This document shows positions 1 to 64,000 of a stretch of DNA of 64,000 nucleotides, piece after piece. The DNA is from Candidatus Zixiibacteriota bacterium (GTDB lineage Bacteria; Zixibacteria; MSB-5A5; GN15; FEB-12). The notes beneath the pieces were generated by a model. The model saw nothing but the letters and a program-made list of their open reading frames with translations. It was not told where the DNA came from and made no database searches. Each line of letters opens with the position of its first letter. The first letter of the stretch is position 1. The stretch lies in assembly GCA_022571985.1 (NCBI GenBank), contig JACZWU010000004.1, forward strand, positions 128,319-192,318, in the 5' to 3' direction. A program made the translations under genes and the position numbers.

Positions 1-1
1 T

Positions 2-1051
2 GGAGATATCGTTGGTCCTTATAGAGATAAAGACGGCTGGCAGATTTTGTATATTGAGCATTATATTCCCGAAGGTGTACCCCCATTGAATCCGGAGCAG
101 TTTGCTACTGCCAGGTCAAAAGTTTTGAGCAACAAGACTCGGGATTACAGCATACAGGTCTTTGATACACTCTTTTCCAATATAGAGATTGAGTACAACG
201 AACCATTTTTTAACACGAATATTTATGAAGTAGATAAACCGATTTGGGCAGCCATAATAAACCAGACGGATACAATTGATTTTGGTGATATAAGAGCCGG
301 CGAAGAGATAATCAGGAGGACATATAACGTATCCAGTTCAACCGTTGAAATGAAAAAAGAGATGGTGAGAATAATGGCGCGGAAGTGGATAATTGTCCAG
401 CAAGCTCGAAAATTGAAACTGGATACTTTGCCGCAAGTTGTCGGTCAGATAGCCTCTACCAAGCACTCTTTTTCAAGGCATATTGTTGAAAGTAGAATTA
501 TCAATCATCGCTGGGAACCATCTGCAGAACAGATAAAAGATTACTATCAAGAAAACATTGATAAGTATGCTGTAAAAAAACCTTTCAAAGTCCAGCACAT
601 ACTTGTCGAAGATTCCCTCTTTGCTGAATTCGTCAGAGATCAGGCGATTGCTGGTGCGGATTTTATGAAACTGGCCAGAGATTACTATCCCGGTGAAGAA
701 GAGATAAGAATTGAACTGGCCAATCTTGGATTTATCGGACCGGACGATGTATCAGCAGAATTTTTTGAAACCGCGCGTGTAACAGGTGAAGGACGAGTAA
801 GTAGACCGGTTCATACCGAGTATGGTTATCATATAATAAAGGTGATAGAGAAAAAAATGACTGTTACCTTAGAAAGGGCTGCACTGGAAATTAAGAAAAT
901 ATTAAAGAGCATTGAGCTTAAGAGACAGGAAACCGAATTTAAGAAAAATCTTTTCAAAAAGTATAACGTTTTTATTTCAAATAGAATCTTTCCCATACAC
1001 TTAAAACCCTTAGTTCAGCGCAGAGAATCAGATGAAGGAAACGGTTCCTAG
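2..1051 (+). CDS. Peptidyl-prolyl cis-trans isomerase, parvulin type (5' end missing)
   Basis: The reading frame is already open at base 2, so the true start lies upstream; 349 residues are visible. The first visible residues (GDIVGPYRDKDGWQI) look like the end of one parvulin module. A second module spans roughly visible residues 190-290: it opens with KPFKVQHILVE and closes with the typical EYGYHIIKVIEKK strand. Proteins with repeated parvulin modules (SurA/PpiD/PrsA-like) act outside the cytoplasm, catalysing proline isomerisation or chaperoning exported and outer-membrane proteins. That fits a window full of such proteins, but the signal peptide is out of view. An in-frame TTG at 47 is not a believable start because homology continues upstream of it. 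The stop overlaps the next gene by 20 bases, suggesting co-transcription. Confidence 0.8.
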   Translation, partial: GDIVGPYRDKDGWQILYIEHYIPEGVPPLNPEQFATARSKVLSNKTRDYSIQVFDTLFSNIEIEYNEPFFNTNIYEVDKPIWAAIINQTDTIDFGDIRAGEEIIRRTYNVSSSTVEMKKEMVRIMARKWIIVQQARKLKLDTLPQVVGQIASTKHSFSRHIVESRIINHRWEPSAEQIKDYYQENIDKYAVKKPFKVQHILVEDSLFAEFVRDQAIAGADFMKLARDYYPGEEEIRIELANLGFIGPDDVSAEFFETARVTGEGRVSRPVHTEYGYHIIKVIEKKMTVTLERAALEIKKILKSIELKRQETEFKKNLFKKYNVFISNRIFPIHLKPLVQRRESDEGNGS

Positions 1052-1664
1052 TACATCTGGCGGTAACATAAGTCTTAAACAGGAACTCTTAAGAAAGTCA
1101 ACACATATTGGCGCTTTGGTTATCCCCGGTGGATATTACTTCCTGGGGCTGGAGCAAGTGACAGCATTCTCGATTCTTGCAGGCATCGCCTTGTTCATGC
1201 TGGTCATTGATATTTCCAGATTGAGGAACTGGAGGTATTGGAGAGTCCTTGGCAACCGGGTCATCTCACATATGCTGCGTAAACATGAGCAAGATGGTGA
1301 CCTGACCGGGGCATCATATATTCTCCTGACTGCCGCTGTCACGGTAGCTATATTCAGCAAGCCGGTAGCAATTGCAGCGATTTCTTTCATTATTGTCGGC
1401 GATGCCGCCGCGGCTTTAATTGGACGGAGATTTGGCCGTACTAAAATAGGAAATAAGACTCTGGAAGGATCTCTGGGTTGTCTGGCAGCAACAATTCTGG
1501 TGGCTTTTTTTGCTCCGGGCATATCGTTGCAGGTAGCTCTCTTAGGGGCATTAGTTGCCACTCTGGTTGAAGCCTGGCCGTTGGGAGTGGACGATAATGT
1601 TTCGGTGCCGCTTTTGTCAGGCCTGGCTATGACTATGTTTATAGTTTTAAGCTCAAATAACTGA
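1032..1664 (+). CDS. Polyprenol/phytol kinase-like CTP-dependent membrane protein
   Basis: This 210-residue protein is strongly hydrophobic with about six membrane segments. It starts with the ELLRKSTHIGAL segment typical of the SEC59/VTE5/DGK1 family and carries the conserved patch DAAAALIGRRFGRTKIG followed by KTLEGSLGC, which in this family belongs to the CTP-dependent kinase/cytidylyltransferase-like active site. Family members phosphorylate lipid alcohols such as dolichol, phytol or diacylglycerol at the membrane; the substrate cannot be read here. The ATG lies inside the end of the parvulin gene, so the two are likely translated together. A UbiA prenyltransferase encoded near 30 kb could use a prenyl diphosphate from such a salvage route, but that link is speculative. 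Confidence 0.75.
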   Translation: MKETVPSTSGGNISLKQELLRKSTHIGALVIPGGYYFLGLEQVTAFSILAGIALFMLVIDISRLRNWRYWRVLGNRVISHMLRKHEQDGDLTGASYILLTAAVTVAIFSKPVAIAAISFIIVGDAAAALIGRRFGRTKIGNKTLEGSLGCLAATILVAFFAPGISLQVALLGALVATLVEAWPLGVDDNVSVPLLSGLAMTMFIVLSSNN

Positions 1665-1681
1665 TTTCAACCAATTTTTTG

Positions 1682-1710
1682 TTGGCAAAAAGCTATTTCA
1701 TAATTATAAT
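1682..1710 (+). promoter_or_regulatory. Sigma-70-type promoter of the cold-shock gene
   Basis: TTGGCA at 1682-1687 and a perfect TATAAT at 1705-1710 are separated by exactly 17 bases. Transcription would start near 1717, leaving a leader of about 40 nt before the ATG at 1759. Confidence 0.7.
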
Positions 1711-1758
1711 AATATTATCAGGGGAACAGTTGTTGGTCGCTAATACTCGGAGGTATTG

Positions 1759-1974
1759 ATGTCCAAAGGTAGAGTTAAATACTTCAATGACTTAAAAGGC
1801 TGGGGATTCATAACCAGCGAGGGAATCGAGCAGGATATATTCGTCCATTATAGTGCTATTAAAATGGAGGGATTTAAGACACTCAAAGAAGGACAGGAAG
1901 TCCAGTACGAATTGACCAAAACAGAGCAGGGTCCGAGAGCTCTCAACGTGACCCTGGCTTCATTGGCCGAGTAA
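1759..1974 (+). CDS. Cold-shock protein, CspA family
   Basis: A 71-residue single cold-shock (OB-fold) domain. It has the RNP1-type stretch GWGFITSEG, the RNP2-like DIFVHYSAI and the usual GQEVQYEL and GPRALNV strands. CspA proteins bind single-stranded nucleic acid and loosen mRNA structure; some are cold-induced and others constitutive. I chose the ATG at 1759 rather than the TTG three bases earlier because a strong CGGAGG ribosome site (1748-1753) is then at normal spacing. The gene stands alone with its own promoter. Which paralogue it is cannot be told. Confidence 0.95.
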   Translation: MSKGRVKYFNDLKGWGFITSEGIEQDIFVHYSAIKMEGFKTLKEGQEVQYELTKTEQGPRALNVTLASLAE

Positions 1975-1997
1975 AAAATTAAGCTCTCACCAAGTTT

Positions 1998-2014
1998 GTT
2001 AAAGTCGCTTTAAC
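1998..2014. repeat. Perfect 7-3-7 dyad before the threonine aldolase promoter
   Basis: GTTAAAG-TCG-CTTTAAC is a perfect inverted repeat followed by TTTTG. It lies between the cold-shock gene stop and a -35 element starting at 2017. It could be a weak terminator for the cold-shock gene or an operator for the next gene; nothing here decides. Confidence 0.4.
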
Positions 2015-2016
2015 TT

Positions 2017-2045
2017 TTGACATAGCGGCATTTTATATTTATAAC
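2017..2045 (+). promoter_or_regulatory. Upstream promoter of threonine aldolase
   Basis: A consensus TTGACA (2017-2022), a 17-base spacer and TATAAC (2040-2045). A transcript from here would carry a leader of about 55 nt with no clear Shine-Dalgarno sequence. A second promoter lies closer to the gene. Confidence 0.55.
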
Positions 2046-2069
2046 AGAAATATTCGCCTTTCCCTGAAG

Positions 2070-2097
2070 TTGCCTGAGTTTTAAAACCGCTTATATT
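2070..2097 (+). promoter_or_regulatory. Candidate leaderless promoter of threonine aldolase
   Basis: TTGCCT (2070-2075), a 16-base spacer and TATATT (2092-2097). Only seven bases separate the -10 element from the ATG at 2105, so transcription would start at or next to the start codon. Confidence 0.45.
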
Positions 2098-2104
2098 TAC
2101 ATCA

Positions 2105-3133
2105 ATGAAAATAATAGATTTACGTTCAGACACCGTCACCAAGCCATCCGAGGCGATGCGCCAGGCTATGCTGACTGCCGAAGTAGGCGATGATGTTTTT
2201 GGCGACGACCCTACCGTAATTGAACTTGAAAATTTTATAGCCAGGCTGTTCGGCCGGGATTCGTCTCTTTTTGTGCCGTCTGGAACTATGGCCAATCAAA
2301 TCTGCCTGAAAACAAACAGCCGGCAAGGGTGGGAGCTACTGTGTGAAAGGGAGTGTCACCTGGTCAACTACGAGGTCGCCGGGCCGGCCGTTCATGCGGG
2401 GTTAATGATAAACCTGCTGACTACAGATTCGGGATCATTAACGGCTGAGCTGGTGCGAGAGAATATCAGGCCAAAAAACATTCACTCACCGCTGACCAAA
2501 ATTGTAGCAGTTGAGAACTCACACAACCGGCATGGCGGCACAATAATTCCTCAAAATGATATTGTCGAACTGGCAAAGTTATGTAAAGAGCACGAACTGA
2601 TTTTTCACCTCGATGGCGCCAGAATATGGAATGTTCATGCTGCCACAGGTCTTTCGCTCAAAGAACTGACCGGGCCGTTTGATTCTATTTCGGTCTGTTT
2701 GTCTAAAGGGCTGGGTGCGCCGGTTGGTTCGATGATTATCGGCAGCAGCGAGTTCATTGAAAAGTGCCGCCGTGAAAGAAAGCTGTTTGGTGGGGGCATG
2801 CGACAGGCCGGAATTATTGCCGCGGCGGGACTGTATGCTGCCAAAAATAATATAAAAGGCCTGGCCAATGATCACTCTAATGCCAGGATTCTGGCCGAAG
2901 GGTTAAACGTTCTGGAAACGTTCGAAATCGATATGGAAAAAGTTCAGACGAACATTGTTGCTATTTATTTGAAATCAGATAGTAAGGCCGGTGAGGTAAT
3001 AGAAAAGATGGCGTCGATAGGCATCAGAGCGGTAGCCTACAGTGAGACCAAGATACGCTTTGTTACGCATCTTGATGTTTCAGAAGATGACTGTAAAGAG
3101 GCGGTGCAGCGTATTTCCAAAGCGTTCAGTTAA
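2105..3133 (+). CDS. ltaE: Low-specificity L-threonine aldolase
   Basis: A 342-residue fold-type I PLP enzyme that cleaves L-threonine or allo-threonine to glycine and acetaldehyde in the cytoplasm. Family hallmarks are the N-terminal DLRSDTVTKPS, the GDDVFGDDPT segment, the FVPSGTMANQI substrate/PLP loop, FHLDGARIWN with the aspartate that contacts the pyridine nitrogen, and SVCLSKGLGAPVGS, where the lysine should form the internal aldimine. GGGMRQAG follows as expected. Length is typical. No Shine-Dalgarno sequence precedes the ATG, in keeping with the close promoter. Function is secure at family level; stereospecificity is not readable. Confidence 0.95.
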   Translation: MKIIDLRSDTVTKPSEAMRQAMLTAEVGDDVFGDDPTVIELENFIARLFGRDSSLFVPSGTMANQICLKTNSRQGWELLCERECHLVNYEVAGPAVHAGLMINLLTTDSGSLTAELVRENIRPKNIHSPLTKIVAVENSHNRHGGTIIPQNDIVELAKLCKEHELIFHLDGARIWNVHAATGLSLKELTGPFDSISVCLSKGLGAPVGSMIIGSSEFIEKCRRERKLFGGGMRQAGIIAAAGLYAAKNNIKGLANDHSNARILAEGLNVLETFEIDMEKVQTNIVAIYLKSDSKAGEVIEKMASIGIRAVAYSETKIRFVTHLDVSEDDCKEAVQRISKAFS

Positions 3134-3155
3134 ATTCAACTGCTGCGATTTTAAT

Positions 3156-3926
3156 ATGTCAAAAAATTCGTTTACAGTTCTGGGATCATCGTCCGGTTTT
3201 CCGCAAGCCGGCAGGTCAAGCTCCGGCTACCTACTAAAAGTTGGCGACAGACTCAGCCTGATAGACTGCGGCGGTGGGGTCACCAGTTCATTTTTGAGAA
3301 CAGGTGCTGATCCGCTCAAGGTTGACAGAATATTTATCAGCCATACCCATTCTGACCATGTCTGTGAACTTTCGCTGTTTATACAGCTGATTGATCTAAA
3401 CGGGCGGACAGACAGACTCGATGTTTATCTGCCGTCGGAATTTGTTGAAATATTTCGGCAGTATCTATATGCTGTTTATCTTTTTCCAAAGAGAATGCCG
3501 TTTGAGCTTAAACTAATTGCCTACGAAGCCGGATTTGAATTCGATAACGATTTTAGTCTCAAAGCATATGACACAAGTCATTTGAAAAAATACGCTGAAG
3601 ATATTGGCGGGCTTGATATCCCCAACAAGATGCAGTGCCATTGTTTTCAAATAGAGCTTGCAGGCAAACGACTTTTTTATTCGGCCGATTTAGGGGAATT
3701 CGAAGATGTCACTAAGTATTTAAATAACAACGACTACGTTATAATTGAAACAACCCATATTGATATTGAAGAATTTTTGTCGGTCTCGGGAAAATATAAT
3801 GTTGGCCGCTATATTTTGACACATCTTGGGTCGCCCGCAGAAGTAGAACAGATCAGACAGGCTATTAGAAAGAGTGGACTGTCAAATGTTTCGATTGCCG
3901 AAGATGGCCTGGAGTTACCGCTTTAA
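3156..3926 (+). CDS. MBL-fold metallo-hydrolase, RNase Z-like
   Basis: A 256-residue metallo-beta-lactamase-fold protein. It opens with FTVLGSSSGFPQAGRSSSGY, the glycine-rich loop seen in RNase Z and related hydrolases. It has the metal motif FISHTHSDHVCEL (HxHxDH) and, later, DTSHL, FYSADLG and YILTHLG for the remaining metal ligands. The frame is open further upstream, but the start at 3156 lies after the threonine aldolase stop and directly before the conserved domain. The usual RNase Z tRNA-binding arm is not obvious, so a different phosphodiesterase or general hydrolase role is equally possible. It follows ltaE by 22 bases and may be co-transcribed. Confidence 0.8.
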   Translation: MSKNSFTVLGSSSGFPQAGRSSSGYLLKVGDRLSLIDCGGGVTSSFLRTGADPLKVDRIFISHTHSDHVCELSLFIQLIDLNGRTDRLDVYLPSEFVEIFRQYLYAVYLFPKRMPFELKLIAYEAGFEFDNDFSLKAYDTSHLKKYAEDIGGLDIPNKMQCHCFQIELAGKRLFYSADLGEFEDVTKYLNNNDYVIIETTHIDIEEFLSVSGKYNVGRYILTHLGSPAEVEQIRQAIRKSGLSNVSIAEDGLELPL

Positions 3927-3965
3927 TGCCTATATCTGGCAGATTTTGCCTCTGCAATATGGCTG

Positions 3966-3994
3966 TTGACACAAGGAACAATCCGTGCTAATTT
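3966..3994 (+). promoter_or_regulatory. Sigma-70-type promoter before the 4062 gene
   Basis: Consensus TTGACA (3966-3971), a 17-base spacer and TAATTT (3989-3994). The transcript would start near 4001 and reach the ATG at 4062 after a leader of about 60 nt containing a TAGGAGAAG ribosome site. Confidence 0.7.
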
Positions 3995-4061
3995 CTGTAG
4001 AACAATCAATATCCGACAGAGAAATAACTACCAGTTTCCATAAGAAATTTAGGAGAAGAAA

Positions 4062-4667
4062 ATGTCAAAACTTAAACTTCTGTCCCTTGTTGTATCAGGA
4101 CTGATACTGACTATTGGCTCAGTAGAGAGCGCCTCAATCAGCGTTCAGATTTCAGGCGAAGGGGCGCTTAACGACAGCACGATTATAGCCGGCAAACCGT
4201 TTTCGGCTGATTTTTATTTTACCAATGATACTACGATGCTCGGGTTTACAATCGGCTTCTGTCTGAAATCAGACGACATCAAAGAGATTGTCCATATTGC
4301 CGACAGCGGCAAGGGCATCAATGACCTTGGTGACATCAAAGCCTACAACGGCTGGGAAGATAATTCTATCTGGGATATGTCGGGTCTTTTTATTGTCGAA
4401 AGAAATTGGGATGGCAAACTGGCAGATACAATTGGTTTTGGCGGAGTATGTATCAAAAAATCTTACGAAGCTCACAAAAAGCAAAAACAGCTTTCGCTGG
4501 ATTTGATGATTCCAACCACGGGTACTTTTGTCATAGATTCCAGCTACTGGCCTCCGAGCGGAAAATGGCTTTATGCCGGTCCTAATCAGACGGCGCACTA
4601 TCCCGAATGGGGCGGGCCGTATACTTTCAAGGTTGTCAATGAAGCACCCGCGACGAAAAAAGAATAG
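4062..4667 (+). CDS. Secreted protein of unknown function
   Basis: A 201-residue protein with a clear signal peptide (cleavage probably after SVESA). The mature part is beta-rich: an early GKPFSADFYFTND strand pair resembles the opening of a cohesin-like or immunoglobulin-like domain, and the end has a tryptophan-rich WPPSGKWLYAG stretch. I recognise no catalytic motif. It has its own promoter, a good Shine-Dalgarno sequence (TAGGAGAAG) and an intrinsic terminator just after the stop, so it is a monocistronic unit. The next gene also encodes a small secreted beta protein, so the two may be surface or matrix components. The function is not known to me. Confidence 0.75.
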   Translation: MSKLKLLSLVVSGLILTIGSVESASISVQISGEGALNDSTIIAGKPFSADFYFTNDTTMLGFTIGFCLKSDDIKEIVHIADSGKGINDLGDIKAYNGWEDNSIWDMSGLFIVERNWDGKLADTIGFGGVCIKKSYEAHKKQKQLSLDLMIPTTGTFVIDSSYWPPSGKWLYAGPNQTAHYPEWGGPYTFKVVNEAPATKKE

Positions 4668-4685
4668 AACAAATTAAACTTAAAG

Positions 4686-4717
4686 AAACCCGTCAGTCAT
4701 ATATGGCGGGTTTTTTT
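4686..4717 (+). terminator. Rho-independent terminator
   Basis: A nine-pair stem, AAACCCGTC (4686-4694) against GGCGGGTTT (4705-4713) with one wobble pair, runs into seven T residues (4711-4717). It ends transcription of the 4062 gene. Confidence 0.8.
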
Positions 4718-4734
4718 GTGTAATTTCAAACAGG

Positions 4735-5457
4735 ATGATAAGACTACAAAAAACAAAATATATCTGCGGCATTATTTTTCTGACAGTAGTTGTAGCAGCG
4801 GGTAATCTTTTTGCAGCAGATTCCACTATGGCTGATAGGCCGTACTATAAAATCACGATTGAAAATGAATCATATTCTTTGGGACAGCTAATAGATACGG
4901 TAGATATCAGCATCGAATCATCAGGCAAGCCTATTGGCGGTGTTGATATCAAAATCGGTTTTGATTCACCGGCGCTGGAGATACTCGAAATCATCCCCGG
5001 GGAAATACCGGATTCCTGCGGCTGGAAATTTTTTAACACTCGCGATGTTTCTTTTAAGACTTCCGGCGAGGCTCCTACTGGAGTCTGGCAAATTCTGGCC
5101 ATGGCTGAGTTTGGCGGGGACACGGTCCGTGCGGTCTGCTATGGTTTTGACAGAAAAGCCTCGATAGCGAAATTAATAATCCATGTCGACAGTTCAAAGT
5201 TAGATTTGGAGACAGACTCAGCGCTTGCGATTTTCTTTTACTGGCAGGACTGCGGCGATAATACTGTCACTAATATATCAGGTGACAGCTTATATCTATC
5301 ACTAATCTCCGCTAATGAAAAAGACACCCTAAGGGTGTTTCCTTCTCGGATTGGCGCGCCGGATTCCTGCATCAACCCCAAAGCACAAAACAAACCGGTT
5401 AGGGGGGTTGTTTTCGAGAGCGGGGGAGTGAGAATACGGCCTGTTTCGGAATTGTAA
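4735..5457 (+). CDS. Secreted cohesin-like domain protein with short C-terminal tail motif
   Basis: A 240-residue protein with a signal peptide (cleavage near GNLFA). The body looks like a cohesin-type beta sandwich: GGVDIKIGFDSPALEIL early, then a DSCGWKFF patch, and FFYWQDCGDNT late. The C-terminus reads GAPDSCINPKAQNKPVRG followed by VVFESGGVRI and stops six residues later. From memory, related proteins in Zixibacteria-like genomes continue past this motif into a dockerin-like segment; here that segment is absent, so the protein may be truncated or may end in a tail tag. The same tail is found again at 5739-5873. The ATG overlaps the short ribosome-site-like CAGGATG. No function beyond surface binding or scaffolding can be proposed. 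Confidence 0.7.
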   Translation: MIRLQKTKYICGIIFLTVVVAAGNLFAADSTMADRPYYKITIENESYSLGQLIDTVDISIESSGKPIGGVDIKIGFDSPALEILEIIPGEIPDSCGWKFFNTRDVSFKTSGEAPTGVWQILAMAEFGGDTVRAVCYGFDRKASIAKLIIHVDSSKLDLETDSALAIFFYWQDCGDNTVTNISGDSLYLSLISANEKDTLRVFPSRIGAPDSCINPKAQNKPVRGVVFESGGVRIRPVSEL

Positions 5458-5738
5458 AGCAGTCTCTTACAAATGGTCCACGGACCTGCGAGTACGATTG
5501 GGTTCGTTTTGTCATATCTTACTTTCCGTGTACTAAGTTTTGTAGTTTTTTTGTATTTGGCAGCTACCAGACCAATTTCCTCAAATTTTGGCAGAATGTG
5601 TTTGTTTTTTATTAAAAGGAACATATAGTGGCCTCTTAGTAGGAGTTGCTATTCGAATTTTGGTGAGATTTAATGAGGAATTTGTGGGGGTAAGACTAAT
5701 ATGAATGTGATGATCCCATCCCGCGAATACTCGGGACT
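5458..5738. other. Gene-free stretch
   Basis: I see no coding sequence, tRNA or terminator here. It contains a two-base-loop palindrome (5475-5486) and several T-runs. With the tail copy that follows, it is probably eroded DNA from a lost neighbour. Confidence 0.5.
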
Positions 5739-5873
5739 ATGCCGCAAGCGGTGGGCGACCGAACCGGCGCACCGGCATCGTGTATCAACCCCAAAGCCCA
5801 AAACAAACCGGTGCGGGGGGTGGGTTTCGAGAGCGGGGGAGTGGTGATAGAACCTCTGTCGAATGCGCATTGA
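5739..5873 (+). pseudogene. Decayed copy of the cohesin-like protein tail
   Basis: From the ATG at 5739 this frame encodes 44 residues. From residue 8 it matches the C-terminus of the 4735-5457 product: RTGAPASCINPKAQNKPVRG, then VGFESGGVVI, then a short different end and a stop. The DNA is also closely similar over about 100 bases (5354-5455 versus 5770-5870). The frame continues upstream only to a stop at 5697, so no signal peptide or domain precedes it. It is most simply the 3' remnant of a tandem paralogue; a functional small peptide is less likely. Confidence 0.6.
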
Positions 5874-6008
5874 ACCGAGTCAATTTATAAAAATACGGGA
5901 ATAATTTATACATTTTCTATGCGACCAAAAGAAGATAATATTGCTTGCAATTACAGAGTCTATAGTCCAAACTTCAGAAGTGGAATATAAATAATTATTG
6001 GGAGATTG

Positions 6009-7097
6009 ATGAATATGGCTAAGAAACAAATTAAACTTCTAAGAGAGGAAGTAGAAATTGAATTAGAATTAGAGGAAGATGATGAACCTGTACTTCCAAT
6101 ATTCGAGTTATTTAGTTATCCAGCAGATTTTACTTTGCAGGGTCTGTACGAGAAGCTGTCAAACGGAGAAATTGTTATACCATCCTTTCAACGGAGATTC
6201 GTCTGGACACAGTTACAGTCAAGTAGGTTGATTGAGTCTTTTCTCCTGAATTTGCCTGTTCCACCTGTCTTTCTGTACGCTGACAAGAGTACCGAGGAAT
6301 TGCTAGTTGTAGACGGTCACCAGAGACTCAAATCCATACAGTACTTTTTTGACGAAGTGTTTGGAGATAAAGTTGGTGGTAAAGAGATAGTATTTAGGCT
6401 TCGTTTGAATGAACATAGTGAATTTAACGATAAGAAATTTTCTGATTTTAGCGAAAAAGATCAACGCCGATTAAAGAGGCAAGTGCTAAGAAGCATTGTA
6501 ATGAAGCAAGTTGATCCAGATGACGATAGCAGCATCCTCCATGTTTTTGAACGTCTGAATACTGGAGGAACTGGGCTAACCTCACAAGAAGTTAGAAACT
6601 GTTTGTATGAAGGTAAATTTAACGACCTGTTATATGAGCTTAATGATTACCCATCGTGGCGAGCAATTTTGGGAAAAGATGCTCATGACAAAAGGCTACG
6701 CGATATGGAGCTGATTTTGAGGTTTCTTGCACTATGCTGCTCCGGAGATGACTATTGGAAGCCCTTGAAAGATTTTTTGAATAAGTTCATGTTTAAGAAT
6801 CGGAAGGGAAAGAAAAACGACGAGTTAAAAAAGTTGTTTATGAAAACTAGCGATGAAGTCTGTAATCAACTAGGTAAAAAACCTTTTCATAAGAAGGCAG
6901 GACTGAACGCGGCCATATACGATTCGGTATTTGTTGCTTTTGCTAAGAATAAAAAGAGAATCCCAAAAGACATCAAAGAGAGATATGCAGGTCTTTTGAG
7001 AGATGAAAAGTTTGAACAATTAATTTCTGCCCATACAACTGATGTTGACAAAGTAGAAAAACGATTCGACTGGGTTAGAACAGAATTGTTCGGATAG
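6009..7097 (+). CDS. DUF262 (ParB/GmrS-like) domain protein
   Basis: A protein of about 362 residues. After a highly acidic N-terminus (residues 10-28, rich in Glu and Asp) comes a DUF262 domain with its hallmarks: IPSFQRRFVW, LPVPPVFLY, and the ParB-like DGHQRLKSI, where Asp-Gly-x-Gln-Arg is the nucleotide-handling motif. FERLNTGGTGLTSQEVRNC follows, also typical. DUF262 proteins include the GmrS half of the type IV modification-dependent restriction system GmrSD, usually with a DUF1524 HNH nuclease domain; I see no HNH motif here. The next gene, five bases on, is a HEPN protein. The pair is AT-rich compared with its flanks, suggesting transfer. ATG at 6009 follows GGGAG; ATG at 6015 is an alternative. 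Confidence 0.85.
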   Translation: MNMAKKQIKLLREEVEIELELEEDDEPVLPIFELFSYPADFTLQGLYEKLSNGEIVIPSFQRRFVWTQLQSSRLIESFLLNLPVPPVFLYADKSTEELLVVDGHQRLKSIQYFFDEVFGDKVGGKEIVFRLRLNEHSEFNDKKFSDFSEKDQRRLKRQVLRSIVMKQVDPDDDSSILHVFERLNTGGTGLTSQEVRNCLYEGKFNDLLYELNDYPSWRAILGKDAHDKRLRDMELILRFLALCCSGDDYWKPLKDFLNKFMFKNRKGKKNDELKKLFMKTSDEVCNQLGKKPFHKKAGLNAAIYDSVFVAFAKNKKRIPKDIKERYAGLLRDEKFEQLISAHTTDVDKVEKRFDWVRTELFG

Positions 7098-7102
7098 CCT
7101 CA

Positions 7103-7579
7103 ATGCTTTCATTTAGTTATTCAGAAAATGCCATTTGCAAATGTCGAGAACACTTAACCGAAACCAAAACATTTAGCACTGAGATTGAAACGTTCCTTGT
7201 TCATTACTTATTGGTGCTAATCTGTTCCGAGTTTGAGAGTAGAGTGCTAGAAATTACTTTAGAAAGAGTCAAGAAGACAGGTGATAGCCAGGTATTTTCT
7301 TTTGTAGGGAATATTATACAAAGGAAGTTTCGCAGATTAAGAACAGGCGAAATGTCAGAATTATTGAAGCAATTTGATAGTGAATTGAGTGACAAGTTTG
7401 ACAAAATCGTCAATAATTCTCCTGAGCAAGTGTCTTTTAATAACATAGTAAATAATCGACACGACTTTGCACATGGAAATAAGTCAATCGAGATGTCGTT
7501 TAATGACTTGGAAAGTGATTTCAAAAAAGCCAAAAAAATCTTTGAAATTTATTCCAGTGTTTTGGGGATTGCTTCATAG
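7103..7579 (+). CDS. HEPN-domain protein, likely RNase partner of the DUF262 gene
   Basis: A 158-residue mostly helical protein. Near the end it carries NNRHDFAHGNK, an R-x4-H motif of the RiboL-PSP/MAE-type HEPN family, in which Arg and His form the RNase active site. An FESRVLE helix near residues 45-52 is also typical of that group. HEPN proteins are usually toxins or effectors that cut RNA in toxin-antitoxin, restriction or abortive-infection systems. It starts five bases after the DUF262 gene and ends two bases before asparaginase, so it is translationally linked to the former. The inferred arrangement is DUF262 sensor plus HEPN effector; antitoxin behaviour of the DUF262 protein is an alternative. 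Confidence 0.75.
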   Translation: MLSFSYSENAICKCREHLTETKTFSTEIETFLVHYLLVLICSEFESRVLEITLERVKKTGDSQVFSFVGNIIQRKFRRLRTGEMSELLKQFDSELSDKFDKIVNNSPEQVSFNNIVNNRHDFAHGNKSIEMSFNDLESDFKKAKKIFEIYSSVLGIAS

Positions 7580-7581
7580 AT

Positions 7582-8601
7582 ATGGACAAAACTTCCCTCG
7601 CCCTTGCAAAAGTATATCGTGGTGATGCTATTGAAGCTGTGCACTATGGTTCAATAGCCGTGGTCAATGAACAGGGCGAATTGACCCACTACGTCGGTGA
7701 GCCGGAAATGGTGATTTCGATGCGTTCTTCGGTCAAGCCGTTTCAGGCGCTACCGCTGCTATTGTCCGGCGGGTTTGACCATTTTGGCTTTTCGGTTAAG
7801 CAGTTAGCCATTATGTGTGCTTCGCATAACGGTACCGATGAACATAGAGATTTGGTCATTTCAAATCTCAAAGCTGCCGGCAACAGCGCCGAAGATTTAC
7901 AATGCGGATCTCACTGGCCAATGGGGCTGCGTCTTGATGGCGTCTATCCGACTGAAGAAGAAGAGAATGACCCGCTCCGGCATAACTGTTCAGGTAAGCA
8001 TTCCGGTTTTTTGGCGCTGACAAAATTCTTTAATGAAGACAGCAAAGAGTACCTGAACCCGCAAAGCAAAATGCAAAAACTGATAAAACAGGCGGTGGCC
8101 GATATGTGCGAATATCCTGTCGATAAATTAGGAGTGGCAATCGACGGCTGCAGCGCCCCGGTTTTCTCCTTTCCGCTTATAAATCTGGCCAGAGGATTCA
8201 AGAACCTGGCTACTAAGCAGGCAAAATCTCCCGAAACGCAGAACGCTCTTGAGCGGATATTTAAAGCTATGACCGGTTATCCCAAAATGGTAGCCGGCGA
8301 AAAGCGCTTTGACTATGACCTGATGCGCTCAATTCCAGAAAACGCTGTCTGCAAAGTAGGGGCGGAATCGGTTGAGGGGCTGGGTTTTGCGAAACAAAAA
8401 ATCGGCATAGCCGTAAAAATAGGCGACGGCAATGCCCGGGCTTTGTGGCCGGTCTGTATGGAAGTATTAAGGCAGTTAGATATTGTTGACAGCATCGATA
8501 AATTTCCCTTTCTAAAGAGATATGACAGGCCGCAAGTGAAAAATTATACCAAGAAAGTGACCGGCAAAATAGAGCCGGTTTTTGAGCTAAAGAAAGTCTG
8601 A
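7582..8601 (+). CDS. L-asparaginase II family protein (Rhizobium AII-like)
   Basis: A 339-residue protein of the COG4448-type asparaginases, structurally unrelated to E. coli AnsA/AnsB. Recognisable blocks are SMRSSVKPFQALPL near the start, CASHNGTDEHRDLV, the HNCSGKHSGFLA block and IDGCSAPVFSFPL. In this family the Ser-x-x-Lys and the cysteine/lysine block form the active site hydrolysing asparagine to aspartate and ammonia in the cytoplasm. No signal peptide is seen. It begins two bases after the HEPN stop with no obvious ribosome site, so either it is read through from the defence pair or the island inserted directly in front of it. Confidence 0.9.
   Translation: MDKTSLALAKVYRGDAIEAVHYGSIAVVNEQGELTHYVGEPEMVISMRSSVKPFQALPLLLSGGFDHFGFSVKQLAIMCASHNGTDEHRDLVISNLKAAGNSAEDLQCGSHWPMGLRLDGVYPTEEEENDPLRHNCSGKHSGFLALTKFFNEDSKEYLNPQSKMQKLIKQAVADMCEYPVDKLGVAIDGCSAPVFSFPLINLARGFKNLATKQAKSPETQNALERIFKAMTGYPKMVAGEKRFDYDLMRSIPENAVCKVGAESVEGLGFAKQKIGIAVKIGDGNARALWPVCMEVLRQLDIVDSIDKFPFLKRYDRPQVKNYTKKVTGKIEPVFELKKV
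8560..8583 (+). terminator. Possible intrinsic terminator inside the asparaginase 3' end
   Basis: ACCGGC (8560-8565) and GCCGGT (8574-8579) form a perfect six-pair stem with an eight-base loop, followed by five T residues. It overlaps the last codons of the asparaginase gene, which is unusual, so confidence is low. Confidence 0.3.
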
Positions 8602-8737
8602 TGACGAAATATCTCTACATAGAATCGAGCCGGCCTCACTTGGGGCTGGGCTATCATCGCCGGAGGATAAAAAGTCACACCTGAGTTGCCTTCTTTTTTT
8701 GATCGTCTAAAACGTTAAACGAAAATTAAAGGAGACA

Positions 8738-10144
8738 ATGATGAAACGAACACGCCAGCCGGCTGAGCCATACCGGATCAAGTCGGTCGAACCAATCAAG
8801 CTGCTGCCCCGTCACCTGCGGGAAGAAAAAATAATACAGGCCAATTATAATGTTTTTAAGTTAGACGCTCCGGATATCTATATTGATCTGCTGACAGATT
8901 CCGGCACCAGCGCTATGTCTGCCAGACAGTGGGCGGCGCTGATGCTGGGTGACGAATCATACGCCGGCTCGACGTCATTCAGAAATTTCGAGAAAGTTGT
9001 CAAAGATATTTTCCGAAAAGAATTTGTCATTCCCTGCCATCAGGGCAGAGCCGCTGAACATTTGCTCTTTTCGGTTTTAGACACCAAGGGCAAGTATGTG
9101 CCGAACAACACCCACTTCGACACTACCAAAGGAAATACCCAGCACAAGCAGGGCATTCCGGTTGATTTTCCCTGTGCCGAGAGTATGTCGGCTGAGCCTC
9201 TGCCTTTTAAGGGGAATATGGATATTGAAAAGTTCGAACAGTTTGTTGCCGAGCATGGCGCCGGAAAAATTCCGCTGGTGCTGATGACTATCACTAACAA
9301 CTCAGTCGGTGGTCAGCCGGTATCGATGAAAAACATCAAAGAAGTTTCAGGAATCTGCTACAGATATAAATTGCCATTTTTTATCGACAGCGCCCGTTTT
9401 GCCGAGAACTGTTTTTTCATCAAGAAGAACGAAGCCGGCTATGCCCAGAAGCCTATTAAAGAAATTGCACAGGAGTTGTTTGAACAGTGTGACGGAGTTC
9501 TGATGTCTGCCAAAAAAGACGGACTGGCAAATATCGGCGGATTTCTGGCTGTCAACGATGAAAAGTTGTACCAGCAGCTTACTGAACTGATGGTTATTAT
9601 AGAGGGCTTTCCGACCTACGGAGGTCTGGCCGGCAGAGATCTGGAGATTTTAGCTGTCGGTTTGGAAGAAGTTTTAGACCATGACTATCTTGATTTCCGG
9701 GTTGACCAGGTCAGATATTTTGGTGAAAGGCTTATTGAAAAAGGAATTCCGATAGTCGAACCGACCGGCGGTAATGCGGTCTTTATCGACGCCGGAAAGT
9801 TTCTGCCGCATATTCCGGCCGAGCAGTTTCCCGGGCAGTCGTTAGTAGTTGAACTTTACCGAGAGGGAGGTGTGCGAACAGCCGAGATTGGTTCGCTGAT
9901 GCTTGGCGGCATAGATCCGAATACGGGAGAAAACAAAATGGCCCTGCGCGAACTTGTGCGGCTGGCTTTGCCGCGCCGGGTTTATACCAATTCTCATTTT
10001 GATTATGTTGCCGAAGTTGCCGAAAGAATTGTCAGTAACAAAGATAATCTCAAGGGTTACGAAATTAAACGCGCTCCGAAGATTCTTCGACATTTCACCT
10101 GCGATTTACAACCAGCCGAAGCTGTTATGTCTCCGGTAGGATAA
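8738..10144 (+). CDS. tnaA: Tryptophanase (tryptophan indole-lyase)
   Basis: A 468-residue beta-eliminating PLP lyase that turns tryptophan into indole, pyruvate and ammonia and can also act on cysteine or serine. The N-terminus (AEPYRIKSVEPIKLLPR) and DIYIDLLTDSGTSAMS are shared by tryptophanase and tyrosine phenol-lyase. Specificity positions favour tryptophanase: FDTT rather than FTTT, DSARFAEN rather than DATRCVEN, VRTAEIG with isoleucine where tyrosine phenol-lyases have arginine, and the terminal ILRHFT with the conserved histidine. The PLP lysine lies in MSAKKDG. The start follows AAAGGAGAC; a second ATG is at 8741. No TnaC-like leader or permease is next to it; a lipoprotein gene follows five bases on. 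Confidence 0.92.
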   Translation: MMKRTRQPAEPYRIKSVEPIKLLPRHLREEKIIQANYNVFKLDAPDIYIDLLTDSGTSAMSARQWAALMLGDESYAGSTSFRNFEKVVKDIFRKEFVIPCHQGRAAEHLLFSVLDTKGKYVPNNTHFDTTKGNTQHKQGIPVDFPCAESMSAEPLPFKGNMDIEKFEQFVAEHGAGKIPLVLMTITNNSVGGQPVSMKNIKEVSGICYRYKLPFFIDSARFAENCFFIKKNEAGYAQKPIKEIAQELFEQCDGVLMSAKKDGLANIGGFLAVNDEKLYQQLTELMVIIEGFPTYGGLAGRDLEILAVGLEEVLDHDYLDFRVDQVRYFGERLIEKGIPIVEPTGGNAVFIDAGKFLPHIPAEQFPGQSLVVELYREGGVRTAEIGSLMLGGIDPNTGENKMALRELVRLALPRRVYTNSHFDYVAEVAERIVSNKDNLKGYEIKRAPKILRHFTCDLQPAEAVMSPVG

Positions 10145-10149
10145 TTGAA

Positions 10150-10740
10150 GTGAAATTTTCATATGCGGCTTTCGTTATGGTGGCTCTCTTTCTGGCAGTT
10201 TCGTCCTGCGGACTGAAAATTGAGACAGGTCAGACTGTCGATGAAGCTACCGAGTCAAATCAGCAGCGTGCCGGCAGGATTCGTTCAAATTGGGCGGAGC
10301 AGTTAAGAAATAAGCCGCCGATGACAATGGCCGAGCTGGTCAAAACTCATATCGATTCGGTATCAGCGATGTACCTGCGGTACGGTTACAAGATAGTCGG
10401 AGAGTGGCAGCAGGGCAACGAGGGCCGAGGGCAGGCTGTGGATGCCTCCGAAATGCGTCAAGTAGTCAACAGCTGGGTGGTCGCCGAAAAGCCAATTTTG
10501 AAAGCTTATGAAGATAATCTCGAATATGGCCTAAGACTCGTTCGCGATAGCAGGCATTATGACCAGAGCACTATGGATCTGTTTGACCAGCTGGCCCGGG
10601 CATACTATGACTGCCACAGCGTTGTCTTTTATCCAAACCAAAATGTCGAGTTCTACGAGGAAGAGCTAATAGATATTGAACGAAGAATTCGCCAATTAAG
10701 CGGGGAACTTGACCGCAAGCTAAGAGTATATTCGAACTGA
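10150..10740 (+). CDS. Predicted lipoprotein of unknown function
   Basis: A 196-residue protein with an N-terminal lipobox (AVSSC near residue 20), so it should be lipidated and anchored in a membrane. The rest is helical and charged, with an aromatic-rich middle (QLARAYYDCHSVVFYP) and a possible C-terminal coiled coil (ELIDIERRIRQLSGELDRK). No family is recognised. The GTG start is five bases after the tryptophanase stop and is preceded by AGGATAA as a ribosome site, so the two genes are probably co-transcribed; whether they share a role is unknown. Confidence 0.75.
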   Translation: MKFSYAAFVMVALFLAVSSCGLKIETGQTVDEATESNQQRAGRIRSNWAEQLRNKPPMTMAELVKTHIDSVSAMYLRYGYKIVGEWQQGNEGRGQAVDASEMRQVVNSWVVAEKPILKAYEDNLEYGLRLVRDSRHYDQSTMDLFDQLARAYYDCHSVVFYPNQNVEFYEEELIDIERRIRQLSGELDRKLRVYSN

Positions 10741-10777
10741 TAATTCATTCTTAGCTAAGCTGCGCAGTCCGAGCGAA

Positions 10778-11686
10778 TCAATCGGGCTTACCTAATTCCA
10801 AGTGGTTTAAGAAATCAATAAAGTGTGGTCGATTATGCTGGTAGGTTCCGGGAATACCCAAGAATACTACGGCCATAGCTCCCTTGGTAGTTTTTGGGAA
10901 AACTAACTCATAATGCATAGATAAGGACGTATCTAATTTTTTGTATATGCTCAATCCATTGATCGAATCATCAGTAGAATTCTCTGGGCTAAGTCCAAAT
11001 GACTCAAGCCAAAAAGAATCGAATGTTTTGCTGACCCCTTCAGGAGAATAGACAATCATAATAGTCGACTGAGAATACCCATCGTTGTCTGAATGTTTTC
11101 CAAAGCCCGTAGAAATACCAGCTATCTGCGTTTGAAGGTCGTTGTTCGCTTTGTATTGCAGGAGTTTGTGTACCATGAAATAACATGGAAAATCTACTCG
11201 CCAGTTTCCCCAAGCGGACGACAGGTCAAACATCTCGCCTTGAACCGTAAGATTGAAAGAAGTTGGTATTGGAGCAGTTACCTGCAGGGAATCGGCAATG
11301 TTCGAATTTAGCTTCTCAAGTACTGAGTGTGCCCCATATACTCCCATAGTGGTTGCCCATGCGAAGCATTGGGTCAGAACACCATCTTTATCATCCGGCA
11401 AGAATGTTCCCTGGTGCGCATAAAGGTGTTTTATATGAGAGTCAATAATTGAATAGAGATGCTCTTTCAATGCCTTGTGTTTTTCTGCCGGCGCAGATTC
11501 GTAGTATTCATTTAACCAGCTGTTAAACCTGATGAGTTCAATTGGGTTTTTTACAGCGTCGCGAATTGGATCCGAAAGGGGTTCTCGAGAATAGGATTGG
11601 CCATTTTGCGGATATGATGTAGAAACCGACAGGATCACTATTGCACCCATGACCATCAAGACCAATTTGATCGCTTTCAGTTTCAT
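10778..11686 (-). CDS. Secreted protein of unknown function
   Basis: A 302-residue protein on the opposite strand to its neighbours. It has a signal sequence (hydrophobic residues 8-22, likely cut near TSYP/QNGQ). The mature part begins with a helical region rich in His and Glu and continues into a mixed alpha/beta part with a YSPEGVSKTFDSFWLESFG patch. No motif that I recognise. It stands alone, converging on the tryptophanase-lipoprotein pair and diverging from the surface operon. A TATAAT-like -10 lies about 60 bases upstream on its strand, without a convincing -35. Its isolation and strand suggest later insertion, but base composition is not strikingly different. Confidence 0.65.
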   Translation of the reverse strand: MKLKAIKLVLMVMGAIVILSVSTSYPQNGQSYSREPLSDPIRDAVKNPIELIRFNSWLNEYYESAPAEKHKALKEHLYSIIDSHIKHLYAHQGTFLPDDKDGVLTQCFAWATTMGVYGAHSVLEKLNSNIADSLQVTAPIPTSFNLTVQGEMFDLSSAWGNWRVDFPCYFMVHKLLQYKANNDLQTQIAGISTGFGKHSDNDGYSQSTIMIVYSPEGVSKTFDSFWLESFGLSPENSTDDSINGLSIYKKLDTSLSMHYELVFPKTTKGAMAVVFLGIPGTYQHNRPHFIDFLNHLELGKPD

Positions 11687-11964
11687 GAATTTCTCTGCAA
11701 TTTTGCGGCTGATTCTTTTCTTATTCTCTCACAGAGTGAATATATTATAGTTGACCTAATTTAACAGAGGATAACTTCTAACATTCTGTGGCGCAACAAG
11801 GATATATAATATCAATTTCCACAGCATTTATGCAACGGTTGTCACAAAATCTGCCTTTTTTCTCAAGAATCGCAGATACTGCCATGGCTTCCCCTTTGTG
11901 GTAAGTGCGCCTAAGTTGTTGCAATACAGATGCTTAGTTATGGCGGACTAAAGCTCAGGCATAA
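11687..11964. other. Upstream intergenic region of the surface operon
   Basis: There is no gene in this divergent spacer. The part before the sigma-54 site is where an enhancer-binding activator would dock. I see scattered GTTG/CAAC half-sites (for example near 11776, 11832, 11916) but no clean paired operator. Confidence 0.4.
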
Positions 11965-11981
11965 TTGGCCGATGTATTGCT
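11965..11981 (+). promoter_or_regulatory. Sigma-54 (RpoN) promoter candidate for the surface operon
   Basis: TTGGCCGATGTATTGCT matches the consensus YTGGCACGRNNNTTGCW at both the -24 (TTGGC) and -12 (TTGCT) blocks with exact spacing; the CAC part of the -24 element is poor. Transcription would begin near 11992, giving a leader of about 217 nt before the ATG at 12209. No competing sigma-70 promoter was found close to the gene. A sigma-54 promoter would need an AAA+ activator, which is not in this window. Confidence 0.55.
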
Positions 11982-12082
11982 ATAGGTACTATAGAATAAA
12001 CCCTGCCTAGATATTGACTTAATTAAGGGAACTTACTACATTACAGCGGTTTATAAAATGCAAACAGGAGAAAATATATAGT

Positions 12083-12205
12083 TCTACAGTTAACGTGTTT
12101 TTTGGTGTAAATGGCTCTAATAGAGCTGGTTTGAATGTTAACGCCTAAAAGGCCCTGAAACTGTAGATTTATCTGCAAGCTTCCTGGGCCGGGAATTATG
12201 CCCGG
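12083..12205 (+). ncRNA. Structured 5' leader of the porU operon (unidentified)
   Basis: A closing helix is formed by TCTACAGTT (12083-12091) and AACTGTAGA (12159-12167), nine perfect pairs. Inside are hairpins GCTCT-AAT-AGAGC (12114-12126) and GCC-TAAAA-GGC (12143-12153). A further hairpin CCGGG-AATTATG-CCCGG (12189-12205) ends three bases before the ATG. A GTTAAC pair (in 12089-12095 and 12137-12142) could form instead of the closing helix. This looks like a regulatory leader, but it matches no riboswitch class I can name. Confidence 0.45.
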
Positions 12206-12208
12206 TTG

Positions 12209-15200
12209 ATGAAAAAAGCTTTTCAAAAACTCTCACTTCAAATTTTAGCAGCTATGCTATTGGGATTTTCTCTTTCAATAGCGGCGCCAAACAATATAAC
12301 AGTTCTCAGCTCAAGCTCGGAAGAATTTCACTTCGTGATTCATTTTGGTGGCGGCCTGGACAGGCTCAATAAGATCGTAGGCCAGGATTCCCTTTTATAT
12401 TTAAGTCGAGCTGTTCAAATCGGCGTTCCCTATGGAGCGACCACCAGACTGGCAGCTGTTAATGGTACCGGACAAGTTTCTATAAGCAAGAATTCGCTGA
12501 GTTTCTCAAACCAGAATCGCACCGTAGCAGCTTCCCCTCTGGCCAGTCTTTCTGAAAACTGGGAGATGCGCCGCAGACAATTTGTGACAGTGGTTGTCTC
12601 GCCTGCCTCGGCTGGTTTTGTTTTCAATAATGTCGAAATCAAAGTTGTCTTTGACGGTGCCAGAGCTGAGATAGGAACTTCTCTTGATGATGATAAAATT
12701 TTTGAAAGAATTTTCGCAAGCTCAATAGCCAACTGGCAGGAATGTGGCAACTGGGCTGCTGCCCCGAGAATAGCGGCCAAGGCTGCTTTTATAGCTGCTC
12801 CGTTTTCTTATGCGGCCGACTGGTATAAAATAGAAATTAGCAGCAATTCAATTTATTCAGTTAGTTTTAGTGATCTTACTGCTGCCGGTTCTCTTTTGCA
12901 GTCGATAGCTACTGCTGATTTGTTTGTGTATTACGGAGGCGGCCAGCATGTTGACCCGCTGCTTCAAAATCCCCGCCCGACATTTGACCAGATAGCTATC
13001 GAGATTGAAGATAACAACAGCAACGGCAGCTTTGATGCCGGTGACAGAATTTTATTCTATGGTGAGTCAGTTAATCGCTGGGAGTATGACAGCGTCGGCG
13101 GAAGCTATGTCAAAAACACTTACACCGACAGAAATGTATACTGGTTAGCGGTCTCATCGTCTATTCCGGAATCACCTTTGAGAATTTCTACTGTCGATGT
13201 CACCCCCGATGGTACCGCCATCGATACCATGAACAGCTACCGGCGCTACTTGAGAGTTGAGCAGGATAATTTGCTGAGACGTTTCTCTGATGGCGCACCC
13301 GACGATTATTACAACTGGTACTGGGCAGCCAGCGACACTCTTACTCTGTTTGTGTCTACATCGGACCGGGTAGTGGGCCAGACAGTAAACATATTTTTGG
13401 GTGGTCGCACCTTTGATACTACCGGAATTCTGGATGCTGTCGGCTTTATGGATTTGACAGTGAATGGACAGGCGGCCTCGTCAAAGGTCTGCGATAAGTT
13501 TTTCTGCAGCTACCTGGCTGATAACCTTGTGGCCGGATTGAACCAATTTGATTTGACTCTCTGGGGTGCCATTATAGCTGCCCCGCATTTCGATTATCTG
13601 GAAATGGACTATGAAGCATTCCTGACTCCATCAGGAAATAAGATCGATGCTTCAGTAGGGTCTTACAATGGCAGAGTTCGTCTGGACATTATCGACAATT
13701 TTACCTCTCAGCCGGTGCTGTATAATCTTGATAACCCCGGCCAGCCACTTAAATTAACAGGTTTCGAAAGACAGAACGGACTTTTGTCTTTTGAAGCGAA
13801 CTTAGCGCCCGGCTCAGCCAACCGGTTTTTTGCAATTGGAACGGGGGAAATAAGACAGCCTCTGGCTTTCACCAAAGCTGCACCTGTCGACCTCTACGCC
13901 AGCAGCTCTCAGACCGATATGGTAATAATAACGACAGCCGGACTGGCTGCTGCCTTAAGCGGATATGTCGGCTATCGCAGCGCCCAGGGACATTCTATAA
14001 AAATTGTTACGGTCAGCGACATCATGGATAACTTTGCTTTTGGTCTGTACGACCCGACCGCTATAAGAGATTACTTAAAATATGCCTATGAAAATTACGC
14101 TTCACCTCCACCGGCGCATGTTTTGTTTGTCGGAGACGCCAACTATGATTTCACAGACAGACTGGGCACAGGCGTGCCGAATTTTGTACCCGCCTACCTT
14201 TTGCCATTTGATAAAACCTTGTCCGATGACAACTACGTTTATTTTGGCGAGTATGGTCTGATTGACAGCGACAGCAGCTATCTCTCCGGTGACAGAGGCT
14301 TTGATATGATTCCCTCCAGATGGCCGGTCAGGACATCTTCTGAAATTGCCAGTATTACTTCCAAGCTGATGGCCTACGAATCAGCGCAATCGTTCGGAAG
14401 CTGGCGGACGAATATAACGCTGGTTGCCGATGATGAGTTTGGCGCTTTTAATAACGAAACGTTTCATGTGACGCAGACGGAAAAACTGGGGAACGATCAT
14501 GTCCCTGATTTTATCAACAAAGAAAAACTTTATCTGTGGGACTATCCGCTGTTAAACGGGGAAAAGCCCGAAGTAAACAGCGCTGTTATAAATGCAGTTA
14601 ATCAGGGAACTTTGGTTTTGAACTATGTCGGCCACGGTAGTCCCGAGGTCTGGGCACACGAACATATATTAAAAAGAACTTCTGACCTGCCGCGTATGAC
14701 AAACTTCGACAGGCTGCCTCTTGTATATACAGCTTCCTGTGCGATAGGCTTCTTTGATGACCCCAAGCGTGAAGGCATGGCTGAAGATTTTATAGCCATG
14801 CAGGGCGGAGCTATCTCTGTAATTTCAGCTACCAGGCTGGTTTATTCTTCTGATAATGCAGCTTTTAACCGGCAGGTTTTTGATATTATGCTGTACGATG
14901 ATTCACTTACCATGAGTGAAGCTCTCTATGCTGCCAAACTCTTGAGACAATACGCCACAGTTAATCCGCCGTCACCGGTTTTGAATGACCGTAATTATAT
15001 GTATTTTGGTGATCCTTTTTTGCGTCTGGCCAATCCAACCAGTAATGTCACGGTTGATTCCATGCTGAATTCTCTGGAGGCTTTAAGAACCGCCAGAATA
15101 ACCGGTTCGGTAACAGACGCTGGCGGCAATCTCATTACAGCAGACGGGCAATTAACTATAACAGTCTTTGACTCTGAGAGAGATAAGACCTACCGGCTAC

Positions 15201-16093
15201 TGAACAGCGCCGGCAACGTGATACAGACAATAAATTACAAAGTTGCCGGTCCGACAATTTTTCGGGGAACGGCATCTATCACCGGCGGCAAATATGATTT
15301 TAGTTTTATTCCGCCGCTTGATATAGGTTATGGAGGCAGCGGTGCAAAAGTTTCCATGTATGCCGTACTCGGCGCCATTGATGCGGTAGGAATTATTGAT
15401 TCTATCACAGTTGCCACAACAGTAGCAAATTCCACTGACAGCACGGGACCAGATATCTCTCTTAGTTTCTCCGGTAAACCGTTTGCGCCCGGGGGTAATT
15501 TAGTTAGTCCGGGGGACATACTGGAAATAGAGCTCTCCGACCCCTCAGGCATAAACCTTGCCGGCGGATTGGGACACGGAATTTCAATTGAATTTGACGG
15601 CGAGGCAACTTCGGCAATCAATCTGACCGGCCTCTTCAATTTTGATCAGGATGATTTCACCACCGGCAGATTATTCTATGCACTGGACCAGCTCGAAGCG
15701 GGCGAGCATAGTATCAAATTAAAAGCCTGGGACAACGCCAATAATTCATCGTCCGTGTTATTTACCGTTGATATGGTCAATAGTTCATTTCTGGCGATTC
15801 AGCAACTTCTGAATTATCCCAATCCGATGACAGATAAAACGAGCTTCTCGTATTCATTGACTCAGACAGTAGAAAAATTAACGCTTGAGATATTTACTCT
15901 CTCTGGCCGCAAAATAAATAGTTTTCAGCGCTTTTCTCTGGCAGCCGCCTATTATGACGATATTGTCTGGGACGGGCGTGACGCCTTTGGTGACCGGGTA
16001 GCAACCGGTGTTTATATTTTCAAAGCAACTGCACTGCCGGCTACCGGCAAGGCGGTTGAAGAATTCGGAAAAATTGTAGTTATTAATCAATAA
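12209..16093 (+). CDS. porU: PorU-like C25 (gingipain-family) peptidase of type IX secretion
   Basis: A 1294-residue protein with a signal peptide (cut near SLSIA), a long beta-rich N-terminal part, a C25 peptidase domain from about residue 570, and a C-terminal sorting-type domain (NYPNPMTDKTSF to GVYIFKA). The catalytic dyad is visible: His809 in NYVGHGSPEVW and Cys844 in YTASCAIGFFDDP. The surrounding GGAISVISATRLVYSS and the later YMYFGDPFLRL match PorU more closely than ordinary gingipains. In Bacteroidota PorU is the cell-surface sortase that removes sorting domains from T9SS cargo and joins the cargo to surface lipopolysaccharide. The ATG at 12209 is preferred to an adjacent TTG. It is first in an eight-gene operon; the next gene is porV-like, the order known from Bacteroidota. 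Confidence 0.85.
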   Translation: MKKAFQKLSLQILAAMLLGFSLSIAAPNNITVLSSSSEEFHFVIHFGGGLDRLNKIVGQDSLLYLSRAVQIGVPYGATTRLAAVNGTGQVSISKNSLSFSNQNRTVAASPLASLSENWEMRRRQFVTVVVSPASAGFVFNNVEIKVVFDGARAEIGTSLDDDKIFERIFASSIANWQECGNWAAAPRIAAKAAFIAAPFSYAADWYKIEISSNSIYSVSFSDLTAAGSLLQSIATADLFVYYGGGQHVDPLLQNPRPTFDQIAIEIEDNNSNGSFDAGDRILFYGESVNRWEYDSVGGSYVKNTYTDRNVYWLAVSSSIPESPLRISTVDVTPDGTAIDTMNSYRRYLRVEQDNLLRRFSDGAPDDYYNWYWAASDTLTLFVSTSDRVVGQTVNIFLGGRTFDTTGILDAVGFMDLTVNGQAASSKVCDKFFCSYLADNLVAGLNQFDLTLWGAIIAAPHFDYLEMDYEAFLTPSGNKIDASVGSYNGRVRLDIIDNFTSQPVLYNLDNPGQPLKLTGFERQNGLLSFEANLAPGSANRFFAIGTGEIRQPLAFTKAAPVDLYASSSQTDMVIITTAGLAAALSGYVGYRSAQGHSIKIVTVSDIMDNFAFGLYDPTAIRDYLKYAYENYASPPPAHVLFVGDANYDFTDRLGTGVPNFVPAYLLPFDKTLSDDNYVYFGEYGLIDSDSSYLSGDRGFDMIPSRWPVRTSSEIASITSKLMAYESAQSFGSWRTNITLVADDEFGAFNNETFHVTQTEKLGNDHVPDFINKEKLYLWDYPLLNGEKPEVNSAVINAVNQGTLVLNYVGHGSPEVWAHEHILKRTSDLPRMTNFDRLPLVYTASCAIGFFDDPKREGMAEDFIAMQGGAISVISATRLVYSSDNAAFNRQVFDIMLYDDSLTMSEALYAAKLLRQYATVNPPSPVLNDRNYMYFGDPFLRLANPTSNVTVDSMLNSLEALRTARITGSVTDAGGNLITADGQLTITVFDSERDKTYRLLNSAGNVIQTINYKVAGPTIFRGTASITGGKYDFSFIPPLDIGYGGSGAKVSMYAVLGAIDAVGIIDSITVATTVANSTDSTGPDISLSFSGKPFAPGGNLVSPGDILEIELSDPSGINLAGGLGHGISIEFDGEATSAINLTGLFNFDQDDFTTGRLFYALDQLEAGEHSIKLKAWDNANNSSSVLFTVDMVNSSFLAIQQLLNYPNPMTDKTSFSYSLTQTVEKLTLEIFTLSGRKINSFQRFSLAAAYYDDIVWDGRDAFGDRVATGVYIFKATALPATGKAVEEFGKIVVINQ

Positions 16094-16105
16094 TTGGAGT
16101 ACTCG

Positions 16106-18934
16106 ATGAAACCACTCAAATTACTTCTTATGTTAACTTTGGCGATGACGTTTTGCCTGTCCCTGGTGATAGTGAGCGAAACCAAAGCCGAAATTTCAAA
16201 CGCAGCAGTACTGTTTCTGCGCATTGCTCCCGGTGCACGTCCGGCTGCTTTGGGTGAATCGTATGTGGCAATCGCCGATGATGCCACGGCCACCCATTGG
16301 AACCCGGCCGGGCTGGGAAGTTACCCTCTGGCCGATTCCTGGAAAGAAGCCAGAATACCGGCGCATTTGCGGCCGATCAAAGCTCTGGCTGCTCTTAAAA
16401 AAGAAGGCGGCGGCAGCGGTCACTTAGCCTATGACATCTGGGCTATTTCTCCCAAAGGAATGGTGCGCTACGATAACAAAAACTGGAATCTGGGCGAAAT
16501 CTTTTCAACCCGCACTGATGAAACACTAGTGTCCAAAGTGAGAAGCTATTTTAATATTTCCGAGGGCGAACAATTTGACCGGATCGTAAAGAAAGTAGCA
16601 GCAATAAATAGTAAGAAAACATTTGAGTACATGCAGAACCTTCATGATTCTGTGCTGGCCTCGGTGCCGGAAAGTTACAAGTTTCGTGAAAGAATGCAGA
16701 ATGACTTTGACAGCCTGTTGGCTGTCTATGACCGGCTTTTGATCAACTGGTCAAGAGTGAAAGAGATTGATGAGAATTTCAAAAAAGGCATGAAAGACGG
16801 CCAGCTATCTGAACAGGAACTGGATCGTCTGAGTTTTGCCATAGAGAAATCACGCAACAGGTTTATCCCCGAAGAGATAAGTATACCTTATTCGGCGGTA
16901 CTGGATGGAGAGCCGTTTGATATCGCGGCTTCGGCAGAACTTCTGCTGGTTGCCACCACCGCCAATATATATGCCTTTGATGGCCGTCGCTGGCGTCCGC
17001 TGCAAAAAGCCGACGATACTGCTGCCTTTGCGACTGTTAATACACTGTATGGCATGAACAGATACATTATGGTTGGTACAGATAAAGGATTGATGCAGTT
17101 TTCAGGTGGCAAACTTAAGCCGGTTGTCAAGAGTGACCAGCTGCCATCGGGCAATGTGACAGCAATCGGTGGAACAGATTTGAACGATATCTGGATTGTT
17201 GAAAATAATGATTTGTATCATTTTAATGGCGTTAACTGGCGCAACACCAGAGAATATACGGTGGTAATTGATGACACTCCTGAATCAATTGCCGAAAAGT
17301 TCGCTGTTTACGGCACTGCTTCTGAAAATGAAATGTACGTAGCAAAACTTATTAAAGCTAATCAGGGGCAGGCGGCTGAATCAAAAAAATCCGAAGAGCT
17401 TGGCGAACGAAAAGGTTTGCTGGAGCTTATGCAGGAGATGAACGCTCCCTTAGACAGTAATCAGACAGAAGAAGAGACAGTAGATTTCGCCGGTATTGCT
17501 GGTGCTGCTGGTGCTGCTGATGAACTTACCAGCGCAGGATCTGAAACTGTAGCTTCGACCGAAGATACATTTGTGGCAGCAGCGGCTGATGATGTTCAGG
17601 CCGAAGCCGTGCCAGGGTTTACTCTGAAGCCGGGTGAAAAGATTCGGGTACCTTATCTGGCTGAAGTTAAAGGAGATGTTAACGCCATTCTGGTAGAGCG
17701 TGGCAATATCTGGCTTGGTACTGAATACGGCGTAGTTCATTTTGATGGCGATAAATGGAATATGCCCGGCTACAGCAATAACAGGATAGACAGCGCTACA
17801 ACTATTACTGACTTGATTAAATCCAAATCTGCCCAGTCATCCTACATAATATCGGCTGCGAACTTTGCGGTCGTAAACGGCATAGATGGAGACATGGTAG
17901 CATCCGGTTCAATTGTTAAACTGCCTAAAAACCCGGCTGCTTCCCCCGTAAACGAAATTTGCCGTCGCGAAGGCAAAGTTTATTTTGCAACATCAAACGG
18001 GCTTATTGAGTATGATGGTGACAGATGGCGTCGCTCTAACTTAAGAGGCATGGACAGGTCCAACGCAATTGACATTCGCTCAATCGGAGACGAGCTCTGG
18101 GTTGCCAGCGATGATAAAATTGTTGTCAAAGCCAACGGCCAGAGTGATTTCTCGATGATGTATGTCAAATGGCTGCCGGAGCTGGCAGATGACCTGTACT
18201 ATATGTATGGTTCGGGTGTTTTTCCCGTGTCTAGCTGGGGGACTCTTGGTCTCGCTGCCGCATATATTTCGTATGGTAAATTTGTCAGGACCGGAGAGAC
18301 TAGTGCAAGTCCCTTAGGGGAGTTTGATTCATTTGATTTCGCAGTTTCAGCATCATTTGGTGCGCCGCTGACTCGAAAAATATCATTTGGGGTCACCGGC
18401 AAATTTATTTACTCAAAGCTTTCCGATCAGGGTGCCGGAATTGAACAGGGTAAAGGAACGTCAAGTGGCTTTGCCATTGACCTGGGGCTTATGTACCATA
18501 TGAATTCCAGGTTGACATTAGGATTAGCAGTCACCAATCTTGGTCCGCAAATGACCTATATTGATGCCGGCCAGTCTGATGATCTCCCCCGGAATTTGGG
18601 ATTTGGCTTCGCCTACAAGTTGGTGCAAAGTGATTATTATAGTTTTTTGATTACTGCGGAAATGAATAAATTGCTGGTAGGTGTTGATCTGGGAAACCTT
18701 GGAAAGGAAATGAAAGAGACTGTTTTCAACGGTGGCGCCGAATTTATGTATGCCGGAATTTTTGCGATAAGGGGCGGTTATATTTATGACCAGGAAGGTA
18801 ATGTCAAGAGTCTGACGCTCGGTGCAGGACTAAAGCCGCTTCCGAATACTAGTATTGACTTTTCATACATTCCCAGCAGCAGTACCTCGGTGTTGTCAAA
18901 TACACTTAGATATTCTTTCTCGATGGGACTGTAG
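16106..18934 (+). CDS. porV: PorV-like outer-membrane protein split by a beta-propeller domain
   Basis: A 942-residue protein with a signal peptide (cut near ETKA). Residues 25-70 carry the PorV/PorQ opening: FLRIAPGARPAALGESYVA, then ATATHWNPAGLG. The family normally continues directly into barrel strands, but here about 615 residues intervene. They hold repeated propeller blades (IWAISPKGMVRYDNKNW, IWLGTEYGVVHFDGDKW, VYFATSNGLIEYDGDRW), a helical segment near residues 150-250 and an Ala/Glu-rich linker near 450-505. Barrel strands resume at about residue 694 (SSWGTLGLAAAYISYGKF) and run to a C-terminal aromatic-rich strand. PorV shuttles T9SS cargo from SprA to PorU. ATG at 16106 follows TTGGAG; an in-frame TTG at 16094 is less likely. 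Confidence 0.8.
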   Translation: MKPLKLLLMLTLAMTFCLSLVIVSETKAEISNAAVLFLRIAPGARPAALGESYVAIADDATATHWNPAGLGSYPLADSWKEARIPAHLRPIKALAALKKEGGGSGHLAYDIWAISPKGMVRYDNKNWNLGEIFSTRTDETLVSKVRSYFNISEGEQFDRIVKKVAAINSKKTFEYMQNLHDSVLASVPESYKFRERMQNDFDSLLAVYDRLLINWSRVKEIDENFKKGMKDGQLSEQELDRLSFAIEKSRNRFIPEEISIPYSAVLDGEPFDIAASAELLLVATTANIYAFDGRRWRPLQKADDTAAFATVNTLYGMNRYIMVGTDKGLMQFSGGKLKPVVKSDQLPSGNVTAIGGTDLNDIWIVENNDLYHFNGVNWRNTREYTVVIDDTPESIAEKFAVYGTASENEMYVAKLIKANQGQAAESKKSEELGERKGLLELMQEMNAPLDSNQTEEETVDFAGIAGAAGAADELTSAGSETVASTEDTFVAAAADDVQAEAVPGFTLKPGEKIRVPYLAEVKGDVNAILVERGNIWLGTEYGVVHFDGDKWNMPGYSNNRIDSATTITDLIKSKSAQSSYIISAANFAVVNGIDGDMVASGSIVKLPKNPAASPVNEICRREGKVYFATSNGLIEYDGDRWRRSNLRGMDRSNAIDIRSIGDELWVASDDKIVVKANGQSDFSMMYVKWLPELADDLYYMYGSGVFPVSSWGTLGLAAAYISYGKFVRTGETSASPLGEFDSFDFAVSASFGAPLTRKISFGVTGKFIYSKLSDQGAGIEQGKGTSSGFAIDLGLMYHMNSRLTLGLAVTNLGPQMTYIDAGQSDDLPRNLGFGFAYKLVQSDYYSFLITAEMNKLLVGVDLGNLGKEMKETVFNGGAEFMYAGIFAIRGGYIYDQEGNVKSLTLGAGLKPLPNTSIDFSYIPSSSTSVLSNTLRYSFSMGL

Positions 18935-18955
18935 GAATTGTTGACCGAGGCATGA

Positions 18956-21900
18956 ATTATTAGACGATTAGAAATCAGCATTATTTTTATTGTAATACTT
19001 TCTCTGTGTGCTGTGGCTTCTGGCTCAGACACCGGGAAAGTTTTGCAGTTTAAAAAAGAAAGCGTTGAAACATCTGGTGAAAACAAGGTTCACCGCCCGT
19101 GTCTCACGCCCGACGCAGAATATATTATAGACCTGGGGCTGAAACGAAAGAACAAATGGTCGTTGCCCGAACATGCCCTGGCCGCAAACTTTCTGGATAC
19201 TATCAACATCCTGGTGCTCAGGTTTAATTTTCAGTATGAAACCGTTGACGATCCTAACACCACCGGCAGAGGCAGGATGATTCTGGATGACCCGTTTGCA
19301 AATGCAGCCGACTCGGCAGCATATTATGACCTGGTCGGTCATCTGGCAGACCCGCCGCCCCGTGATTCGTTATATTTTGACGCCCATCTGAGAGCGCTGC
19401 AGAAATATTATGAAACAGTTTCCGAAGGAAAAATTACTCTTTCCTGGGATATTTTCCCGCCCGCCAGAGACAGCATCTATACTTTGCCGCAACCAATGAA
19501 TTATTACGGAAGATGTTCTTTTGATTCTGTCATAACCGGGCTTGAGAATTATTTTATAGACTGCATTCAGCTGGCCGATACGGTCAGCCCGGAGATAGTT
19601 TTCACTGACTATCAGTCTATATTCTTATTTCATGCCGGCTCTGACCGCCAGAACGATATCGGCTTTCCTGAGACATGCAGCGACCTGTTTTCGGGTTTCA
19701 TTTCGTTTGGCTCAACCATACCGGTTGACAATGACACAGCTTTTGTTCAGAACGCTCTGATGCTGCCCGAAACGGCCAGTCAGGACAATCGAGGTACGGC
19801 GCTAAACGCCTTAATTGCCCACGAATTTGGTCATCAGCTCGGTTTAGTAGATTTATATGACACCAGAACATTTCTGACTCAGGTTGGTGACTTTGCGCTG
19901 ATGGATAACAATGGTTTCGGAACCGGTCTAGATTTTGGATTCACGGTTGGTCAGATTTTTGGCGCGATTCCGTTATATCCGATGGCCTGGTCCCGCGCAC
20001 ATCTGGGGTTTATCGAGGTAGTCGATTACAGGCAGAATGCCGATTTAAGAATAGTCGCAGCCGAAGTGATCTCAAACGGTATCAAGATCGCCCGCATTCC
20101 AATTTCTGAAAACGAATACTACCTGTTAGAAAACAGGCTGGTCGACACCGATGGCAAAGAAACAGCTCTTCTGGCAGACTCAGTAACTTCGGTTTTCCAA
20201 TACCCAATTGATTTGCAGAAAAATTTTACCGGCGAATATGACAATCTCATGCCCGGTTCCGGTCTTTTGATTTTCCATGTCGATGAAGGCGTCGCCGGTC
20301 TTGATTATGATAATGACGGCCAGAATAACTTCGATGACAATGACCTTCAGCGCGACCCCAACCGAAGATTTATCAGGCTGGTCGAAGCCGACGGCATTGT
20401 CAATTTTGGCGGTTATTATCGGGCAGGCTATGGGCGCGAGGAAGATATGTACCGCGATGACCGCAATAATTCCTTTACACCCAACACCAATCCGCCATCA
20501 ATAGATAACTCCGGCAATAACAGCCGGGTGCGGCTTACTGAAATAAGTCGAGATTCGATGACCACAGCACAGGGCTTGATTTACTATGACTCAGTCATCA
20601 CGGCTAAATTAGAAATCGATGGCAGGAGTTCGGGTTTTCCCGTACGTGCGGGTTATCCGGTCTTTGGCTTAAACCCGATTGTTGATGACATTGACCGCGA
20701 CGGCAGACCGGAATTGATTGTAGCATCAGGATCTCACCTTTCTGTCATTACACTTGATGGCAAAAACTTTCTTAGAGAATATACAGGTTGTGATTGTCCG
20801 ATCTTTGAAGACACCGCATTCTCCTCAATTTCAACGGGGATACCGCACATAATGCCGCTGTATGCGTCTGTGGAGGTTTTTGATGATACGATTACCGCTA
20901 GTCCCGTTACAGGTGACTTTGGAATGGTTGATTCCAACAAGTTCATTGCCATTGGCGTTAGAGACGATCGTTCAACTCATTACACTGCTGTATATAGACT
21001 TGACGATACGGACGAGGACGGAATTGCAACGGCAAGGTTTAACCAAACACTGGCACAGGGAGTACCGATTGCACTGTCATTCGGCTCCGCATTATGGACC
21101 CTAACAGATAGAGGCGCGATACTCCGTAAGATATCTTTTACAGCAAATCATAAAATTATGGCGGTGTTTCAGAATTCCGAATATCATGGCATAGCTCAGT
21201 TGAACGACGCCTTGCTGCTTTTGGCTGGCGACAGCATCGAAACCAAACTCTACTATGTAAATGGTGATTCCCTTGCCGACTCGGTCTTTTTGGGTGACCA
21301 CTATTCTTTTGGGCCGGTGATTGCAGATTTTGACCGTGACGGCCTGCCGGAACTGGCGGCGTTTACTGAAGATGGCTACGGTATTCTCTTGACCATTGAT
21401 ACGACAGTTGTGCCGTTTGATTACCAGCTGCTGACATCGGTCAACACCGGTTTTAGATTTACATCAAATCCGATCGCAGGAGATGTCAATCTTGACGGCT
21501 TTCCTGACATCATTATCGGCGGACAAAATGCAATTTACGCCTTTGACCGCGAACTCAAATTATTAACTGATTTCCCGTATGAGCCATCGGACAGATTTCC
21601 GACAGACGAAGTCATAGCAGCGCCGATAATGGCAAATATCGAAGCAGGCGGACAGTCCGAAATCATCTTCCCAACTTTGACAGGCAATATTTATTCTTTT
21701 GCAGAGCAGGAATCATTCGGCTTTCCGCTATCCGCGGGCGAAATAGGCGCCGGCTCACCGGTTTATGTTTCAGACGGAATGACCGGAAAACTTGGCTATT
21801 TAGGAGCCGATGGCTGGTTTTATCTTTGGGATGTCGCCGCCGACAGCACTAAAAATTTCTGGCCAATGGGCGGCAGCGACCCCGAAGGCACTTATGTTTT

Positions 21901-22225
21901 CGATCAGACCATCCTGCCTTCTCCGAAGCCGCAGTCGGCCAGCCTGCCAAAGGAACGATTTTATAATTACCCTAATCCGGTTCTTGATGGACAAACCACT
22001 ATCAGGTATTATCTGGGGCAGGATGCCAGCTCGGTCTCCTTTAGAATATTTGATCTCTCGGGAGTCGAAGTTGCCGCGATGAGCGGAAGCGTGACCGGCG
22101 GCATTGATAATGAAATAATCTGGAACTGCAGCAATGTAACACCTGGTGTCTATCGCTGTGTTATGGAAGTAGATTTCGGCAGTTCTACAGCAACGGCCTT
22201 TACAGATATAGCAGTATTGCGCTAA
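18956..22225 (+). CDS. M6-type metalloprotease with FG-GAP repeats and T9SS sorting domain
   Basis: A protein of about 1089 residues. The zinc motif HEFGHQLGLVDLYD (HExxHxxGxxD, near residue 288) marks an immune-inhibitor-A-like secreted peptidase. Then come FG-GAP/integrin-type repeats (DIDRDGRPELIV, DFDRDGLPELAA, DVNLDGFPDIII) and a C-terminal sorting domain (NYPNPVLDGQTTIRYYLG to GVYRCVMEV). It is a likely T9SS cargo. The start is odd: the signal peptide IIRRLEISIIFIVILSLCAV is in frame, but between the stop at 18953 and the GTG at 19013, which would cut the peptide, there is no ATG, GTG or TTG. The first codons are ATT ATT, 5-8 bases after GAGG. Either AUU initiation or a one-base frameshift after the ATG at 18952 explains this. 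Confidence 0.85.
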   Translation: MIRRLEISIIFIVILSLCAVASGSDTGKVLQFKKESVETSGENKVHRPCLTPDAEYIIDLGLKRKNKWSLPEHALAANFLDTINILVLRFNFQYETVDDPNTTGRGRMILDDPFANAADSAAYYDLVGHLADPPPRDSLYFDAHLRALQKYYETVSEGKITLSWDIFPPARDSIYTLPQPMNYYGRCSFDSVITGLENYFIDCIQLADTVSPEIVFTDYQSIFLFHAGSDRQNDIGFPETCSDLFSGFISFGSTIPVDNDTAFVQNALMLPETASQDNRGTALNALIAHEFGHQLGLVDLYDTRTFLTQVGDFALMDNNGFGTGLDFGFTVGQIFGAIPLYPMAWSRAHLGFIEVVDYRQNADLRIVAAEVISNGIKIARIPISENEYYLLENRLVDTDGKETALLADSVTSVFQYPIDLQKNFTGEYDNLMPGSGLLIFHVDEGVAGLDYDNDGQNNFDDNDLQRDPNRRFIRLVEADGIVNFGGYYRAGYGREEDMYRDDRNNSFTPNTNPPSIDNSGNNSRVRLTEISRDSMTTAQGLIYYDSVITAKLEIDGRSSGFPVRAGYPVFGLNPIVDDIDRDGRPELIVASGSHLSVITLDGKNFLREYTGCDCPIFEDTAFSSISTGIPHIMPLYASVEVFDDTITASPVTGDFGMVDSNKFIAIGVRDDRSTHYTAVYRLDDTDEDGIATARFNQTLAQGVPIALSFGSALWTLTDRGAILRKISFTANHKIMAVFQNSEYHGIAQLNDALLLLAGDSIETKLYYVNGDSLADSVFLGDHYSFGPVIADFDRDGLPELAAFTEDGYGILLTIDTTVVPFDYQLLTSVNTGFRFTSNPIAGDVNLDGFPDIIIGGQNAIYAFDRELKLLTDFPYEPSDRFPTDEVIAAPIMANIEAGGQSEIIFPTLTGNIYSFAEQESFGFPLSAGEIGAGSPVYVSDGMTGKLGYLGADGWFYLWDVAADSTKNFWPMGGSDPEGTYVFDQTILPSPKPQSASLPKERFYNYPNPVLDGQTTIRYYLGQDASSVSFRIFDLSGVEVAAMSGSVTGGIDNEIIWNCSNVTPGVYRCVMEVDFGSSTATAFTDIAVLR

Positions 22226-22247
22226 CATTTAGTAAATGAGAAGTTGA

Positions 22248-23162
22248 ATGAATAAAATAAAACACATTTTGCTCTCCGTTATAAGCGGCTGCTTGTTACT
22301 GACTACAGCCGCCAGTGCCAATGCGAATAAATCAGAGCAAGAGAGTTTTGATCAGGAGCTGCAGAAAATTAAATACAATTATGCTCTGGCGCTATCTGAC
22401 GACAAAACTTTGCTTTTTGCACAGTCAGAATTCGACTCAGATGACAATAGTTCCCTAAGCGTTACACGGAGCGGCTACAAGTCACCCTCAAAGGCATTCC
22501 TCTTATCACTGGCTCTGCCTGGTCTGGGGCAATATTACTCCGGCAGCAAAATTAAAGCGGCAACGTTTGTCGGCGTAGAGGCTTTTGCCTGGCTGATGCG
22601 TGGTAAGTGGAATTCTGAAGGAACAGACCTAACTGCCGAATTTGAACAGTTTAACCGTGACCACTGGTCAGAGATGCGATACGAAGAATATCTCTTTATA
22701 GTTTATGGGGAAACAAATGACGACAACGTGAGCGCCCAGGAAGTCAGCCACCATCTGCCGGATACGCGCACTCAGCAGTATTATGAAATGACCGGCAAGT
22801 ATGACCAGTTTTCCTGGGGCTGGGATGACGCTGACTTAAACGGACTGGGTTACGCCGACTGGGACTCAACTTTTCCTACAGCTGTAGTGGGTGGCGCTAC
22901 TGTACCAAATTCAACCAGAAGGCTTTTGTACGAAACAATGCGCAATGAAGCCAATAAGAAATTTAGCAGAGCCAATAAGATGCTGATGATGGTTTTTGCG
23001 AATCACCTGATTTCAGCAGTGGAAGCATTTCTTTCGACCAAGAAAAGAAATGAAAGCAATAGCTTTGACCCGGAATTCTCAAGGCTAAAAGTTGAAACCA
23101 ACATCAAGTCCACCTATGGCTGGAGAGACACACCCTATCTGAGCGTAGGCTATAAGTTTTAA
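22248..23162 (+). CDS. DUF5683-like membrane/envelope protein, first tandem copy
   Basis: A 304-residue protein with a signal peptide (cut near ASANA). Around residues 80-115 it has the DUF5683-like patch AFLLSLALPGLGQYYSGSKI followed by a hydrophobic helix (FVGVEAFAWLMRG). A long charged segment and a second hydrophobic helix (MLMMVFANHLISAVEAFLS) follow. DUF5683-type proteins occur widely in Bacteroidota-like envelopes; their role is not known to me. The next gene encodes a protein of the same plan, so this is a tandem duplication. Operon spacing is 22 bases from the protease gene and 2 bases to the second copy. Confidence 0.75.
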   Translation: MNKIKHILLSVISGCLLLTTAASANANKSEQESFDQELQKIKYNYALALSDDKTLLFAQSEFDSDDNSSLSVTRSGYKSPSKAFLLSLALPGLGQYYSGSKIKAATFVGVEAFAWLMRGKWNSEGTDLTAEFEQFNRDHWSEMRYEEYLFIVYGETNDDNVSAQEVSHHLPDTRTQQYYEMTGKYDQFSWGWDDADLNGLGYADWDSTFPTAVVGGATVPNSTRRLLYETMRNEANKKFSRANKMLMMVFANHLISAVEAFLSTKKRNESNSFDPEFSRLKVETNIKSTYGWRDTPYLSVGYKF

Positions 23163-23164
23163 TC

Positions 23165-23974
23165 ATGCAGACTAAGTTAAGCACATTCGTAATTTTTATA
23201 ACTATTCTGGCGTCAGTATTTTCAAGTTCAACGGCAGAAGCAGTTGAACTAAAACAAACGCCTCTTCAGGATCAAATGGCCAGCAACATTAATAGCTTCT
23301 ATAACTTACAAACATTTGCAGGTCTTGATGAATTTGACAATGCAATTAATTCACAGCGATCAACTGACAATGCCGAGAAAAAATCGATTGTTAAAGCTGC
23401 CCTGTATTCGGCACTGCTGCCGGGATTGGGCGAATACTATGTCGGCAATCGCCGCAAAGCCAGAGTGTTTTTTGCAGTAGAGGCTGTTACCTGGATTGGT
23501 TATCTGTCTTATAAAGTTTACGGTAACTGGAAAGAAGACGACCTGATTCGTTTCGCGAGTGAGTACGCCAATGCTAATCTTGAGGGAAAGAGCCAGGAGT
23601 TTCAGGATTGGGTTGGCTTCTACGATGATATTGACCAGTACAATTCACTCGGTCGGGTTCAGGATCAGGACAGGCCGTATCTGGTAGACAATTCCGAAAA
23701 CCACTGGCGCTGGCAGTCCGACAACGACAAAGCCAATTATCGCGATTTGAAAAACAGCAGTCGCGAGGCATTCCGCCGCGCTAATTTCCTGGTCGGACTG
23801 GCTGTAGTCAACAGGATTGTATCTATCATAGACGCAGTCCGTGATGCAAAAAGGTCCAACAGCGAAATAAAAGACGCCGACTTTTCTCTGGTTGGCAAGA
23901 TCAGGTACCGCTTAGAAATTCATCCGTTCAGTAACAGCAAGCCCGTCAGTTTTGCTCTGGTCGCCCACTTTTAG
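23165..23974 (+). CDS. DUF5683-like membrane/envelope protein, second tandem copy
   Basis: A 269-residue protein built like the previous one: signal peptide (cut near STAEA), then AALYSALLPGLGEYYVGNRR, a hydrophobic helix (FFAVEAVTWIGYLSYKVYG), a charged WKEDD-type linker, and a second hydrophobic helix (FLVGLAVVNRIVSIIDAV). Shared residues (SxxLPGLGxYYxG, then VEAxxW) show homology, but the loops differ, so the duplication is old. Function unknown; two copies inside a T9SS-like operon suggest an envelope assembly role, by inference only. Confidence 0.75.
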   Translation: MQTKLSTFVIFITILASVFSSSTAEAVELKQTPLQDQMASNINSFYNLQTFAGLDEFDNAINSQRSTDNAEKKSIVKAALYSALLPGLGEYYVGNRRKARVFFAVEAVTWIGYLSYKVYGNWKEDDLIRFASEYANANLEGKSQEFQDWVGFYDDIDQYNSLGRVQDQDRPYLVDNSENHWRWQSDNDKANYRDLKNSSREAFRRANFLVGLAVVNRIVSIIDAVRDAKRSNSEIKDADFSLVGKIRYRLEIHPFSNSKPVSFALVAHF

Positions 23975-23985
23975 GAGCCCAAGCA

Positions 23986-24951
23986 GTGTATCGCTCTACT
24001 TTAGGCATTCTCTTAATAACTGCTCTGTCAATTACCTCCTGTAAAAAAACGCCTGCCCTCGCCGAGGAATCAAGTTCAGCTGAAGTTTCAAATAACATTT
24101 TTCTCTTTGTAGAAAGAGAGATAAACGGTCTTATTTTAGGTCAGAAGTTTAATGAACCAGCAGGTATTACGATTGGCAGAAACGGCACTGTCTTTGTAGT
24201 AGACAGAGGCAACAACCGTGTTATCCGTTTCGATTCAGAAATGAATCCGGAAAAACAAATCGGTGGTTACGGACACGGCACCGAGCTATTTAACCGACCG
24301 TCATTTGCAGTAATGGACAACGGCTTAAACCTGTTTGTGGCTGATGAAGGCAACCGCCGGGTGGCCAGGTTTGATGCACGGCTGAATTTTGTTGATGAAA
24401 TCAGGTTCGAAGACGAAGAAGATCCTTTCAAGTTTGGTTATCCTTCCGGGATCGGTATTACCTCGTACGGCGAAATATGGATTGCTGACAACGAAAAAAA
24501 CAGACTGTGCGTCTTCAATAATATCAGCAAATTTGACAGATTCATAGGTGATTTTGGTTCGTCCGGCGGGCAGATGTTAAGCCCTGAAAAAATTGTCAAA
24601 AGCGATGCCGGCGATTTTTTTGTATGTGACGCCGGACACAGCAGAATTGTTGTCTATAACGAATTCGGCTCGCACCTACGCACTTTCGCCTTTAATCAGA
24701 TAAATTATCCAATTTCTATCGCCATAGCAGCTGATATGCTCTGGGTTGTTGATGGCGGAGATTCCAAACTGTTTGCTGTGTCAAAAAATGGCAAAGTTTT
24801 GTCTTCCTTCGGGCCGAATCTTCCCGGGACAAATCTGTCACTAAAACAGCCGTCCGATATCGCCTTACTTGAAGATGACAGGCTGGTGATTGTCGACACC
24901 GGCAACAACCGGCTTTTGATTTGTCGAATCGTCAAAGGGGAAGCGAAATAG
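23986..24951 (+). CDS. NHL-repeat lipoprotein
   Basis: A 321-residue protein starting at GTG, with AGGAG twelve bases upstream. The N-terminus has a lipobox (SITSC near residue 19). The rest is a six-bladed NHL-type propeller: repeated blocks such as GITIGRNGTVFVVDRGNNRV, LFVADEGNRRVARFD, IWIADNEKNRLCVF, FFVCDAGHSRIVVYN and LVIVDTGNNRLLI. NHL propellers bind proteins, peptides or glycans and are not normally enzymes by themselves. As a lipoprotein it should sit in the outer membrane, next to the barrels encoded by the neighbouring genes. Confidence 0.85.
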   Translation: MYRSTLGILLITALSITSCKKTPALAEESSSAEVSNNIFLFVEREINGLILGQKFNEPAGITIGRNGTVFVVDRGNNRVIRFDSEMNPEKQIGGYGHGTELFNRPSFAVMDNGLNLFVADEGNRRVARFDARLNFVDEIRFEDEEDPFKFGYPSGIGITSYGEIWIADNEKNRLCVFNNISKFDRFIGDFGSSGGQMLSPEKIVKSDAGDFFVCDAGHSRIVVYNEFGSHLRTFAFNQINYPISIAIAADMLWVVDGGDSKLFAVSKNGKVLSSFGPNLPGTNLSLKQPSDIALLEDDRLVIVDTGNNRLLICRIVKGEAK

Positions 24952-24957
24952 AATGCT

Positions 24958-27900
24958 ATGCGGTTCAAATTTTGCTACAGCCCCGGATTTAGAAATCTGC
25001 TAAATAATTCAGCACTTTCTCTAATTATCTTCTGCTCAATTTTAATACCTGTTTCGTCTTTTGCGGCTCAGATTGAAAGAATCGTTACGGGTCTGGCCGG
25101 GCAATCAGGTAGTTTTATAACAGGGCTGATATTTTTTGAATCTGACTCTCTTTTTTTAAACGGCAGGCTACTTACCAGAAACGAAGATTATAAAGTTAAC
25201 AGACAAACCCGGAGTCTGGAGCTTTTGAAAATCCAACTTGGTTCTGCCGACACTTTAGTCATCAGATACAGGCAGGCTCCGCTCTGGCTGGCGAAATCAT
25301 TCGGTGTGCAGCCGCCGGCGATACAGCCGTCTCTCTCAAAAGCAAAACCGGTGAATCTGTTTAACAATCGCCGCGTTTCTTCGGCTGCGAAATTAAGTGA
25401 TATTAAAATCTCCGGCGCCAAGACTTTCCGGTTCTCTACCCGGTCGGCCGGGGTTTCAGAATTTGGACAATCGCTGGATCTAAATATAGAAGGGGACTTA
25501 ACAGAAGACCTAAAATTAACAGGGTCCATATCTGACCGCGGCTTTAATCCATCGTACGGCACAGCCAACAGCCGCCTTGAGGAACTTGATAAGATAAATC
25601 TAAGGCTTGAGTCCCGGTCTTTTCTGGCGCAGATAGGCGATATACAAATCAGCCGCGGACTTAATAAATCTTTGACAATTAACAAACAGCTTTCGGGTGT
25701 AGCGGCAGACATAAAGACTGGAAACGTAAGTTTTAGTGCCGTTGCCGGTCGGCCCAAAGGAAGATTTCGGACTGAAAAATTTAACGGACTTGACGGTGTT
25801 CAGGGTCCGTATCAAATTGGAGTAGGCCAGAGTGTTTCATCGATTGTGCCAAACTCAGAACATATCTGGCTGGACGGACGAAAACTAAGCAGGGGTACGG
25901 ACAAAGATTACAGCATGGATTATGCCGCCGGAAGAATTACATTCTCTGTCAAAAATCAGATAGACAGTCGCAGCAGAATAGAAATTGACTATGAGCCGCT
26001 GCTGACAGCCTATAAAAGCGAACTTTTCAGCGCCGCCAGCAACTACCAATATGGCGACTCTGTTTTTAATTTTGCCGTCGAGTGGTATCGCGAAGGTGAC
26101 TCCAAAAACCAGCCTCGAACAGGAGAACTGTCAAACGCTGACAGACAACTGCTTTCTGCGGTTGGTGACAATATTGAAAACGCCTTTAGGTCTGGGGTCA
26201 AATTAGACAGCGCCGGAAGTTACCTGCTGATAACAGATAGTTTACCGGACAGCCTCTACCAATTCACGGGCCAGGGCAACGGCGACTATAACATTTCATT
26301 CTCATTCGTTGGCGCAGGAAAAGGTGATTATCTGTTTGTCGGGGGAGAGCAGTACCAATATGCCGGCCGCGGTAACGGCGAGTATCTGCCGCTGGTAAAA
26401 CTGGCCGCACCGGAGCAAAAAAATTATTACTCTGCCAGACTGGGACTGCAAAACAGAATCGTCGGCGAAGTGCAGGCAGAAATAAATGTTTCACGATATG
26501 ACAAAAATCTGTTTTCTGCGCTTGACGATGCTGACAACGAAGGACTGCTGGCGAATCTTCGCTCCAGAAAAACTTTTAACTGGAACGGTCAGGAAAACGA
26601 TTTTTCTGTTACTGCTCGCTTCAAAGAAGCGGCCTATTCTTCAGACTCAAGAATCAATGTCGCCGATTTTGGCCGTCATTACTTATTGCCGAGAGCGTTT
26701 AAGGCTGTCAGCGATGAAAAATTGATAGAAACAAGTGCAACGCTCTCGCCGTTTAATTTTTTGAAACTGTCACCATCATTTGGCAGGCTGAATTACTATA
26801 ACAATTTCTCTGCCAACAGAATCTCAGCCAGAACTGATATTAAATTCAACAATCTGTTATCGGGGAGCTTTCTGATAAGAGCTGCAGATTCAAAGCTTAG
26901 TGACAGCATAAACTCCGCCGGTCATTCACAGAGCTATATCAGCAGCTTGGAAATTCCTATAATGCGAAAACTGAAAATTCAGGCAAGATATGAATATGAC
27001 AGCAGAGAGAACGATTACAATGGCGCCCCGCAAGGCTTAAAATACGACCGATACTCTGCCACGTTAGTTAACAACAAAGAAAAAATAACTGTTGAGCATT
27101 ATACTGAAGATTCTTTAACTAATAGCTGGTCGCAGCTGCTGACCAGAAACCGTGTGATGGGGTCATCCGGGCGGACAATCGGACGCCTCAATTATAATAT
27201 TTATCTTGGTTATCAGTGGCTCTCCCGAGAAAACGCCAGAGAGGAGTCGTTTTTGTCAAGAGCCGACTGGCGCTACACCAATAATAAAAAGAGACTAAGC
27301 ATAAGTTCTTCTTACACACTTTCTGAAGAAACCAGAAACGCCCGGGGCATCAGTTATCTGGAAGTTGCACCCGGCCAGGGCAAGTATATCTTCGAAAATG
27401 GCCGCTACCTGCCCGACCCGGACGGTAACTTTATTCAGACAGAAGAAATCCTTTCTGAAAAATCGAAAGTTCGCCGGGGCGAAAAAAGTTTTCACTTAAG
27501 CAAGAGCTGGTCGTTTGCTCAAATTCAGCTAAACAGCGTAGTCGAAGAAGAATTGTTAGAAAATGGCCAGCGCTCGTTTTGGTGGTTCCTGCCTTTTTAC
27601 TCTGACGACGCTCAGCCTTACTTAGTATATAACCGTCGCTACAGCAGTGACATTCGCCTGATACAAATAAAAGGCGGCCATGCCATAAATATCAGCCTCA
27701 AACAAAGAATCGAAATTAGAAATATCGCCGGTATTGGCAGAATCAGGCGGGATTTTGACGGGACACTTTCATTAAAGCAAGCCTTGAAGGATTTGTTTTT
27801 CGTCGAGGAAATAAAATTGTTCCGTAGCAACCGCGATAATTATTTCATAGGCAGTGGAGATATAGACGGCTTCAAAACTGCGCTGACACTGCGCAAGTTG

Positions 27901-28251
27901 GCTTCTTCAAATGAATATGCGTTAGGTCTGTCATTTCGTAAGGCACAGTCATCCATTAATGAAAAATCAAAAATCTTCTCAATTGAAGCAAAAACTAAAA
28001 TCCGCATGATGAAAAAAGGAGAGATAAGGACTTCGCTGGAACTTTATTCCCAGAGCCTTGATAACGTAAACCTGGCGCCGTCGTACCAGCTGACCGGCAA
28101 TAAATTCGGCAGCAGAGGAATTTTGTGGTCGGCCGGGTTCAACTATGGCATCAAGAAAGATATGCGTATTAATCTGCGGCTGAGCGGGCGGCACTCAGAT
28201 GAAACTACTGCGCGTATAACCGGACGAACCGAAGTGGTGGCACAATTCTGA
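24958..28251 (+). CDS. SprA-related large outer-membrane beta-barrel protein
   Basis: A 1097-residue protein with a signal peptide (cut near SSFA/AQIER), almost entirely alternating beta strands in its C-terminal two thirds. It carries two copies of a module LxGRxLxxxxDYxxxxxxGxIxF: LNGRLLTRNEDYKVN near residue 64 and LDGRKLSRGTDKDYSMDYAA near residue 303. The same module (LNGRLLKKGEDYNINYDFG) occurs in SprA encoded at 50458, so I read this as a shorter SprA relative. SprA forms the T9SS translocon pore; a second, smaller family member would be a paralogous pore or a surface assembly protein. Its stop overlaps the Omp85 gene by one base. Confidence 0.7.
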   Translation: MRFKFCYSPGFRNLLNNSALSLIIFCSILIPVSSFAAQIERIVTGLAGQSGSFITGLIFFESDSLFLNGRLLTRNEDYKVNRQTRSLELLKIQLGSADTLVIRYRQAPLWLAKSFGVQPPAIQPSLSKAKPVNLFNNRRVSSAAKLSDIKISGAKTFRFSTRSAGVSEFGQSLDLNIEGDLTEDLKLTGSISDRGFNPSYGTANSRLEELDKINLRLESRSFLAQIGDIQISRGLNKSLTINKQLSGVAADIKTGNVSFSAVAGRPKGRFRTEKFNGLDGVQGPYQIGVGQSVSSIVPNSEHIWLDGRKLSRGTDKDYSMDYAAGRITFSVKNQIDSRSRIEIDYEPLLTAYKSELFSAASNYQYGDSVFNFAVEWYREGDSKNQPRTGELSNADRQLLSAVGDNIENAFRSGVKLDSAGSYLLITDSLPDSLYQFTGQGNGDYNISFSFVGAGKGDYLFVGGEQYQYAGRGNGEYLPLVKLAAPEQKNYYSARLGLQNRIVGEVQAEINVSRYDKNLFSALDDADNEGLLANLRSRKTFNWNGQENDFSVTARFKEAAYSSDSRINVADFGRHYLLPRAFKAVSDEKLIETSATLSPFNFLKLSPSFGRLNYYNNFSANRISARTDIKFNNLLSGSFLIRAADSKLSDSINSAGHSQSYISSLEIPIMRKLKIQARYEYDSRENDYNGAPQGLKYDRYSATLVNNKEKITVEHYTEDSLTNSWSQLLTRNRVMGSSGRTIGRLNYNIYLGYQWLSRENAREESFLSRADWRYTNNKKRLSISSSYTLSEETRNARGISYLEVAPGQGKYIFENGRYLPDPDGNFIQTEEILSEKSKVRRGEKSFHLSKSWSFAQIQLNSVVEEELLENGQRSFWWFLPFYSDDAQPYLVYNRRYSSDIRLIQIKGGHAINISLKQRIEIRNIAGIGRIRRDFDGTLSLKQALKDLFFVEEIKLFRSNRDNYFIGSGDIDGFKTALTLRKLASSNEYALGLSFRKAQSSINEKSKIFSIEAKTKIRMMKKGEIRTSLELYSQSLDNVNLAPSYQLTGNKFGSRGILWSAGFNYGIKKDMRINLRLSGRHSDETTARITGRTEVVAQF

Positions 28252-29891
28252 TGTTTGCACGACTTATTATCATAGCCTGCGCTCTGGCTGCACTTATAGT
28301 TCAACCGCTGCAGTCGGTCGAACTGCTTTTCGAAGGCAGAATACCTGAAAACAGCGGAGAAATAAAAAAGGCAGTCAAGAGATCGCCTGACCCATCGCTG
28401 GCGCTGCTGGATTCAATTGTAACTGACCTCATCGCTCGCGGCTATTTAGACGCTGCTATGGAAATAAAAAGCGGCGGCTTAATTATTCGGGCAGGCAGCA
28501 AATATTTTGTCTCAAAGATTATCTTAAATGGCGATTCGATCAAGCAAACAGATGACATGTATATTCCGTTTGACAGCGCCTCTGTCAGCCTGGCCATCAA
28601 TCAACGATTACAAAACTTTCGAGACCAGGGCTATCTTTATGTTTCAGCCGAAACAAAAAATATTTCAATTCAAGACAGCCTTGTGTCGCTTGAACTGAAT
28701 ATTAATATGGGGCCGCTGGTTGAAATCGGACAGCAAATCTACGCCGGACTGACCAGAACCGACCCCGGTATGATTTCGAAATACGTTCCCGATCTGACCG
28801 GCAAAAAGGTTACGCCGGCGCTTATTAAGCAAGCTGAAACAGCAGCGCGCAACGTGCCTTTTGTGACTTTCAAACCGCCTTTAAAATTAGCTCCACGTCC
28901 GGGCTATACCGTATCCGATATTGTCTTTGACTTTTTAGAGCAAACTCCGGTCAGTTTCAAAGGCGCCGCCGGAATTGCCGGAGAAGATAACAATGCTGTC
29001 TGGTCTTTTGATCTGGCCTTAAACAATTTACTCGGTTCAGGGAAAAGAGTGGAAATCGTTTCTGAAAAAAGAGAGAGCGGCCGCAATTTGCTGCGCGTTC
29101 AGTATAGCCAGCCTTCGTTTATAGCCGGCACCGGAGAAGTGAAGTTTACAGTTTTGACCAGAAACTACCGGGATGAATTCTACGAGTTTGATATAGCGGC
29201 CGGCTATGCTACCCGGCTAAACAGAAGTTTCACTACCGGTCTTAAACTGGGCTGGAAATCAGTTATTCCCGAAACCGGTAATCTGAACTACAGAGCCGTC
29301 AGCGGACAGTTTGCGATTTCAAAGCAGACTAACCCCGTTTCTTTCAATCCCTCACACGGTTTCGCCGTGAACTGGTCAATTGATTTCAGATTCAGAAAAT
29401 ACACGTCTGAAAATCTGCCAGAATTTATCAAGCAGAGATCGTTTTACGAAACGCGCAACAATCTTTCGGTCTCGCTTTTTCAAAAGTTTGCAGGAGCTTT
29501 TATCTGGCACGGCAGAATCCAATATCAGGGGCTGGAAACCAAAGAAGATCTGCCTCCTCTCTCAGAACTAATTTTAATAGGCGGACCGGGGACGCTTCGC
29601 GGTTACCGCAATGAACAGTTTGCAGCAATCAGGACTGTTTATGGAACGATCGAGCCGAGGCTTAGATTTGGCTCAGGATTCGGCTTTATTTTTTACGATG
29701 CCGCCTATCTGAACAACAGGCTGATAAACCAAAGCGAAAAAATCGAGACTGTTGAAGATTTCAAATGGAGCTACGGGCTTGGTCTTGGTGTCGGCAATAA
29801 TCTGCGCTCGCTTTTGCTGTCGCTGGGATGGGAGCCTCAGGCCGGATTCGACCAGCCGCGACTATCCATAGAACTCTCTTCGGACATTTGA
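28251..29891 (+). CDS. Omp85-superfamily (BamA/TamA-like) outer-membrane protein
   Basis: A 546-residue protein with a signal peptide. The N-terminal 180 residues contain two or three POTRA-like modules (for example AINQRLQNFRDQGYLYVSAE). A 16-stranded barrel region of about 330 residues follows, holding the Omp85 hallmark GGPGTLRGYRNEQF near residue 443, whose RGY loop sits inside the barrel. It is shorter than BamA (which has five POTRAs), so it is closer to TamA or two-partner-secretion types. Such proteins insert or export other outer-membrane proteins. Being last in the surface operon and overlapping the SprA-like gene, it may assemble that barrel. Confidence 0.85.
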   Translation: MFARLIIIACALAALIVQPLQSVELLFEGRIPENSGEIKKAVKRSPDPSLALLDSIVTDLIARGYLDAAMEIKSGGLIIRAGSKYFVSKIILNGDSIKQTDDMYIPFDSASVSLAINQRLQNFRDQGYLYVSAETKNISIQDSLVSLELNINMGPLVEIGQQIYAGLTRTDPGMISKYVPDLTGKKVTPALIKQAETAARNVPFVTFKPPLKLAPRPGYTVSDIVFDFLEQTPVSFKGAAGIAGEDNNAVWSFDLALNNLLGSGKRVEIVSEKRESGRNLLRVQYSQPSFIAGTGEVKFTVLTRNYRDEFYEFDIAAGYATRLNRSFTTGLKLGWKSVIPETGNLNYRAVSGQFAISKQTNPVSFNPSHGFAVNWSIDFRFRKYTSENLPEFIKQRSFYETRNNLSVSLFQKFAGAFIWHGRIQYQGLETKEDLPPLSELILIGGPGTLRGYRNEQFAAIRTVYGTIEPRLRFGSGFGFIFYDAAYLNNRLINQSEKIETVEDFKWSYGLGLGVGNNLRSLLLSLGWEPQAGFDQPRLSIELSSDI

Positions 29892-29894
29892 AAG

Positions 29895-29923
29895 TTGACT
29901 GTAACATCTGCTGCTTCTATTCT
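29895..29923 (+). promoter_or_regulatory. Candidate leaderless promoter of the UbiA gene
   Basis: TTGACT (29895-29900), a 17-base spacer and TATTCT (29918-29923). The ATG at 29930 begins seven bases after the -10 element, the distance at which transcription itself should begin. No Shine-Dalgarno sequence is present. Confidence 0.55.
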
Positions 29924-29929
29924 TTTTAG

Positions 29930-30778
29930 ATGTGGGCCTTGCTGGATTATCTGAAACTTATTCGCGCAATAAACTGCATCATTGCAGCAGCGGCAGTCTT
30001 AATCGGCGCTTATTTCACCTGGACGTCAACAGTCTATTATGCGCCGGTAATGTCCGCAATCGCGGCTTTTCTGGTTTGTGCCGCAGGCAATGTTGTAAAT
30101 GATATTGTGGATATTGATATTGACCTGATCAACCAGCCCCAACGCGTTTTACCTGCCGGAGATATTTCAAAAAGTGCAGCCACCAGACTGGCCATAGCTC
30201 TGACAATACTGGCTGTCATCGTGGCGCTGGCAATCAACTGGCAGGTGCTGACCGCGGTTATTCTGGCAATAGCTCTGCTGGCACTTTACAATTTTAAGGC
30301 TAAAAAGATTCCCATATTTGGAAACTTGATAATCGCGCTACTGGGAGCCCTCACTTTTCTAACAGGCGGGCTGGCAGTAGACGAGTCACTGACTTTTGCC
30401 TTGCCCGGGCCAGTTATACCGGCGCTTTTTGCCTTTTTCTTTCATCTGGCCAGAGAGATATTAAAGGACGTGGAGGATATCGAAGGTGACCGGCGGGTGG
30501 GCATCAAAACGTTTCCCCAGGTAGTGGGAGAATCCAGAGCGATACTGGCGGTGCTTGTTCTGTTTTTCATAATGGTCGTGCTAACATTCATACCTGTCCT
30601 GGCCGGCTGGTTTGGCAGAGCTTACGAAATACTGGCTATTTACATAATTGACCTGCCTTTGCTGTTGCTTTTGATTTTCATCTGGGGCAACCCCAGCCGA
30701 AAAATGCTGAGAATCGGCTCACTGGGTCTAAAAGCCGGCATGCTGCTGGGGATTGTGGCATTAATAGTGGCTCGCTGA
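29930..30778 (+). CDS. UbiA-family prenyltransferase
   Basis: A 282-residue membrane protein with about eight hydrophobic segments. The two aspartate motifs that bind Mg and prenyl diphosphate are present: NDIVDIDIDLINQPQRVLP near residues 58-76 and DVEDIEGDRRVGIKTFP near 181-197. The family moves a prenyl chain onto an aromatic ring or onto glycerol phosphate. The short loop and NQPQRVLP variant resemble geranylgeranylglyceryl-phosphate synthase-type members (archaeal lipid-like or ether-lipid routes) as much as menaquinone enzymes, so the acceptor is open. It has its own promoter and sits between the surface operon and the bat operon. Confidence 0.85.
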   Translation: MWALLDYLKLIRAINCIIAAAAVLIGAYFTWTSTVYYAPVMSAIAAFLVCAAGNVVNDIVDIDIDLINQPQRVLPAGDISKSAATRLAIALTILAVIVALAINWQVLTAVILAIALLALYNFKAKKIPIFGNLIIALLGALTFLTGGLAVDESLTFALPGPVIPALFAFFFHLAREILKDVEDIEGDRRVGIKTFPQVVGESRAILAVLVLFFIMVVLTFIPVLAGWFGRAYEILAIYIIDLPLLLLLIFIWGNPSRKMLRIGSLGLKAGMLLGIVALIVAR

Positions 30779-30834
30779 AAATAGTGAAACCTATGCCGCG
30801 CAATCGAGTATAAGCCTTTTATAATACTGATTTG

Positions 30835-30863
30835 TGGACAAATTGAGGAAATTGAGTTATAAA
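30835..30863 (+). promoter_or_regulatory. Promoter of the moxR/bat operon, nearly leaderless
   Basis: TGGACA (30835-30840), a 17-base spacer and TATAAA (30858-30863). The ATG at 30875 is only 11 bases past the -10 element and has no Shine-Dalgarno sequence. Confidence 0.5.
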
Positions 30864-30874
30864 CAGAATCGCTA

Positions 30875-31762
30875 ATGAAAATTAAAACCAAACCGCCCAA
30901 AATCAGCCCGGCTTTGTTCACTTTTGCAGCCTTGCTTTTAATAACCTTTTTGCTTTCAAATGCAACCGTGCTGGCTATTGGTTTGTCACAGTCAATAAAC
31001 AGAACGGAGATGAAATTTGAGGACACCCTGATTTTTGAAATCAGTCTCGAGTGGGACGGATCACAGTTTGCGTATCTCTTTGAAGGTCCCTTAAATCCTT
31101 ACTTCGACAGGCTCAGAGTGGGCAACTTCTCGTCATCTATTAATTCAACCGGAACCGGAGACAGAGAGAAGACGATAAAAAAATTCAGCTACACGCTTTT
31201 GCCAACCTCAAGCGGCACCGCCAAAATCGAGCCGATTCTGATAAGCTTTATGAGCATGCCGGACTCAGGTCGAGGCCAATTTTTAACCGAGCCTGTTTTA
31301 ATAAATGTTGCCGACCCGGTCTTTGTAGAAGAATCTGACAGTTTCCCACTCTGGCTTTTAGCAGTCGGGGGCTTTCTCTTAATTGGCGGCGTGGCCGTAG
31401 CTTTCTTTTTAATAAAAAGTGGCGGCAAAAAAGAAGATGTTTTGACACCTGTGCAAATTGCCCTTCAGGAGCTGGCTAAAATCAAAGAAGATTCCGGTAC
31501 AGATTTTAAGAACTTTCAATCTGGCGTCTACAGGCTGTTAACAAAATTCTCAAAAGAAAACTACCGGATTGAAACAGCCGGAAAATCTGAAGCAGAAATT
31601 GAAACAGCTTTTGCTGACACAAATCTGGATGAGACTCGTAAGAGACAGATTAAGGACTGGATTGTCAGAGCTGGGGAAGATAAATTCAGACCGGCTGTAG
31701 CCTCTGTAGGCGAAACAGTTCGTCTGGAGAACGAGATAAGAACTTTTTTGAAAAGCATATAG
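30875..31762 (+). CDS. BatD/DUF4381-like membrane protein
   Basis: A 295-residue protein with an N-terminal signal or anchor helix, a periplasmic beta domain (residues 35-145) of the BatD oxygen-tolerance type (SQSINRTEMKFEDTLIFEIS), a transmembrane helix near residues 155-175 (FPLWLLAVGGFLLIGGVAVA) and a helical cytoplasmic tail similar to those of DUF4381 proteins. Such proteins occur in moxR/bat clusters and are thought to present a periplasmic domain to the BatA/BatB von Willebrand proteins. First gene of the operon; 32 bases separate it from moxR. It lacks the second beta domain of full BatD, so it is a short relative. Confidence 0.65.
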   Translation: MKIKTKPPKISPALFTFAALLLITFLLSNATVLAIGLSQSINRTEMKFEDTLIFEISLEWDGSQFAYLFEGPLNPYFDRLRVGNFSSSINSTGTGDREKTIKKFSYTLLPTSSGTAKIEPILISFMSMPDSGRGQFLTEPVLINVADPVFVEESDSFPLWLLAVGGFLLIGGVAVAFFLIKSGGKKEDVLTPVQIALQELAKIKEDSGTDFKNFQSGVYRLLTKFSKENYRIETAGKSEAEIETAFADTNLDETRKRQIKDWIVRAGEDKFRPAVASVGETVRLENEIRTFLKSI

Positions 31763-31794
31763 AGAATTATAGATAAACTACTTCCGGAGGATTG

Positions 31795-32784
31795 ATGCAT
31801 ACTGATATTGAAAAGATTCAAAAACAAGTTGAAAAAGAATCTGCCTTTGTCAGGCAACTGACAGAGCAGATTAGTAAAGTGATAGTGGGTCAGAAGATTC
31901 TGATTGAACGTCTCTTGATAGGTGTTCTGGCCAACGGTCACATTCTCATAGAAGGCGTGCCGGGGCTGGCCAAAACTCTGGCTGTGCAGACTTTGGCAGA
32001 TACCATTGACGCCAAATTTCGGCGTATCCAGTTTACGCCTGATCTTTTACCGGCCGACCTGATTGGCACCATGATCTACAATCCGAAAACTTCTCAATTT
32101 ACGGTCAAAAAAGGGCCTATTTTTGCCAACATAATTCTGGCCGATGAAATAAACCGCGCTCCTGCTAAAGTTCAATCAGCTTTACTCGAAGCTATGCAGG
32201 AAAGACAGGTGACCATAGGCGGCGAAACACATAAGCTGGACGACCCCTTTTTAGTTCTGGCCACGCAAAACCCAATAGAGCAGGAAGGCACTTACCCGCT
32301 GCCGGAAGCACAGATAGACAGATTTATGCTGATGGTCAAAATTGGTTATCCCTCACCAACTGAAGAGCGCGAAATTATGGATCGCTATACTGTCAGAGAG
32401 GTGCCATCAGCTGATAAAGTTGTCAAGCCCAAAGATATTCTCAGAGCCCGTGAGGTAGTCCGGGATATTTACGTTGATGACAAAGTTAAAGAATATATTG
32501 TAAATATAGTTTTTGCTTCACGCGAACCGGCCAAATACGGACTCGATGATTTAACCGACCTCATTGCCTATGGCGCCTCGCCGCGTGCCTCTATATTTTT
32601 GAATCTGGCAGCCAAAGCTCATGCCTTCTTAAAAGGACGGGGTTATATAACACCGGAAGACATCAAGGCCATCGGACATGATATCTTGAGACATCGCATT
32701 ATCGTTTCTTATGAAGCTGAAGCAGAAGAGATAAAGAGTGATGATATCGTAAATAAAATTTTTGACGCAGTCGAGGTTCCTTAA
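31795..32784 (+). CDS. moxR: MoxR-family AAA+ ATPase
   Basis: A 329-residue cytoplasmic AAA+ protein. The Walker A loop is EGVPGLAKTL, Walker B with its sensor follows in LADEINRAPAKVQSAL, then ATQNPIEQEGTYPLPEAQ and a C-terminal lid (GASPRASIFLNLAAKA). MoxR ATPases act as chaperones that mature or regulate protein complexes, working with VWA-domain partners, which here are encoded just downstream (BatA, BatB, and the DUF58 protein). The ATG at 31795 sits five bases after a perfect GGAGG (31786-31790), which rules out the TTG at 31792 as the likely start. Confidence 0.95.
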   Translation: MHTDIEKIQKQVEKESAFVRQLTEQISKVIVGQKILIERLLIGVLANGHILIEGVPGLAKTLAVQTLADTIDAKFRRIQFTPDLLPADLIGTMIYNPKTSQFTVKKGPIFANIILADEINRAPAKVQSALLEAMQERQVTIGGETHKLDDPFLVLATQNPIEQEGTYPLPEAQIDRFMLMVKIGYPSPTEEREIMDRYTVREVPSADKVVKPKDILRAREVVRDIYVDDKVKEYIVNIVFASREPAKYGLDDLTDLIAYGASPRASIFLNLAAKAHAFLKGRGYITPEDIKAIGHDILRHRIIVSYEAEAEEIKSDDIVNKIFDAVEVP

Positions 32785-32793
32785 AAATCCGCC

Positions 32794-33669
32794 ATGCTCC
32801 CCAAAGAAGTAATCAAAAAGATCCGCCGCATAGAGATTCGGACCAAAAAGTTAGTTAACGAGCTTTTTAGCGGCGAGTATCATTCGACTTTCAAGGGACA
32901 GGGGATGGAGTTTGAGGAAGTGCGACAGTACGAACCGGGCGACGATGTCCGCCTGATCGACTGGAACGTGACCGCCCGCATGGGTCAGCCTTATATCAAG
33001 AAATTCAGAGAAGAGCGGGAGCTGACGGTTATTTTGCTGATCGATGTGTCATCTTCGGGACAATTCGGAACCCGCGATAGATTTAAAAACGAAACTGCCG
33101 CCGAACTGGGGGCGCTGCTGGCTTTTTCTGCAATAAAAAATAATGACAAAGTCGGCCTGATTATTTTTACTGACCAGATAGAAATATTTGTGCCTCCTAA
33201 AAAAGGACGGGCACACGTGCTGCGCATAATACGGGAGATTCTTTATTTCAAACCACAGGGGAAAGGGACAAATATCGCAGCTGCCCTGGAATACTTTAAC
33301 AAAGTAATTCGGCGTAAGTCGGTAGTTTTTCTTGTTTCGGATTTTCTGTCTGAAGGCTTCACCAAGCCGCTGCAGATAGCCAACAACAAGCATGATATTA
33401 TAGCCATAAAAGTTTCTGACCCGCGTGAGATAACTTTTGATAATGTCGGTCTTATCGAACTGGAAGATGCCGAAACGGGCGAAGTGCTGATAATAGATAC
33501 CGGCTCTAAAGAATTTCGCAAAGAGTTTGCCGCTCAGGCTGAAGAAGATGTGACCGGACTAAGAAAAAGATTCAGGTCGATCAATCTGGACTTTATCAAT
33601 ATACGCACCGACCAGTCATATATTGTTCCACTTATTAATTTCTTTAAGATGAGGGAAAAACGTCACTAA
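32794..33669 (+). CDS. DUF58 / VWA-like protein of the MoxR system
   Basis: A 291-residue protein with the DUF58 signature: FSGEYHSTFKGQGMEFEEVR and YEPGDDVRLIDWNVTAR, which precede a von Willebrand A-like fold with the metal-site motif LLIDVSSSGQFG (DxSxS). It ends with a basic FRSINLDFINIRTDQSY strand. DUF58 proteins are constant partners of MoxR ATPases. It has no signal peptide or membrane helix, so it should be cytoplasmic. It lies nine bases after moxR. Confidence 0.92.
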   Translation: MLPKEVIKKIRRIEIRTKKLVNELFSGEYHSTFKGQGMEFEEVRQYEPGDDVRLIDWNVTARMGQPYIKKFREERELTVILLIDVSSSGQFGTRDRFKNETAAELGALLAFSAIKNNDKVGLIIFTDQIEIFVPPKKGRAHVLRIIREILYFKPQGKGTNIAAALEYFNKVIRRKSVVFLVSDFLSEGFTKPLQIANNKHDIIAIKVSDPREITFDNVGLIELEDAETGEVLIIDTGSKEFRKEFAAQAEEDVTGLRKRFRSINLDFINIRTDQSYIVPLINFFKMREKRH

Positions 33670-33678
33670 AATCGAAAA

Positions 33679-34725
33679 ATGCTGTTTATCTTAACTAAAA
33701 TAAGGCGTGCGACGCTGCTGATTCTATTAGCAGCAGCAATAACTTCAACCTGTCTGAGAGCAGAGGCAGAGATTGATACTGTTGCCTCTATAACCGGTAT
33801 CGAAATTGTAACGTCTGTTGACCGGGCTGAAATGTATATCGGCGATCTGATAAACTATACAATTACCGTTGAACATGACAGCGCCATAGAACTTTTGCCG
33901 CCGCCGCTGGGCGCCAATCTGGGGGCTTTTGATGTCAAAGATTATGAAACAGATATAACTACCAGACTTAAAAGCGGCAGAATCAAAAGTGAAAGCAGGT
34001 TTGTCTTAAGCACTTTTACTACCGGTAACTACCTGATACCGCCTGTTCCCATGGTATTTGAATTCCCTGACGGCACCAGAAAAGTTATTTTGTCTGAGTC
34101 TGTGCTGATAAAAGTATTGTCTCTTCTACTTAATACCGATGACTCACTCGATATAAAACCCCTCAAAGCGCAGTTCGAATTTGAAAGAGATTATACCAGG
34201 TATTTTATTTGGGGGGCTCTGGCATTCCTGATTATTGCTATAGCTGGCTATTTGCTGTGGAGAAAGCTGCGAGGCAGGGGCGAAGCCGAATTTATCGACC
34301 TGCGCTCAGCCTGGGAAATAGCGTTCGAAAAACTGGCAATATTGGAACAGAAAAAACTAATTGATGAAGAAAAGTTCAAAGAGTTTTATCTGGAACTTAC
34401 CGATATTCTCAGAGTTTATCTTGGCCGGATGTATGCCAGAAACATTGTTGACCTGACAACTGCAGAATTTTTCTCAGGTTACACGAGCATAGGCTTACCG
34501 ACAGATGCCGAACAAGAACTCAAAGAGTTTTTTGACCATGCCGATCTTGTCAAATTCGCCAAATTTATTCCCGCAACTGAGCGCCCTGATTCAGATTTTG
34601 CTTATGCCCACGATTATATAGAGCTAATCAGGCGTGCTTTTCAAAAAGAATCAGAGCAGGAATTGACAGATACTCCCGAGAACCAGCAGCCGTCATTGGC
34701 TAATACAGAAGAGGGCAGTTTATGA
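33679..34725 (+). CDS. DUF4381/BatD-like membrane protein
   Basis: A 348-residue protein: signal peptide (cut near LRAEA), a periplasmic beta domain (ITGIEIVTSVDRAEMYIGDL to the STFTTGNYLIPPVP strand), a transmembrane helix near residues 175-195 (FIWGALAFLIIAIAGYLLW) and a cytoplasmic helical region (AWEIAFEKLAILEQKKLIDE, FYLELTDILRVYLG) that matches the DUF4381-type tail also seen in the BatD gene of this operon. The acidic C-terminus is disordered-looking. The stop overlaps batA by four bases (ATGA), indicating translational coupling. It probably stabilises or regulates the BatA/BatB complex; the exact role is unknown. Confidence 0.75.
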   Translation: MLFILTKIRRATLLILLAAAITSTCLRAEAEIDTVASITGIEIVTSVDRAEMYIGDLINYTITVEHDSAIELLPPPLGANLGAFDVKDYETDITTRLKSGRIKSESRFVLSTFTTGNYLIPPVPMVFEFPDGTRKVILSESVLIKVLSLLLNTDDSLDIKPLKAQFEFERDYTRYFIWGALAFLIIAIAGYLLWRKLRGRGEAEFIDLRSAWEIAFEKLAILEQKKLIDEEKFKEFYLELTDILRVYLGRMYARNIVDLTTAEFFSGYTSIGLPTDAEQELKEFFDHADLVKFAKFIPATERPDSDFAYAHDYIELIRRAFQKESEQELTDTPENQQPSLANTEEGSL

Positions 34726-35768
34726 CTTTCTGGGAATTTGCCGGCTTAAGTTTTTCTCTGTTTGAGGAGTACAGCACCACCATATCGGCACTGGCGATTT
34801 TTGCTTCTGGATTGCTGCTGTTATTTCTGATGCTCTGGTATCACTTCAAATACCGCCGGGCCAGGTCGGCTACTATTATGTATTCCGACGTAAAAATTGT
34901 CAAACGCGCCGGTCGTACTACCAAGCAGAAATTCCGCTTTCTATTGACTGCTTTCCGGACCGCAGCTCTCGTTTTATTAATAGTAGCTTTAGCGCGTCCA
35001 AGGTCGGGTACCGAGTACCACGAAGTAAAGTCCGAAGGTATCGATATTATGATGTGCCTGGATGTGTCTTCGTCTATGCAGGCCGAAGATTTTAAACCTC
35101 ACAATCGCCTGTATGTCTCAAAAGAAGAGATGAAAAAATTCGTTCACAGGCGGGTCAACGACCGCATCGGTCTGGTAGTATTTGCCCGCAATTCGTTTAC
35201 ACAGTGTCCCTTAACAACAGACTACGACGTTCTTCTAAGTTTCATCGATCAGGTAGATTTCGGCATGGTGGAAGACGGTACCGCTATCGGCATGGCCATT
35301 GCCAACGCCGTCAACCGCCTGCGGGAGTCTACCTCGGAGTCAAAAATAATAGTTCTCCTGACCGACGGCGACAACAATGCCGGAGAGATAGACCCGATTA
35401 CAGCCGCCAATTTGGCACAGGCATTTGACATCAAAATTTACACTATTGGCGCCGGCAAACCGGGCAACGCCATGTTCCCCTATCAGGACCCGATTTTCGG
35501 CAAGCGTTATGTTTATCAGCCAACTCGTATTGATGAAGAGTCGCTCAAAGAGATTGCGGCTCGCACGGGCGGTAAGTATTTCCGGGCTCGTTCCGGCGAG
35601 CAGCTTGAAAAAATTTATTCAATAATAGACGGACTTGAAACGACCGAAATTGAGATTGCATCACATGTCCAGTACCGGGAACTGTTTCAATATTTTGGTT
35701 TCGCCGGTATGTTCTTTTTGATGCTGGAATTGCTAATGGGTCATACTATTTTCAGGAAACTGCCATGA
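34722..35768 (+). CDS. batA: BatA, VWA-domain membrane protein
   Basis: A 348-residue protein with two N-terminal hydrophobic helices (residues 22-42 and 72-92), a periplasm- or cytoplasm-facing von Willebrand A domain with the MIDAS motif MMCLDVSSSMQAEDF (DxSxS) and the later LLTDGDNNAGEIDP, and a C-terminal helix (FGFAGMFFLMLELLMG). It matches BatA of the Bacteroides aerotolerance cluster. The order moxR, DUF58, DUF4381, batA, batB, batC, batD, batE is the classical one. The original phenotype was aerotolerance, but molecular partners remain unclear. Confidence 0.92.
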   Translation: MTFWEFAGLSFSLFEEYSTTISALAIFASGLLLLFLMLWYHFKYRRARSATIMYSDVKIVKRAGRTTKQKFRFLLTAFRTAALVLLIVALARPRSGTEYHEVKSEGIDIMMCLDVSSSMQAEDFKPHNRLYVSKEEMKKFVHRRVNDRIGLVVFARNSFTQCPLTTDYDVLLSFIDQVDFGMVEDGTAIGMAIANAVNRLRESTSESKIIVLLTDGDNNAGEIDPITAANLAQAFDIKIYTIGAGKPGNAMFPYQDPIFGKRYVYQPTRIDEESLKEIAARTGGKYFRARSGEQLEKIYSIIDGLETTEIEIASHVQYRELFQYFGFAGMFFLMLELLMGHTIFRKLP

Positions 35769-35780
35769 GGAAAGAGTAGC

Positions 35781-36803
35781 ATGAGATTTGCTTCGCCGGA
35801 AAACTTTGTTTTATTATTGGCAGTATTTCTACTGGGAATATTTCTAATGTGGAGCTTGCGACGCAAAGTTAAACTTCTGCAGAAGTTTGGTGATCTTCCA
35901 CTGATTCTCAAAAACGCCCCGTATATATCATATTCACGCCAGGCTTTAAAAATTGTTCTGCTGCTGGTGGCGCTGTCATTCATGGTTATCGCCCTGGCCA
36001 GACTTCAGTTCGGCACCCATCTGGAACTGCTTAAAAGGGAGGGGATAGATATCATGATAGCGCTCGATGTCTCCACTTCAATGCTGGCTCAGGATATGAA
36101 ACCAAACCGTCTGGCCAAAGCCAAGCAGGAGATTCAGAGCATAATAGACAGACTTCACGGCGACAGAGTTGGCATTGTGGCATTTGCCGGAGAAGCCTTT
36201 GTTCAATGTCCTTTAACGCTGGACTATGCGGCGGCCAGATTTTTATTGAACGCTGTCGACCAGTCATCTGTATCAGTACAGGGCACTTCATTGTCAGCGG
36301 CGATTGAAAAATCAGCAGCCGCCTTTGAACAGTTTGAGAAAAAGCACAAAGTGCTGCTGCTTTTGACAGACGGCGAAGACCACCGAGGTGAAGCCGAAGC
36401 CGCCGCAGAAGTAGCCAGAAAACAAGGAGTCAAAATTTATACTGTAGGCATAGGTAATCCCCAGGGTGAACCTATTCCGATTTTAGACCGTAAAGGAAAC
36501 CAGGTAGGCTTTAAAAAAGATGAAAAAGGCGAAGTGGTAGTCTCCCGTACTGATGAAGCGATATTACGGAAGATCGCTCTGGTTACAGGCGGGAAATTCT
36601 ACCGGGCGACTGCCGGAGAACTGGAGTTAGACCTGATTTTTGACGAAATATCCAGTATAGAAAAGAAAGAGCTCGAGGGCACACTGGTTACCCGCTACGA
36701 TGACCGCTTTCAGTGGCCTCTCTTACTGGCTATATTTTTGATGACTCTTGAGTTCTTTGTCCCTGAACGAAAAAGAGTTCCGAAAGGACCAGTAAATGTA
36801 TAG
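35781..36803 (+). CDS. batB: BatB, VWA-domain membrane protein
   Basis: A 340-residue paralogue of BatA with the same plan: two N-terminal membrane helices (FVLLLAVFLLGIFLMWSL and IVLLLVALSFMVIALARL), a VWA domain with MIALDVSTSMLAQDMKPNRL and LLTDGEDHRGEAE, and a terminal helix (PLLLAIFLMTLEFFVP). Conserved FVQCPLTLDYAAARFLL is shared with BatA. BatA and BatB are believed to form a hetero-complex spanning the inner membrane. Starts 12 bases after batA; its end overlaps batC by eight bases. Confidence 0.92.
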   Translation: MRFASPENFVLLLAVFLLGIFLMWSLRRKVKLLQKFGDLPLILKNAPYISYSRQALKIVLLLVALSFMVIALARLQFGTHLELLKREGIDIMIALDVSTSMLAQDMKPNRLAKAKQEIQSIIDRLHGDRVGIVAFAGEAFVQCPLTLDYAAARFLLNAVDQSSVSVQGTSLSAAIEKSAAAFEQFEKKHKVLLLLTDGEDHRGEAEAAAEVARKQGVKIYTVGIGNPQGEPIPILDRKGNQVGFKKDEKGEVVVSRTDEAILRKIALVTGGKFYRATAGELELDLIFDEISSIEKKELEGTLVTRYDDRFQWPLLLAIFLMTLEFFVPERKRVPKGPVNV

Positions 36804-37533
36804 CAAGATTATTATACTCTCAATAGCTGCCGTATTGACATTCGCAGTCACAGCTGCCGCCGAGGATTATATTGATCTAGTCAAAAAAGGCAACGAAGCG
36901 CTAACAGTCAGCAATTACAAAAAAGCTATGGAGTTTTATCATCAGGCAGAAGCGCAGATTCCGGAATCGCCGGCTCTGGATTATAATTTCGGCGGAGCTT
37001 TGTACCTTCAAGGAAATTACGAAGAAACGCTCGAAAAATATCAGAAAGCGCTAAACACCAGCGACCCGGACCTTGAAGCCAGGGCGCAATATAATCTGGG
37101 CAACACTTATTATCGGATGCAGGATTATAAAAAAGCTATAGAAAGTTTTCAGGAAACGTTAAAGTCTAATCCGGACGACATGGACGCCAAATATAATCTG
37201 GAGCTTGCCCGCAAGATGCTCAAAGAAAATTCCAAACCAGAAGAGCAGGAAAGTCAGGACCAGAAAGAACAAGATCAGCAAGATCAAAAGCAAAATGACA
37301 AACAGGATCAGGGTGAAGATGAACAGAAACAAGAGGACAGCCAGCAAAGGCAGGACCAGCAAGACCAAGAAAATCAGGACCAAAAGCAAAAGCAGAGCAA
37401 ACCCGATGACAAAAAGATGAGTAAAGAAGATGCGGAACGAATTCTTAACGCTCTGCGAGACGACGAGCAGAAGATTCAAGACAAACAAAAAAGACAGGTT
37501 GCCCTCGGCAGCTACCGGGGAAAAGACTGGTAG
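36796..37533 (+). CDS. batC: BatC, TPR protein with charged low-complexity tail
   Basis: A 245-residue protein: signal peptide (cut near VTAAA), then tetratricopeptide repeats across about residues 25-140 (ALTVSNYKKAMEFYHQAEAQ, ARAQYNLGNTYYRMQDYKKA). A Gln/Asp/Lys/Glu-rich stretch of about 75 residues follows (roughly 150-225), before a short helical end. BatC-type TPR proteins bind partner proteins in the periplasm; the low-complexity part is longer than I would expect and is probably disordered. Overlaps batB; the next gene begins immediately after the stop. Confidence 0.88.
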   Translation: MYSKIIILSIAAVLTFAVTAAAEDYIDLVKKGNEALTVSNYKKAMEFYHQAEAQIPESPALDYNFGGALYLQGNYEETLEKYQKALNTSDPDLEARAQYNLGNTYYRMQDYKKAIESFQETLKSNPDDMDAKYNLELARKMLKENSKPEEQESQDQKEQDQQDQKQNDKQDQGEDEQKQEDSQQRQDQQDQENQDQKQKQSKPDDKKMSKEDAERILNALRDDEQKIQDKQKRQVALGSYRGKDW

Positions 37534-39348
37534 ATGAAATTGTTTAGCATAAACATATTATATATCTGCTTTTTCACTTTCTCAGTGGTCGGTTCTGAGG
37601 CAAGTGCTAAAGTCTCTGACATTGAAATCGAAGTTTCACTTAATAGAGATACTATAGGACTTAATGAACAAGTAATTCTTCAGATTACAGTAATTAGTTC
37701 AGAGCAGAACCTTCCGGCCCCGCGCCTGCCTACTTTGCCGATGTTCAAAGTATATTCGCAAGGCAGGTCCAGCAATATCAGCATTACCAATGGCGTCGTA
37801 AGCGCCACCCTTACTTACCGCTATATTTTTACACCTCAAAGAGCAGGCACTTTTCCCATTGAAAATATTTCAATCGTACATAAAAATAAAAGATTCAAAG
37901 GCAACTCTGTCGAGCTGACCGTTCTTAACCAGGGCGTAGCCACACCAAAACATCTGGAAGGATCCGCCAGAGATCCCAGGGGAAACAGCCGGGATTATTT
38001 TCTGGAAGCTGCTGTAGACAAGAAGAATCCATACGTCGGCCAGCAGGTGACCCTGACTCTCAAATTCTATATAGCGGTGCAAAATTACGGCAGTCCTGAG
38101 TTGAGTGAACCAACCATGACCGGATTCTGGTCGGAAGTAATCGGAAATAAGCCGGTATATTTTCAGCGGATAAACAACCGCCGTTACAAAGTTAGCGAGC
38201 GCAAGTACGCACTGTTTCCGACTCAGACAGGGGAACTTACTATCGGCCGGGCAATGATTTCGGCAACAATTGCCACCCGTAGAAATACCAGGGACCCTTT
38301 TTCGATGTTCGGTAATGTCTTTGGAAGGGGTAAAGATATCACAGTCCGCTCGGACCCTGTCACAGTCAACGTGAAATCATTACCAACAAAGAAAAAGCCA
38401 AAAAATTTTACCGGGACAGTCGGCAAGTTCAGTATTACCGCCTCGGCTGATAAAAGAAAAGTCGAGGTTAACCAGCCGGTTACAGTGCTCTTTAAAATAA
38501 CCGGAGTAGGTAATATAAAATCCGTCGCGGAACCGGCGATTCCGGACTTAGCTGATTTTAGAATTTACAGAGCGTCTTCGAGCGAAAACACCTCCAGAGT
38601 AAATGACAAGCTGGGAGGAACAAAAATTTATGAAGAAGTTTTTATCCCCGGACGACCCGGTGAAATGACTATACCTTCAATAAGCTACAACTATTTTGAT
38701 CCCGAAAGCCGTAGGTACCAGACAATTAAAACCAGGCCGATTAAAATATCTGTAATTAAGCCTGAGGGATATGTAGCAGCACCGCAATCTCCTTTTCAAC
38801 CCAATGATATCTCAATCGGTAATGAAGCGCGTGACATACGCTACATTAAAACAGACCTGGGTGACACCCAGCCGATCGGCCAAGTCCTGATTTTTCGGCC
38901 AATATATATTGCTGTAAATGGCTTGCCGCTGGCTATTTTAGCTGGTTTGATTGTTATCAGGAAACGTCGGGAAAAACTCCAGGCAAATGTAGGTTACGCC
39001 CGTTCCAGAAGCGCTTCGAAAATGGCTCGCAAGAGACTATCTAAGGCCCGTATATTGTCAAACAAAGAAACTGTTCTGGACTTTTATGCAGAACTAAATT
39101 CTGTGCTGGTTTCTTATATCGCTGATAAACTTAATATTTCACCCCATGGTCTGACTACTGACAAAGTCCGCGAACTGCTCTCAGCAAGAGATGCCAGCCA
39201 GGAACTTATTGCTGATATAATAAACGTTTTCCAAAAATGCGATTACGCCAGATATGCGCCGTCCACAATTGAGCAGGAAGATATCGATCAATCCTTAAAG
39301 ACAGTCGAAGAAGTTATGGTCGGAATAGAAGGAGTAAAATTTGACTGA
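37534..39348 (+). CDS. batD: BatD, oxygen-tolerance family protein
   Basis: A 604-residue protein with a signal peptide (cut near SEASA). Two BatD-type periplasmic beta domains follow (NRDTIGLNEQVILQITVISS and, after GTVGKFSITASADKRKVEVN, a second), then a membrane helix near residues 460-480 (IYIAVNGLPLAILAGLIVI) and a cytoplasmic helical tail (SNKETVLDFYAELNSVLVSY) like those of the DUF4381 proteins. This is full-length BatD. It overlaps batE by eight bases. Confidence 0.9.
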   Translation: MKLFSINILYICFFTFSVVGSEASAKVSDIEIEVSLNRDTIGLNEQVILQITVISSEQNLPAPRLPTLPMFKVYSQGRSSNISITNGVVSATLTYRYIFTPQRAGTFPIENISIVHKNKRFKGNSVELTVLNQGVATPKHLEGSARDPRGNSRDYFLEAAVDKKNPYVGQQVTLTLKFYIAVQNYGSPELSEPTMTGFWSEVIGNKPVYFQRINNRRYKVSERKYALFPTQTGELTIGRAMISATIATRRNTRDPFSMFGNVFGRGKDITVRSDPVTVNVKSLPTKKKPKNFTGTVGKFSITASADKRKVEVNQPVTVLFKITGVGNIKSVAEPAIPDLADFRIYRASSSENTSRVNDKLGGTKIYEEVFIPGRPGEMTIPSISYNYFDPESRRYQTIKTRPIKISVIKPEGYVAAPQSPFQPNDISIGNEARDIRYIKTDLGDTQPIGQVLIFRPIYIAVNGLPLAILAGLIVIRKRREKLQANVGYARSRSASKMARKRLSKARILSNKETVLDFYAELNSVLVSYIADKLNISPHGLTTDKVRELLSARDASQELIADIINVFQKCDYARYAPSTIEQEDIDQSLKTVEEVMVGIEGVKFD

Positions 39349-40090
39349 CAAAATTCTTGCAATTTTGTTAATGACACTCATTTGTGCGTCTGCAGCGGAC
39401 GGGCAGGAAGATATCTTTCGCACTGGCGTTAAATACTATCAGGAAAGCAACTACGATGATGCTGTCAGGATGTTTTCCAAAATAGAAAAATCAGGTATAG
39501 AATCAGCAGCGCTGTATTACAATCTGGGCAACGCTTATTTCAAAAGCGGTGATTTGGGAAGGGCCGTGCTATACTATCACCGTGCCAAAAGACTGGGACC
39601 GGGGGATGCTGATATAATTAATAATCTCAAATTCGCCAGCCAATTTTCCAAAGTGCAGATGGTTGGCGTACAGCTAAACCCTGTTGAAGCCTTTCTGAAA
39701 GATACAGTCGGCAGCTATAAATTGAGTGCCCTGGGCTGGCTATTTTCTTTATTTTTTATAAGTTTTTTGATTCTTCTCATTATGAAATATGGACTGCAAT
39801 ACTTTTTTACAGGCATTGATGCTGTTATTATTTCTATGTTGTGTCTGACAATTTTTGCAGCGGGGCTGACATCTTTCAAATACCGGGTAGACTATCTTGA
39901 CCGGCGGGCTGTGATTATTGCCCCTGAGGCACCGGTTTACAGCGGCCCATCCTCAAATACAGAACTGGAGCTCAGGGGGGCACCGGGACTGGTTGTCGAA
40001 CTTCTGCAGGAATCAGGCGATTATTACAACGTACTGTTGGAAAACAAGCGCCGGGGCTGGATTAAAAAAGACTTAGTCGCTGAAATTTAA
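39341..40090 (+). CDS. batE: BatE, TPR and SH3-like domain protein
   Basis: A 249-residue protein: signal peptide (cut near CASAA), TPR repeats near residues 25-90 (YYQESNYDDAVRMFSKIEKS, YYNLGNAYFKSGDLGRAVLY), two membrane helices (residues 130-150 and 160-182), and a C-terminal bacterial SH3 domain (VIIAPEAPVYSGPSSNTEL to RGWIKKDL). This architecture is that of BatE, the final gene of the cluster; SH3 domains of this kind often bind peptidoglycan or peptides. Ends the operon. Confidence 0.9.
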   Translation: MTDKILAILLMTLICASAADGQEDIFRTGVKYYQESNYDDAVRMFSKIEKSGIESAALYYNLGNAYFKSGDLGRAVLYYHRAKRLGPGDADIINNLKFASQFSKVQMVGVQLNPVEAFLKDTVGSYKLSALGWLFSLFFISFLILLIMKYGLQYFFTGIDAVIISMLCLTIFAAGLTSFKYRVDYLDRRAVIIAPEAPVYSGPSSNTELELRGAPGLVVELLQESGDYYNVLLENKRRGWIKKDLVAEI

Positions 40091-40091
40091 C

Positions 40092-40161
40092 AACTTAGCT
40101 CCTCTTTTAATTCTATTTAATTGACTCTTTTTGAGACAACGGCTATTTTTCAAGCTAAGTT
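40092..40161. repeat. Nine-base inverted repeat bracketing a promoter
   Basis: AACTTAGCT (40092-40100) and its exact complement AGCTAAGTT (40153-40161) are 52 bases apart, on either side of the promoter at 40121-40149. The right arm overlaps the expected transcription start. It could be a paired operator or the base of a long stem that stops bat operon transcripts; there is no T-run after it. Confidence 0.45.
40121..40149 (+). promoter_or_regulatory. Promoter of the flippase-corA pair
   Basis: TTGACT (40121-40126), a 17-base spacer and TATTTT (40144-40149). A transcript starting near 40156 reaches the ATG at 40189 with an AAAGAG ribosome site. Confidence 0.55.
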
Positions 40162-40188
40162 AAAATTGTCACATTAAAGAGCAAATTT

Positions 40189-41238
40189 ATGTTTTGGAAG
40201 AAAAAACAATTCTGGGGTACTTTGCTGGCTGTACTCCTCTTGGCCTACTGCGTTAAGGATATTAAGATATCCGAGGTTCAGCTTTTATTCGAACGCCTGG
40301 ATTTTTTCATGCTCTTTCTGGCAATTGCCGGAGCCTATCTTTTCATAATTGCCAGAGCGCTACGCTGGAAATTGATGGCTGAGCAGCACAAGAAAATTAC
40401 TGTGATGCGGGCGCTCTCGCTGTATGGTGCCGGTCAGATTGTAAACATGGCTATGCCAGTTTTGACCGGACAGGTCGGCCGGATGTTTCTCTTTTCGAAA
40501 AAGGGTGGCTTCAAAAAAACTTTCATTTTTTCAACTATAGTTCTCGAAATACTTTTTGATGCAATTGCTCTTATTGCATTCTTGGTGCTGATTTCAATGG
40601 CTTTCGCTTTTCCTGATAAATATCGCTCTCTGGGCATAGTAATCGCCAGCGTTACTATCTCGATTTTGATGCTGCTCTATTTCATGCTGCATTACAAAGA
40701 CAAAATTGATGCTTTCAACAAAAGCAAACTCCGCCACAAATGGCCGGGCACCTATATCGGCATCAGGAAATTCTTAAGTTCATTTACCAAAGGCATTAAT
40801 CTGCTCAAGTCCAGCCAGCACATGATAGGTTCGCTGGCCTATTCGTTTATAGCCTGGGTCATGCATACTTTGAGTATCTATTTTCTGTTTAAGTCTTTTG
40901 GATTTGAACTGCCTGTTGCCACAGCTGCAACTGTCATGATCATTAACACAATTGCCCTGATGATACCGATTACACCCGGCAACGCCGGTACTTTTGAGAT
41001 CGCGGTCTCAAGATCGCTGACAGCCTTTGCGATAGGGCGATCCGATGCCGTCTTGTTCGCCCTCGCCTTACACATAATAGATTTTCTGCCTGTCTTTACG
41101 ATGGGGCTCTACTTCATGCGCTCAGAACATGTGTCTATCAAAGAGATAAAAAAAGAAGAGCTCGGCTCAGGATTTCAGCCAAGTTTTAGTGACGATATCG
41201 ATTTGGTCGAGGACGATGAGAAAAGAGAAGCTGTATGA
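40189..41238 (+). CDS. Flippase-like membrane protein (LPG synthase TM region / UPF0104 family)
   Basis: A 349-residue protein with about eight hydrophobic helices. Family patches are RALRWKLMAEQH, LYGAGQIVNMAMP with TGQVGR, IVLEILFDAIAL (the ExxxD helix) and ITPGNAGTFEIAVS. This superfamily includes the lipid-flipping half of MprF and glycolipid or dolichol-phosphate flippase candidates; the substrate is unknown for most members. The final 40 residues are acidic and cytoplasmic. The stop overlaps corA by four bases (ATGA). Confidence 0.82.
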   Translation: MFWKKKQFWGTLLAVLLLAYCVKDIKISEVQLLFERLDFFMLFLAIAGAYLFIIARALRWKLMAEQHKKITVMRALSLYGAGQIVNMAMPVLTGQVGRMFLFSKKGGFKKTFIFSTIVLEILFDAIALIAFLVLISMAFAFPDKYRSLGIVIASVTISILMLLYFMLHYKDKIDAFNKSKLRHKWPGTYIGIRKFLSSFTKGINLLKSSQHMIGSLAYSFIAWVMHTLSIYFLFKSFGFELPVATAATVMIINTIALMIPITPGNAGTFEIAVSRSLTAFAIGRSDAVLFALALHIIDFLPVFTMGLYFMRSEHVSIKEIKKEELGSGFQPSFSDDIDLVEDDEKREAV

Positions 41239-42203
41239 TAAAGTCGTATCTGTACTTGCCGGGAGAGGGTGTCAAAGTTTTTGACGGCATTGCGGATTTC
41301 GACAGGCTCGTCGCTCAGCCAGATTCTATTCTCTGGGTGGATATGTGCAAACCGACCGATGAAGAGTCATTTATTCTTACTCATGATTTTAAATTTCATC
41401 CGCTGGCTGTCGAAGATGTAATTTCTGAAAAGCCTCGCACCAAAATCGACGACTACAACGATTACCTCTTTTTGGTTTTTCCGGCTGTTGACTATATCGG
41501 CCGGGAGGAAGGACTGAAAGTAACCGAAGTAGACTGTTTCTTGAGCAAGAATTCTCTGGTCACAGTTCACTACGATGACCATAGACTGTTCGATTATCTC
41601 TATCGCCGCGGCGAGCGGGATGAACGTCTGGTCTCCCGAGGGGCAGATTTTCTGCTGCATGCCGTAATCGATGCCGTGGTTGACAACTACAACAGTACTC
41701 TGGATATTTTTGAATACGAAATTGACCAGATTGAAGATGATGTTCTGGGAGAGCCCGATGAGGAGACGGTAAAATCTATTTATACTCTTCGCCGCGATAT
41801 CGTACAGCTCAAGCGAATAGTGCTGCCGCAAAAGGAAGCCTTGGCAAAACTTTCACACCCCGGCTGGAAACTTATAAGCGACAAGGCCACTGTCTATTTC
41901 GCTGATGTCCATGACCATCTGATAAGAATAAACGATGTCGCAGATACACACCGGGATATCTTAAATTCATCTATTGAGATTTATTTTTCGACAGTTTCCA
42001 CTAAGACCAACGAAATAATAAAATTCCTGACGATATTCACAGTTTTGTCTATTCCGCCCACTTTTCTGGTCGGTCTTTGGGGGATGAATTTCGAATTTAT
42101 GCCGGAGCTGGATTGGAAATACGGCTATGCTGTTGCAGGTTCAATAATGCTCGTAATTGTCCTCGGCCTGGTAGCATTCTTCCGCAAGAGGAAGTGGTTG
42201 TAA
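41235..42203 (+). CDS. corA: CorA-family divalent metal ion channel
   Basis: A 322-residue protein with a cytoplasmic N-terminal domain (about 260 residues) containing HPLAVEDVISEKPRTKIDDY and a long pore helix. Two C-terminal membrane helices follow, separated by the signature GLWGMNFEFMPE, whose Gly-Met-Asn loop selects Mg, Co or Ni. The C-terminus ends in the basic FFRKRKWL usual for CorA. CorA makes pentameric Mg uptake channels in the inner membrane. Translationally coupled to the flippase-like gene. Confidence 0.95.
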   Translation: MIKSYLYLPGEGVKVFDGIADFDRLVAQPDSILWVDMCKPTDEESFILTHDFKFHPLAVEDVISEKPRTKIDDYNDYLFLVFPAVDYIGREEGLKVTEVDCFLSKNSLVTVHYDDHRLFDYLYRRGERDERLVSRGADFLLHAVIDAVVDNYNSTLDIFEYEIDQIEDDVLGEPDEETVKSIYTLRRDIVQLKRIVLPQKEALAKLSHPGWKLISDKATVYFADVHDHLIRINDVADTHRDILNSSIEIYFSTVSTKTNEIIKFLTIFTVLSIPPTFLVGLWGMNFEFMPELDWKYGYAVAGSIMLVIVLGLVAFFRKRKWL

Positions 42204-42365
42204 ATCCCTAACCTGAACCGGCGCCAGCAGGTAATTTGTTATTAGCAAGCATTCGAGAATTAAAAACGTATTGAAACAAATGAATCTAATTGCTGTTTAG
42301 AACAAAGAAGAATATGATAGTTCACTTAAGAGACTTAGATTAGAAAGAAATTGCAAAAACATAAT

Positions 42366-43991
42366 ATGACCACTTTAATTGCGCCCAGTAAACAGCTTGG
42401 GTATTCGAACATATTTCTGGACTTTCTGGCAAATACTGAGTCAGCCAGGGAATTCTACTTGGCCGATAGCCCAAAACATGTAGTTGAGAAACTTGACAGA
42501 GTCGAATACGACCGCTCAAAGCTGATAGAGATTCTTAAAAATCAGAACAAAGAGTATAATTCGTCAGAAAAGACATTCGAGAATATTGAACTCCTAAAAG
42601 ATGCCCGGACTGTTACAGTTTTTTCAGGACAGCAGGCGGTCTTTTTCGGTGGTCCGCACTTGATAGTTATCAAAGCTGTAGCGCTGGTTAAGCAGGCCAG
42701 GGAATATTCAGAGATTCTTGGCCGTAGCGTTGTGCCCCTGTTTTGGATTGCCGGCGATGACCATGATTTCCAGGAAGCCAATCATACGATGGTATTAAAC
42801 CGCCAATCCGAAGAAATCGCAATTTCCTATGACAGCCCGCCCGATACTGAAAATCCAACCGCCGAGATAATCTTAGATAACAGTGACGAGCTGTCAAAAG
42901 CCAAGTCGCAGCTAAAAGAAGCGCTGGGGGAGACAGATTTCACGCCTAAGCTATACCAGCTGATTGATTCAGCCTACAGTAATGGCGAAACTCTTGTTTC
43001 TTCTTTTGGGAAGTTGCTGGCGGCGATAATGGCGGAGACGGGTTTGATACTTTTTTGCCCCGGAGACAAACAGGTCAAACAACATGCGGCCTCGTTTTTC
43101 AAAGCTATAGTTGAACATCAGGATGAACTTCAGCAGTTGGTAAGTCGCACAAACAGCGAAATTATTTCCCGGGGATACCACCTTCAGGTAGAAAAACCCG
43201 AAGACTCAACCCATTTGTTCTGCAATGACAATGGCCGCAAACCCGTACTGAGAAATGGTCTCGGTTTTTCAATCGGCGGTAATACTTTTACTAAAAAAGA
43301 GCTGATATCTAAGATCGAATCCGAACCTGAGAAATTTTCTCCCGATGTTATCACCCGCCCGGTTTTTCAGTCTTTTCTATTTCCGGTGGTGGCGCAGATT
43401 GGCGGGCCGGCGGAAATCGCTTATCTGGCCCAGATAAACCGAGTCTTTCAACTTTTCGACTTACCAGTGCCGGTTCATCTGAGCAGACCCTCGGTAACAT
43501 TCATCGAAAAGCGCTATGAAAAACTGATGAACGAATATGAAATAACATTCGAAGAATTGGCCGGAGACATTGAATCTGTTATTAACCGCGTCCTGGCTAA
43601 AACGTTCCCTGAAAATCTCGAAAAAGATTTCCGGAAGTTCAGAAAAAACATAGAACAGCAATTCGAAGCGTTCAAATCTGATTCACTGGAGTTTGACCAG
43701 TCACTTAAGAAATTTGCCGAGCAGACCCACGGTAAAATCGATTTCTCTCTCAAAAATTTTGAGGCCAAAGTGTTTTCATCTCACAAAAGAAAATCACAGG
43801 AAATTCGCGACCGCATCTACCGCCTGGGGCATGCAGTTTTCACCGGCAGAGGCTTTCAGGAGCGGACCCTGAACATCAGTTATTTCATTTCAAAATACGG
43901 ATTTGGATTCATTGACTTTATGCAAGAAAAAATAGACATCTCAGAAAAATCCCACCAGTTAATTTCACTTTCGGATTTCGACAGTAAATGA
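42366..43991 (+). CDS. bshC: BshC, bacillithiol biosynthesis cysteine-adding enzyme
   Basis: A protein of about 541 residues matching BshC (YllA). It shows the nucleotide-binding-like block TVFSGQQAVFFGGPHLIVIK, VVPLFWIAGDDHDFQEANH (a family hallmark), FSIGGNTFTKKEL, and RPVFQSFLFPVVAQIGGPAE, with a C-terminal coiled coil (residues 400-480). BshC is proposed to join cysteine to glucosaminyl-malate, the last step of bacillithiol synthesis. ATG at 42366 is taken; a TTG at 42351 is in frame, and neither has a strong ribosome site. Upstream, TTGCTG-17-TATGAT (42290-42318) is a possible promoter. It overlaps bshA by four bases. Confidence 0.9.
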   Translation: MTTLIAPSKQLGYSNIFLDFLANTESAREFYLADSPKHVVEKLDRVEYDRSKLIEILKNQNKEYNSSEKTFENIELLKDARTVTVFSGQQAVFFGGPHLIVIKAVALVKQAREYSEILGRSVVPLFWIAGDDHDFQEANHTMVLNRQSEEIAISYDSPPDTENPTAEIILDNSDELSKAKSQLKEALGETDFTPKLYQLIDSAYSNGETLVSSFGKLLAAIMAETGLILFCPGDKQVKQHAASFFKAIVEHQDELQQLVSRTNSEIISRGYHLQVEKPEDSTHLFCNDNGRKPVLRNGLGFSIGGNTFTKKELISKIESEPEKFSPDVITRPVFQSFLFPVVAQIGGPAEIAYLAQINRVFQLFDLPVPVHLSRPSVTFIEKRYEKLMNEYEITFEELAGDIESVINRVLAKTFPENLEKDFRKFRKNIEQQFEAFKSDSLEFDQSLKKFAEQTHGKIDFSLKNFEAKVFSSHKRKSQEIRDRIYRLGHAVFTGRGFQERTLNISYFISKYGFGFIDFMQEKIDISEKSHQLISLSDFDSK

Positions 43992-45118
43992 ATATCGGCA
44001 TTACCTGTTATCCGGTCCCCGGCGGTTCGGGGATAGTCGCTACCGAACTGGGGCAGCAACTGGCCCTGAGAGGACACCTCATTCATTTCGTAAGCTATGC
44101 TTTGCCATTTAGACTGGACCAGTATCAGGCCAACGTTTTCTACCACGGGGTAGATACTACCGCCTATCCGCTTTTTAAGTTTCCGCCGTATACTTTAACT
44201 CTGGCAGCAAAGATGGCCGAAGTTACCCGCGAATTTGATCTCGATGTAATTCACGTCCACTATGCCATCCCACACGCTACTTGCGCCTATCTTGCCAAGC
44301 AGATTCTGGCAGAGCAGGGCATAGCAATACCCAAAGTGATTACCACCCTGCACGGAACTGATATTACATTAGTAGGAGCCGATCCCTCATTTTATGACAT
44401 CACCCGCTTTTCAATTCGCTGCTCCGATGGCATCACCGCTGTTTCACATTATCTGGCCGATGAAACTAAAGAAGTCTTCAAAATTGAAAATAATATCAAA
44501 GTCATTCACAATTTTTATGATGAGGGACGTTTTAAGCCGTCTGCAACGGTCTGCCAGCGGTCGCAATTTGCAAACGACGACGAGTTTCTGTTGATGCACG
44601 TCTCAAATTTCCGGCCGGTCAAACGTACTCTTGATGTAATAGATATATTCGAAAAAGTGTCGGCGAAACTCCCGGCCAAGCTGCTGCTAATAGGTGAGGG
44701 ACCCGACACTATCTTAGCTCGCCGTCAGATAACAAAAAAAGGACTGACAGACAAGGTCATATTTTTGGGCAACCAGAACCGGGTCGAAGCGGTTTTGCCT
44801 TGTGCAGATTTGTTTCTGTTGCCATCCGAAGAAGAGTCATTCGGCCTGGCGGCGCTTGAAGCCCTGGCTTGTGGCGTCCCCGTCATAGGCACCAGCGGTA
44901 CCGGCTTGGTTGAAGTCGTTGACGACACAGTAAACGGCTACCTGCTGTCGGTCGGCGATACCACTTCGATGGCTGATAAAGCCATAAAACTTTTGCAAGA
45001 TGAAACTAAGCTTAAGAAGTTCAAAGAGTCTGCTTCAAGACTGGTGGCAGAAAAATTTAAAGCAAAAAAAATAGTAACCCAATACGAAGACTATTACGAG
45101 GAAGTCCTTGGCCGATAA
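43988..45118 (+). CDS. bshA: BshA, N-acetyl-glucosaminyl L-malate synthase
   Basis: A 376-residue GT4 glycosyltransferase. The BshA opening (NIGITCYPVPGGSGIVATEL) is characteristic, followed by ALPFRLDQYQANVFYHGV, DVIHVHYAIPHATCAYLAKQ, and the donor-binding block LLPSEEESFGLAALEALACG with its E-x7-E motif. BshA transfers GlcNAc from UDP-GlcNAc to L-malate in the cytoplasm, the first step of bacillithiol synthesis. It is flanked by bshC and bshB1, so all three genes of the pathway sit in one operon with overlaps (four bases to bshC, eleven to bshB1). Confidence 0.95.
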   Translation: MNIGITCYPVPGGSGIVATELGQQLALRGHLIHFVSYALPFRLDQYQANVFYHGVDTTAYPLFKFPPYTLTLAAKMAEVTREFDLDVIHVHYAIPHATCAYLAKQILAEQGIAIPKVITTLHGTDITLVGADPSFYDITRFSIRCSDGITAVSHYLADETKEVFKIENNIKVIHNFYDEGRFKPSATVCQRSQFANDDEFLLMHVSNFRPVKRTLDVIDIFEKVSAKLPAKLLLIGEGPDTILARRQITKKGLTDKVIFLGNQNRVEAVLPCADLFLLPSEEESFGLAALEALACGVPVIGTSGTGLVEVVDDTVNGYLLSVGDTTSMADKAIKLLQDETKLKKFKESASRLVAEKFKAKKIVTQYEDYYEEVLGR

Positions 45119-45833
45119 AAAATATAAACTCGATGTCTTAGCAATCGCCGCCCATCCTGACGATGTAGAAATCACCTGTGGCGGACTGCTCATAAAAATG
45201 GCCAAGCTCGGCCGAAAAACCGGCGTGCTGGATTTAACCCGCGGCGAAATGGGAACCTTTGGGACAGACCAAACCCGGGCCGACGAAGCGGCGGCAGCGG
45301 CAAAAATAATGGGGCTTACTTATCGCGGGAATCTTGCCATTCCTGATTCGGCCGTGGAATATAATCAGCAAAACAAATTGAAAATCGCTCAGGTTATAAG
45401 AGAGCAGGCTCCCGAGCTTGTTATTCTGCCACACTGGGTGCAGCGTCATCCCGACCACCTGGCTTGCTGCCGGCTTGGCTATGACGCTTGCTTTCTCTCT
45501 GGCTTGAAAAAAATTAAACTCGAAGGCGAGCCAATCCGCCCGCGAAAAATAATCTACGCTTCTTATTACAGAAACAGCGAGCAGTCTTTCTTAGTTGATA
45601 TAACAGACGAGTACGAACAAAAATGCGAAGCTGTCAAAGCCTATAATTCTCAGTTTGGCGACCCTAAAAATTCTCTGCAGATATTTCACCCGGGCGAATC
45701 TGTTTTTGATATTATGCAAATCCGAGGCGCCAGACTGGGCCAGCTGGCCGGAGTTAAACTTGCCGAGGCTTACAGCATCAAAGAAAATATCCTGATAGAC
45801 GATCCCCAAAAAATGCCGGTACGCTCAATTTAG
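45108..45833 (+). CDS. bshB1: BshB1, GlcNAc-malate deacetylase
   Basis: A 241-residue PIG-L/LmbE family zinc deacetylase. Visible are AIAAHPDDVEITCGG, where His and the Asp pair bind zinc, then TRGEMGTFGT, and LPHWVQRHPDHLACCRL with the third zinc histidine. BshB1 removes acetate from GlcNAc-malate to give glucosaminyl-malate, the middle step of bacillithiol synthesis. The start is TTG at 45108, which lies inside bshA and follows a GAGGAAG site; no ATG fits better. Assignment as BshB1 rather than BshB2 rests on the YRGNLAIPDSAV segment and on its neighbours. Confidence 0.92.
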   Translation: MADKKYKLDVLAIAAHPDDVEITCGGLLIKMAKLGRKTGVLDLTRGEMGTFGTDQTRADEAAAAAKIMGLTYRGNLAIPDSAVEYNQQNKLKIAQVIREQAPELVILPHWVQRHPDHLACCRLGYDACFLSGLKKIKLEGEPIRPRKIIYASYYRNSEQSFLVDITDEYEQKCEAVKAYNSQFGDPKNSLQIFHPGESVFDIMQIRGARLGQLAGVKLAEAYSIKENILIDDPQKMPVRSI

Positions 45834-45856
45834 TTCCGCGCAGTTTAAACTAACTA

Positions 45857-46564
45857 CTAAAAGTAAACCGACAGCCCGAATTTCACCCGCGAACTTGATA
45901 ACCGAAATGAATCAGTCTTGTCTTCGGTAAAGCTGCTGTTCAGAATAGTGCTGCCCTCGACAATTCGAGTTAAGTTTTCTCGCTTTGATTGTCTGTAATT
46001 TGCGACCGTATTGTACTCACCAAGTAGACTCATATTCTCTGCAAAAAACCATTCTGCTCCAAAAACTCCCGTTATTCCTGCCGACCAGGAATCATTTGTA
46101 GAATTGCTGAACCGTGCCTGGGTTCGAGAACGATTGTAGGACACACTTTCAGTATTACCATGATTAAATGATAAGGCAGGACCAAATCCATAAAATACAT
46201 TTATAGAAGCATCAGTTTTTGCGTAATAAATCTTTTGGAAACTTATACTAAGCCTACTGTTCTCAAACTCCCTTTCTCCAGGATTGAGAATTGTATCATT
46301 GAGAATTCTGAAAGATTCTGAGTCACCAAAGTCCAGAAAAAATGTTAAGCCTAACCTGTAGGCCCTGTTATCTGCAGTATGTTTCTTGATTGACAAGGTG
46401 TTGCCTTGAAACCCGCTTAAGTCAAAGCTACGGTCGATTTCAAACTGCAGTGCCCATTTGTCTTTTTTGAGTGAGTTTTCTCTGGCCGATACTGCTGATG
46501 GCATTGCAGTAATTGCTGCCAAAAAGGCAAACAAGACCATCGCGAATTTCGTAGTTCTAAACAT
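45857..46564 (-). CDS. Outer-membrane beta-barrel protein (small)
   Basis: A 235-residue protein on the reverse strand with a signal peptide (cut near SAVSA) and alternating hydrophobic beta strands that end in KFGLSVYF, with a C-terminal phenylalanine as in outer-membrane barrels. It resembles OmpA/OmpX-like or porin-family small barrels in plan but shares no diagnostic motif. The start ATG at 46564 has a perfect GGAGG six bases upstream; an in-frame GTG at 46576 is part of that ribosome site. It is convergent with bshB1, 23 bases apart, and transcribed from the same side as tRNA-Sec. Confidence 0.75.
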   Translation of the reverse strand: MFRTTKFAMVLFAFLAAITAMPSAVSARENSLKKDKWALQFEIDRSFDLSGFQGNTLSIKKHTADNRAYRLGLTFFLDFGDSESFRILNDTILNPGEREFENSRLSISFQKIYYAKTDASINVFYGFGPALSFNHGNTESVSYNRSRTQARFSNSTNDSWSAGITGVFGAEWFFAENMSLLGEYNTVANYRQSKRENLTRIVEGSTILNSSFTEDKTDSFRLSSSRVKFGLSVYF

Positions 46565-46644
46565 TATTACCTCCACGTTATTTAGAATCTGAATATACCG
46601 CTTATACTGCTGAAAGGCTGAAATTTTTCAGAACAAATTTAAAT

Positions 46645-46735
46645 CGGAAGGAGTGGGAATCGAACCCACCGGGGACAGTTATGCCCCCCACACGGCTTTG
46701 AAGACCGGGGCCGCCACCAGACAGCATCCTCTTCC
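46645..46735 (-). tRNA. selC: tRNA-Sec (anticodon UCA)
   Basis: On the reverse strand, 91 nt from GGAAG to the discriminator G, with no encoded CCA. The anticodon loop CUUCAAA gives UCA, reading UGA. The D stem has six pairs (GCUGUC/GGCGGC with wobble) instead of the usual four, and the variable arm is long (GGGG paired with CCCC). The T arm is GUGGG-UUCGAUU-CCCAC, and the acceptor stem pairs GGAAG with CUUCC. These traits identify selenocysteine tRNA. selA and selB lie about 11 kb downstream on the other strand. Confidence 0.95.
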
Positions 46736-46741
46736 AGTACT

Positions 46742-46770
46742 AAAATAAGCACAAAATAGCATTTTGTAAA
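46742..46770 (-). promoter_or_regulatory. Promoter of tRNA-Sec with internal dyad
   Basis: Read on the reverse strand: TTTACA (46770-46765), a 17-base spacer and TATTTT (46747-46742), about seven bases before the tRNA 5' end. A perfect 7-3-7 dyad, ACAAAAT-AGC-ATTTTGT (46751-46767), fills the spacer and touches the -35 element, so a repressor could bind there. Confidence 0.6.
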
Positions 46771-46799
46771 TGGCTCCGGCATAGTCACAAAATCAACTT

Positions 46800-46805
46800 T
46801 ATGAT
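46800..46805 (+). promoter_or_regulatory. -10 element of a possible leaderless recG promoter
   Basis: TATGAT at 46800-46805 ends seven bases before the ATG at 46813. The -35 region (near 46776-46782) is a poor match, so this rests on the -10 element and the lack of a ribosome site. Confidence 0.3.
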
Positions 46806-46812
46806 TGACTAA

Positions 46813-48936
46813 ATGGCCATTACGGCTCAATCTAAGGCCATGTCAGAGCTAAAACTCGATTCACCGCTGCAGTTCATCAAGGGAGTCGGCCCCAGAAAGG
46901 CCGAAGTGCTGGCCTCACACGGCATGACCACGGTCCGGGACCTGCTCTTTTATTTTCCGCGCGGCTATCTCGACCGCACTACTATCTTACCGATTAAAGA
47001 CCTGAGAGTTGACGAAATTGCCACTTTTATCGGTAAAGTAAGAGCCCACGGACAGCTCTATGGCGGCAAGCGCCGCCGCTACGAAGCCATTTTAGGAGAC
47101 GAAACCGGTGACATTCAATTAGTCTTTTTCGATGGCGCCCAGTACTGGAAAAACTTTTTCAAAAAAAACATGATTTTAGCCGCCACCGGCAGAGTCAGCT
47201 ACTACCGCGGCAAGCAGCTGATCCACCCCGACCTTGAGCGCCTTGAAGATGACAGCGACAAGTTGATACACTCCGGCCGGATTATTCCGGTCTATCCCCA
47301 AACAGCCGCGCTCAATCAGGTTGGTCTGTCCAGCAAAACGATACGTTATCTGACGAATTTGATATTTGCAAACCTCACCGAAAAATTGGCAGATTTTCTG
47401 CCCGAAGAAGTCCGCAGCGAGTTTGGTCTGATGGAGATTTTTCCGGCGATTGAAAAGATACATTATCCTGATGACCGCCAGAATATCGACATCTGTAGAA
47501 AGCGTCTCGCCTTCGATGAACTGCTCACATTCCAGTATCTTGTCTTCAGACGAAAAGAAAGAAAGAATAAAATCAGAAAAAAACATAATTTTGAAAAGCC
47601 GGGGAAACTGACCGAAAAGTTATATAGTTCGCTTCCATTCGAATTGACCAGCGGCCAGACAGAAGTACTTTCTGAAATTTTTTCTGACTTGCAGTCAAAG
47701 CAGCCAATGTCCCGTCTTTTGCAGGGAGATGTCGGCTGCGGTAAAACTGTGGTAGCTATTGCCTCAGCCGTATATGCCGCCGAAAACAATCTCCAGACAG
47801 CTTTTATGGCCCCTACAGAAATTTTGACTGACCAACATTACAATAACTGGAGCGAAACCCTGAAAGAAATGGGTATAACTTCAGCTCTGGTAACTTCAAC
47901 AACCAAAGACGCCCAGAAAAAAGAAATCGCAACGAAATGCGCCGAGGGTTCAGTCCAGATTCTTTTCGGTACCCACGCTCTGGTTTATGACTACATCGAA
48001 TTTTCCAGACTTGGTCTGGTCATCATTGATGAGCAACACCGCTTCGGAGTTGAACAGCGCAGTAAACTTTATGCCAAAGGGGATAACCCCGATCTTCTCT
48101 TGATGACAGCCACCCCGATACCCAGAACTCTGGCGCTCACTCTTTACGGAGATCTTGAAATTTCAACGATCTCAACCATGCCCCCCGGCAGAAAACCAAT
48201 CCGCACAGTCCAGAGAGAAAGCACCTCGCGTGATAAAGTTTATGAATACGTCCGGGACGAAGTTAAAAAAGGGGGACAGGCTTACATAATTTATCCGCTG
48301 ATAGAGCGCTCTGACAAAATTGAACTTCGCTCTGTGGAAGAGTCGTTTAAGGAATTGGCGGCAGATGTCTTCAGTGATTGCAGGACAGCTATAGTACACG
48401 GCCGGGTAAGACCGGCGACTCGCGAAAAAACCTTAAAACAGTTCAAAAACGGCAAAATTGATATTCTCTTTGCTACCACCGTAATTGAAGTCGGCATAGA
48501 CAATCCCAACGCCTCGATTATGATAATCGAACACGCCGAGAGATTCGGTCTGTCACAATTACATCAGCTAAGAGGCCGGGTGGGACGAGGCGAAAAAGAA
48601 TCTATCGTAGTAGCCATTGTCTATCCGACAACTTCGGACATTTCGGGCAAACGTCTTGAATATTTTGTTTCGACAAGTGATGGCTTCAAAATTTCCGAAG
48701 CAGATCTTGACCTGCGCGGTCCCGGCGAAGTGTTCGGCACCCGTCAGTCAGGATTGCCGGAATTCCGCATTGCCAATATTGCCAGAGACCAAAAACTCAT
48801 TGAAATGTCGAGCAAACTTTTAAGTAGACTTTTTGACACCAAAAACAAACTTAGTAAGGACAATGATTATATTAATATTAAAAATCACTTGGAAGAGATA
48901 AGTCAGACCAAAGAAATCCATCTGACCGGTGGATAG
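46813..48936 (+). CDS. recG: ATP-dependent DNA helicase RecG
   Basis: A 707-residue helicase. The N-terminal wedge (OB-fold) domain has FIKGVGPRKAEVLASHG and the LLFYFPRGYLDRT stretch. The helicase domains show Walker A (LLQGDVGCGKTVVAIA), motif II as DEQHRFGVEQR, motif III TATPIPRTLALTLYG and ATTVIEVGIDNPNA. RecG regresses stalled replication forks and processes Holliday junctions and R-loops. The start at 46813 has no Shine-Dalgarno sequence; ATG at 46840 (MSELKLDSPLQ) is an alternative preceded by AAGG, but that is too close. It is divergent from tRNA-Sec, and its stop is 42 bases before the likely start of the DUF1844 gene. Confidence 0.95.
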   Translation: MAITAQSKAMSELKLDSPLQFIKGVGPRKAEVLASHGMTTVRDLLFYFPRGYLDRTTILPIKDLRVDEIATFIGKVRAHGQLYGGKRRRYEAILGDETGDIQLVFFDGAQYWKNFFKKNMILAATGRVSYYRGKQLIHPDLERLEDDSDKLIHSGRIIPVYPQTAALNQVGLSSKTIRYLTNLIFANLTEKLADFLPEEVRSEFGLMEIFPAIEKIHYPDDRQNIDICRKRLAFDELLTFQYLVFRRKERKNKIRKKHNFEKPGKLTEKLYSSLPFELTSGQTEVLSEIFSDLQSKQPMSRLLQGDVGCGKTVVAIASAVYAAENNLQTAFMAPTEILTDQHYNNWSETLKEMGITSALVTSTTKDAQKKEIATKCAEGSVQILFGTHALVYDYIEFSRLGLVIIDEQHRFGVEQRSKLYAKGDNPDLLLMTATPIPRTLALTLYGDLEISTISTMPPGRKPIRTVQRESTSRDKVYEYVRDEVKKGGQAYIIYPLIERSDKIELRSVEESFKELAADVFSDCRTAIVHGRVRPATREKTLKQFKNGKIDILFATTVIEVGIDNPNASIMIIEHAERFGLSQLHQLRGRVGRGEKESIVVAIVYPTTSDISGKRLEYFVSTSDGFKISEADLDLRGPGEVFGTRQSGLPEFRIANIARDQKLIEMSSKLLSRLFDTKNKLSKDNDYINIKNHLEEISQTKEIHLTGG

Positions 48937-48978
48937 AATTCATCGGTCGTAAGTTTAAAAAAAATCGGAGCAAATAAT

Positions 48979-49329
48979 ATCTCAAACAATCCTGAAAATA
49001 TAAACGTACATCTGTTTCAGTTAATCTTTTCGCTAAAGACTGCCGCCATGCAGCAGATGGGCAAGATAGTCTCACCTGTTACAGGTGAAGTGGAAAGAGA
49101 CCTGATTATAGCTCAGACCACTATCGATATTTTGGCCATGCTTGAAACCAAAATGAAAGGCAATCTGTCAGAAGAAGAATCCGGCTTCATCAGCCGCTCG
49201 TTATATGAGTTAAGAATGAACTTTGTTGATGAAAGCAAGAAGTCAGTCTCAGCAGAAGATTCCCCAGCTAAATCCGAGGAGAAATCTGAAGATCCAAAAC
49301 CTCCTTCAGGAAAAGACAGCTCAAGTTAA
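48979..49329 (+). CDS. DUF1844 family protein with apparent AUC start
   Basis: About 116 residues. The conserved DUF1844 core runs from NVHLFQLIFSLKTAAMQQMG through LIIAQTTIDILAMLETKMKG and ends LYELRMNFVDES, followed by a polar tail. The first ATG (49048) falls inside this core, cutting off family-typical residues, so translation must begin upstream. Between the recG stop, in the same frame, and 49048 there is no ATG, GTG or TTG. A good ribosome site, CGGAGC at 48966-48971, is eight bases before an ATC codon at 48979, which I take as the start. The family's function is not known to me; it lies 3' of recG, probably co-transcribed. Confidence 0.7.
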   Translation: MSNNPENINVHLFQLIFSLKTAAMQQMGKIVSPVTGEVERDLIIAQTTIDILAMLETKMKGNLSEEESGFISRSLYELRMNFVDESKKSVSAEDSPAKSEEKSEDPKPPSGKDSSS

Positions 49330-49409
49330 TTTGGGCAGAAATTCAGCTTCTGGTGTATAATTCTCAAGCTAATTGATTACTGACCACAGGGTTACAAACC
49401 TTAATTATG

Positions 49410-49438
49410 TTGATTTGATGTCGAAATGTCGATATATT
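49410..49438 (+). promoter_or_regulatory. Promoter of murB, nearly leaderless
   Basis: TTGATT (49410-49415), a 17-base spacer and TATATT (49433-49438). The ATG at 49449 follows the -10 element by ten bases; TAAGGT in between is a weak ribosome site if it is transcribed. Confidence 0.45.
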
Positions 49439-49448
49439 TATAAGGTAC

Positions 49449-50402
49449 ATGGAAATGGTAGAAAATCTTACAGTTAAACCGAGTTTGTCTCGCTCTGAAA
49501 TGATTGAAGCTTTCGGCGCCGAACTGGATTTCGATAAAGAATTGGGGAGCTTTACAACTTTCAAAACAGGTGGATCGGCCAGGTATTTCCTCAAAGTTAA
49601 TTCTGCAAAAGCCGTTTCGGAGACTATTCAGACTTCCCATCGATACCAAATTCCTCTTTTTTTGGTGGGTGGCGGCTCAAATTTGCTGGTTTCGGATTCA
49701 GGTTTTGATGGGCTAATCTTAAAGATAGATGTAAAAGGATTAGAACTGGTCAGCGGAAATCTCATATTCTGCGGGGCCGGCGAAAATTTGATGGCTTTAG
49801 TCGATTTTTCTGCTGATAACTCGTTGACTGGTCTGGAGTTTGCTTCAGGTATCTTCGGGTCTGTTGGTGGTGCCATCTTCGGAAATGCCGGCGCCTATGG
49901 GGGTGAAATTGCTGATATTATCAAGGAAATTACTCTTGTAGATATGGACGGAAATATTAAGAAAGTTGATGCAAACTACTGCGAATTTGGCTATAGAGAC
50001 TCCCTTTTGAAGAAGTCAAATGAAGTCGTAATTGATGTTCTCTTTGAACTTTCTGCCGGAGAAAAAACAGAAATCAGGTCAAGAATTGATGAAATCCTTG
50101 CTATTAGAGAGAAAAAGCATCCTATAGAAGGCAACTCTGCCGGCAGTTTTTTCAAAAATATTCCCGACCCCAAGGAAAAATACGGGAAACTTCCTGCCGG
50201 AAGGCTTCTTGAACAGGCTGGCTGCAAGGGCCTAAAAGTAGGCGGTGCCCAGGTATATGAAAAGCACGCCAATATTATAGTAAACAGAGGCAACGCAACT
50301 TCCTCAGATATACGTAAGCTGGCGGACATAATGAAGGAGCGCGTTTCGGAAAAATTTGGTATATTACTTGAAGAAGAAGTCATTCAGATCGGCCAATTTT
50401 AG
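49449..50402 (+). CDS. murB: UDP-N-acetylenolpyruvoylglucosamine reductase
   Basis: A 317-residue FAD enzyme that reduces UDP-GlcNAc-enolpyruvate with NADPH to UDP-MurNAc, the second committed step of peptidoglycan synthesis in the cytoplasm. Motifs are FTTFKTGGSARYF (FAD entry), PLFLVGGGSNLLVSD, the FAD loop GLEFASGIFGSVGGAIFGNA, EGNSAGSFFKNI with the catalytic serine that protonates the substrate, and KVGGAQVYEKHANIIVNRG. It appears to be a stand-alone unit rather than part of a dcw cluster, and has its own promoter. Confidence 0.95.
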   Translation: MEMVENLTVKPSLSRSEMIEAFGAELDFDKELGSFTTFKTGGSARYFLKVNSAKAVSETIQTSHRYQIPLFLVGGGSNLLVSDSGFDGLILKIDVKGLELVSGNLIFCGAGENLMALVDFSADNSLTGLEFASGIFGSVGGAIFGNAGAYGGEIADIIKEITLVDMDGNIKKVDANYCEFGYRDSLLKKSNEVVIDVLFELSAGEKTEIRSRIDEILAIREKKHPIEGNSAGSFFKNIPDPKEKYGKLPAGRLLEQAGCKGLKVGGAQVYEKHANIIVNRGNATSSDIRKLADIMKERVSEKFGILLEEEVIQIGQF

Positions 50403-50457
50403 CCCTAGGAGGAGTATATAGAGAGATAGATAACTGTTTGGTATTAGCATGTAAAAC

Positions 50458-53400
50458 ATGGATAAATTTTTGAACGGTATCTATCATCATATACGTTCCT
50501 GTGGCCGAATACTCTTCTGGCTGACAGTAGTAGTCTGTCTCAATCAACGTGCCGAAGCACAGATAGGTTTTCAGGCAGGCTTCGAGACGGCGACTTCCTG
50601 GATTTCTCCTATTACAGAACCGGACCACAGCTTTTCTGCTGCGATATTACCTAAGACTAAACTTATTCTGACCCGGCAGCTAATTTTAAAACCAAAGGTT
50701 GTCAGTTCCAGCTTTGCAAATAACTCGCTGACATTCAATTCTATATTTTACCGGAGAGGGCGTGATACCTGGGAATTGGTGCCTATTTCTCTTGATGCGC
50801 AGGAGTTTAATAATCTCAGTCTCGATCTCTACCTGAGACAGCAACGAGCTTTGATGTTTCGTCATCAGGTAGCGGGTTTACTAAAAAACAAACGTGGCAG
50901 AGGACTCGGAGTCAGGGTGGCTTTGCCTAAGCGGCTGAAAAAGATTTTTGGCGAGGGCGGGGCCGGACTTCAAGTTTCCGGATTCAGAAAGATAACACTA
51001 TCCGGCCGGTCTCAATGGACTGACGGACAGTCCAACCTGCTCAGACAAAATAAGTTTCCATCTCTGAGCATGGATCAGATATCCCGTTTTGATATTACCG
51101 GTACTATTGGAACCAAGATAACTGTCAAAGTTTCTCAGGACAGCCAGACAGACATTCCGCTGGCAAATAGAATCCAGATTCGTTACCGGGGGGATGAGGA
51201 TGACGTTCTGCAGTCGATTGAAGCCGGCAACACAACTCTGTCACTGCCTAATACGCAATTCGTAGGCTATTCTGCTCGCATCCGGGGCCTGTTCGGTTTA
51301 AAAGCTACGGCTCAGATAGGCAGCCTTAAACTCACCGCCATTGCTTCGCAGGAAAAAGGCAACGCCGAAAAGGCGTCTTTTACTGCTTCAGGCGACCAGA
51401 CCGCTACTTTTATCCGTGACTTCCAATATGCCGACGGCAGAATTTTTGACCTGGGACTTGATACTGTAACGTTAGTAGACACGGCTAATAACACGGCCTT
51501 CTTTGATCAAGAATTATTTCCCGGTGACTCGATAATAAAGCTCTTTGTCTATGAGCATGAGACCGTCAGAGATAAGCAAAGCAGTACTATTCCTGCGATA
51601 ATTAACGTCAAGCCTCAGGTACCAAATGCTGCTGCTGCCGAAGATTTCAGACCTCCGTACGGAGTAAACCAGCTTAATTATGGAACTGAATTTATTTACG
51701 AGCAGGATATTGCGAAAGGAATTTACTATGTAGTATTTAACTCCCGGAGGCCGGATATCCGGGCGCTGGCAGTATATATGGAAGTGCAAAGGGGCAGTCA
51801 GGTTATAAAATTCGGTGAAATTAACAATGTTGACACTCTTAACTTAAAACTTTTAAGATCAGATAATCCCCTGCCCAGCTTCGCTACCTGGAAACTGATG
51901 TGGAGAAACGTCTACGACCTTCGCCAGCGAGGGGTTAATATCGAAGATCTCAATATAAAAGTTTTCAAAGGTCTTACCGGACGGGAAAATACTACCTCAA
52001 GTCTGGATTATCAGGATGCAGACGACGGATCGCAGCCATACATAGAAATTCTCGGGCTCGACCAATATACGCTGAGTGAAAAAGTCTCCAACGGAAAGGT
52101 TGACGACCGCTCGGAAATCTGGAGAAGCGAATGGGGACTTCTGATTTTCCCGTCACGTGAACCGTTTAACTCCGACACTATTTTCGTTGATGACCGGGGC
52201 GATTCTACCTCCCCGCTGGACGATAAAGCCCCGAACCTGTATAGCTATGTTTCACCAGTAGGTCGGTCAGAGGCCAGTAAATATTTTATACAAATTGCTA
52301 CCAAGATAAGAAGTTCAATTATCCGGCTTAACAGGCCAAACATAATTGAAAACTCTGAGCGGCTGACTCTTAACGGCCGACTTCTGAAAAAAGGCGAAGA
52401 TTATAACATAAATTATGATTTCGGGCAGATTACTTTGCTTTCAGATGAAGCGGTTGACCCCAATGCCGAACTGCTGATAGATTTCGAATATACTGGCTTC
52501 CTGGCAGTTCAAAAAAAATCCCTGCTGGGATTTCGGGTTGAGTACGAGTGGAGCAAAAATCTACACTTTGGCACGACCATTCTTTATAAATCAGATAAAG
52601 CCCAGCAGAGAAAACCAAGAGTTGGCCAGGAAACATCAAAGATGGCATTAATTGATTTTGATGCCTCCCTTAAGCTGCAGCTCAACTTTTTAACAAAGTT
52701 GGCCAATGCTCTGCCGCTGGTGGAAACTTCGGTGCCATCTGCCCTTTCAATTTCAGGAGAAATTGCGCGCTCATATCCAAATCCAAACGTCGGGGGTGAA
52801 GCGTTTGTAGATGACTTTGAAGCTGCCATCGAACAGCTGACTTTGTCAACTTCCAGAACAGCCTGGAGACATTCGGCACTGCCGGTGCAGGTAAAAGATA
52901 GTATAGCCAGTTATACCCGGGGAAGACTATTATGGCATACTCCCACTTTGGGGGCGGACCTGACCCGGGTGGAAGATGTTTATGACCGTGATGTAAATCG
53001 AACCGCGGGGCAGAGTATCAGAACTTTGCGGCTGATTTTTAAACCCGACCCGATTAATGCAGACAGCCTGACTAGATCCTGGGCAGGAATTACGCGTTAT
53101 TTCAGGGGCAGAATTGATGCCGACCGTTTACAATTGTTTGAGTTTCGTGCCAGAGGAACCAGAGGAAAACTGCATTTTGATTTTGGCTCTATAAGTGAAG
53201 ATGTCGACGGCGACGGGCAGGCTGACTCAGAAGACTCAAATCCAAATGGCTTCGTGGATGAATCAGAGGATTTGGGATTAGATTTAATTGCAGATCCAGA
53301 ACCGGACTCTGCCAGCAGGTTTTGGGGGACAGACGGTGACCCGGCCGGAGATAACTTCTACTTCCGTGGGGAAGGCAAGTGTCCTTATGCCGACCAGGGG

Positions 53401-56400
53401 ACGTGTGATGCCATTAACTGGGATGATCCCAATAACTATTATCGCTGGCTTAACGGTACCGAAGGCAACATCCGGGATGCCGAATATCTGGGCATTCCCG
53501 ACGAAGAAGCTCTCTCTCCACAAGGGTTCAAAGACTTAAATTCTTATTTTTCGTTTGTAGTCGATCTCGAAAACACTCCGTTTCTGGTCCCAAATACTGC
53601 CTGGCCGCCGACAGCGGCAGAGAGCAGGCAATTTAATACATATCGCATACCGATATTAGAACCGCAATCGATTGCGCCGGATTTATATTCAATACAAGGT
53701 AACATTACCCCCGATTGGTCAAATATCAGTCATGTCAGAATATGGTTTGAAAGCGCACTGGGCGACACTCTGGAAGATACTGTCGAGGTCGCCAACTGGT
53801 ATTTTGTACAATCAAACTGGCAGGATTCGGTGATTGTCGAACAGAGTAATCTCCTGCTTGATGACACTTTGAAAACATCGTTTTTGGTAGCTCAAATAAG
53901 TGAAGAAGACAATGTAGAGTTCAGAAACAATCCTCCTCCCGGGGTTGAACAATATGTCGACCCGACCACCAATATAGCAGAGCCAAGAGGCGGTCTTCTG
54001 TTAGGCTTTCCGATTTTGCAGCCGGGGGACACCTGCTTTGCTACAAAAGATTTGTTTACTGTCGACCGCTATTCCGGCTACGGCAAGATGCGCATGTATG
54101 TATATGGAGGTATTGACGACAGCCTGACAACCGACACTCAAGACAGTATTGTCTTTTTCTTCAGATTAGGCACAAATTCTGAAAACTTCTATGAGTTTCA
54201 CACCAAACTCTATCCGCGATGGGACGAACGCAACTGGGTTTTATTGGATTTTGATGAAGTCACCGCCTTTAAGGACTCCGTTCAAAAGCTTATCCCGAGA
54301 GAACAAAGAAACAAGTCGGTTGATATTTCTAATGATAAATATCGCGTGTTCGGGGATCCAAACCTGAATGAAATTCTCTTTTTCTCAGCAGGCCTGGTCA
54401 GCACCTTTAAGGATCCGGTTGAGGGGGAGGTCTGGCTGGATGAGCTGCGAGTCACCGATGTTCGCAAAAATGTGGGAACGGCTGTCAGATTATCAGCGTC
54501 GGGTAATATAGCCGACCTGATTAATTATAATTTTCAGGTACAGAGCCGTGATGCCTTTTTCAGGGGACTCTCTACCGCTACCAGAGGAGGCTCCAACAAT
54601 AATCTGGGCAGCGGCAGAACAAGCACAACTTATAGTTTCGGCTGGTCAATGAACGCCAACAAATTCCTGCCTCCTTCATGGGGCGCCAGACTGCCCATTT
54701 CATACAGGTTTACCAAAAGTATTACGACGCCTTTGCTGAGGACCAGGTCAGACGTTGTCCTGCCAGAAGAAGTTCGCCAGGAAGAGAGAACCATCAGTCA
54801 GACTCAGACTTTTTCGATATCTGAGAAATTTAATAAAAAAGGCTCGAATCCTCTGTTCAATTTATTTCTTAATAGACAGTCAGTAAGTTTTTCATACAGC
54901 AGGACTGAAGGATCGTCTGTCAACTCTCCTTTTACATTTGGTGAGAACTATAATATAAAGTCCGGTTTTGACCTGGGCATAACAAAAATCCCAAAAGCTC
55001 CGATATTTTTCTGGACCAAATGGATACCTTTTGTCAAAAAAATCAGCGGTTCCAAATTATCGCTGTACCCCAAGAGCTGGAGACTGTCAGCTGCATACAG
55101 CAGAACTCTAAGGATAACAGAAGATATTAACCGAAATCTCACGTCTTCTGCCTCGCGGGATTTCTCCGGCGGCATTGATATTAAATACAATTTCTTTGAT
55201 AATCTTACTACCAGTTTCAATTACAGTACCAAGAGAGATTTAACAGACGTCAATAATATAAATATCGTTCTTTCACCCAAAAGTTTTAAACTTGGTATAG
55301 AAACTACTTACCGGCAGAGATTTAATCTTAAGTACGACCCGAAACTGTTGACCTGGCTGACCGGGACTTACAGCTTTGATGCCACATATAGTGATAATCT
55401 GGACAGAAGTTCACAGACGCGCCGTTCAACTCTTACTCAGGGCTGGGGTATGGGCGGCACCTTTAATCACAGGGCATTGCTCTCAAAAAGTGCACAATCT
55501 GGCAGTAGTCGACGGGGCTTCAGACAACGCGGCGGGCGCCGGACAATAAATGTACCCGATGACGAAACTTCCAAAGACAAGAAGAAAAACCAAAATAAAG
55601 ACGAAAAAGAACAAGACAAAAAGCAGGAAGATAAAAACAAGAAAGACGGCCCGTCAATATTTTCCTCGCTTGTTTCAAAGCCAAAAGCATTACTGAATTT
55701 TTTGACAGGCTGGATAGAGCCGATTAATTACAATTATAATAGAGGATTCAATAACTTTGTGCCGGGAATGCTGGGGCGTCCCGGACTTACTTACCGCTTC
55801 GGAATAGTTCGCGATTTAGACGTCCCGACGAGCAGCGGCGATACTCGGGCAGCTTCTTCAGGTGAATCCCAGTCGTATAGTTTAAATTCAGGATTTGGAC
55901 TTTTTGGCGGAATTAAGACTACTGTAAAATTCAGTCGTTCTGAAAATCTCGACTTGGTAAAACAGGGACCCCGTTATCGTACTCGTACCACCAACTGGCC
56001 GGACTTATCTATCAGGATTTCAAAGTTCAAGTCGCTTCCTCTTATCAAGGGCATTGTCAACAGGATGATAGGTATTTTTTCACCAAGGACCGGTTTTAGC
56101 AGAAGGGAACAGGAAACACGTGATATAGTTAGCGGCTTTAACGTGACAAAGTCTACGTCGTCAAGTTTCAGTCCTCTGCTGTCAATAAACTTTAAGCTGT
56201 GGCGTTCGTTATCCCTGTCTGGTTCATATACCTATAGTACTGAGGAGTCAGTCAAGCGCAGTACGGGAGACGGCCAATTTCAATCAAAGACTAATACAAA
56301 TCGTAAAACAATTGCTGCCACCACAAAATATACATTCTCGTCTCCTGGCGGCATAAGAATTCCAATTTTTGGCCGCCTGAAATTTACGTCTACAGTTAAC

Positions 56401-56640
56401 ATTGACTTGACGATTAAGTACAGCGCTAATAAAAGCGTAACATCGAAAAAAGAATCAGGAGATGACGAACGCGTTTCACAGGATAAATCAGATTTTTTAG
56501 TGCGTCCGACAATCTCTTATTCTTTCAGCAGGCAGATAAGGGGCGGACTGTCGGGATCCTGGCAAGATACAAACGACGTAAATTCTGGCCGCAAAAGCCA
56601 TGTCAGACAGATACAAATCTGGATGGAAATTCGTTTTTAG
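50458..56640 (+). CDS. sprA: SprA, type IX secretion outer-membrane translocon
   Basis: A 2060-residue protein with a signal peptide cut near RAEA/QIGF. SprA in Bacteroidota is a giant 36-strand barrel that forms the T9SS pore and docks PorV. Features fitting it are size, beta-rich content throughout, LNGRLLKKGEDYNINYDFG near residue 638, GGEAFVDDFEAA near 781 and GEVWLDELRVTDVRK near 1323, all of which I recognise from SprA proteins. Between residues 1700 and 1733 a lysine/glutamate-rich insert interrupts the barrel strands. It ends on WMEIRF with the barrel-type aromatic terminus. The start is fixed because a stop (TAA) lies one codon upstream; there is no near Shine-Dalgarno sequence. Confidence 0.88.
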   Translation: MDKFLNGIYHHIRSCGRILFWLTVVVCLNQRAEAQIGFQAGFETATSWISPITEPDHSFSAAILPKTKLILTRQLILKPKVVSSSFANNSLTFNSIFYRRGRDTWELVPISLDAQEFNNLSLDLYLRQQRALMFRHQVAGLLKNKRGRGLGVRVALPKRLKKIFGEGGAGLQVSGFRKITLSGRSQWTDGQSNLLRQNKFPSLSMDQISRFDITGTIGTKITVKVSQDSQTDIPLANRIQIRYRGDEDDVLQSIEAGNTTLSLPNTQFVGYSARIRGLFGLKATAQIGSLKLTAIASQEKGNAEKASFTASGDQTATFIRDFQYADGRIFDLGLDTVTLVDTANNTAFFDQELFPGDSIIKLFVYEHETVRDKQSSTIPAIINVKPQVPNAAAAEDFRPPYGVNQLNYGTEFIYEQDIAKGIYYVVFNSRRPDIRALAVYMEVQRGSQVIKFGEINNVDTLNLKLLRSDNPLPSFATWKLMWRNVYDLRQRGVNIEDLNIKVFKGLTGRENTTSSLDYQDADDGSQPYIEILGLDQYTLSEKVSNGKVDDRSEIWRSEWGLLIFPSREPFNSDTIFVDDRGDSTSPLDDKAPNLYSYVSPVGRSEASKYFIQIATKIRSSIIRLNRPNIIENSERLTLNGRLLKKGEDYNINYDFGQITLLSDEAVDPNAELLIDFEYTGFLAVQKKSLLGFRVEYEWSKNLHFGTTILYKSDKAQQRKPRVGQETSKMALIDFDASLKLQLNFLTKLANALPLVETSVPSALSISGEIARSYPNPNVGGEAFVDDFEAAIEQLTLSTSRTAWRHSALPVQVKDSIASYTRGRLLWHTPTLGADLTRVEDVYDRDVNRTAGQSIRTLRLIFKPDPINADSLTRSWAGITRYFRGRIDADRLQLFEFRARGTRGKLHFDFGSISEDVDGDGQADSEDSNPNGFVDESEDLGLDLIADPEPDSASRFWGTDGDPAGDNFYFRGEGKCPYADQGTCDAINWDDPNNYYRWLNGTEGNIRDAEYLGIPDEEALSPQGFKDLNSYFSFVVDLENTPFLVPNTAWPPTAAESRQFNTYRIPILEPQSIAPDLYSIQGNITPDWSNISHVRIWFESALGDTLEDTVEVANWYFVQSNWQDSVIVEQSNLLLDDTLKTSFLVAQISEEDNVEFRNNPPPGVEQYVDPTTNIAEPRGGLLLGFPILQPGDTCFATKDLFTVDRYSGYGKMRMYVYGGIDDSLTTDTQDSIVFFFRLGTNSENFYEFHTKLYPRWDERNWVLLDFDEVTAFKDSVQKLIPREQRNKSVDISNDKYRVFGDPNLNEILFFSAGLVSTFKDPVEGEVWLDELRVTDVRKNVGTAVRLSASGNIADLINYNFQVQSRDAFFRGLSTATRGGSNNNLGSGRTSTTYSFGWSMNANKFLPPSWGARLPISYRFTKSITTPLLRTRSDVVLPEEVRQEERTISQTQTFSISEKFNKKGSNPLFNLFLNRQSVSFSYSRTEGSSVNSPFTFGENYNIKSGFDLGITKIPKAPIFFWTKWIPFVKKISGSKLSLYPKSWRLSAAYSRTLRITEDINRNLTSSASRDFSGGIDIKYNFFDNLTTSFNYSTKRDLTDVNNINIVLSPKSFKLGIETTYRQRFNLKYDPKLLTWLTGTYSFDATYSDNLDRSSQTRRSTLTQGWGMGGTFNHRALLSKSAQSGSSRRGFRQRGGRRTINVPDDETSKDKKKNQNKDEKEQDKKQEDKNKKDGPSIFSSLVSKPKALLNFLTGWIEPINYNYNRGFNNFVPGMLGRPGLTYRFGIVRDLDVPTSSGDTRAASSGESQSYSLNSGFGLFGGIKTTVKFSRSENLDLVKQGPRYRTRTTNWPDLSIRISKFKSLPLIKGIVNRMIGIFSPRTGFSRREQETRDIVSGFNVTKSTSSSFSPLLSINFKLWRSLSLSGSYTYSTEESVKRSTGDGQFQSKTNTNRKTIAATTKYTFSSPGGIRIPIFGRLKFTSTVNIDLTIKYSANKSVTSKKESGDDERVSQDKSDFLVRPTISYSFSRQIRGGLSGSWQDTNDVNSGRKSHVRQIQIWMEIRF

Positions 56641-56650
56641 GATTTAACGG

Positions 56651-56680
56651 TTGACTATTTTCTTACTTACCAGGTAATTG
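56651..56680 (+). promoter_or_regulatory. Candidate leaderless promoter of the cyclase-selAB unit
   Basis: TTGACT (56651-56656) and TAATTG (56675-56680) with an 18-base spacer. The ATG at 56686 is five bases past the -10 element. No Shine-Dalgarno sequence is present. Confidence 0.45.
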
Positions 56681-56685
56681 AACCG

Positions 56686-57624
56686 ATGAAAATTCTGGCC
56701 AGCTTAATGATAGCAATCAGTCTAATCTCTATTATGACTTTGTCTTGTAATGAAAATTCGGTAGCAGCACCCAGGTTTGACAGCCCCAGAGCTTTCGAAT
56801 ACCTGGTTAAACAGGTAGAATTTGGCCCGCGTGTTCCCGGCAGCAAAGAGTGGCAAAAATGCAAAGAGTACCTTGTAAACCACTTCACAGAGCTGGGAAT
56901 CAAACCAAAATTTCAGGAATTTGAGTTTTTTGATCCTTACTCAAAAACTCAGCTGCCTCTGGTTAACATAATTGCGACTATTGAAGGCAGCTCTGCTGAA
57001 CCCGAACGGATTCTATTGATGGCCCACTGGGACACTCGACCCCGAACCGACTATCCTACCAGAGCGAATATTTCGGATGAGCCGATTCCCGGTGCCAATG
57101 ACGGCGCCTCGGGTGTTGCTGTGTTGATGGAACTGGCCAACATGCTGGCCAAAAATCGACCGCAGCATTCGGTTGAGATTGTACTGGTCGACGGCGAGGA
57201 CTGGGGGAAATCTGGTGACAGCGAGTATTACTTACTCGGTTCTTCAGAGTTTGCCCGCAGAGGTATAAGAGATAAATATCGTTTCGCAATCGTGATAGAT
57301 ATGGTTGGCGACAAGAATCAGGAATTCTATCGCGAAATTTTCTCAGAAACTCATCACCCCGAACTCAATGATATGATCTGGAACGCCGCCGCTCTGCTTG
57401 GCGTTACCTCTTTTATTGATACTACCCGGCACACTGTGCTTGATGATCATATTCCACTGGTAACAAGCGGCCTGCCGGCTGTTGACATTATAGACTTCGA
57501 TTACAAATGGTGGCATACTGATCAGGATACGGTTGACAAATGTTCGCCTGAGTCATTAGGAAATATCGGGAAAGTATTAGCTCATATAATTTACAATCCG
57601 CAATTATGGCCGCCCAGGAAATAG
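56686..57624 (+). CDS. Glutaminyl-peptide cyclotransferase-like M28 lipoprotein
   Basis: A 312-residue lipoprotein (lipobox TLSC near residue 21) of the M28 zinc-peptidase/glutaminyl cyclase family. Metal ligands appear as AHWDTRPRTD, ANDGASGVAVLMEL, VDGEDWG, VIDMVGD and DDHIPLV; FGPRVPGSKEW is the usual N-terminal patch. Animal-type glutaminyl cyclases of this kind in Bacteroidota convert the N-terminal glutamine of exported proteins to pyroglutamate after signal peptide removal. It directly follows sprA, whose mature N-terminus is predicted to be glutamine. An aminopeptidase function cannot be excluded. The end overlaps selA by 19 bases. Confidence 0.82.
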   Translation: MKILASLMIAISLISIMTLSCNENSVAAPRFDSPRAFEYLVKQVEFGPRVPGSKEWQKCKEYLVNHFTELGIKPKFQEFEFFDPYSKTQLPLVNIIATIEGSSAEPERILLMAHWDTRPRTDYPTRANISDEPIPGANDGASGVAVLMELANMLAKNRPQHSVEIVLVDGEDWGKSGDSEYYLLGSSEFARRGIRDKYRFAIVIDMVGDKNQEFYREIFSETHHPELNDMIWNAAALLGVTSFIDTTRHTVLDDHIPLVTSGLPAVDIIDFDYKWWHTDQDTVDKCSPESLGNIGKVLAHIIYNPQLWPPRK

Positions 57625-58982
57625 AAAAACTCAGCGATTTTCCGGCTGTGGAAAAACTGCTGCAGTCTAAGAGTCTGGCGCTACAGCTGAAGAAGCTGCC
57701 AAGGCCGGTAGCGACAGCTGTTATTCAGGCTACTATCGCACAGGCTAAGCAGGAGTTTAAAACAAGTAAACAAACGCTGACTCAGGCCGTGTTAAACAAG
57801 ATGATAATTAAGAATCTAAAAGAGAGGTCGAAAGAAGAAATATGCCGCGTCATTAACGCCACCGGCATACCGCTGCATACCAATCTTGGCCGGGCGCCAC
57901 TGGGCAAAGCTGTACTAAAAGACATTCAGGAGTGCTTATTCGGATACTGCAATCTTGAGTTCGACTTAGAAACGGGAAGTCGCGGAAAAAGAGGTGAAGC
58001 CTGTGAACAATATCTGGCGCAGCTCACCGGCGCCGAAAGCGCCGCTGTAGTTAATAACTGCGCGGCTGCTCTGTTCATAATTCTGAATACGTTGGCCCTG
58101 CGTAAAAGTGTTATTTTGTCGCGCGGGGAAATGGTTCAGATTGGCGGAGGATTTCGCATACCGGAAATTCTCAAACGCTCCGGCGCCAAACTAACAGAAA
58201 TAGGCGCTACTAATATTACTACCACCGACGACTACTCTCAGGCGATTGATAAAAGCAGCAAAATTATTCTCAAAGTCCATCGCAGCAATTTTCAGCTGTC
58301 AGGTTTTACAAAAGAAGTCCCTGTCAGAGAACTGGCACAAATAGCCAGACAAAGCGAAATAATATTGGTAAATGACCTCGGCAGCGGCGCCCTTTTCCCC
58401 ACTAAAAAACTTTTCGGACACAATGAACCTACTGTCCAGCAATCTGTCCGTGATGGCGCACATTTGACCTGTTTCTCGGGAGACAAAATGCTGGGAGGAG
58501 TGCAGGCGGGTCTTATTGTAGGCCAAAAAGAACTGGTAGACAAGATCAAAAGCAATCCACTATTTAGAGCTGTAAGAGTTGATAAAATAACGTTTCTGAT
58601 TTTGGAGAGAATATTCAAAGCTTATCTGGACAACACTTATCATGAAAACATCAAAATCTGGCAGCTTCTGGCTGTAACTGAATCAGAATTATATAGCAGA
58701 GCCAAATCAATAATCAAACAACTGGGGCATCCGGCCGGTCTGTCTGCGGAAGCTACCAGAACTTTTTTGGGCGGGGGTGGCCTGCCGGAAACCGAGCTGC
58801 CTTCGGTAGGCTTGGTGTTTTCACAAGATTTTCCGGCCACAAAGCTGCTCAAAAAACTTCGTTCAATGAAGCCACCGGTAATAGCGCGAATCGAAAACGA
58901 CAAGCTGATTGTCGATTTAAAGGCAGTCGACCAGAGCGAGCTCGACATTCTTACAAAATCATTACAACAGATTTTGAAATAG
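57606..58982 (+). CDS. selA: L-seryl-tRNA(Sec) selenium transferase
   Basis: A 458-residue PLP enzyme that turns Ser-tRNA(Sec) into Sec-tRNA(Sec) with selenophosphate. Blocks are [25 protein letters not shown]-type [40 protein letters not shown] and [19 protein letters not shown], where the lysine binds PLP. The start ATG lies in the cyclase gene, and the N-terminal helix ([12 protein letters not shown]) matches SelA. selB follows by ten bases. Together with tRNA-Sec at 46.7 kb, this gives the host a selenocysteine insertion route. Confidence 0.95.
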
Positions 58983-58992
58983 CAGCGCAGCA

Positions 58993-60882
58993 ATGTTAGT
59001 AGTAGGCACTGCCGGACATATCGACCATGGTAAATCAGCAATTGTAAAGAGGCTGACCGGCACCGATCCCGACCGTCTGCCCGAAGAAAAAGCACGGGGA
59101 ATGACCATTGATCTCGGTTTCGCGTTTTACGAAACAGCCGACAACCAGACGATAGCGCTTGTCGATGTTCCCGGTCATGAAAGATTCATAAGAAACATGA
59201 TCTCTGGCGCCAGCGGTATTGATGCTGTCATGCTGGTAATTGCAGCCGATGACGGCTGGATGCCTCAAAGCGAAGAGCATTTTCAGATTATCAGGCTTCT
59301 TGGTGTTTCAAGCGGCATTATTGTGATTAATAAATCGGACCTCGCCGAAACCGACTGGCTCGAAATCCTGAAAAGCGATATCAAAGAAAAAGTAAAAGAT
59401 TCGTTCTTAAAAGACTCTCCGATAGTTGAAGTTTCTGCTGAAACGGGAAACGGCTTTGAAAAACTAAAAAAAGAACTTGACCGCCTTCCCCAGACAATCT
59501 CCCGCGAAAGAGACATAGACAAGGCCAGGCTCTATATTGACCGCGCCTTTATGAACAAAGGCTTTGGAACAGTTGTCACAGGCACACTTCGTGACGGCTG
59601 CTTTGCGATCGGACAAACGCTTTCAATCTGGCCATCTCTCAAAAAAGCAAAAATTCGTTCTCTGCAGTCTAACAGCAAAGATGTAGAAAAAGCCAGCCCT
59701 GGGCAAAGAACTGCCATCTCACTAACCGGAGTAGACAAAGATGAACTGCAACGGGGCAGAGTACTGATTGCAGAACATAATTTGTTACATTTCAAAGAAA
59801 ACCCGGTACTGGTGCTCCGTGTAGAAGTTCTCAAAAACTCACCGCTTAGTCTGAGCAACAGACGGCGACTGACATTCATTACGGGCACGACCGAATGTCA
59901 GGGTGAAATCAGAATTTTCAAAGACAAACAAATTACTCCCGGCAGCTCGGGCACAGTATTCTTTAAGCCAGACGACTCCGTGTACGCTCTGCTGGGCGAC
60001 CATTTTATAATACGCCTGCCAACTCCAATGCTCTCCCTCGGCGGCGGGATTGTCATCGACCATGTCAGGAAGTTCCCGCGCCAAAAAGAGATGGAGCAGT
60101 TCAATTACTTAGACTTAAGAACCGATTGGCAGTTGGAAAAGATAATTCTTTCTGAGTTGTGCAAAGAAAAGCTGCTAAAGCCAAAAGATTTATTAGTACA
60201 GTCGTCTTTTGGAGTCGGTAAAATAGAATCAGAGCTGGAAAAACTGCTAAGTACTAAAAAGTGTGGCCAGATTGGTGACTATATATATGAAGCCGGAACA
60301 TTTGAAAAGATTAGTAATGAAACAATAGTTAAAATTGAAAAGTATTTGGAAGAAAACTCTCATGTCACAGGCTTAACCATCGAACAAATCGAACAACTGC
60401 TGAGAATTGGCGAAGAAAAAACCAGAGCGATCTTAAACTATTTGGTAACCCAAAAGTTGCTTAGCGAAGAAAGCGAAAAGTATGATTTAATAAGCCGCCA
60501 GGCCGGACCCGAAGGAGAAATCCGTACAGCTTTTGATGACATTATGAATAGGCTGAGCGAGAATCCTTTTGCTCCTCCGAAATTATCGGAACTTGCCTCA
60601 AAGGGAGCCAGCTACCGCCAGGCAATCAGGTATATATTAGACAAAAACAGCGCTCACAAATGCGGCTCAGAGTTTCTATTCTCAAACGATGCCTGGAGAC
60701 AGATATTAAAGTTTGTCAGAGAGTGCTTAAAGAATAAGAGTGAACTTAAAGTGACAGACCTTCGCGACAAATTTAACTTCTCCCGGAAGTATTCAATTCC
60801 GATTTTGGAAGAGACCGACAGGTTGAAAATAACGCGCCGTCAGGGTGACATACGAGTCAAGGGTGATAATTTTGAAAAATAA
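58993..60882 (+). CDS. selB: Selenocysteine-specific elongation factor
   Basis: A 629-residue GTPase delivering Sec-tRNA to UGA codons with a SECIS stem. G1 is [19 protein letters not shown], the switch region [14 protein letters not shown]3 [16 protein letters not shown]4 NKSD. Domains II and III follow (residues 180-345), then a C-terminal region of winged-helix modules (about 380-629) that in SelB bind the SECIS RNA. Length is near normal. The gene is ten bases after selA; its last codons overlap the amidohydrolase start. Confidence 0.95.
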
Positions 60883-62461
60883 AGTCCTCTTATATAACGC
60901 CAAAATCTACACCCAGTTTGATAACCAAGTAGTCAATTCAATGGCGCTGGACAAAAGATGTATCGTGGCCATTGGAGATAACCTTCATCAAGGCCCACGA
61001 TTCAGAAACTTTTCTAAAATCGATCTGAAGAAAAAGACCATAGTGCCGGGGTTTGTCGATGCCCACACGCATTTTCACTATTTTGCTCAGTCATTTTGTA
61101 AAGTTTCGCTTGATGGTCTGGACTCACTTGAAAAGTGCCTCAGCAAAATTAAAACTTTTGCAACTACGCTTAAGAAAAATGAATGGGTGGTAGGCGAGGG
61201 CTACTCAGTTGATTTATTCAAAAAACGAATTGAGCCGAATAAATTCATGCTGGATAAAGTCAGCGGTGGACGCCCTGTCATAATGTTTACCAAGGACCAG
61301 CATTCGTCCTGGGTCAACAGCAAAGCACTCTCGTTAGCAGGAATCAACTCGAAAACAAAAGATCCTGAAGGCGGCAGAATTGAAAAGTTAAACGACGGCG
61401 CTCCTTCGGGGATTCTCCGCGAACCGGCGGCATACAGTTCTGTCAGCGACCTGCTGCCTGAACCAGCGCCAAGTCAGATGAACCGTTTATATCAGAAAGC
61501 GTTAGACTGGGCTTACCAAAAAGGTATCACAGGTGTGCATTCGTTCGACGGAAATCCGGGAGCTTTTGAGTGGTATCAGCAAATGTCCGAGAAGAAGAAA
61601 CTTGGTCTGCGCATAAACTACTACTTTCAGGCAAGTGCTCTGCCAACTTTGTTAAAGAATAAAGTTCGCTTCGGCCAGGGGGATGAATTTTTGCGAATTG
61701 CAGGGATTAAAATATTTTCCGATGGAGCTTTAGGCAGTAAGACTGCACTTTGTCACGAAAAATACAAAGGCAGCAAAAATAATTACGGCATCGAGGTTCG
61801 CTCCATAAAACAAATGCTTGCTTCGCTCAAGCAGGCTGCCAGGCTCGGCCTTCCGGCGGCTATTCACGCTATCGGGGACAAGGCCGTTTCAAACGTACTG
61901 GATGTATTTGAAAAAGCGCCAAAACTCAAAAACGGCGCGCGTCATCGCATCGAGCACTATCAACTCGTCCGTAGAAAAGATGTCGAGCGCACCAAGAGAC
62001 TAAACCTGATCGCCTCAATGCAGCCTTCGCATTGTCCCTCAGACATAAAAATGATCAGAAAGTACTGGGGCAAGCGCGGCGCCAACGCTTTTATTTTTCG
62101 CACACTTATCGACAAAGGCATTGATCTTGCTTTTGGCTCCGACGTCCCCATAGAACCGCTTGACCCCATTGCCGGAATAGCTGCCGCAGTTCGTCGCGCC
62201 TTGCCCAAAAGCCGTGACGTTTTCTATCCCAACCAGCGCATCAGCGCTCTTGAAGCTCTTTACGGATTTACGCTCGGCCCTGCTATTGCGGTCGGGCAGC
62301 AAGACTGTCGGGGGATGTTAGCAGCCGGTTATCCTGCCGATTTTGTTCTGCTCTCAGATGATATCGCCAGAGTGGCAGCCTCAAAAATCTACGATATCAA
62401 AGTCCTGGCTACTATTTTGGATGGCGACATAAAATACTGTGATTCCAGCCTGAAACTGTAG
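60872..62461 (+). CDS. Amidohydrolase_3-family metal hydrolase (YtcJ-like)
   Basis: A protein of about 529 residues of the YtcJ/LAF3 branch. It has the metal motif VPGFVDAHTHFHYF near residue 64, VVGEGYSVDLFKK, MFTKDQHSSWVNSKAL, SDGALGSKTALCHEKYK, AAIHAIGDKAVSN, HRIEHYQLV and FGSDVPIEPLDP. The substrate is unknown for this branch; imide, amide or N-formyl bonds are possible. I set the start at TTG 60872 because AAGGGTG lies just upstream and the domain starts there; an in-frame GTG at 60845 would add nine residues. Coupled to selB by overlap. Confidence 0.85.
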   Translation: MKNKVLLYNAKIYTQFDNQVVNSMALDKRCIVAIGDNLHQGPRFRNFSKIDLKKKTIVPGFVDAHTHFHYFAQSFCKVSLDGLDSLEKCLSKIKTFATTLKKNEWVVGEGYSVDLFKKRIEPNKFMLDKVSGGRPVIMFTKDQHSSWVNSKALSLAGINSKTKDPEGGRIEKLNDGAPSGILREPAAYSSVSDLLPEPAPSQMNRLYQKALDWAYQKGITGVHSFDGNPGAFEWYQQMSEKKKLGLRINYYFQASALPTLLKNKVRFGQGDEFLRIAGIKIFSDGALGSKTALCHEKYKGSKNNYGIEVRSIKQMLASLKQAARLGLPAAIHAIGDKAVSNVLDVFEKAPKLKNGARHRIEHYQLVRRKDVERTKRLNLIASMQPSHCPSDIKMIRKYWGKRGANAFIFRTLIDKGIDLAFGSDVPIEPLDPIAGIAAAVRRALPKSRDVFYPNQRISALEALYGFTLGPAIAVGQQDCRGMLAAGYPADFVLLSDDIARVAASKIYDIKVLATILDGDIKYCDSSLKL

Positions 62462-62485
62462 AGAATACGGCCAATCCCTTTTCAT

Positions 62486-62514
62486 TTGACTTCAACTGCC
62501 CAAAATCTCATATT
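62486..62514 (+). promoter_or_regulatory. Candidate leaderless promoter of nfeD
   Basis: TTGACT (62486-62491), a 17-base spacer and CATATT (62509-62514). The ATG at 62521 is seven bases past the -10 element, where transcription should start. There is no Shine-Dalgarno sequence. Confidence 0.5.
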
Positions 62515-62520
62515 GTCAGT

Positions 62521-63882
62521 ATGAATAAGTTTCGTAGGGTATTGTTACTGTTTTTTGCATTTCTTTTGGTTATTCCGTTCTTGTCGATTACCATTCAGTT
62601 CGCGCTGGCGCAGGATACGACCAAACCAATAGATACACTTCTGTCTGATACGCTCGAAGAAGCCGAAAAACTTCTAGCTGCCAAAGTCTTCGTTCTGAAA
62701 ATAGATGGTGCTATTGGTGCTGTTACCGATGAACGCATCGAACAGGCAATAGAGCTGGCCGAAAACGAAAACGCCGAGCTTTTGGTAGTAATGTTAAACA
62801 CCCCGGGCGGATTTGCGCCTGCCACGCGGTCAATCTGCTCAAACTTTCTTAATTCAAAAGTGCCTGTTTGTGTTTATGTCTCTCCGTCGGGGGCGCATGC
62901 CGGTTCGGCCGGTGTTTACATGACCTACGCCGCTCATATTGCCGCCATGGCACCGAGTACAAATATCGGCTCGGCCCATCCGGTCTCCGGAAGCGGCGAG
63001 GAGATAGACTCGATTATGAATGAAAAAGTTACCAACGATGCTGTTGCCCAGATTCGTGCCTACGCACAGAAAAAAGGCCGCAACGAAGAATGGGCGGAAA
63101 AAGCTGTTCGTGAATCTGTCTCTATAACTGATAAAGATGCCCTGGAAATCAATGTTATTGATGTTATTGCCAAAGATATAGACGACCTGCTCGAACAATT
63201 AAACGGCCGCGAAGTTGAACTTACTTACGGTAAAAAAACACTCGCTCTGGATAATCCGGAAATTGAAGAAATTGAAACTTCATTCGCGCATAAAATCCTC
63301 GAAATCATCACCAATCCGAATATTGCCTTTATGCTGATGTCAATTGGCGGTCTTGGCATTATGCTCGAACTATATAACCCCGGTTCGATATTCCCCGGAG
63401 TGGTCGGCGTTATCTCGCTTATTCTGGCGTTCTACGCCTTTCAGACTCTGCCCATAAATTATGCCGGACTGGCTTTGATTTTACTGGCGGCCGCACTGTT
63501 CATTGCAGAAATAAAAATAGTCAGCCATGGTCTGCTTACAGTCGGCGGTGTAATTTCACTTTTCTTTGGAGGGCTTATGCTTATAGACACAGTCGACCCG
63601 GCCTTGGGAATCTCGAGGTCATTTTTGATTGGTATGGTTGTTTTTGTTGGCGCTGTTGTTTTTCTTGTCACTTGGCTGGTAATCAAAGCGCAAAAGAATC
63701 GTCCAATAGTCGGCAACGAAGGATTAATCGGGCAGGCCGGTGAGATACGAACAGGAGGCTATGTTTATGTTGAAGGCGCCTTATGGAAGATAGATTCGAC
63801 AGAAGAATATGAAACAGGCAGCAAGGTAGAAATAACAGCTGTCGATGGACTTAAACTAAAGGTAAGAAAACTTAATAGTTAA
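62521..63882 (+). CDS. Long-form NfeD membrane serine protease
   Basis: A 453-residue protein: signal peptide (cut near FALA/QDTT), a ClpP-like serine protease domain (residues about 55-240) with PSGAHAGSAGVYMTYAAHIA (serine nucleophile in GSAG) and a likely lysine in KVTNDAVAQIRAYAQKKG. Four to five membrane helices follow (residues 265-395), then an OB-fold C-terminal domain (GLIGQAGEIRTGGYVYVEG). Long NfeD proteases cleave stomatin-like partners, and a slipin gene starts 12 bases on. The pair is thought to organise membrane microdomains. Its promoter predicts a leaderless mRNA. Confidence 0.92.
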   Translation: MNKFRRVLLLFFAFLLVIPFLSITIQFALAQDTTKPIDTLLSDTLEEAEKLLAAKVFVLKIDGAIGAVTDERIEQAIELAENENAELLVVMLNTPGGFAPATRSICSNFLNSKVPVCVYVSPSGAHAGSAGVYMTYAAHIAAMAPSTNIGSAHPVSGSGEEIDSIMNEKVTNDAVAQIRAYAQKKGRNEEWAEKAVRESVSITDKDALEINVIDVIAKDIDDLLEQLNGREVELTYGKKTLALDNPEIEEIETSFAHKILEIITNPNIAFMLMSIGGLGIMLELYNPGSIFPGVVGVISLILAFYAFQTLPINYAGLALILLAAALFIAEIKIVSHGLLTVGGVISLFFGGLMLIDTVDPALGISRSFLIGMVVFVGAVVFLVTWLVIKAQKNRPIVGNEGLIGQAGEIRTGGYVYVEGALWKIDSTEEYETGSKVEITAVDGLKLKVRKLNS

Positions 63883-63894
63883 AGAGGTGAAAAA

Positions 63895-64000
63895 ATGGGT
63901 GGACCTATATTTATAATCATAATTGCTTTTATGGGATTTTTGACATTGCTGAATATGATAGTTCGCATACTCAAGGAATACGAGCGCGGCGTGGTATTCC
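63895..64000 (+). CDS. Slipin / SPFH-domain protein (3' end beyond window)
   Basis: Only the first 35 residues are seen: a hydrophobic N-terminal helix (FIIIIAFMGFLTLLNMIVRI) and then LKEYERGVVF, the typical entry into the SPFH/stomatin domain. A strong ribosome site AAAGAGGTGA precedes the ATG. Stomatin-like slipins form membrane-bound oligomers and pair with the NfeD encoded upstream. Confidence 0.88.
   Translation, partial: MGGPIFIIIIAFMGFLTLLNMIVRILKEYERGVVF

Follow-up and report, generated by a model that had tools for sequence, protein, structure and literature searches.

A conserved T9SS operon of Candidatus Zixiibacteriota with a predicted SprA-related barrel and a linked Omp85 protein

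Eight tandem genes on the plus strand of a Candidatus Zixiibacteriota genome of 2.93 Mb (positions 12209-29891 of the 64,000-nucleotide stretch analysed here, hereafter the window) appear to form the T9SS sortase and attachment operon of the phylum, into which an accessory module is built, made up of a pore of the SprA family and a dedicated assembly factor. We give this reading a probability of roughly 0.55. Judging from the Bacteroidota homologues, cargo bearing a sorting domain would exit through the single main SprA and pass to PorV, and PorU would cleave the cargo tail and anchor the cargo. The M6 protease would be a resident cargo, whereas a propeller and LysM-like segment of PorV, placed in the periplasm, may tether the carrier or the translocon to peptidoglycan. 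The Omp85 protein would fold and insert an outsized barrel, here called SprL, which most likely serves cargo bound to the carrier, or the anchor of that cargo, as an accessory conduit or docking pore in the outer membrane and would be dispensable for the core T9SS. Contacts of SprL with PorV and with Omp85 are putative.

Gene content and conservation of the operon

All eight open reading frames are present in the order of the preliminary description, which had placed them within 0-22 bases of each other; no gap exceeds 22 bases, provided that the M6 gene begins at an ATT codon at 18956. The first gene encodes PorU (12209-16093, ATG start), a C25 sortase with a C-terminal sorting-type domain that scores 628 bits against NF033707 (cut-off 420). 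Next comes a PorV carrier with an inserted domain block (16106-18934 from an ATG, with a TTG at 16094; 231 bits against the PorV/PorQ family, cut-off 90), followed by an M6-type metalloprotease (18956-22225) that contains FG-GAP repeats and ends in a sorting domain. Two DUF5683-like proteins occupy conserved positions, the first (22248-23162) at 26.9 bits against PF18935 (cut-off 26.7) and the second (23165-23974) just under that cut-off at 26.3 bits. An NHL-propeller lipoprotein (23986-24951; PF01436, 106 bits) carries the lipobox ITSC at its N-terminus. SprL, a predicted giant outer-membrane barrel of 1097 residues with no family assigned (24958-28251), is described from profile comparison and a structural model, and the last gene encodes a short BamA/TamA-like Omp85 protein of 546 residues with POTRAs and a barrel (28251-29891; PF01103, 36 bits). 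The conserved downstream neighbour, a UbiA-family prenyltransferase (29930-30778, plus strand; PF01040), is only a putative member. The main SprA translocon lies further along the same strand (50458-56640; TIGR04189, 549 bits). From their spacing and synteny, the eight genes are probably co-transcribed; a promoter scan returned matches at the level of shuffled sequence and was uninformative. Beyond the operon, the genes after UbiA are of the BatD, MoxR and von Willebrand types (aerotolerance-like); this stretch (29930-36803) is syntenic with the operon whether or not SprL and Omp85 are present.

The gap of 21 bases before the M6 gene results from taking the non-standard ATT start at 18956. No other start would take in the signal peptide, which is in frame with it, and a congener has an ATT at the same position too; among standard starts a GTG at 19013 comes first. 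The preliminary description had named the M6 protease as candidate cargo on account of its sorting domain. Consistent with this, the protein ends in a type-A-like sorting tail (TIGR04183, a weak match of 19.6 bits, below cut-off), and its HExxH motif is intact, with His 270, Glu 271, Gly 273 and His 274 invariant in 20 sequences. The protease model TIGR03296 likewise matches below cut-off (64 bits). An assignment to the 'inactivated' M6 family NF052323 was rejected, as the HEFGH motif is intact, HExxH is invariant and the score is 292 bits against a cut-off of 600. The M6 protease is a probable resident T9SS cargo.

The comparison of gene order across related genomes, which the preliminary description had proposed, bears out the arrangement; the named relatives are Candidatus Zixiibacteriota MAGs. 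The order PorU-PorV-M6-DUF5683a-DUF5683b-NHL-SprL-Omp85-UbiA is identical in all 18 uninterrupted 20-kb loci, drawn from three families, and it is preserved in further families of the phylum that are more distantly related; the arrangement is not a matter of chance. An apparent break in one genome (G029) was rejected as an assembly gap with N runs. The contig concerned, a single-contig MAG, probably has a misjoin inside the M6 gene, and it carries a second SprA copy elsewhere in a shorter open frame. Outside the phylum, three Fermentibacterota-type genomes encode PorU, PorV, M6, a DUF5683-like protein, two further genes, SprL and Omp85 in that order. Their PorV is 349-382 residues long and lacks the insert, and in one of them (L167) the gene just before SprL reads as propeller-like. 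In at least two phyla SprL has an NHL-propeller gene as a neighbour. SprL relatives are also present in Rhodothermales and WOR-3, with no adjacent Omp85; in two WOR-3 genomes M6 and a DUF5683-like gene are encoded close to SprL but on the other strand, and SprL stands apart from any Omp85. The operon is probably ancient.

SprL and its Omp85 partner

SprL is a distant relative of SprA, with kinship proven for one domain only. The NCBIfam SprA model matches 23 of 31 SprL family members (best E 2.7e-9) in one region, about positions 573-687 of 2319. TIGR04189 gives no match to the window protein at E ≤ 1 and scores 13-26 bits on the tabulated members, below the family cut-off of 200. Profile-profile alignment with hhalign locates a SprA domain of about 90 residues twice in SprL, at residues 43-110 (E 1.5e-7) and 293-382 (E 4.3e-9), and the second match, in which the domain copy itself spans about 293-346, continues into the two barrel strands that follow. 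By the same method a collinear N-terminal match (143-276) is weak and suggestive (E 0.026), and the main barrel has no significant alignment with SprA. It is because the remainder beyond the shared domain does not align significantly that we call the relationship distant. Neither a Pfam scan of SprL nor a search of PDB sequences with its profile gave a match.

SprA forms a capped barrel of 36 strands with a lateral opening and passes cargo on to PorV (PMC10994853). The AlphaFold model of SprL (pLDDT 81.7, pTM 0.72) has a comparable barrel: its DSSP strings contain 39 strand segments of at least eight residues, 38 of which alternate cleanly across the membrane, and as two of them are short the predicted count is about 36-38 strands. 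The chain ends in a barrel strand. Given a periplasmic C terminus, strand parity predicts that the SprA-like domain (271-345 in the model) and residues 387-486 lie outside the cell, at the position of the SprA cap. Within this predicted extracellular region, at about residues 433-478, there is a repeated and strongly conserved G-x-G-x-G-(D/E)-Y motif. Foldseek returned mostly generic barrels, SprA among them, with TM-scores of 0.20-0.28, which leaves global fold identity with SprA unsupported. SprL shares with SprA/Sov (6h3i, 8gl6) the domain of about 90 residues, a predicted giant single-chain barrel and extracellular domains between strands. It differs in having half the length (1097 versus 2060 residues), no significant main-barrel match and scores below the family cut-off, and in sharing its genome with a true SprA. 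The earlier claim of a second, smaller SprA relative is upheld by the shared domain and the similar modelled barrel, as a structural relation proven for one domain.

SprL and Omp85 occur together. Among 83 genomes at least 90% complete, SprL was found in 71. A genome search detected Omp85 in 65 of the 71 and gene order revealed it in four more, giving at least 69; none of the 12 genomes without SprL has it. On the genome-search counts, a one-sided Fisher test without correction for phylogeny gives p = 1.9e-10. In 62 of the 65 genomes, which are all the cases with both genes on the same contig, Omp85 lies directly downstream of SprL on the same strand; in the other three the two genes are on different contigs. 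Of the six genomes that seemed to lack Omp85, four from one family have a diverged copy next to SprL, and in another the SprL locus is cut by a contig end. In some lineages PorU-PorV-M6-DUF5683-DUF5683 runs directly into UbiA, with SprL and Omp85 absent together. One such family (f3) keeps the NHL gene, and part of another (f4) is without it. Conversely, one genome has NHL-SprL-Omp85-UbiA with no PorU upstream. SprL and Omp85, often with the NHL gene, are one separable module.

The profile of the window Omp85 matches the POTRA-barrel region of BamA in the PDB and TamA weakly, and the protein has both POTRAs and an Omp85 barrel. It resembles BamA/TamA in these respects and differs in being short, in always standing beside SprL in Zixiibacteriota and in being absent where SprL is absent; the housekeeping BamA is a separate homologue of about 840 residues. 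The Omp85 protein is dedicated, as the preliminary description had it, and is predicted to be the assembly factor for SprL.

SprL might instead be no conduit at all: within the sortase complex it could serve as a barrel for attachment or for delivery of a glycolipid, or it could be a scaffold on which the NHL lipoprotein is displayed, and in either case Omp85 would be its insertase. The place of SprL in a sortase operon, the NHL gene at its side across phyla and the survival of the core T9SS genes after its loss would all agree with such a role. However, SprL contains no glycolipid-related domain, and the specificity of its match to the SprA domain is a sign of kinship with the translocon family; we regard this alternative as less likely.

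The inserted domains of PorV

The preliminary description had PorV fused to a propeller. The propeller is present, but it is inserted within PorV and not fused to an end: the block takes up residues ~75-680, with the NPAGL plug of the N terminus before it and barrel strand 1 after it, and the barrel itself (residues 685-945) has 14 strands in the model (pLDDT 76). Foldseek gives the PorV of 8gl6/6h3i as the best match (E 4e-17). The insert models as a seven-bladed propeller of the Reg_prop type, together with a helical domain (145-251), a LysM-like segment (~388-448) and a disordered stretch (450-510). LysM was detected in 14 of 27 PorV members (best E 1.1e-5), the window PorV itself being under the Pfam cut-off. 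By strand parity the insert is predicted to lie on the periplasmic side.

PorE of P. gingivalis is composed of a propeller and a peptidoglycan-binding domain (PMC7192894), and because of this pairing a wall tether is the preferred analogy. The PorV insert likewise would combine, in the periplasm, a propeller with a domain of peptidoglycan-binding type, and it fits a PorE-like tether better than PorZ; PorE differs in being a separate lipoprotein with an OmpA_C domain, whereas the insert is LysM-like and lies inside PorV. Binding of the insert to peptidoglycan is thus a prediction from the model and this analogy.

We first considered that PorV carries a fused PorZ, which would offer the anchor lipid to PorU at the cell exterior. 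The propeller is of the Reg_prop type found in PorZ, and the PorZ_N model matches three of the 27 members. Against this, strand parity places the insert in the periplasm, a LysM-like segment is present and a separate PorZ-like protein of about 761 residues exists; PorZ has two surface propellers and a sorting tail, whereas here a single propeller lies inside PorV. A PorZ-PorV fusion therefore seems unlikely. The separate PorZ-like protein (G000:C15:85330-87483) matches NF052228 below cut-off, and proteins resembling it occur in several relatives. Near its gene, at C15:80299, there is a C25-type match.

A single T9SS and its proposed accessory module

The features of a T9SS are found together here: a PorU with C25 catalytic residues, a PorV-family carrier, SprA in the genome and cargo with a sorting tail. 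In addition to M6, many other proteins across the source genome match sorting tails. The PorU in this operon is the only one in the source genome above the NF033707 cut-off, and no more than one was found in any of 30 genomes. Its catalytic motifs GHG and ASC/GSC are retained in all 27 members. SprA is present in every one of the 18 genomes examined for it, among them genomes that lack SprL, and the lineages that lack SprL and Omp85 keep PorU, PorV, M6 and one SprA. With a single PorU, and with the core kept where SprL is missing, the PorU/PorV half of the operon is therefore expected to serve the main T9SS. No match to the PorL/PorM (GldL/GldM) motor was found in 10-12 genomes, in a search that ran without a working positive control.

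Two further alternatives concern the relation of the module to the T9SS. Omp85 could be an exporter (two-partner-like or TamA-like) with SprL as its substrate or partner, unrelated to the T9SS and next to it through inherited synteny only. This would account for the strict SprL-Omp85 pairing, and the non-T9SS neighbours UbiA and BatD are syntenic too; but the order from PorU-PorV-M6-DUF5683 to SprL-Omp85 recurs in Fermentibacterota-type genomes, which suggests a functional link, and SprL ends in a barrel strand, so that we consider an exporter improbable. The preliminary proposal of a self-contained line parallel to the main SprA, in which SprL replaces SprA for the cargo of the operon with its own PorV, PorU and Omp85, could draw on the SprA-related domain, the similar barrel size and the PorV, PorU and tailed cargo of the same operon, but it was rejected as improbable, because PorU is single-copy and PorU, the rest of the core and the main SprA persist without SprL, as does M6, which accordingly does not need SprL.

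The preferred reading, a sortase and attachment operon with a built-in accessory module, can be set against the Bacteroidota attachment module (PorU-PorV with PorQ-PorZ). The two agree in the PorU catalytic residues, the PorV-family carrier, the tailed cargo and the adjacency of porU and porV. The Zixiibacteriota operon differs in lying outside Bacteroidota, in the propeller/LysM block inserted into PorV and in the addition of M6, two DUF5683-like genes, the NHL lipoprotein, SprL and Omp85. The T9SS is called Bacteroidota-specific in reviews (PMC7463736, PMC10202324), and SprA is called FCB-specific in a 2025 paper (PMC12611786). In the open-access literature we found neither a description of a Zixiibacteriota T9SS nor any paper on a second relative of SprA accompanied by its own Omp85. 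The PorU-PorV pair is already known; the SprL-Omp85 module and the PorV insert make this a new T9SS variant.

If PorU and PorV are linked across the phylum to another giant barrel related to SprA and to a dedicated Omp85, this would show that SprA-type barrels have diversified, and SprL and its Omp85 would offer a natural example of an assembly factor that serves a single outsized client. The insert in PorV is relevant to the coupling between the cell wall and the carrier or translocon. It is possible, as a tentative extension, that SprL and Omp85 form a second kind of SprA-superfamily conduit with its own insertase and that PorV is a wall-tethered station and no free shuttle, in a T9SS built unlike that of Bacteroidota. 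Genome-wide, twelve PorV/PorQ-family matches were found in G000, and some of these are two-barrel fusions in one frame, for example a protein of 666 residues at C1:590666-592480.
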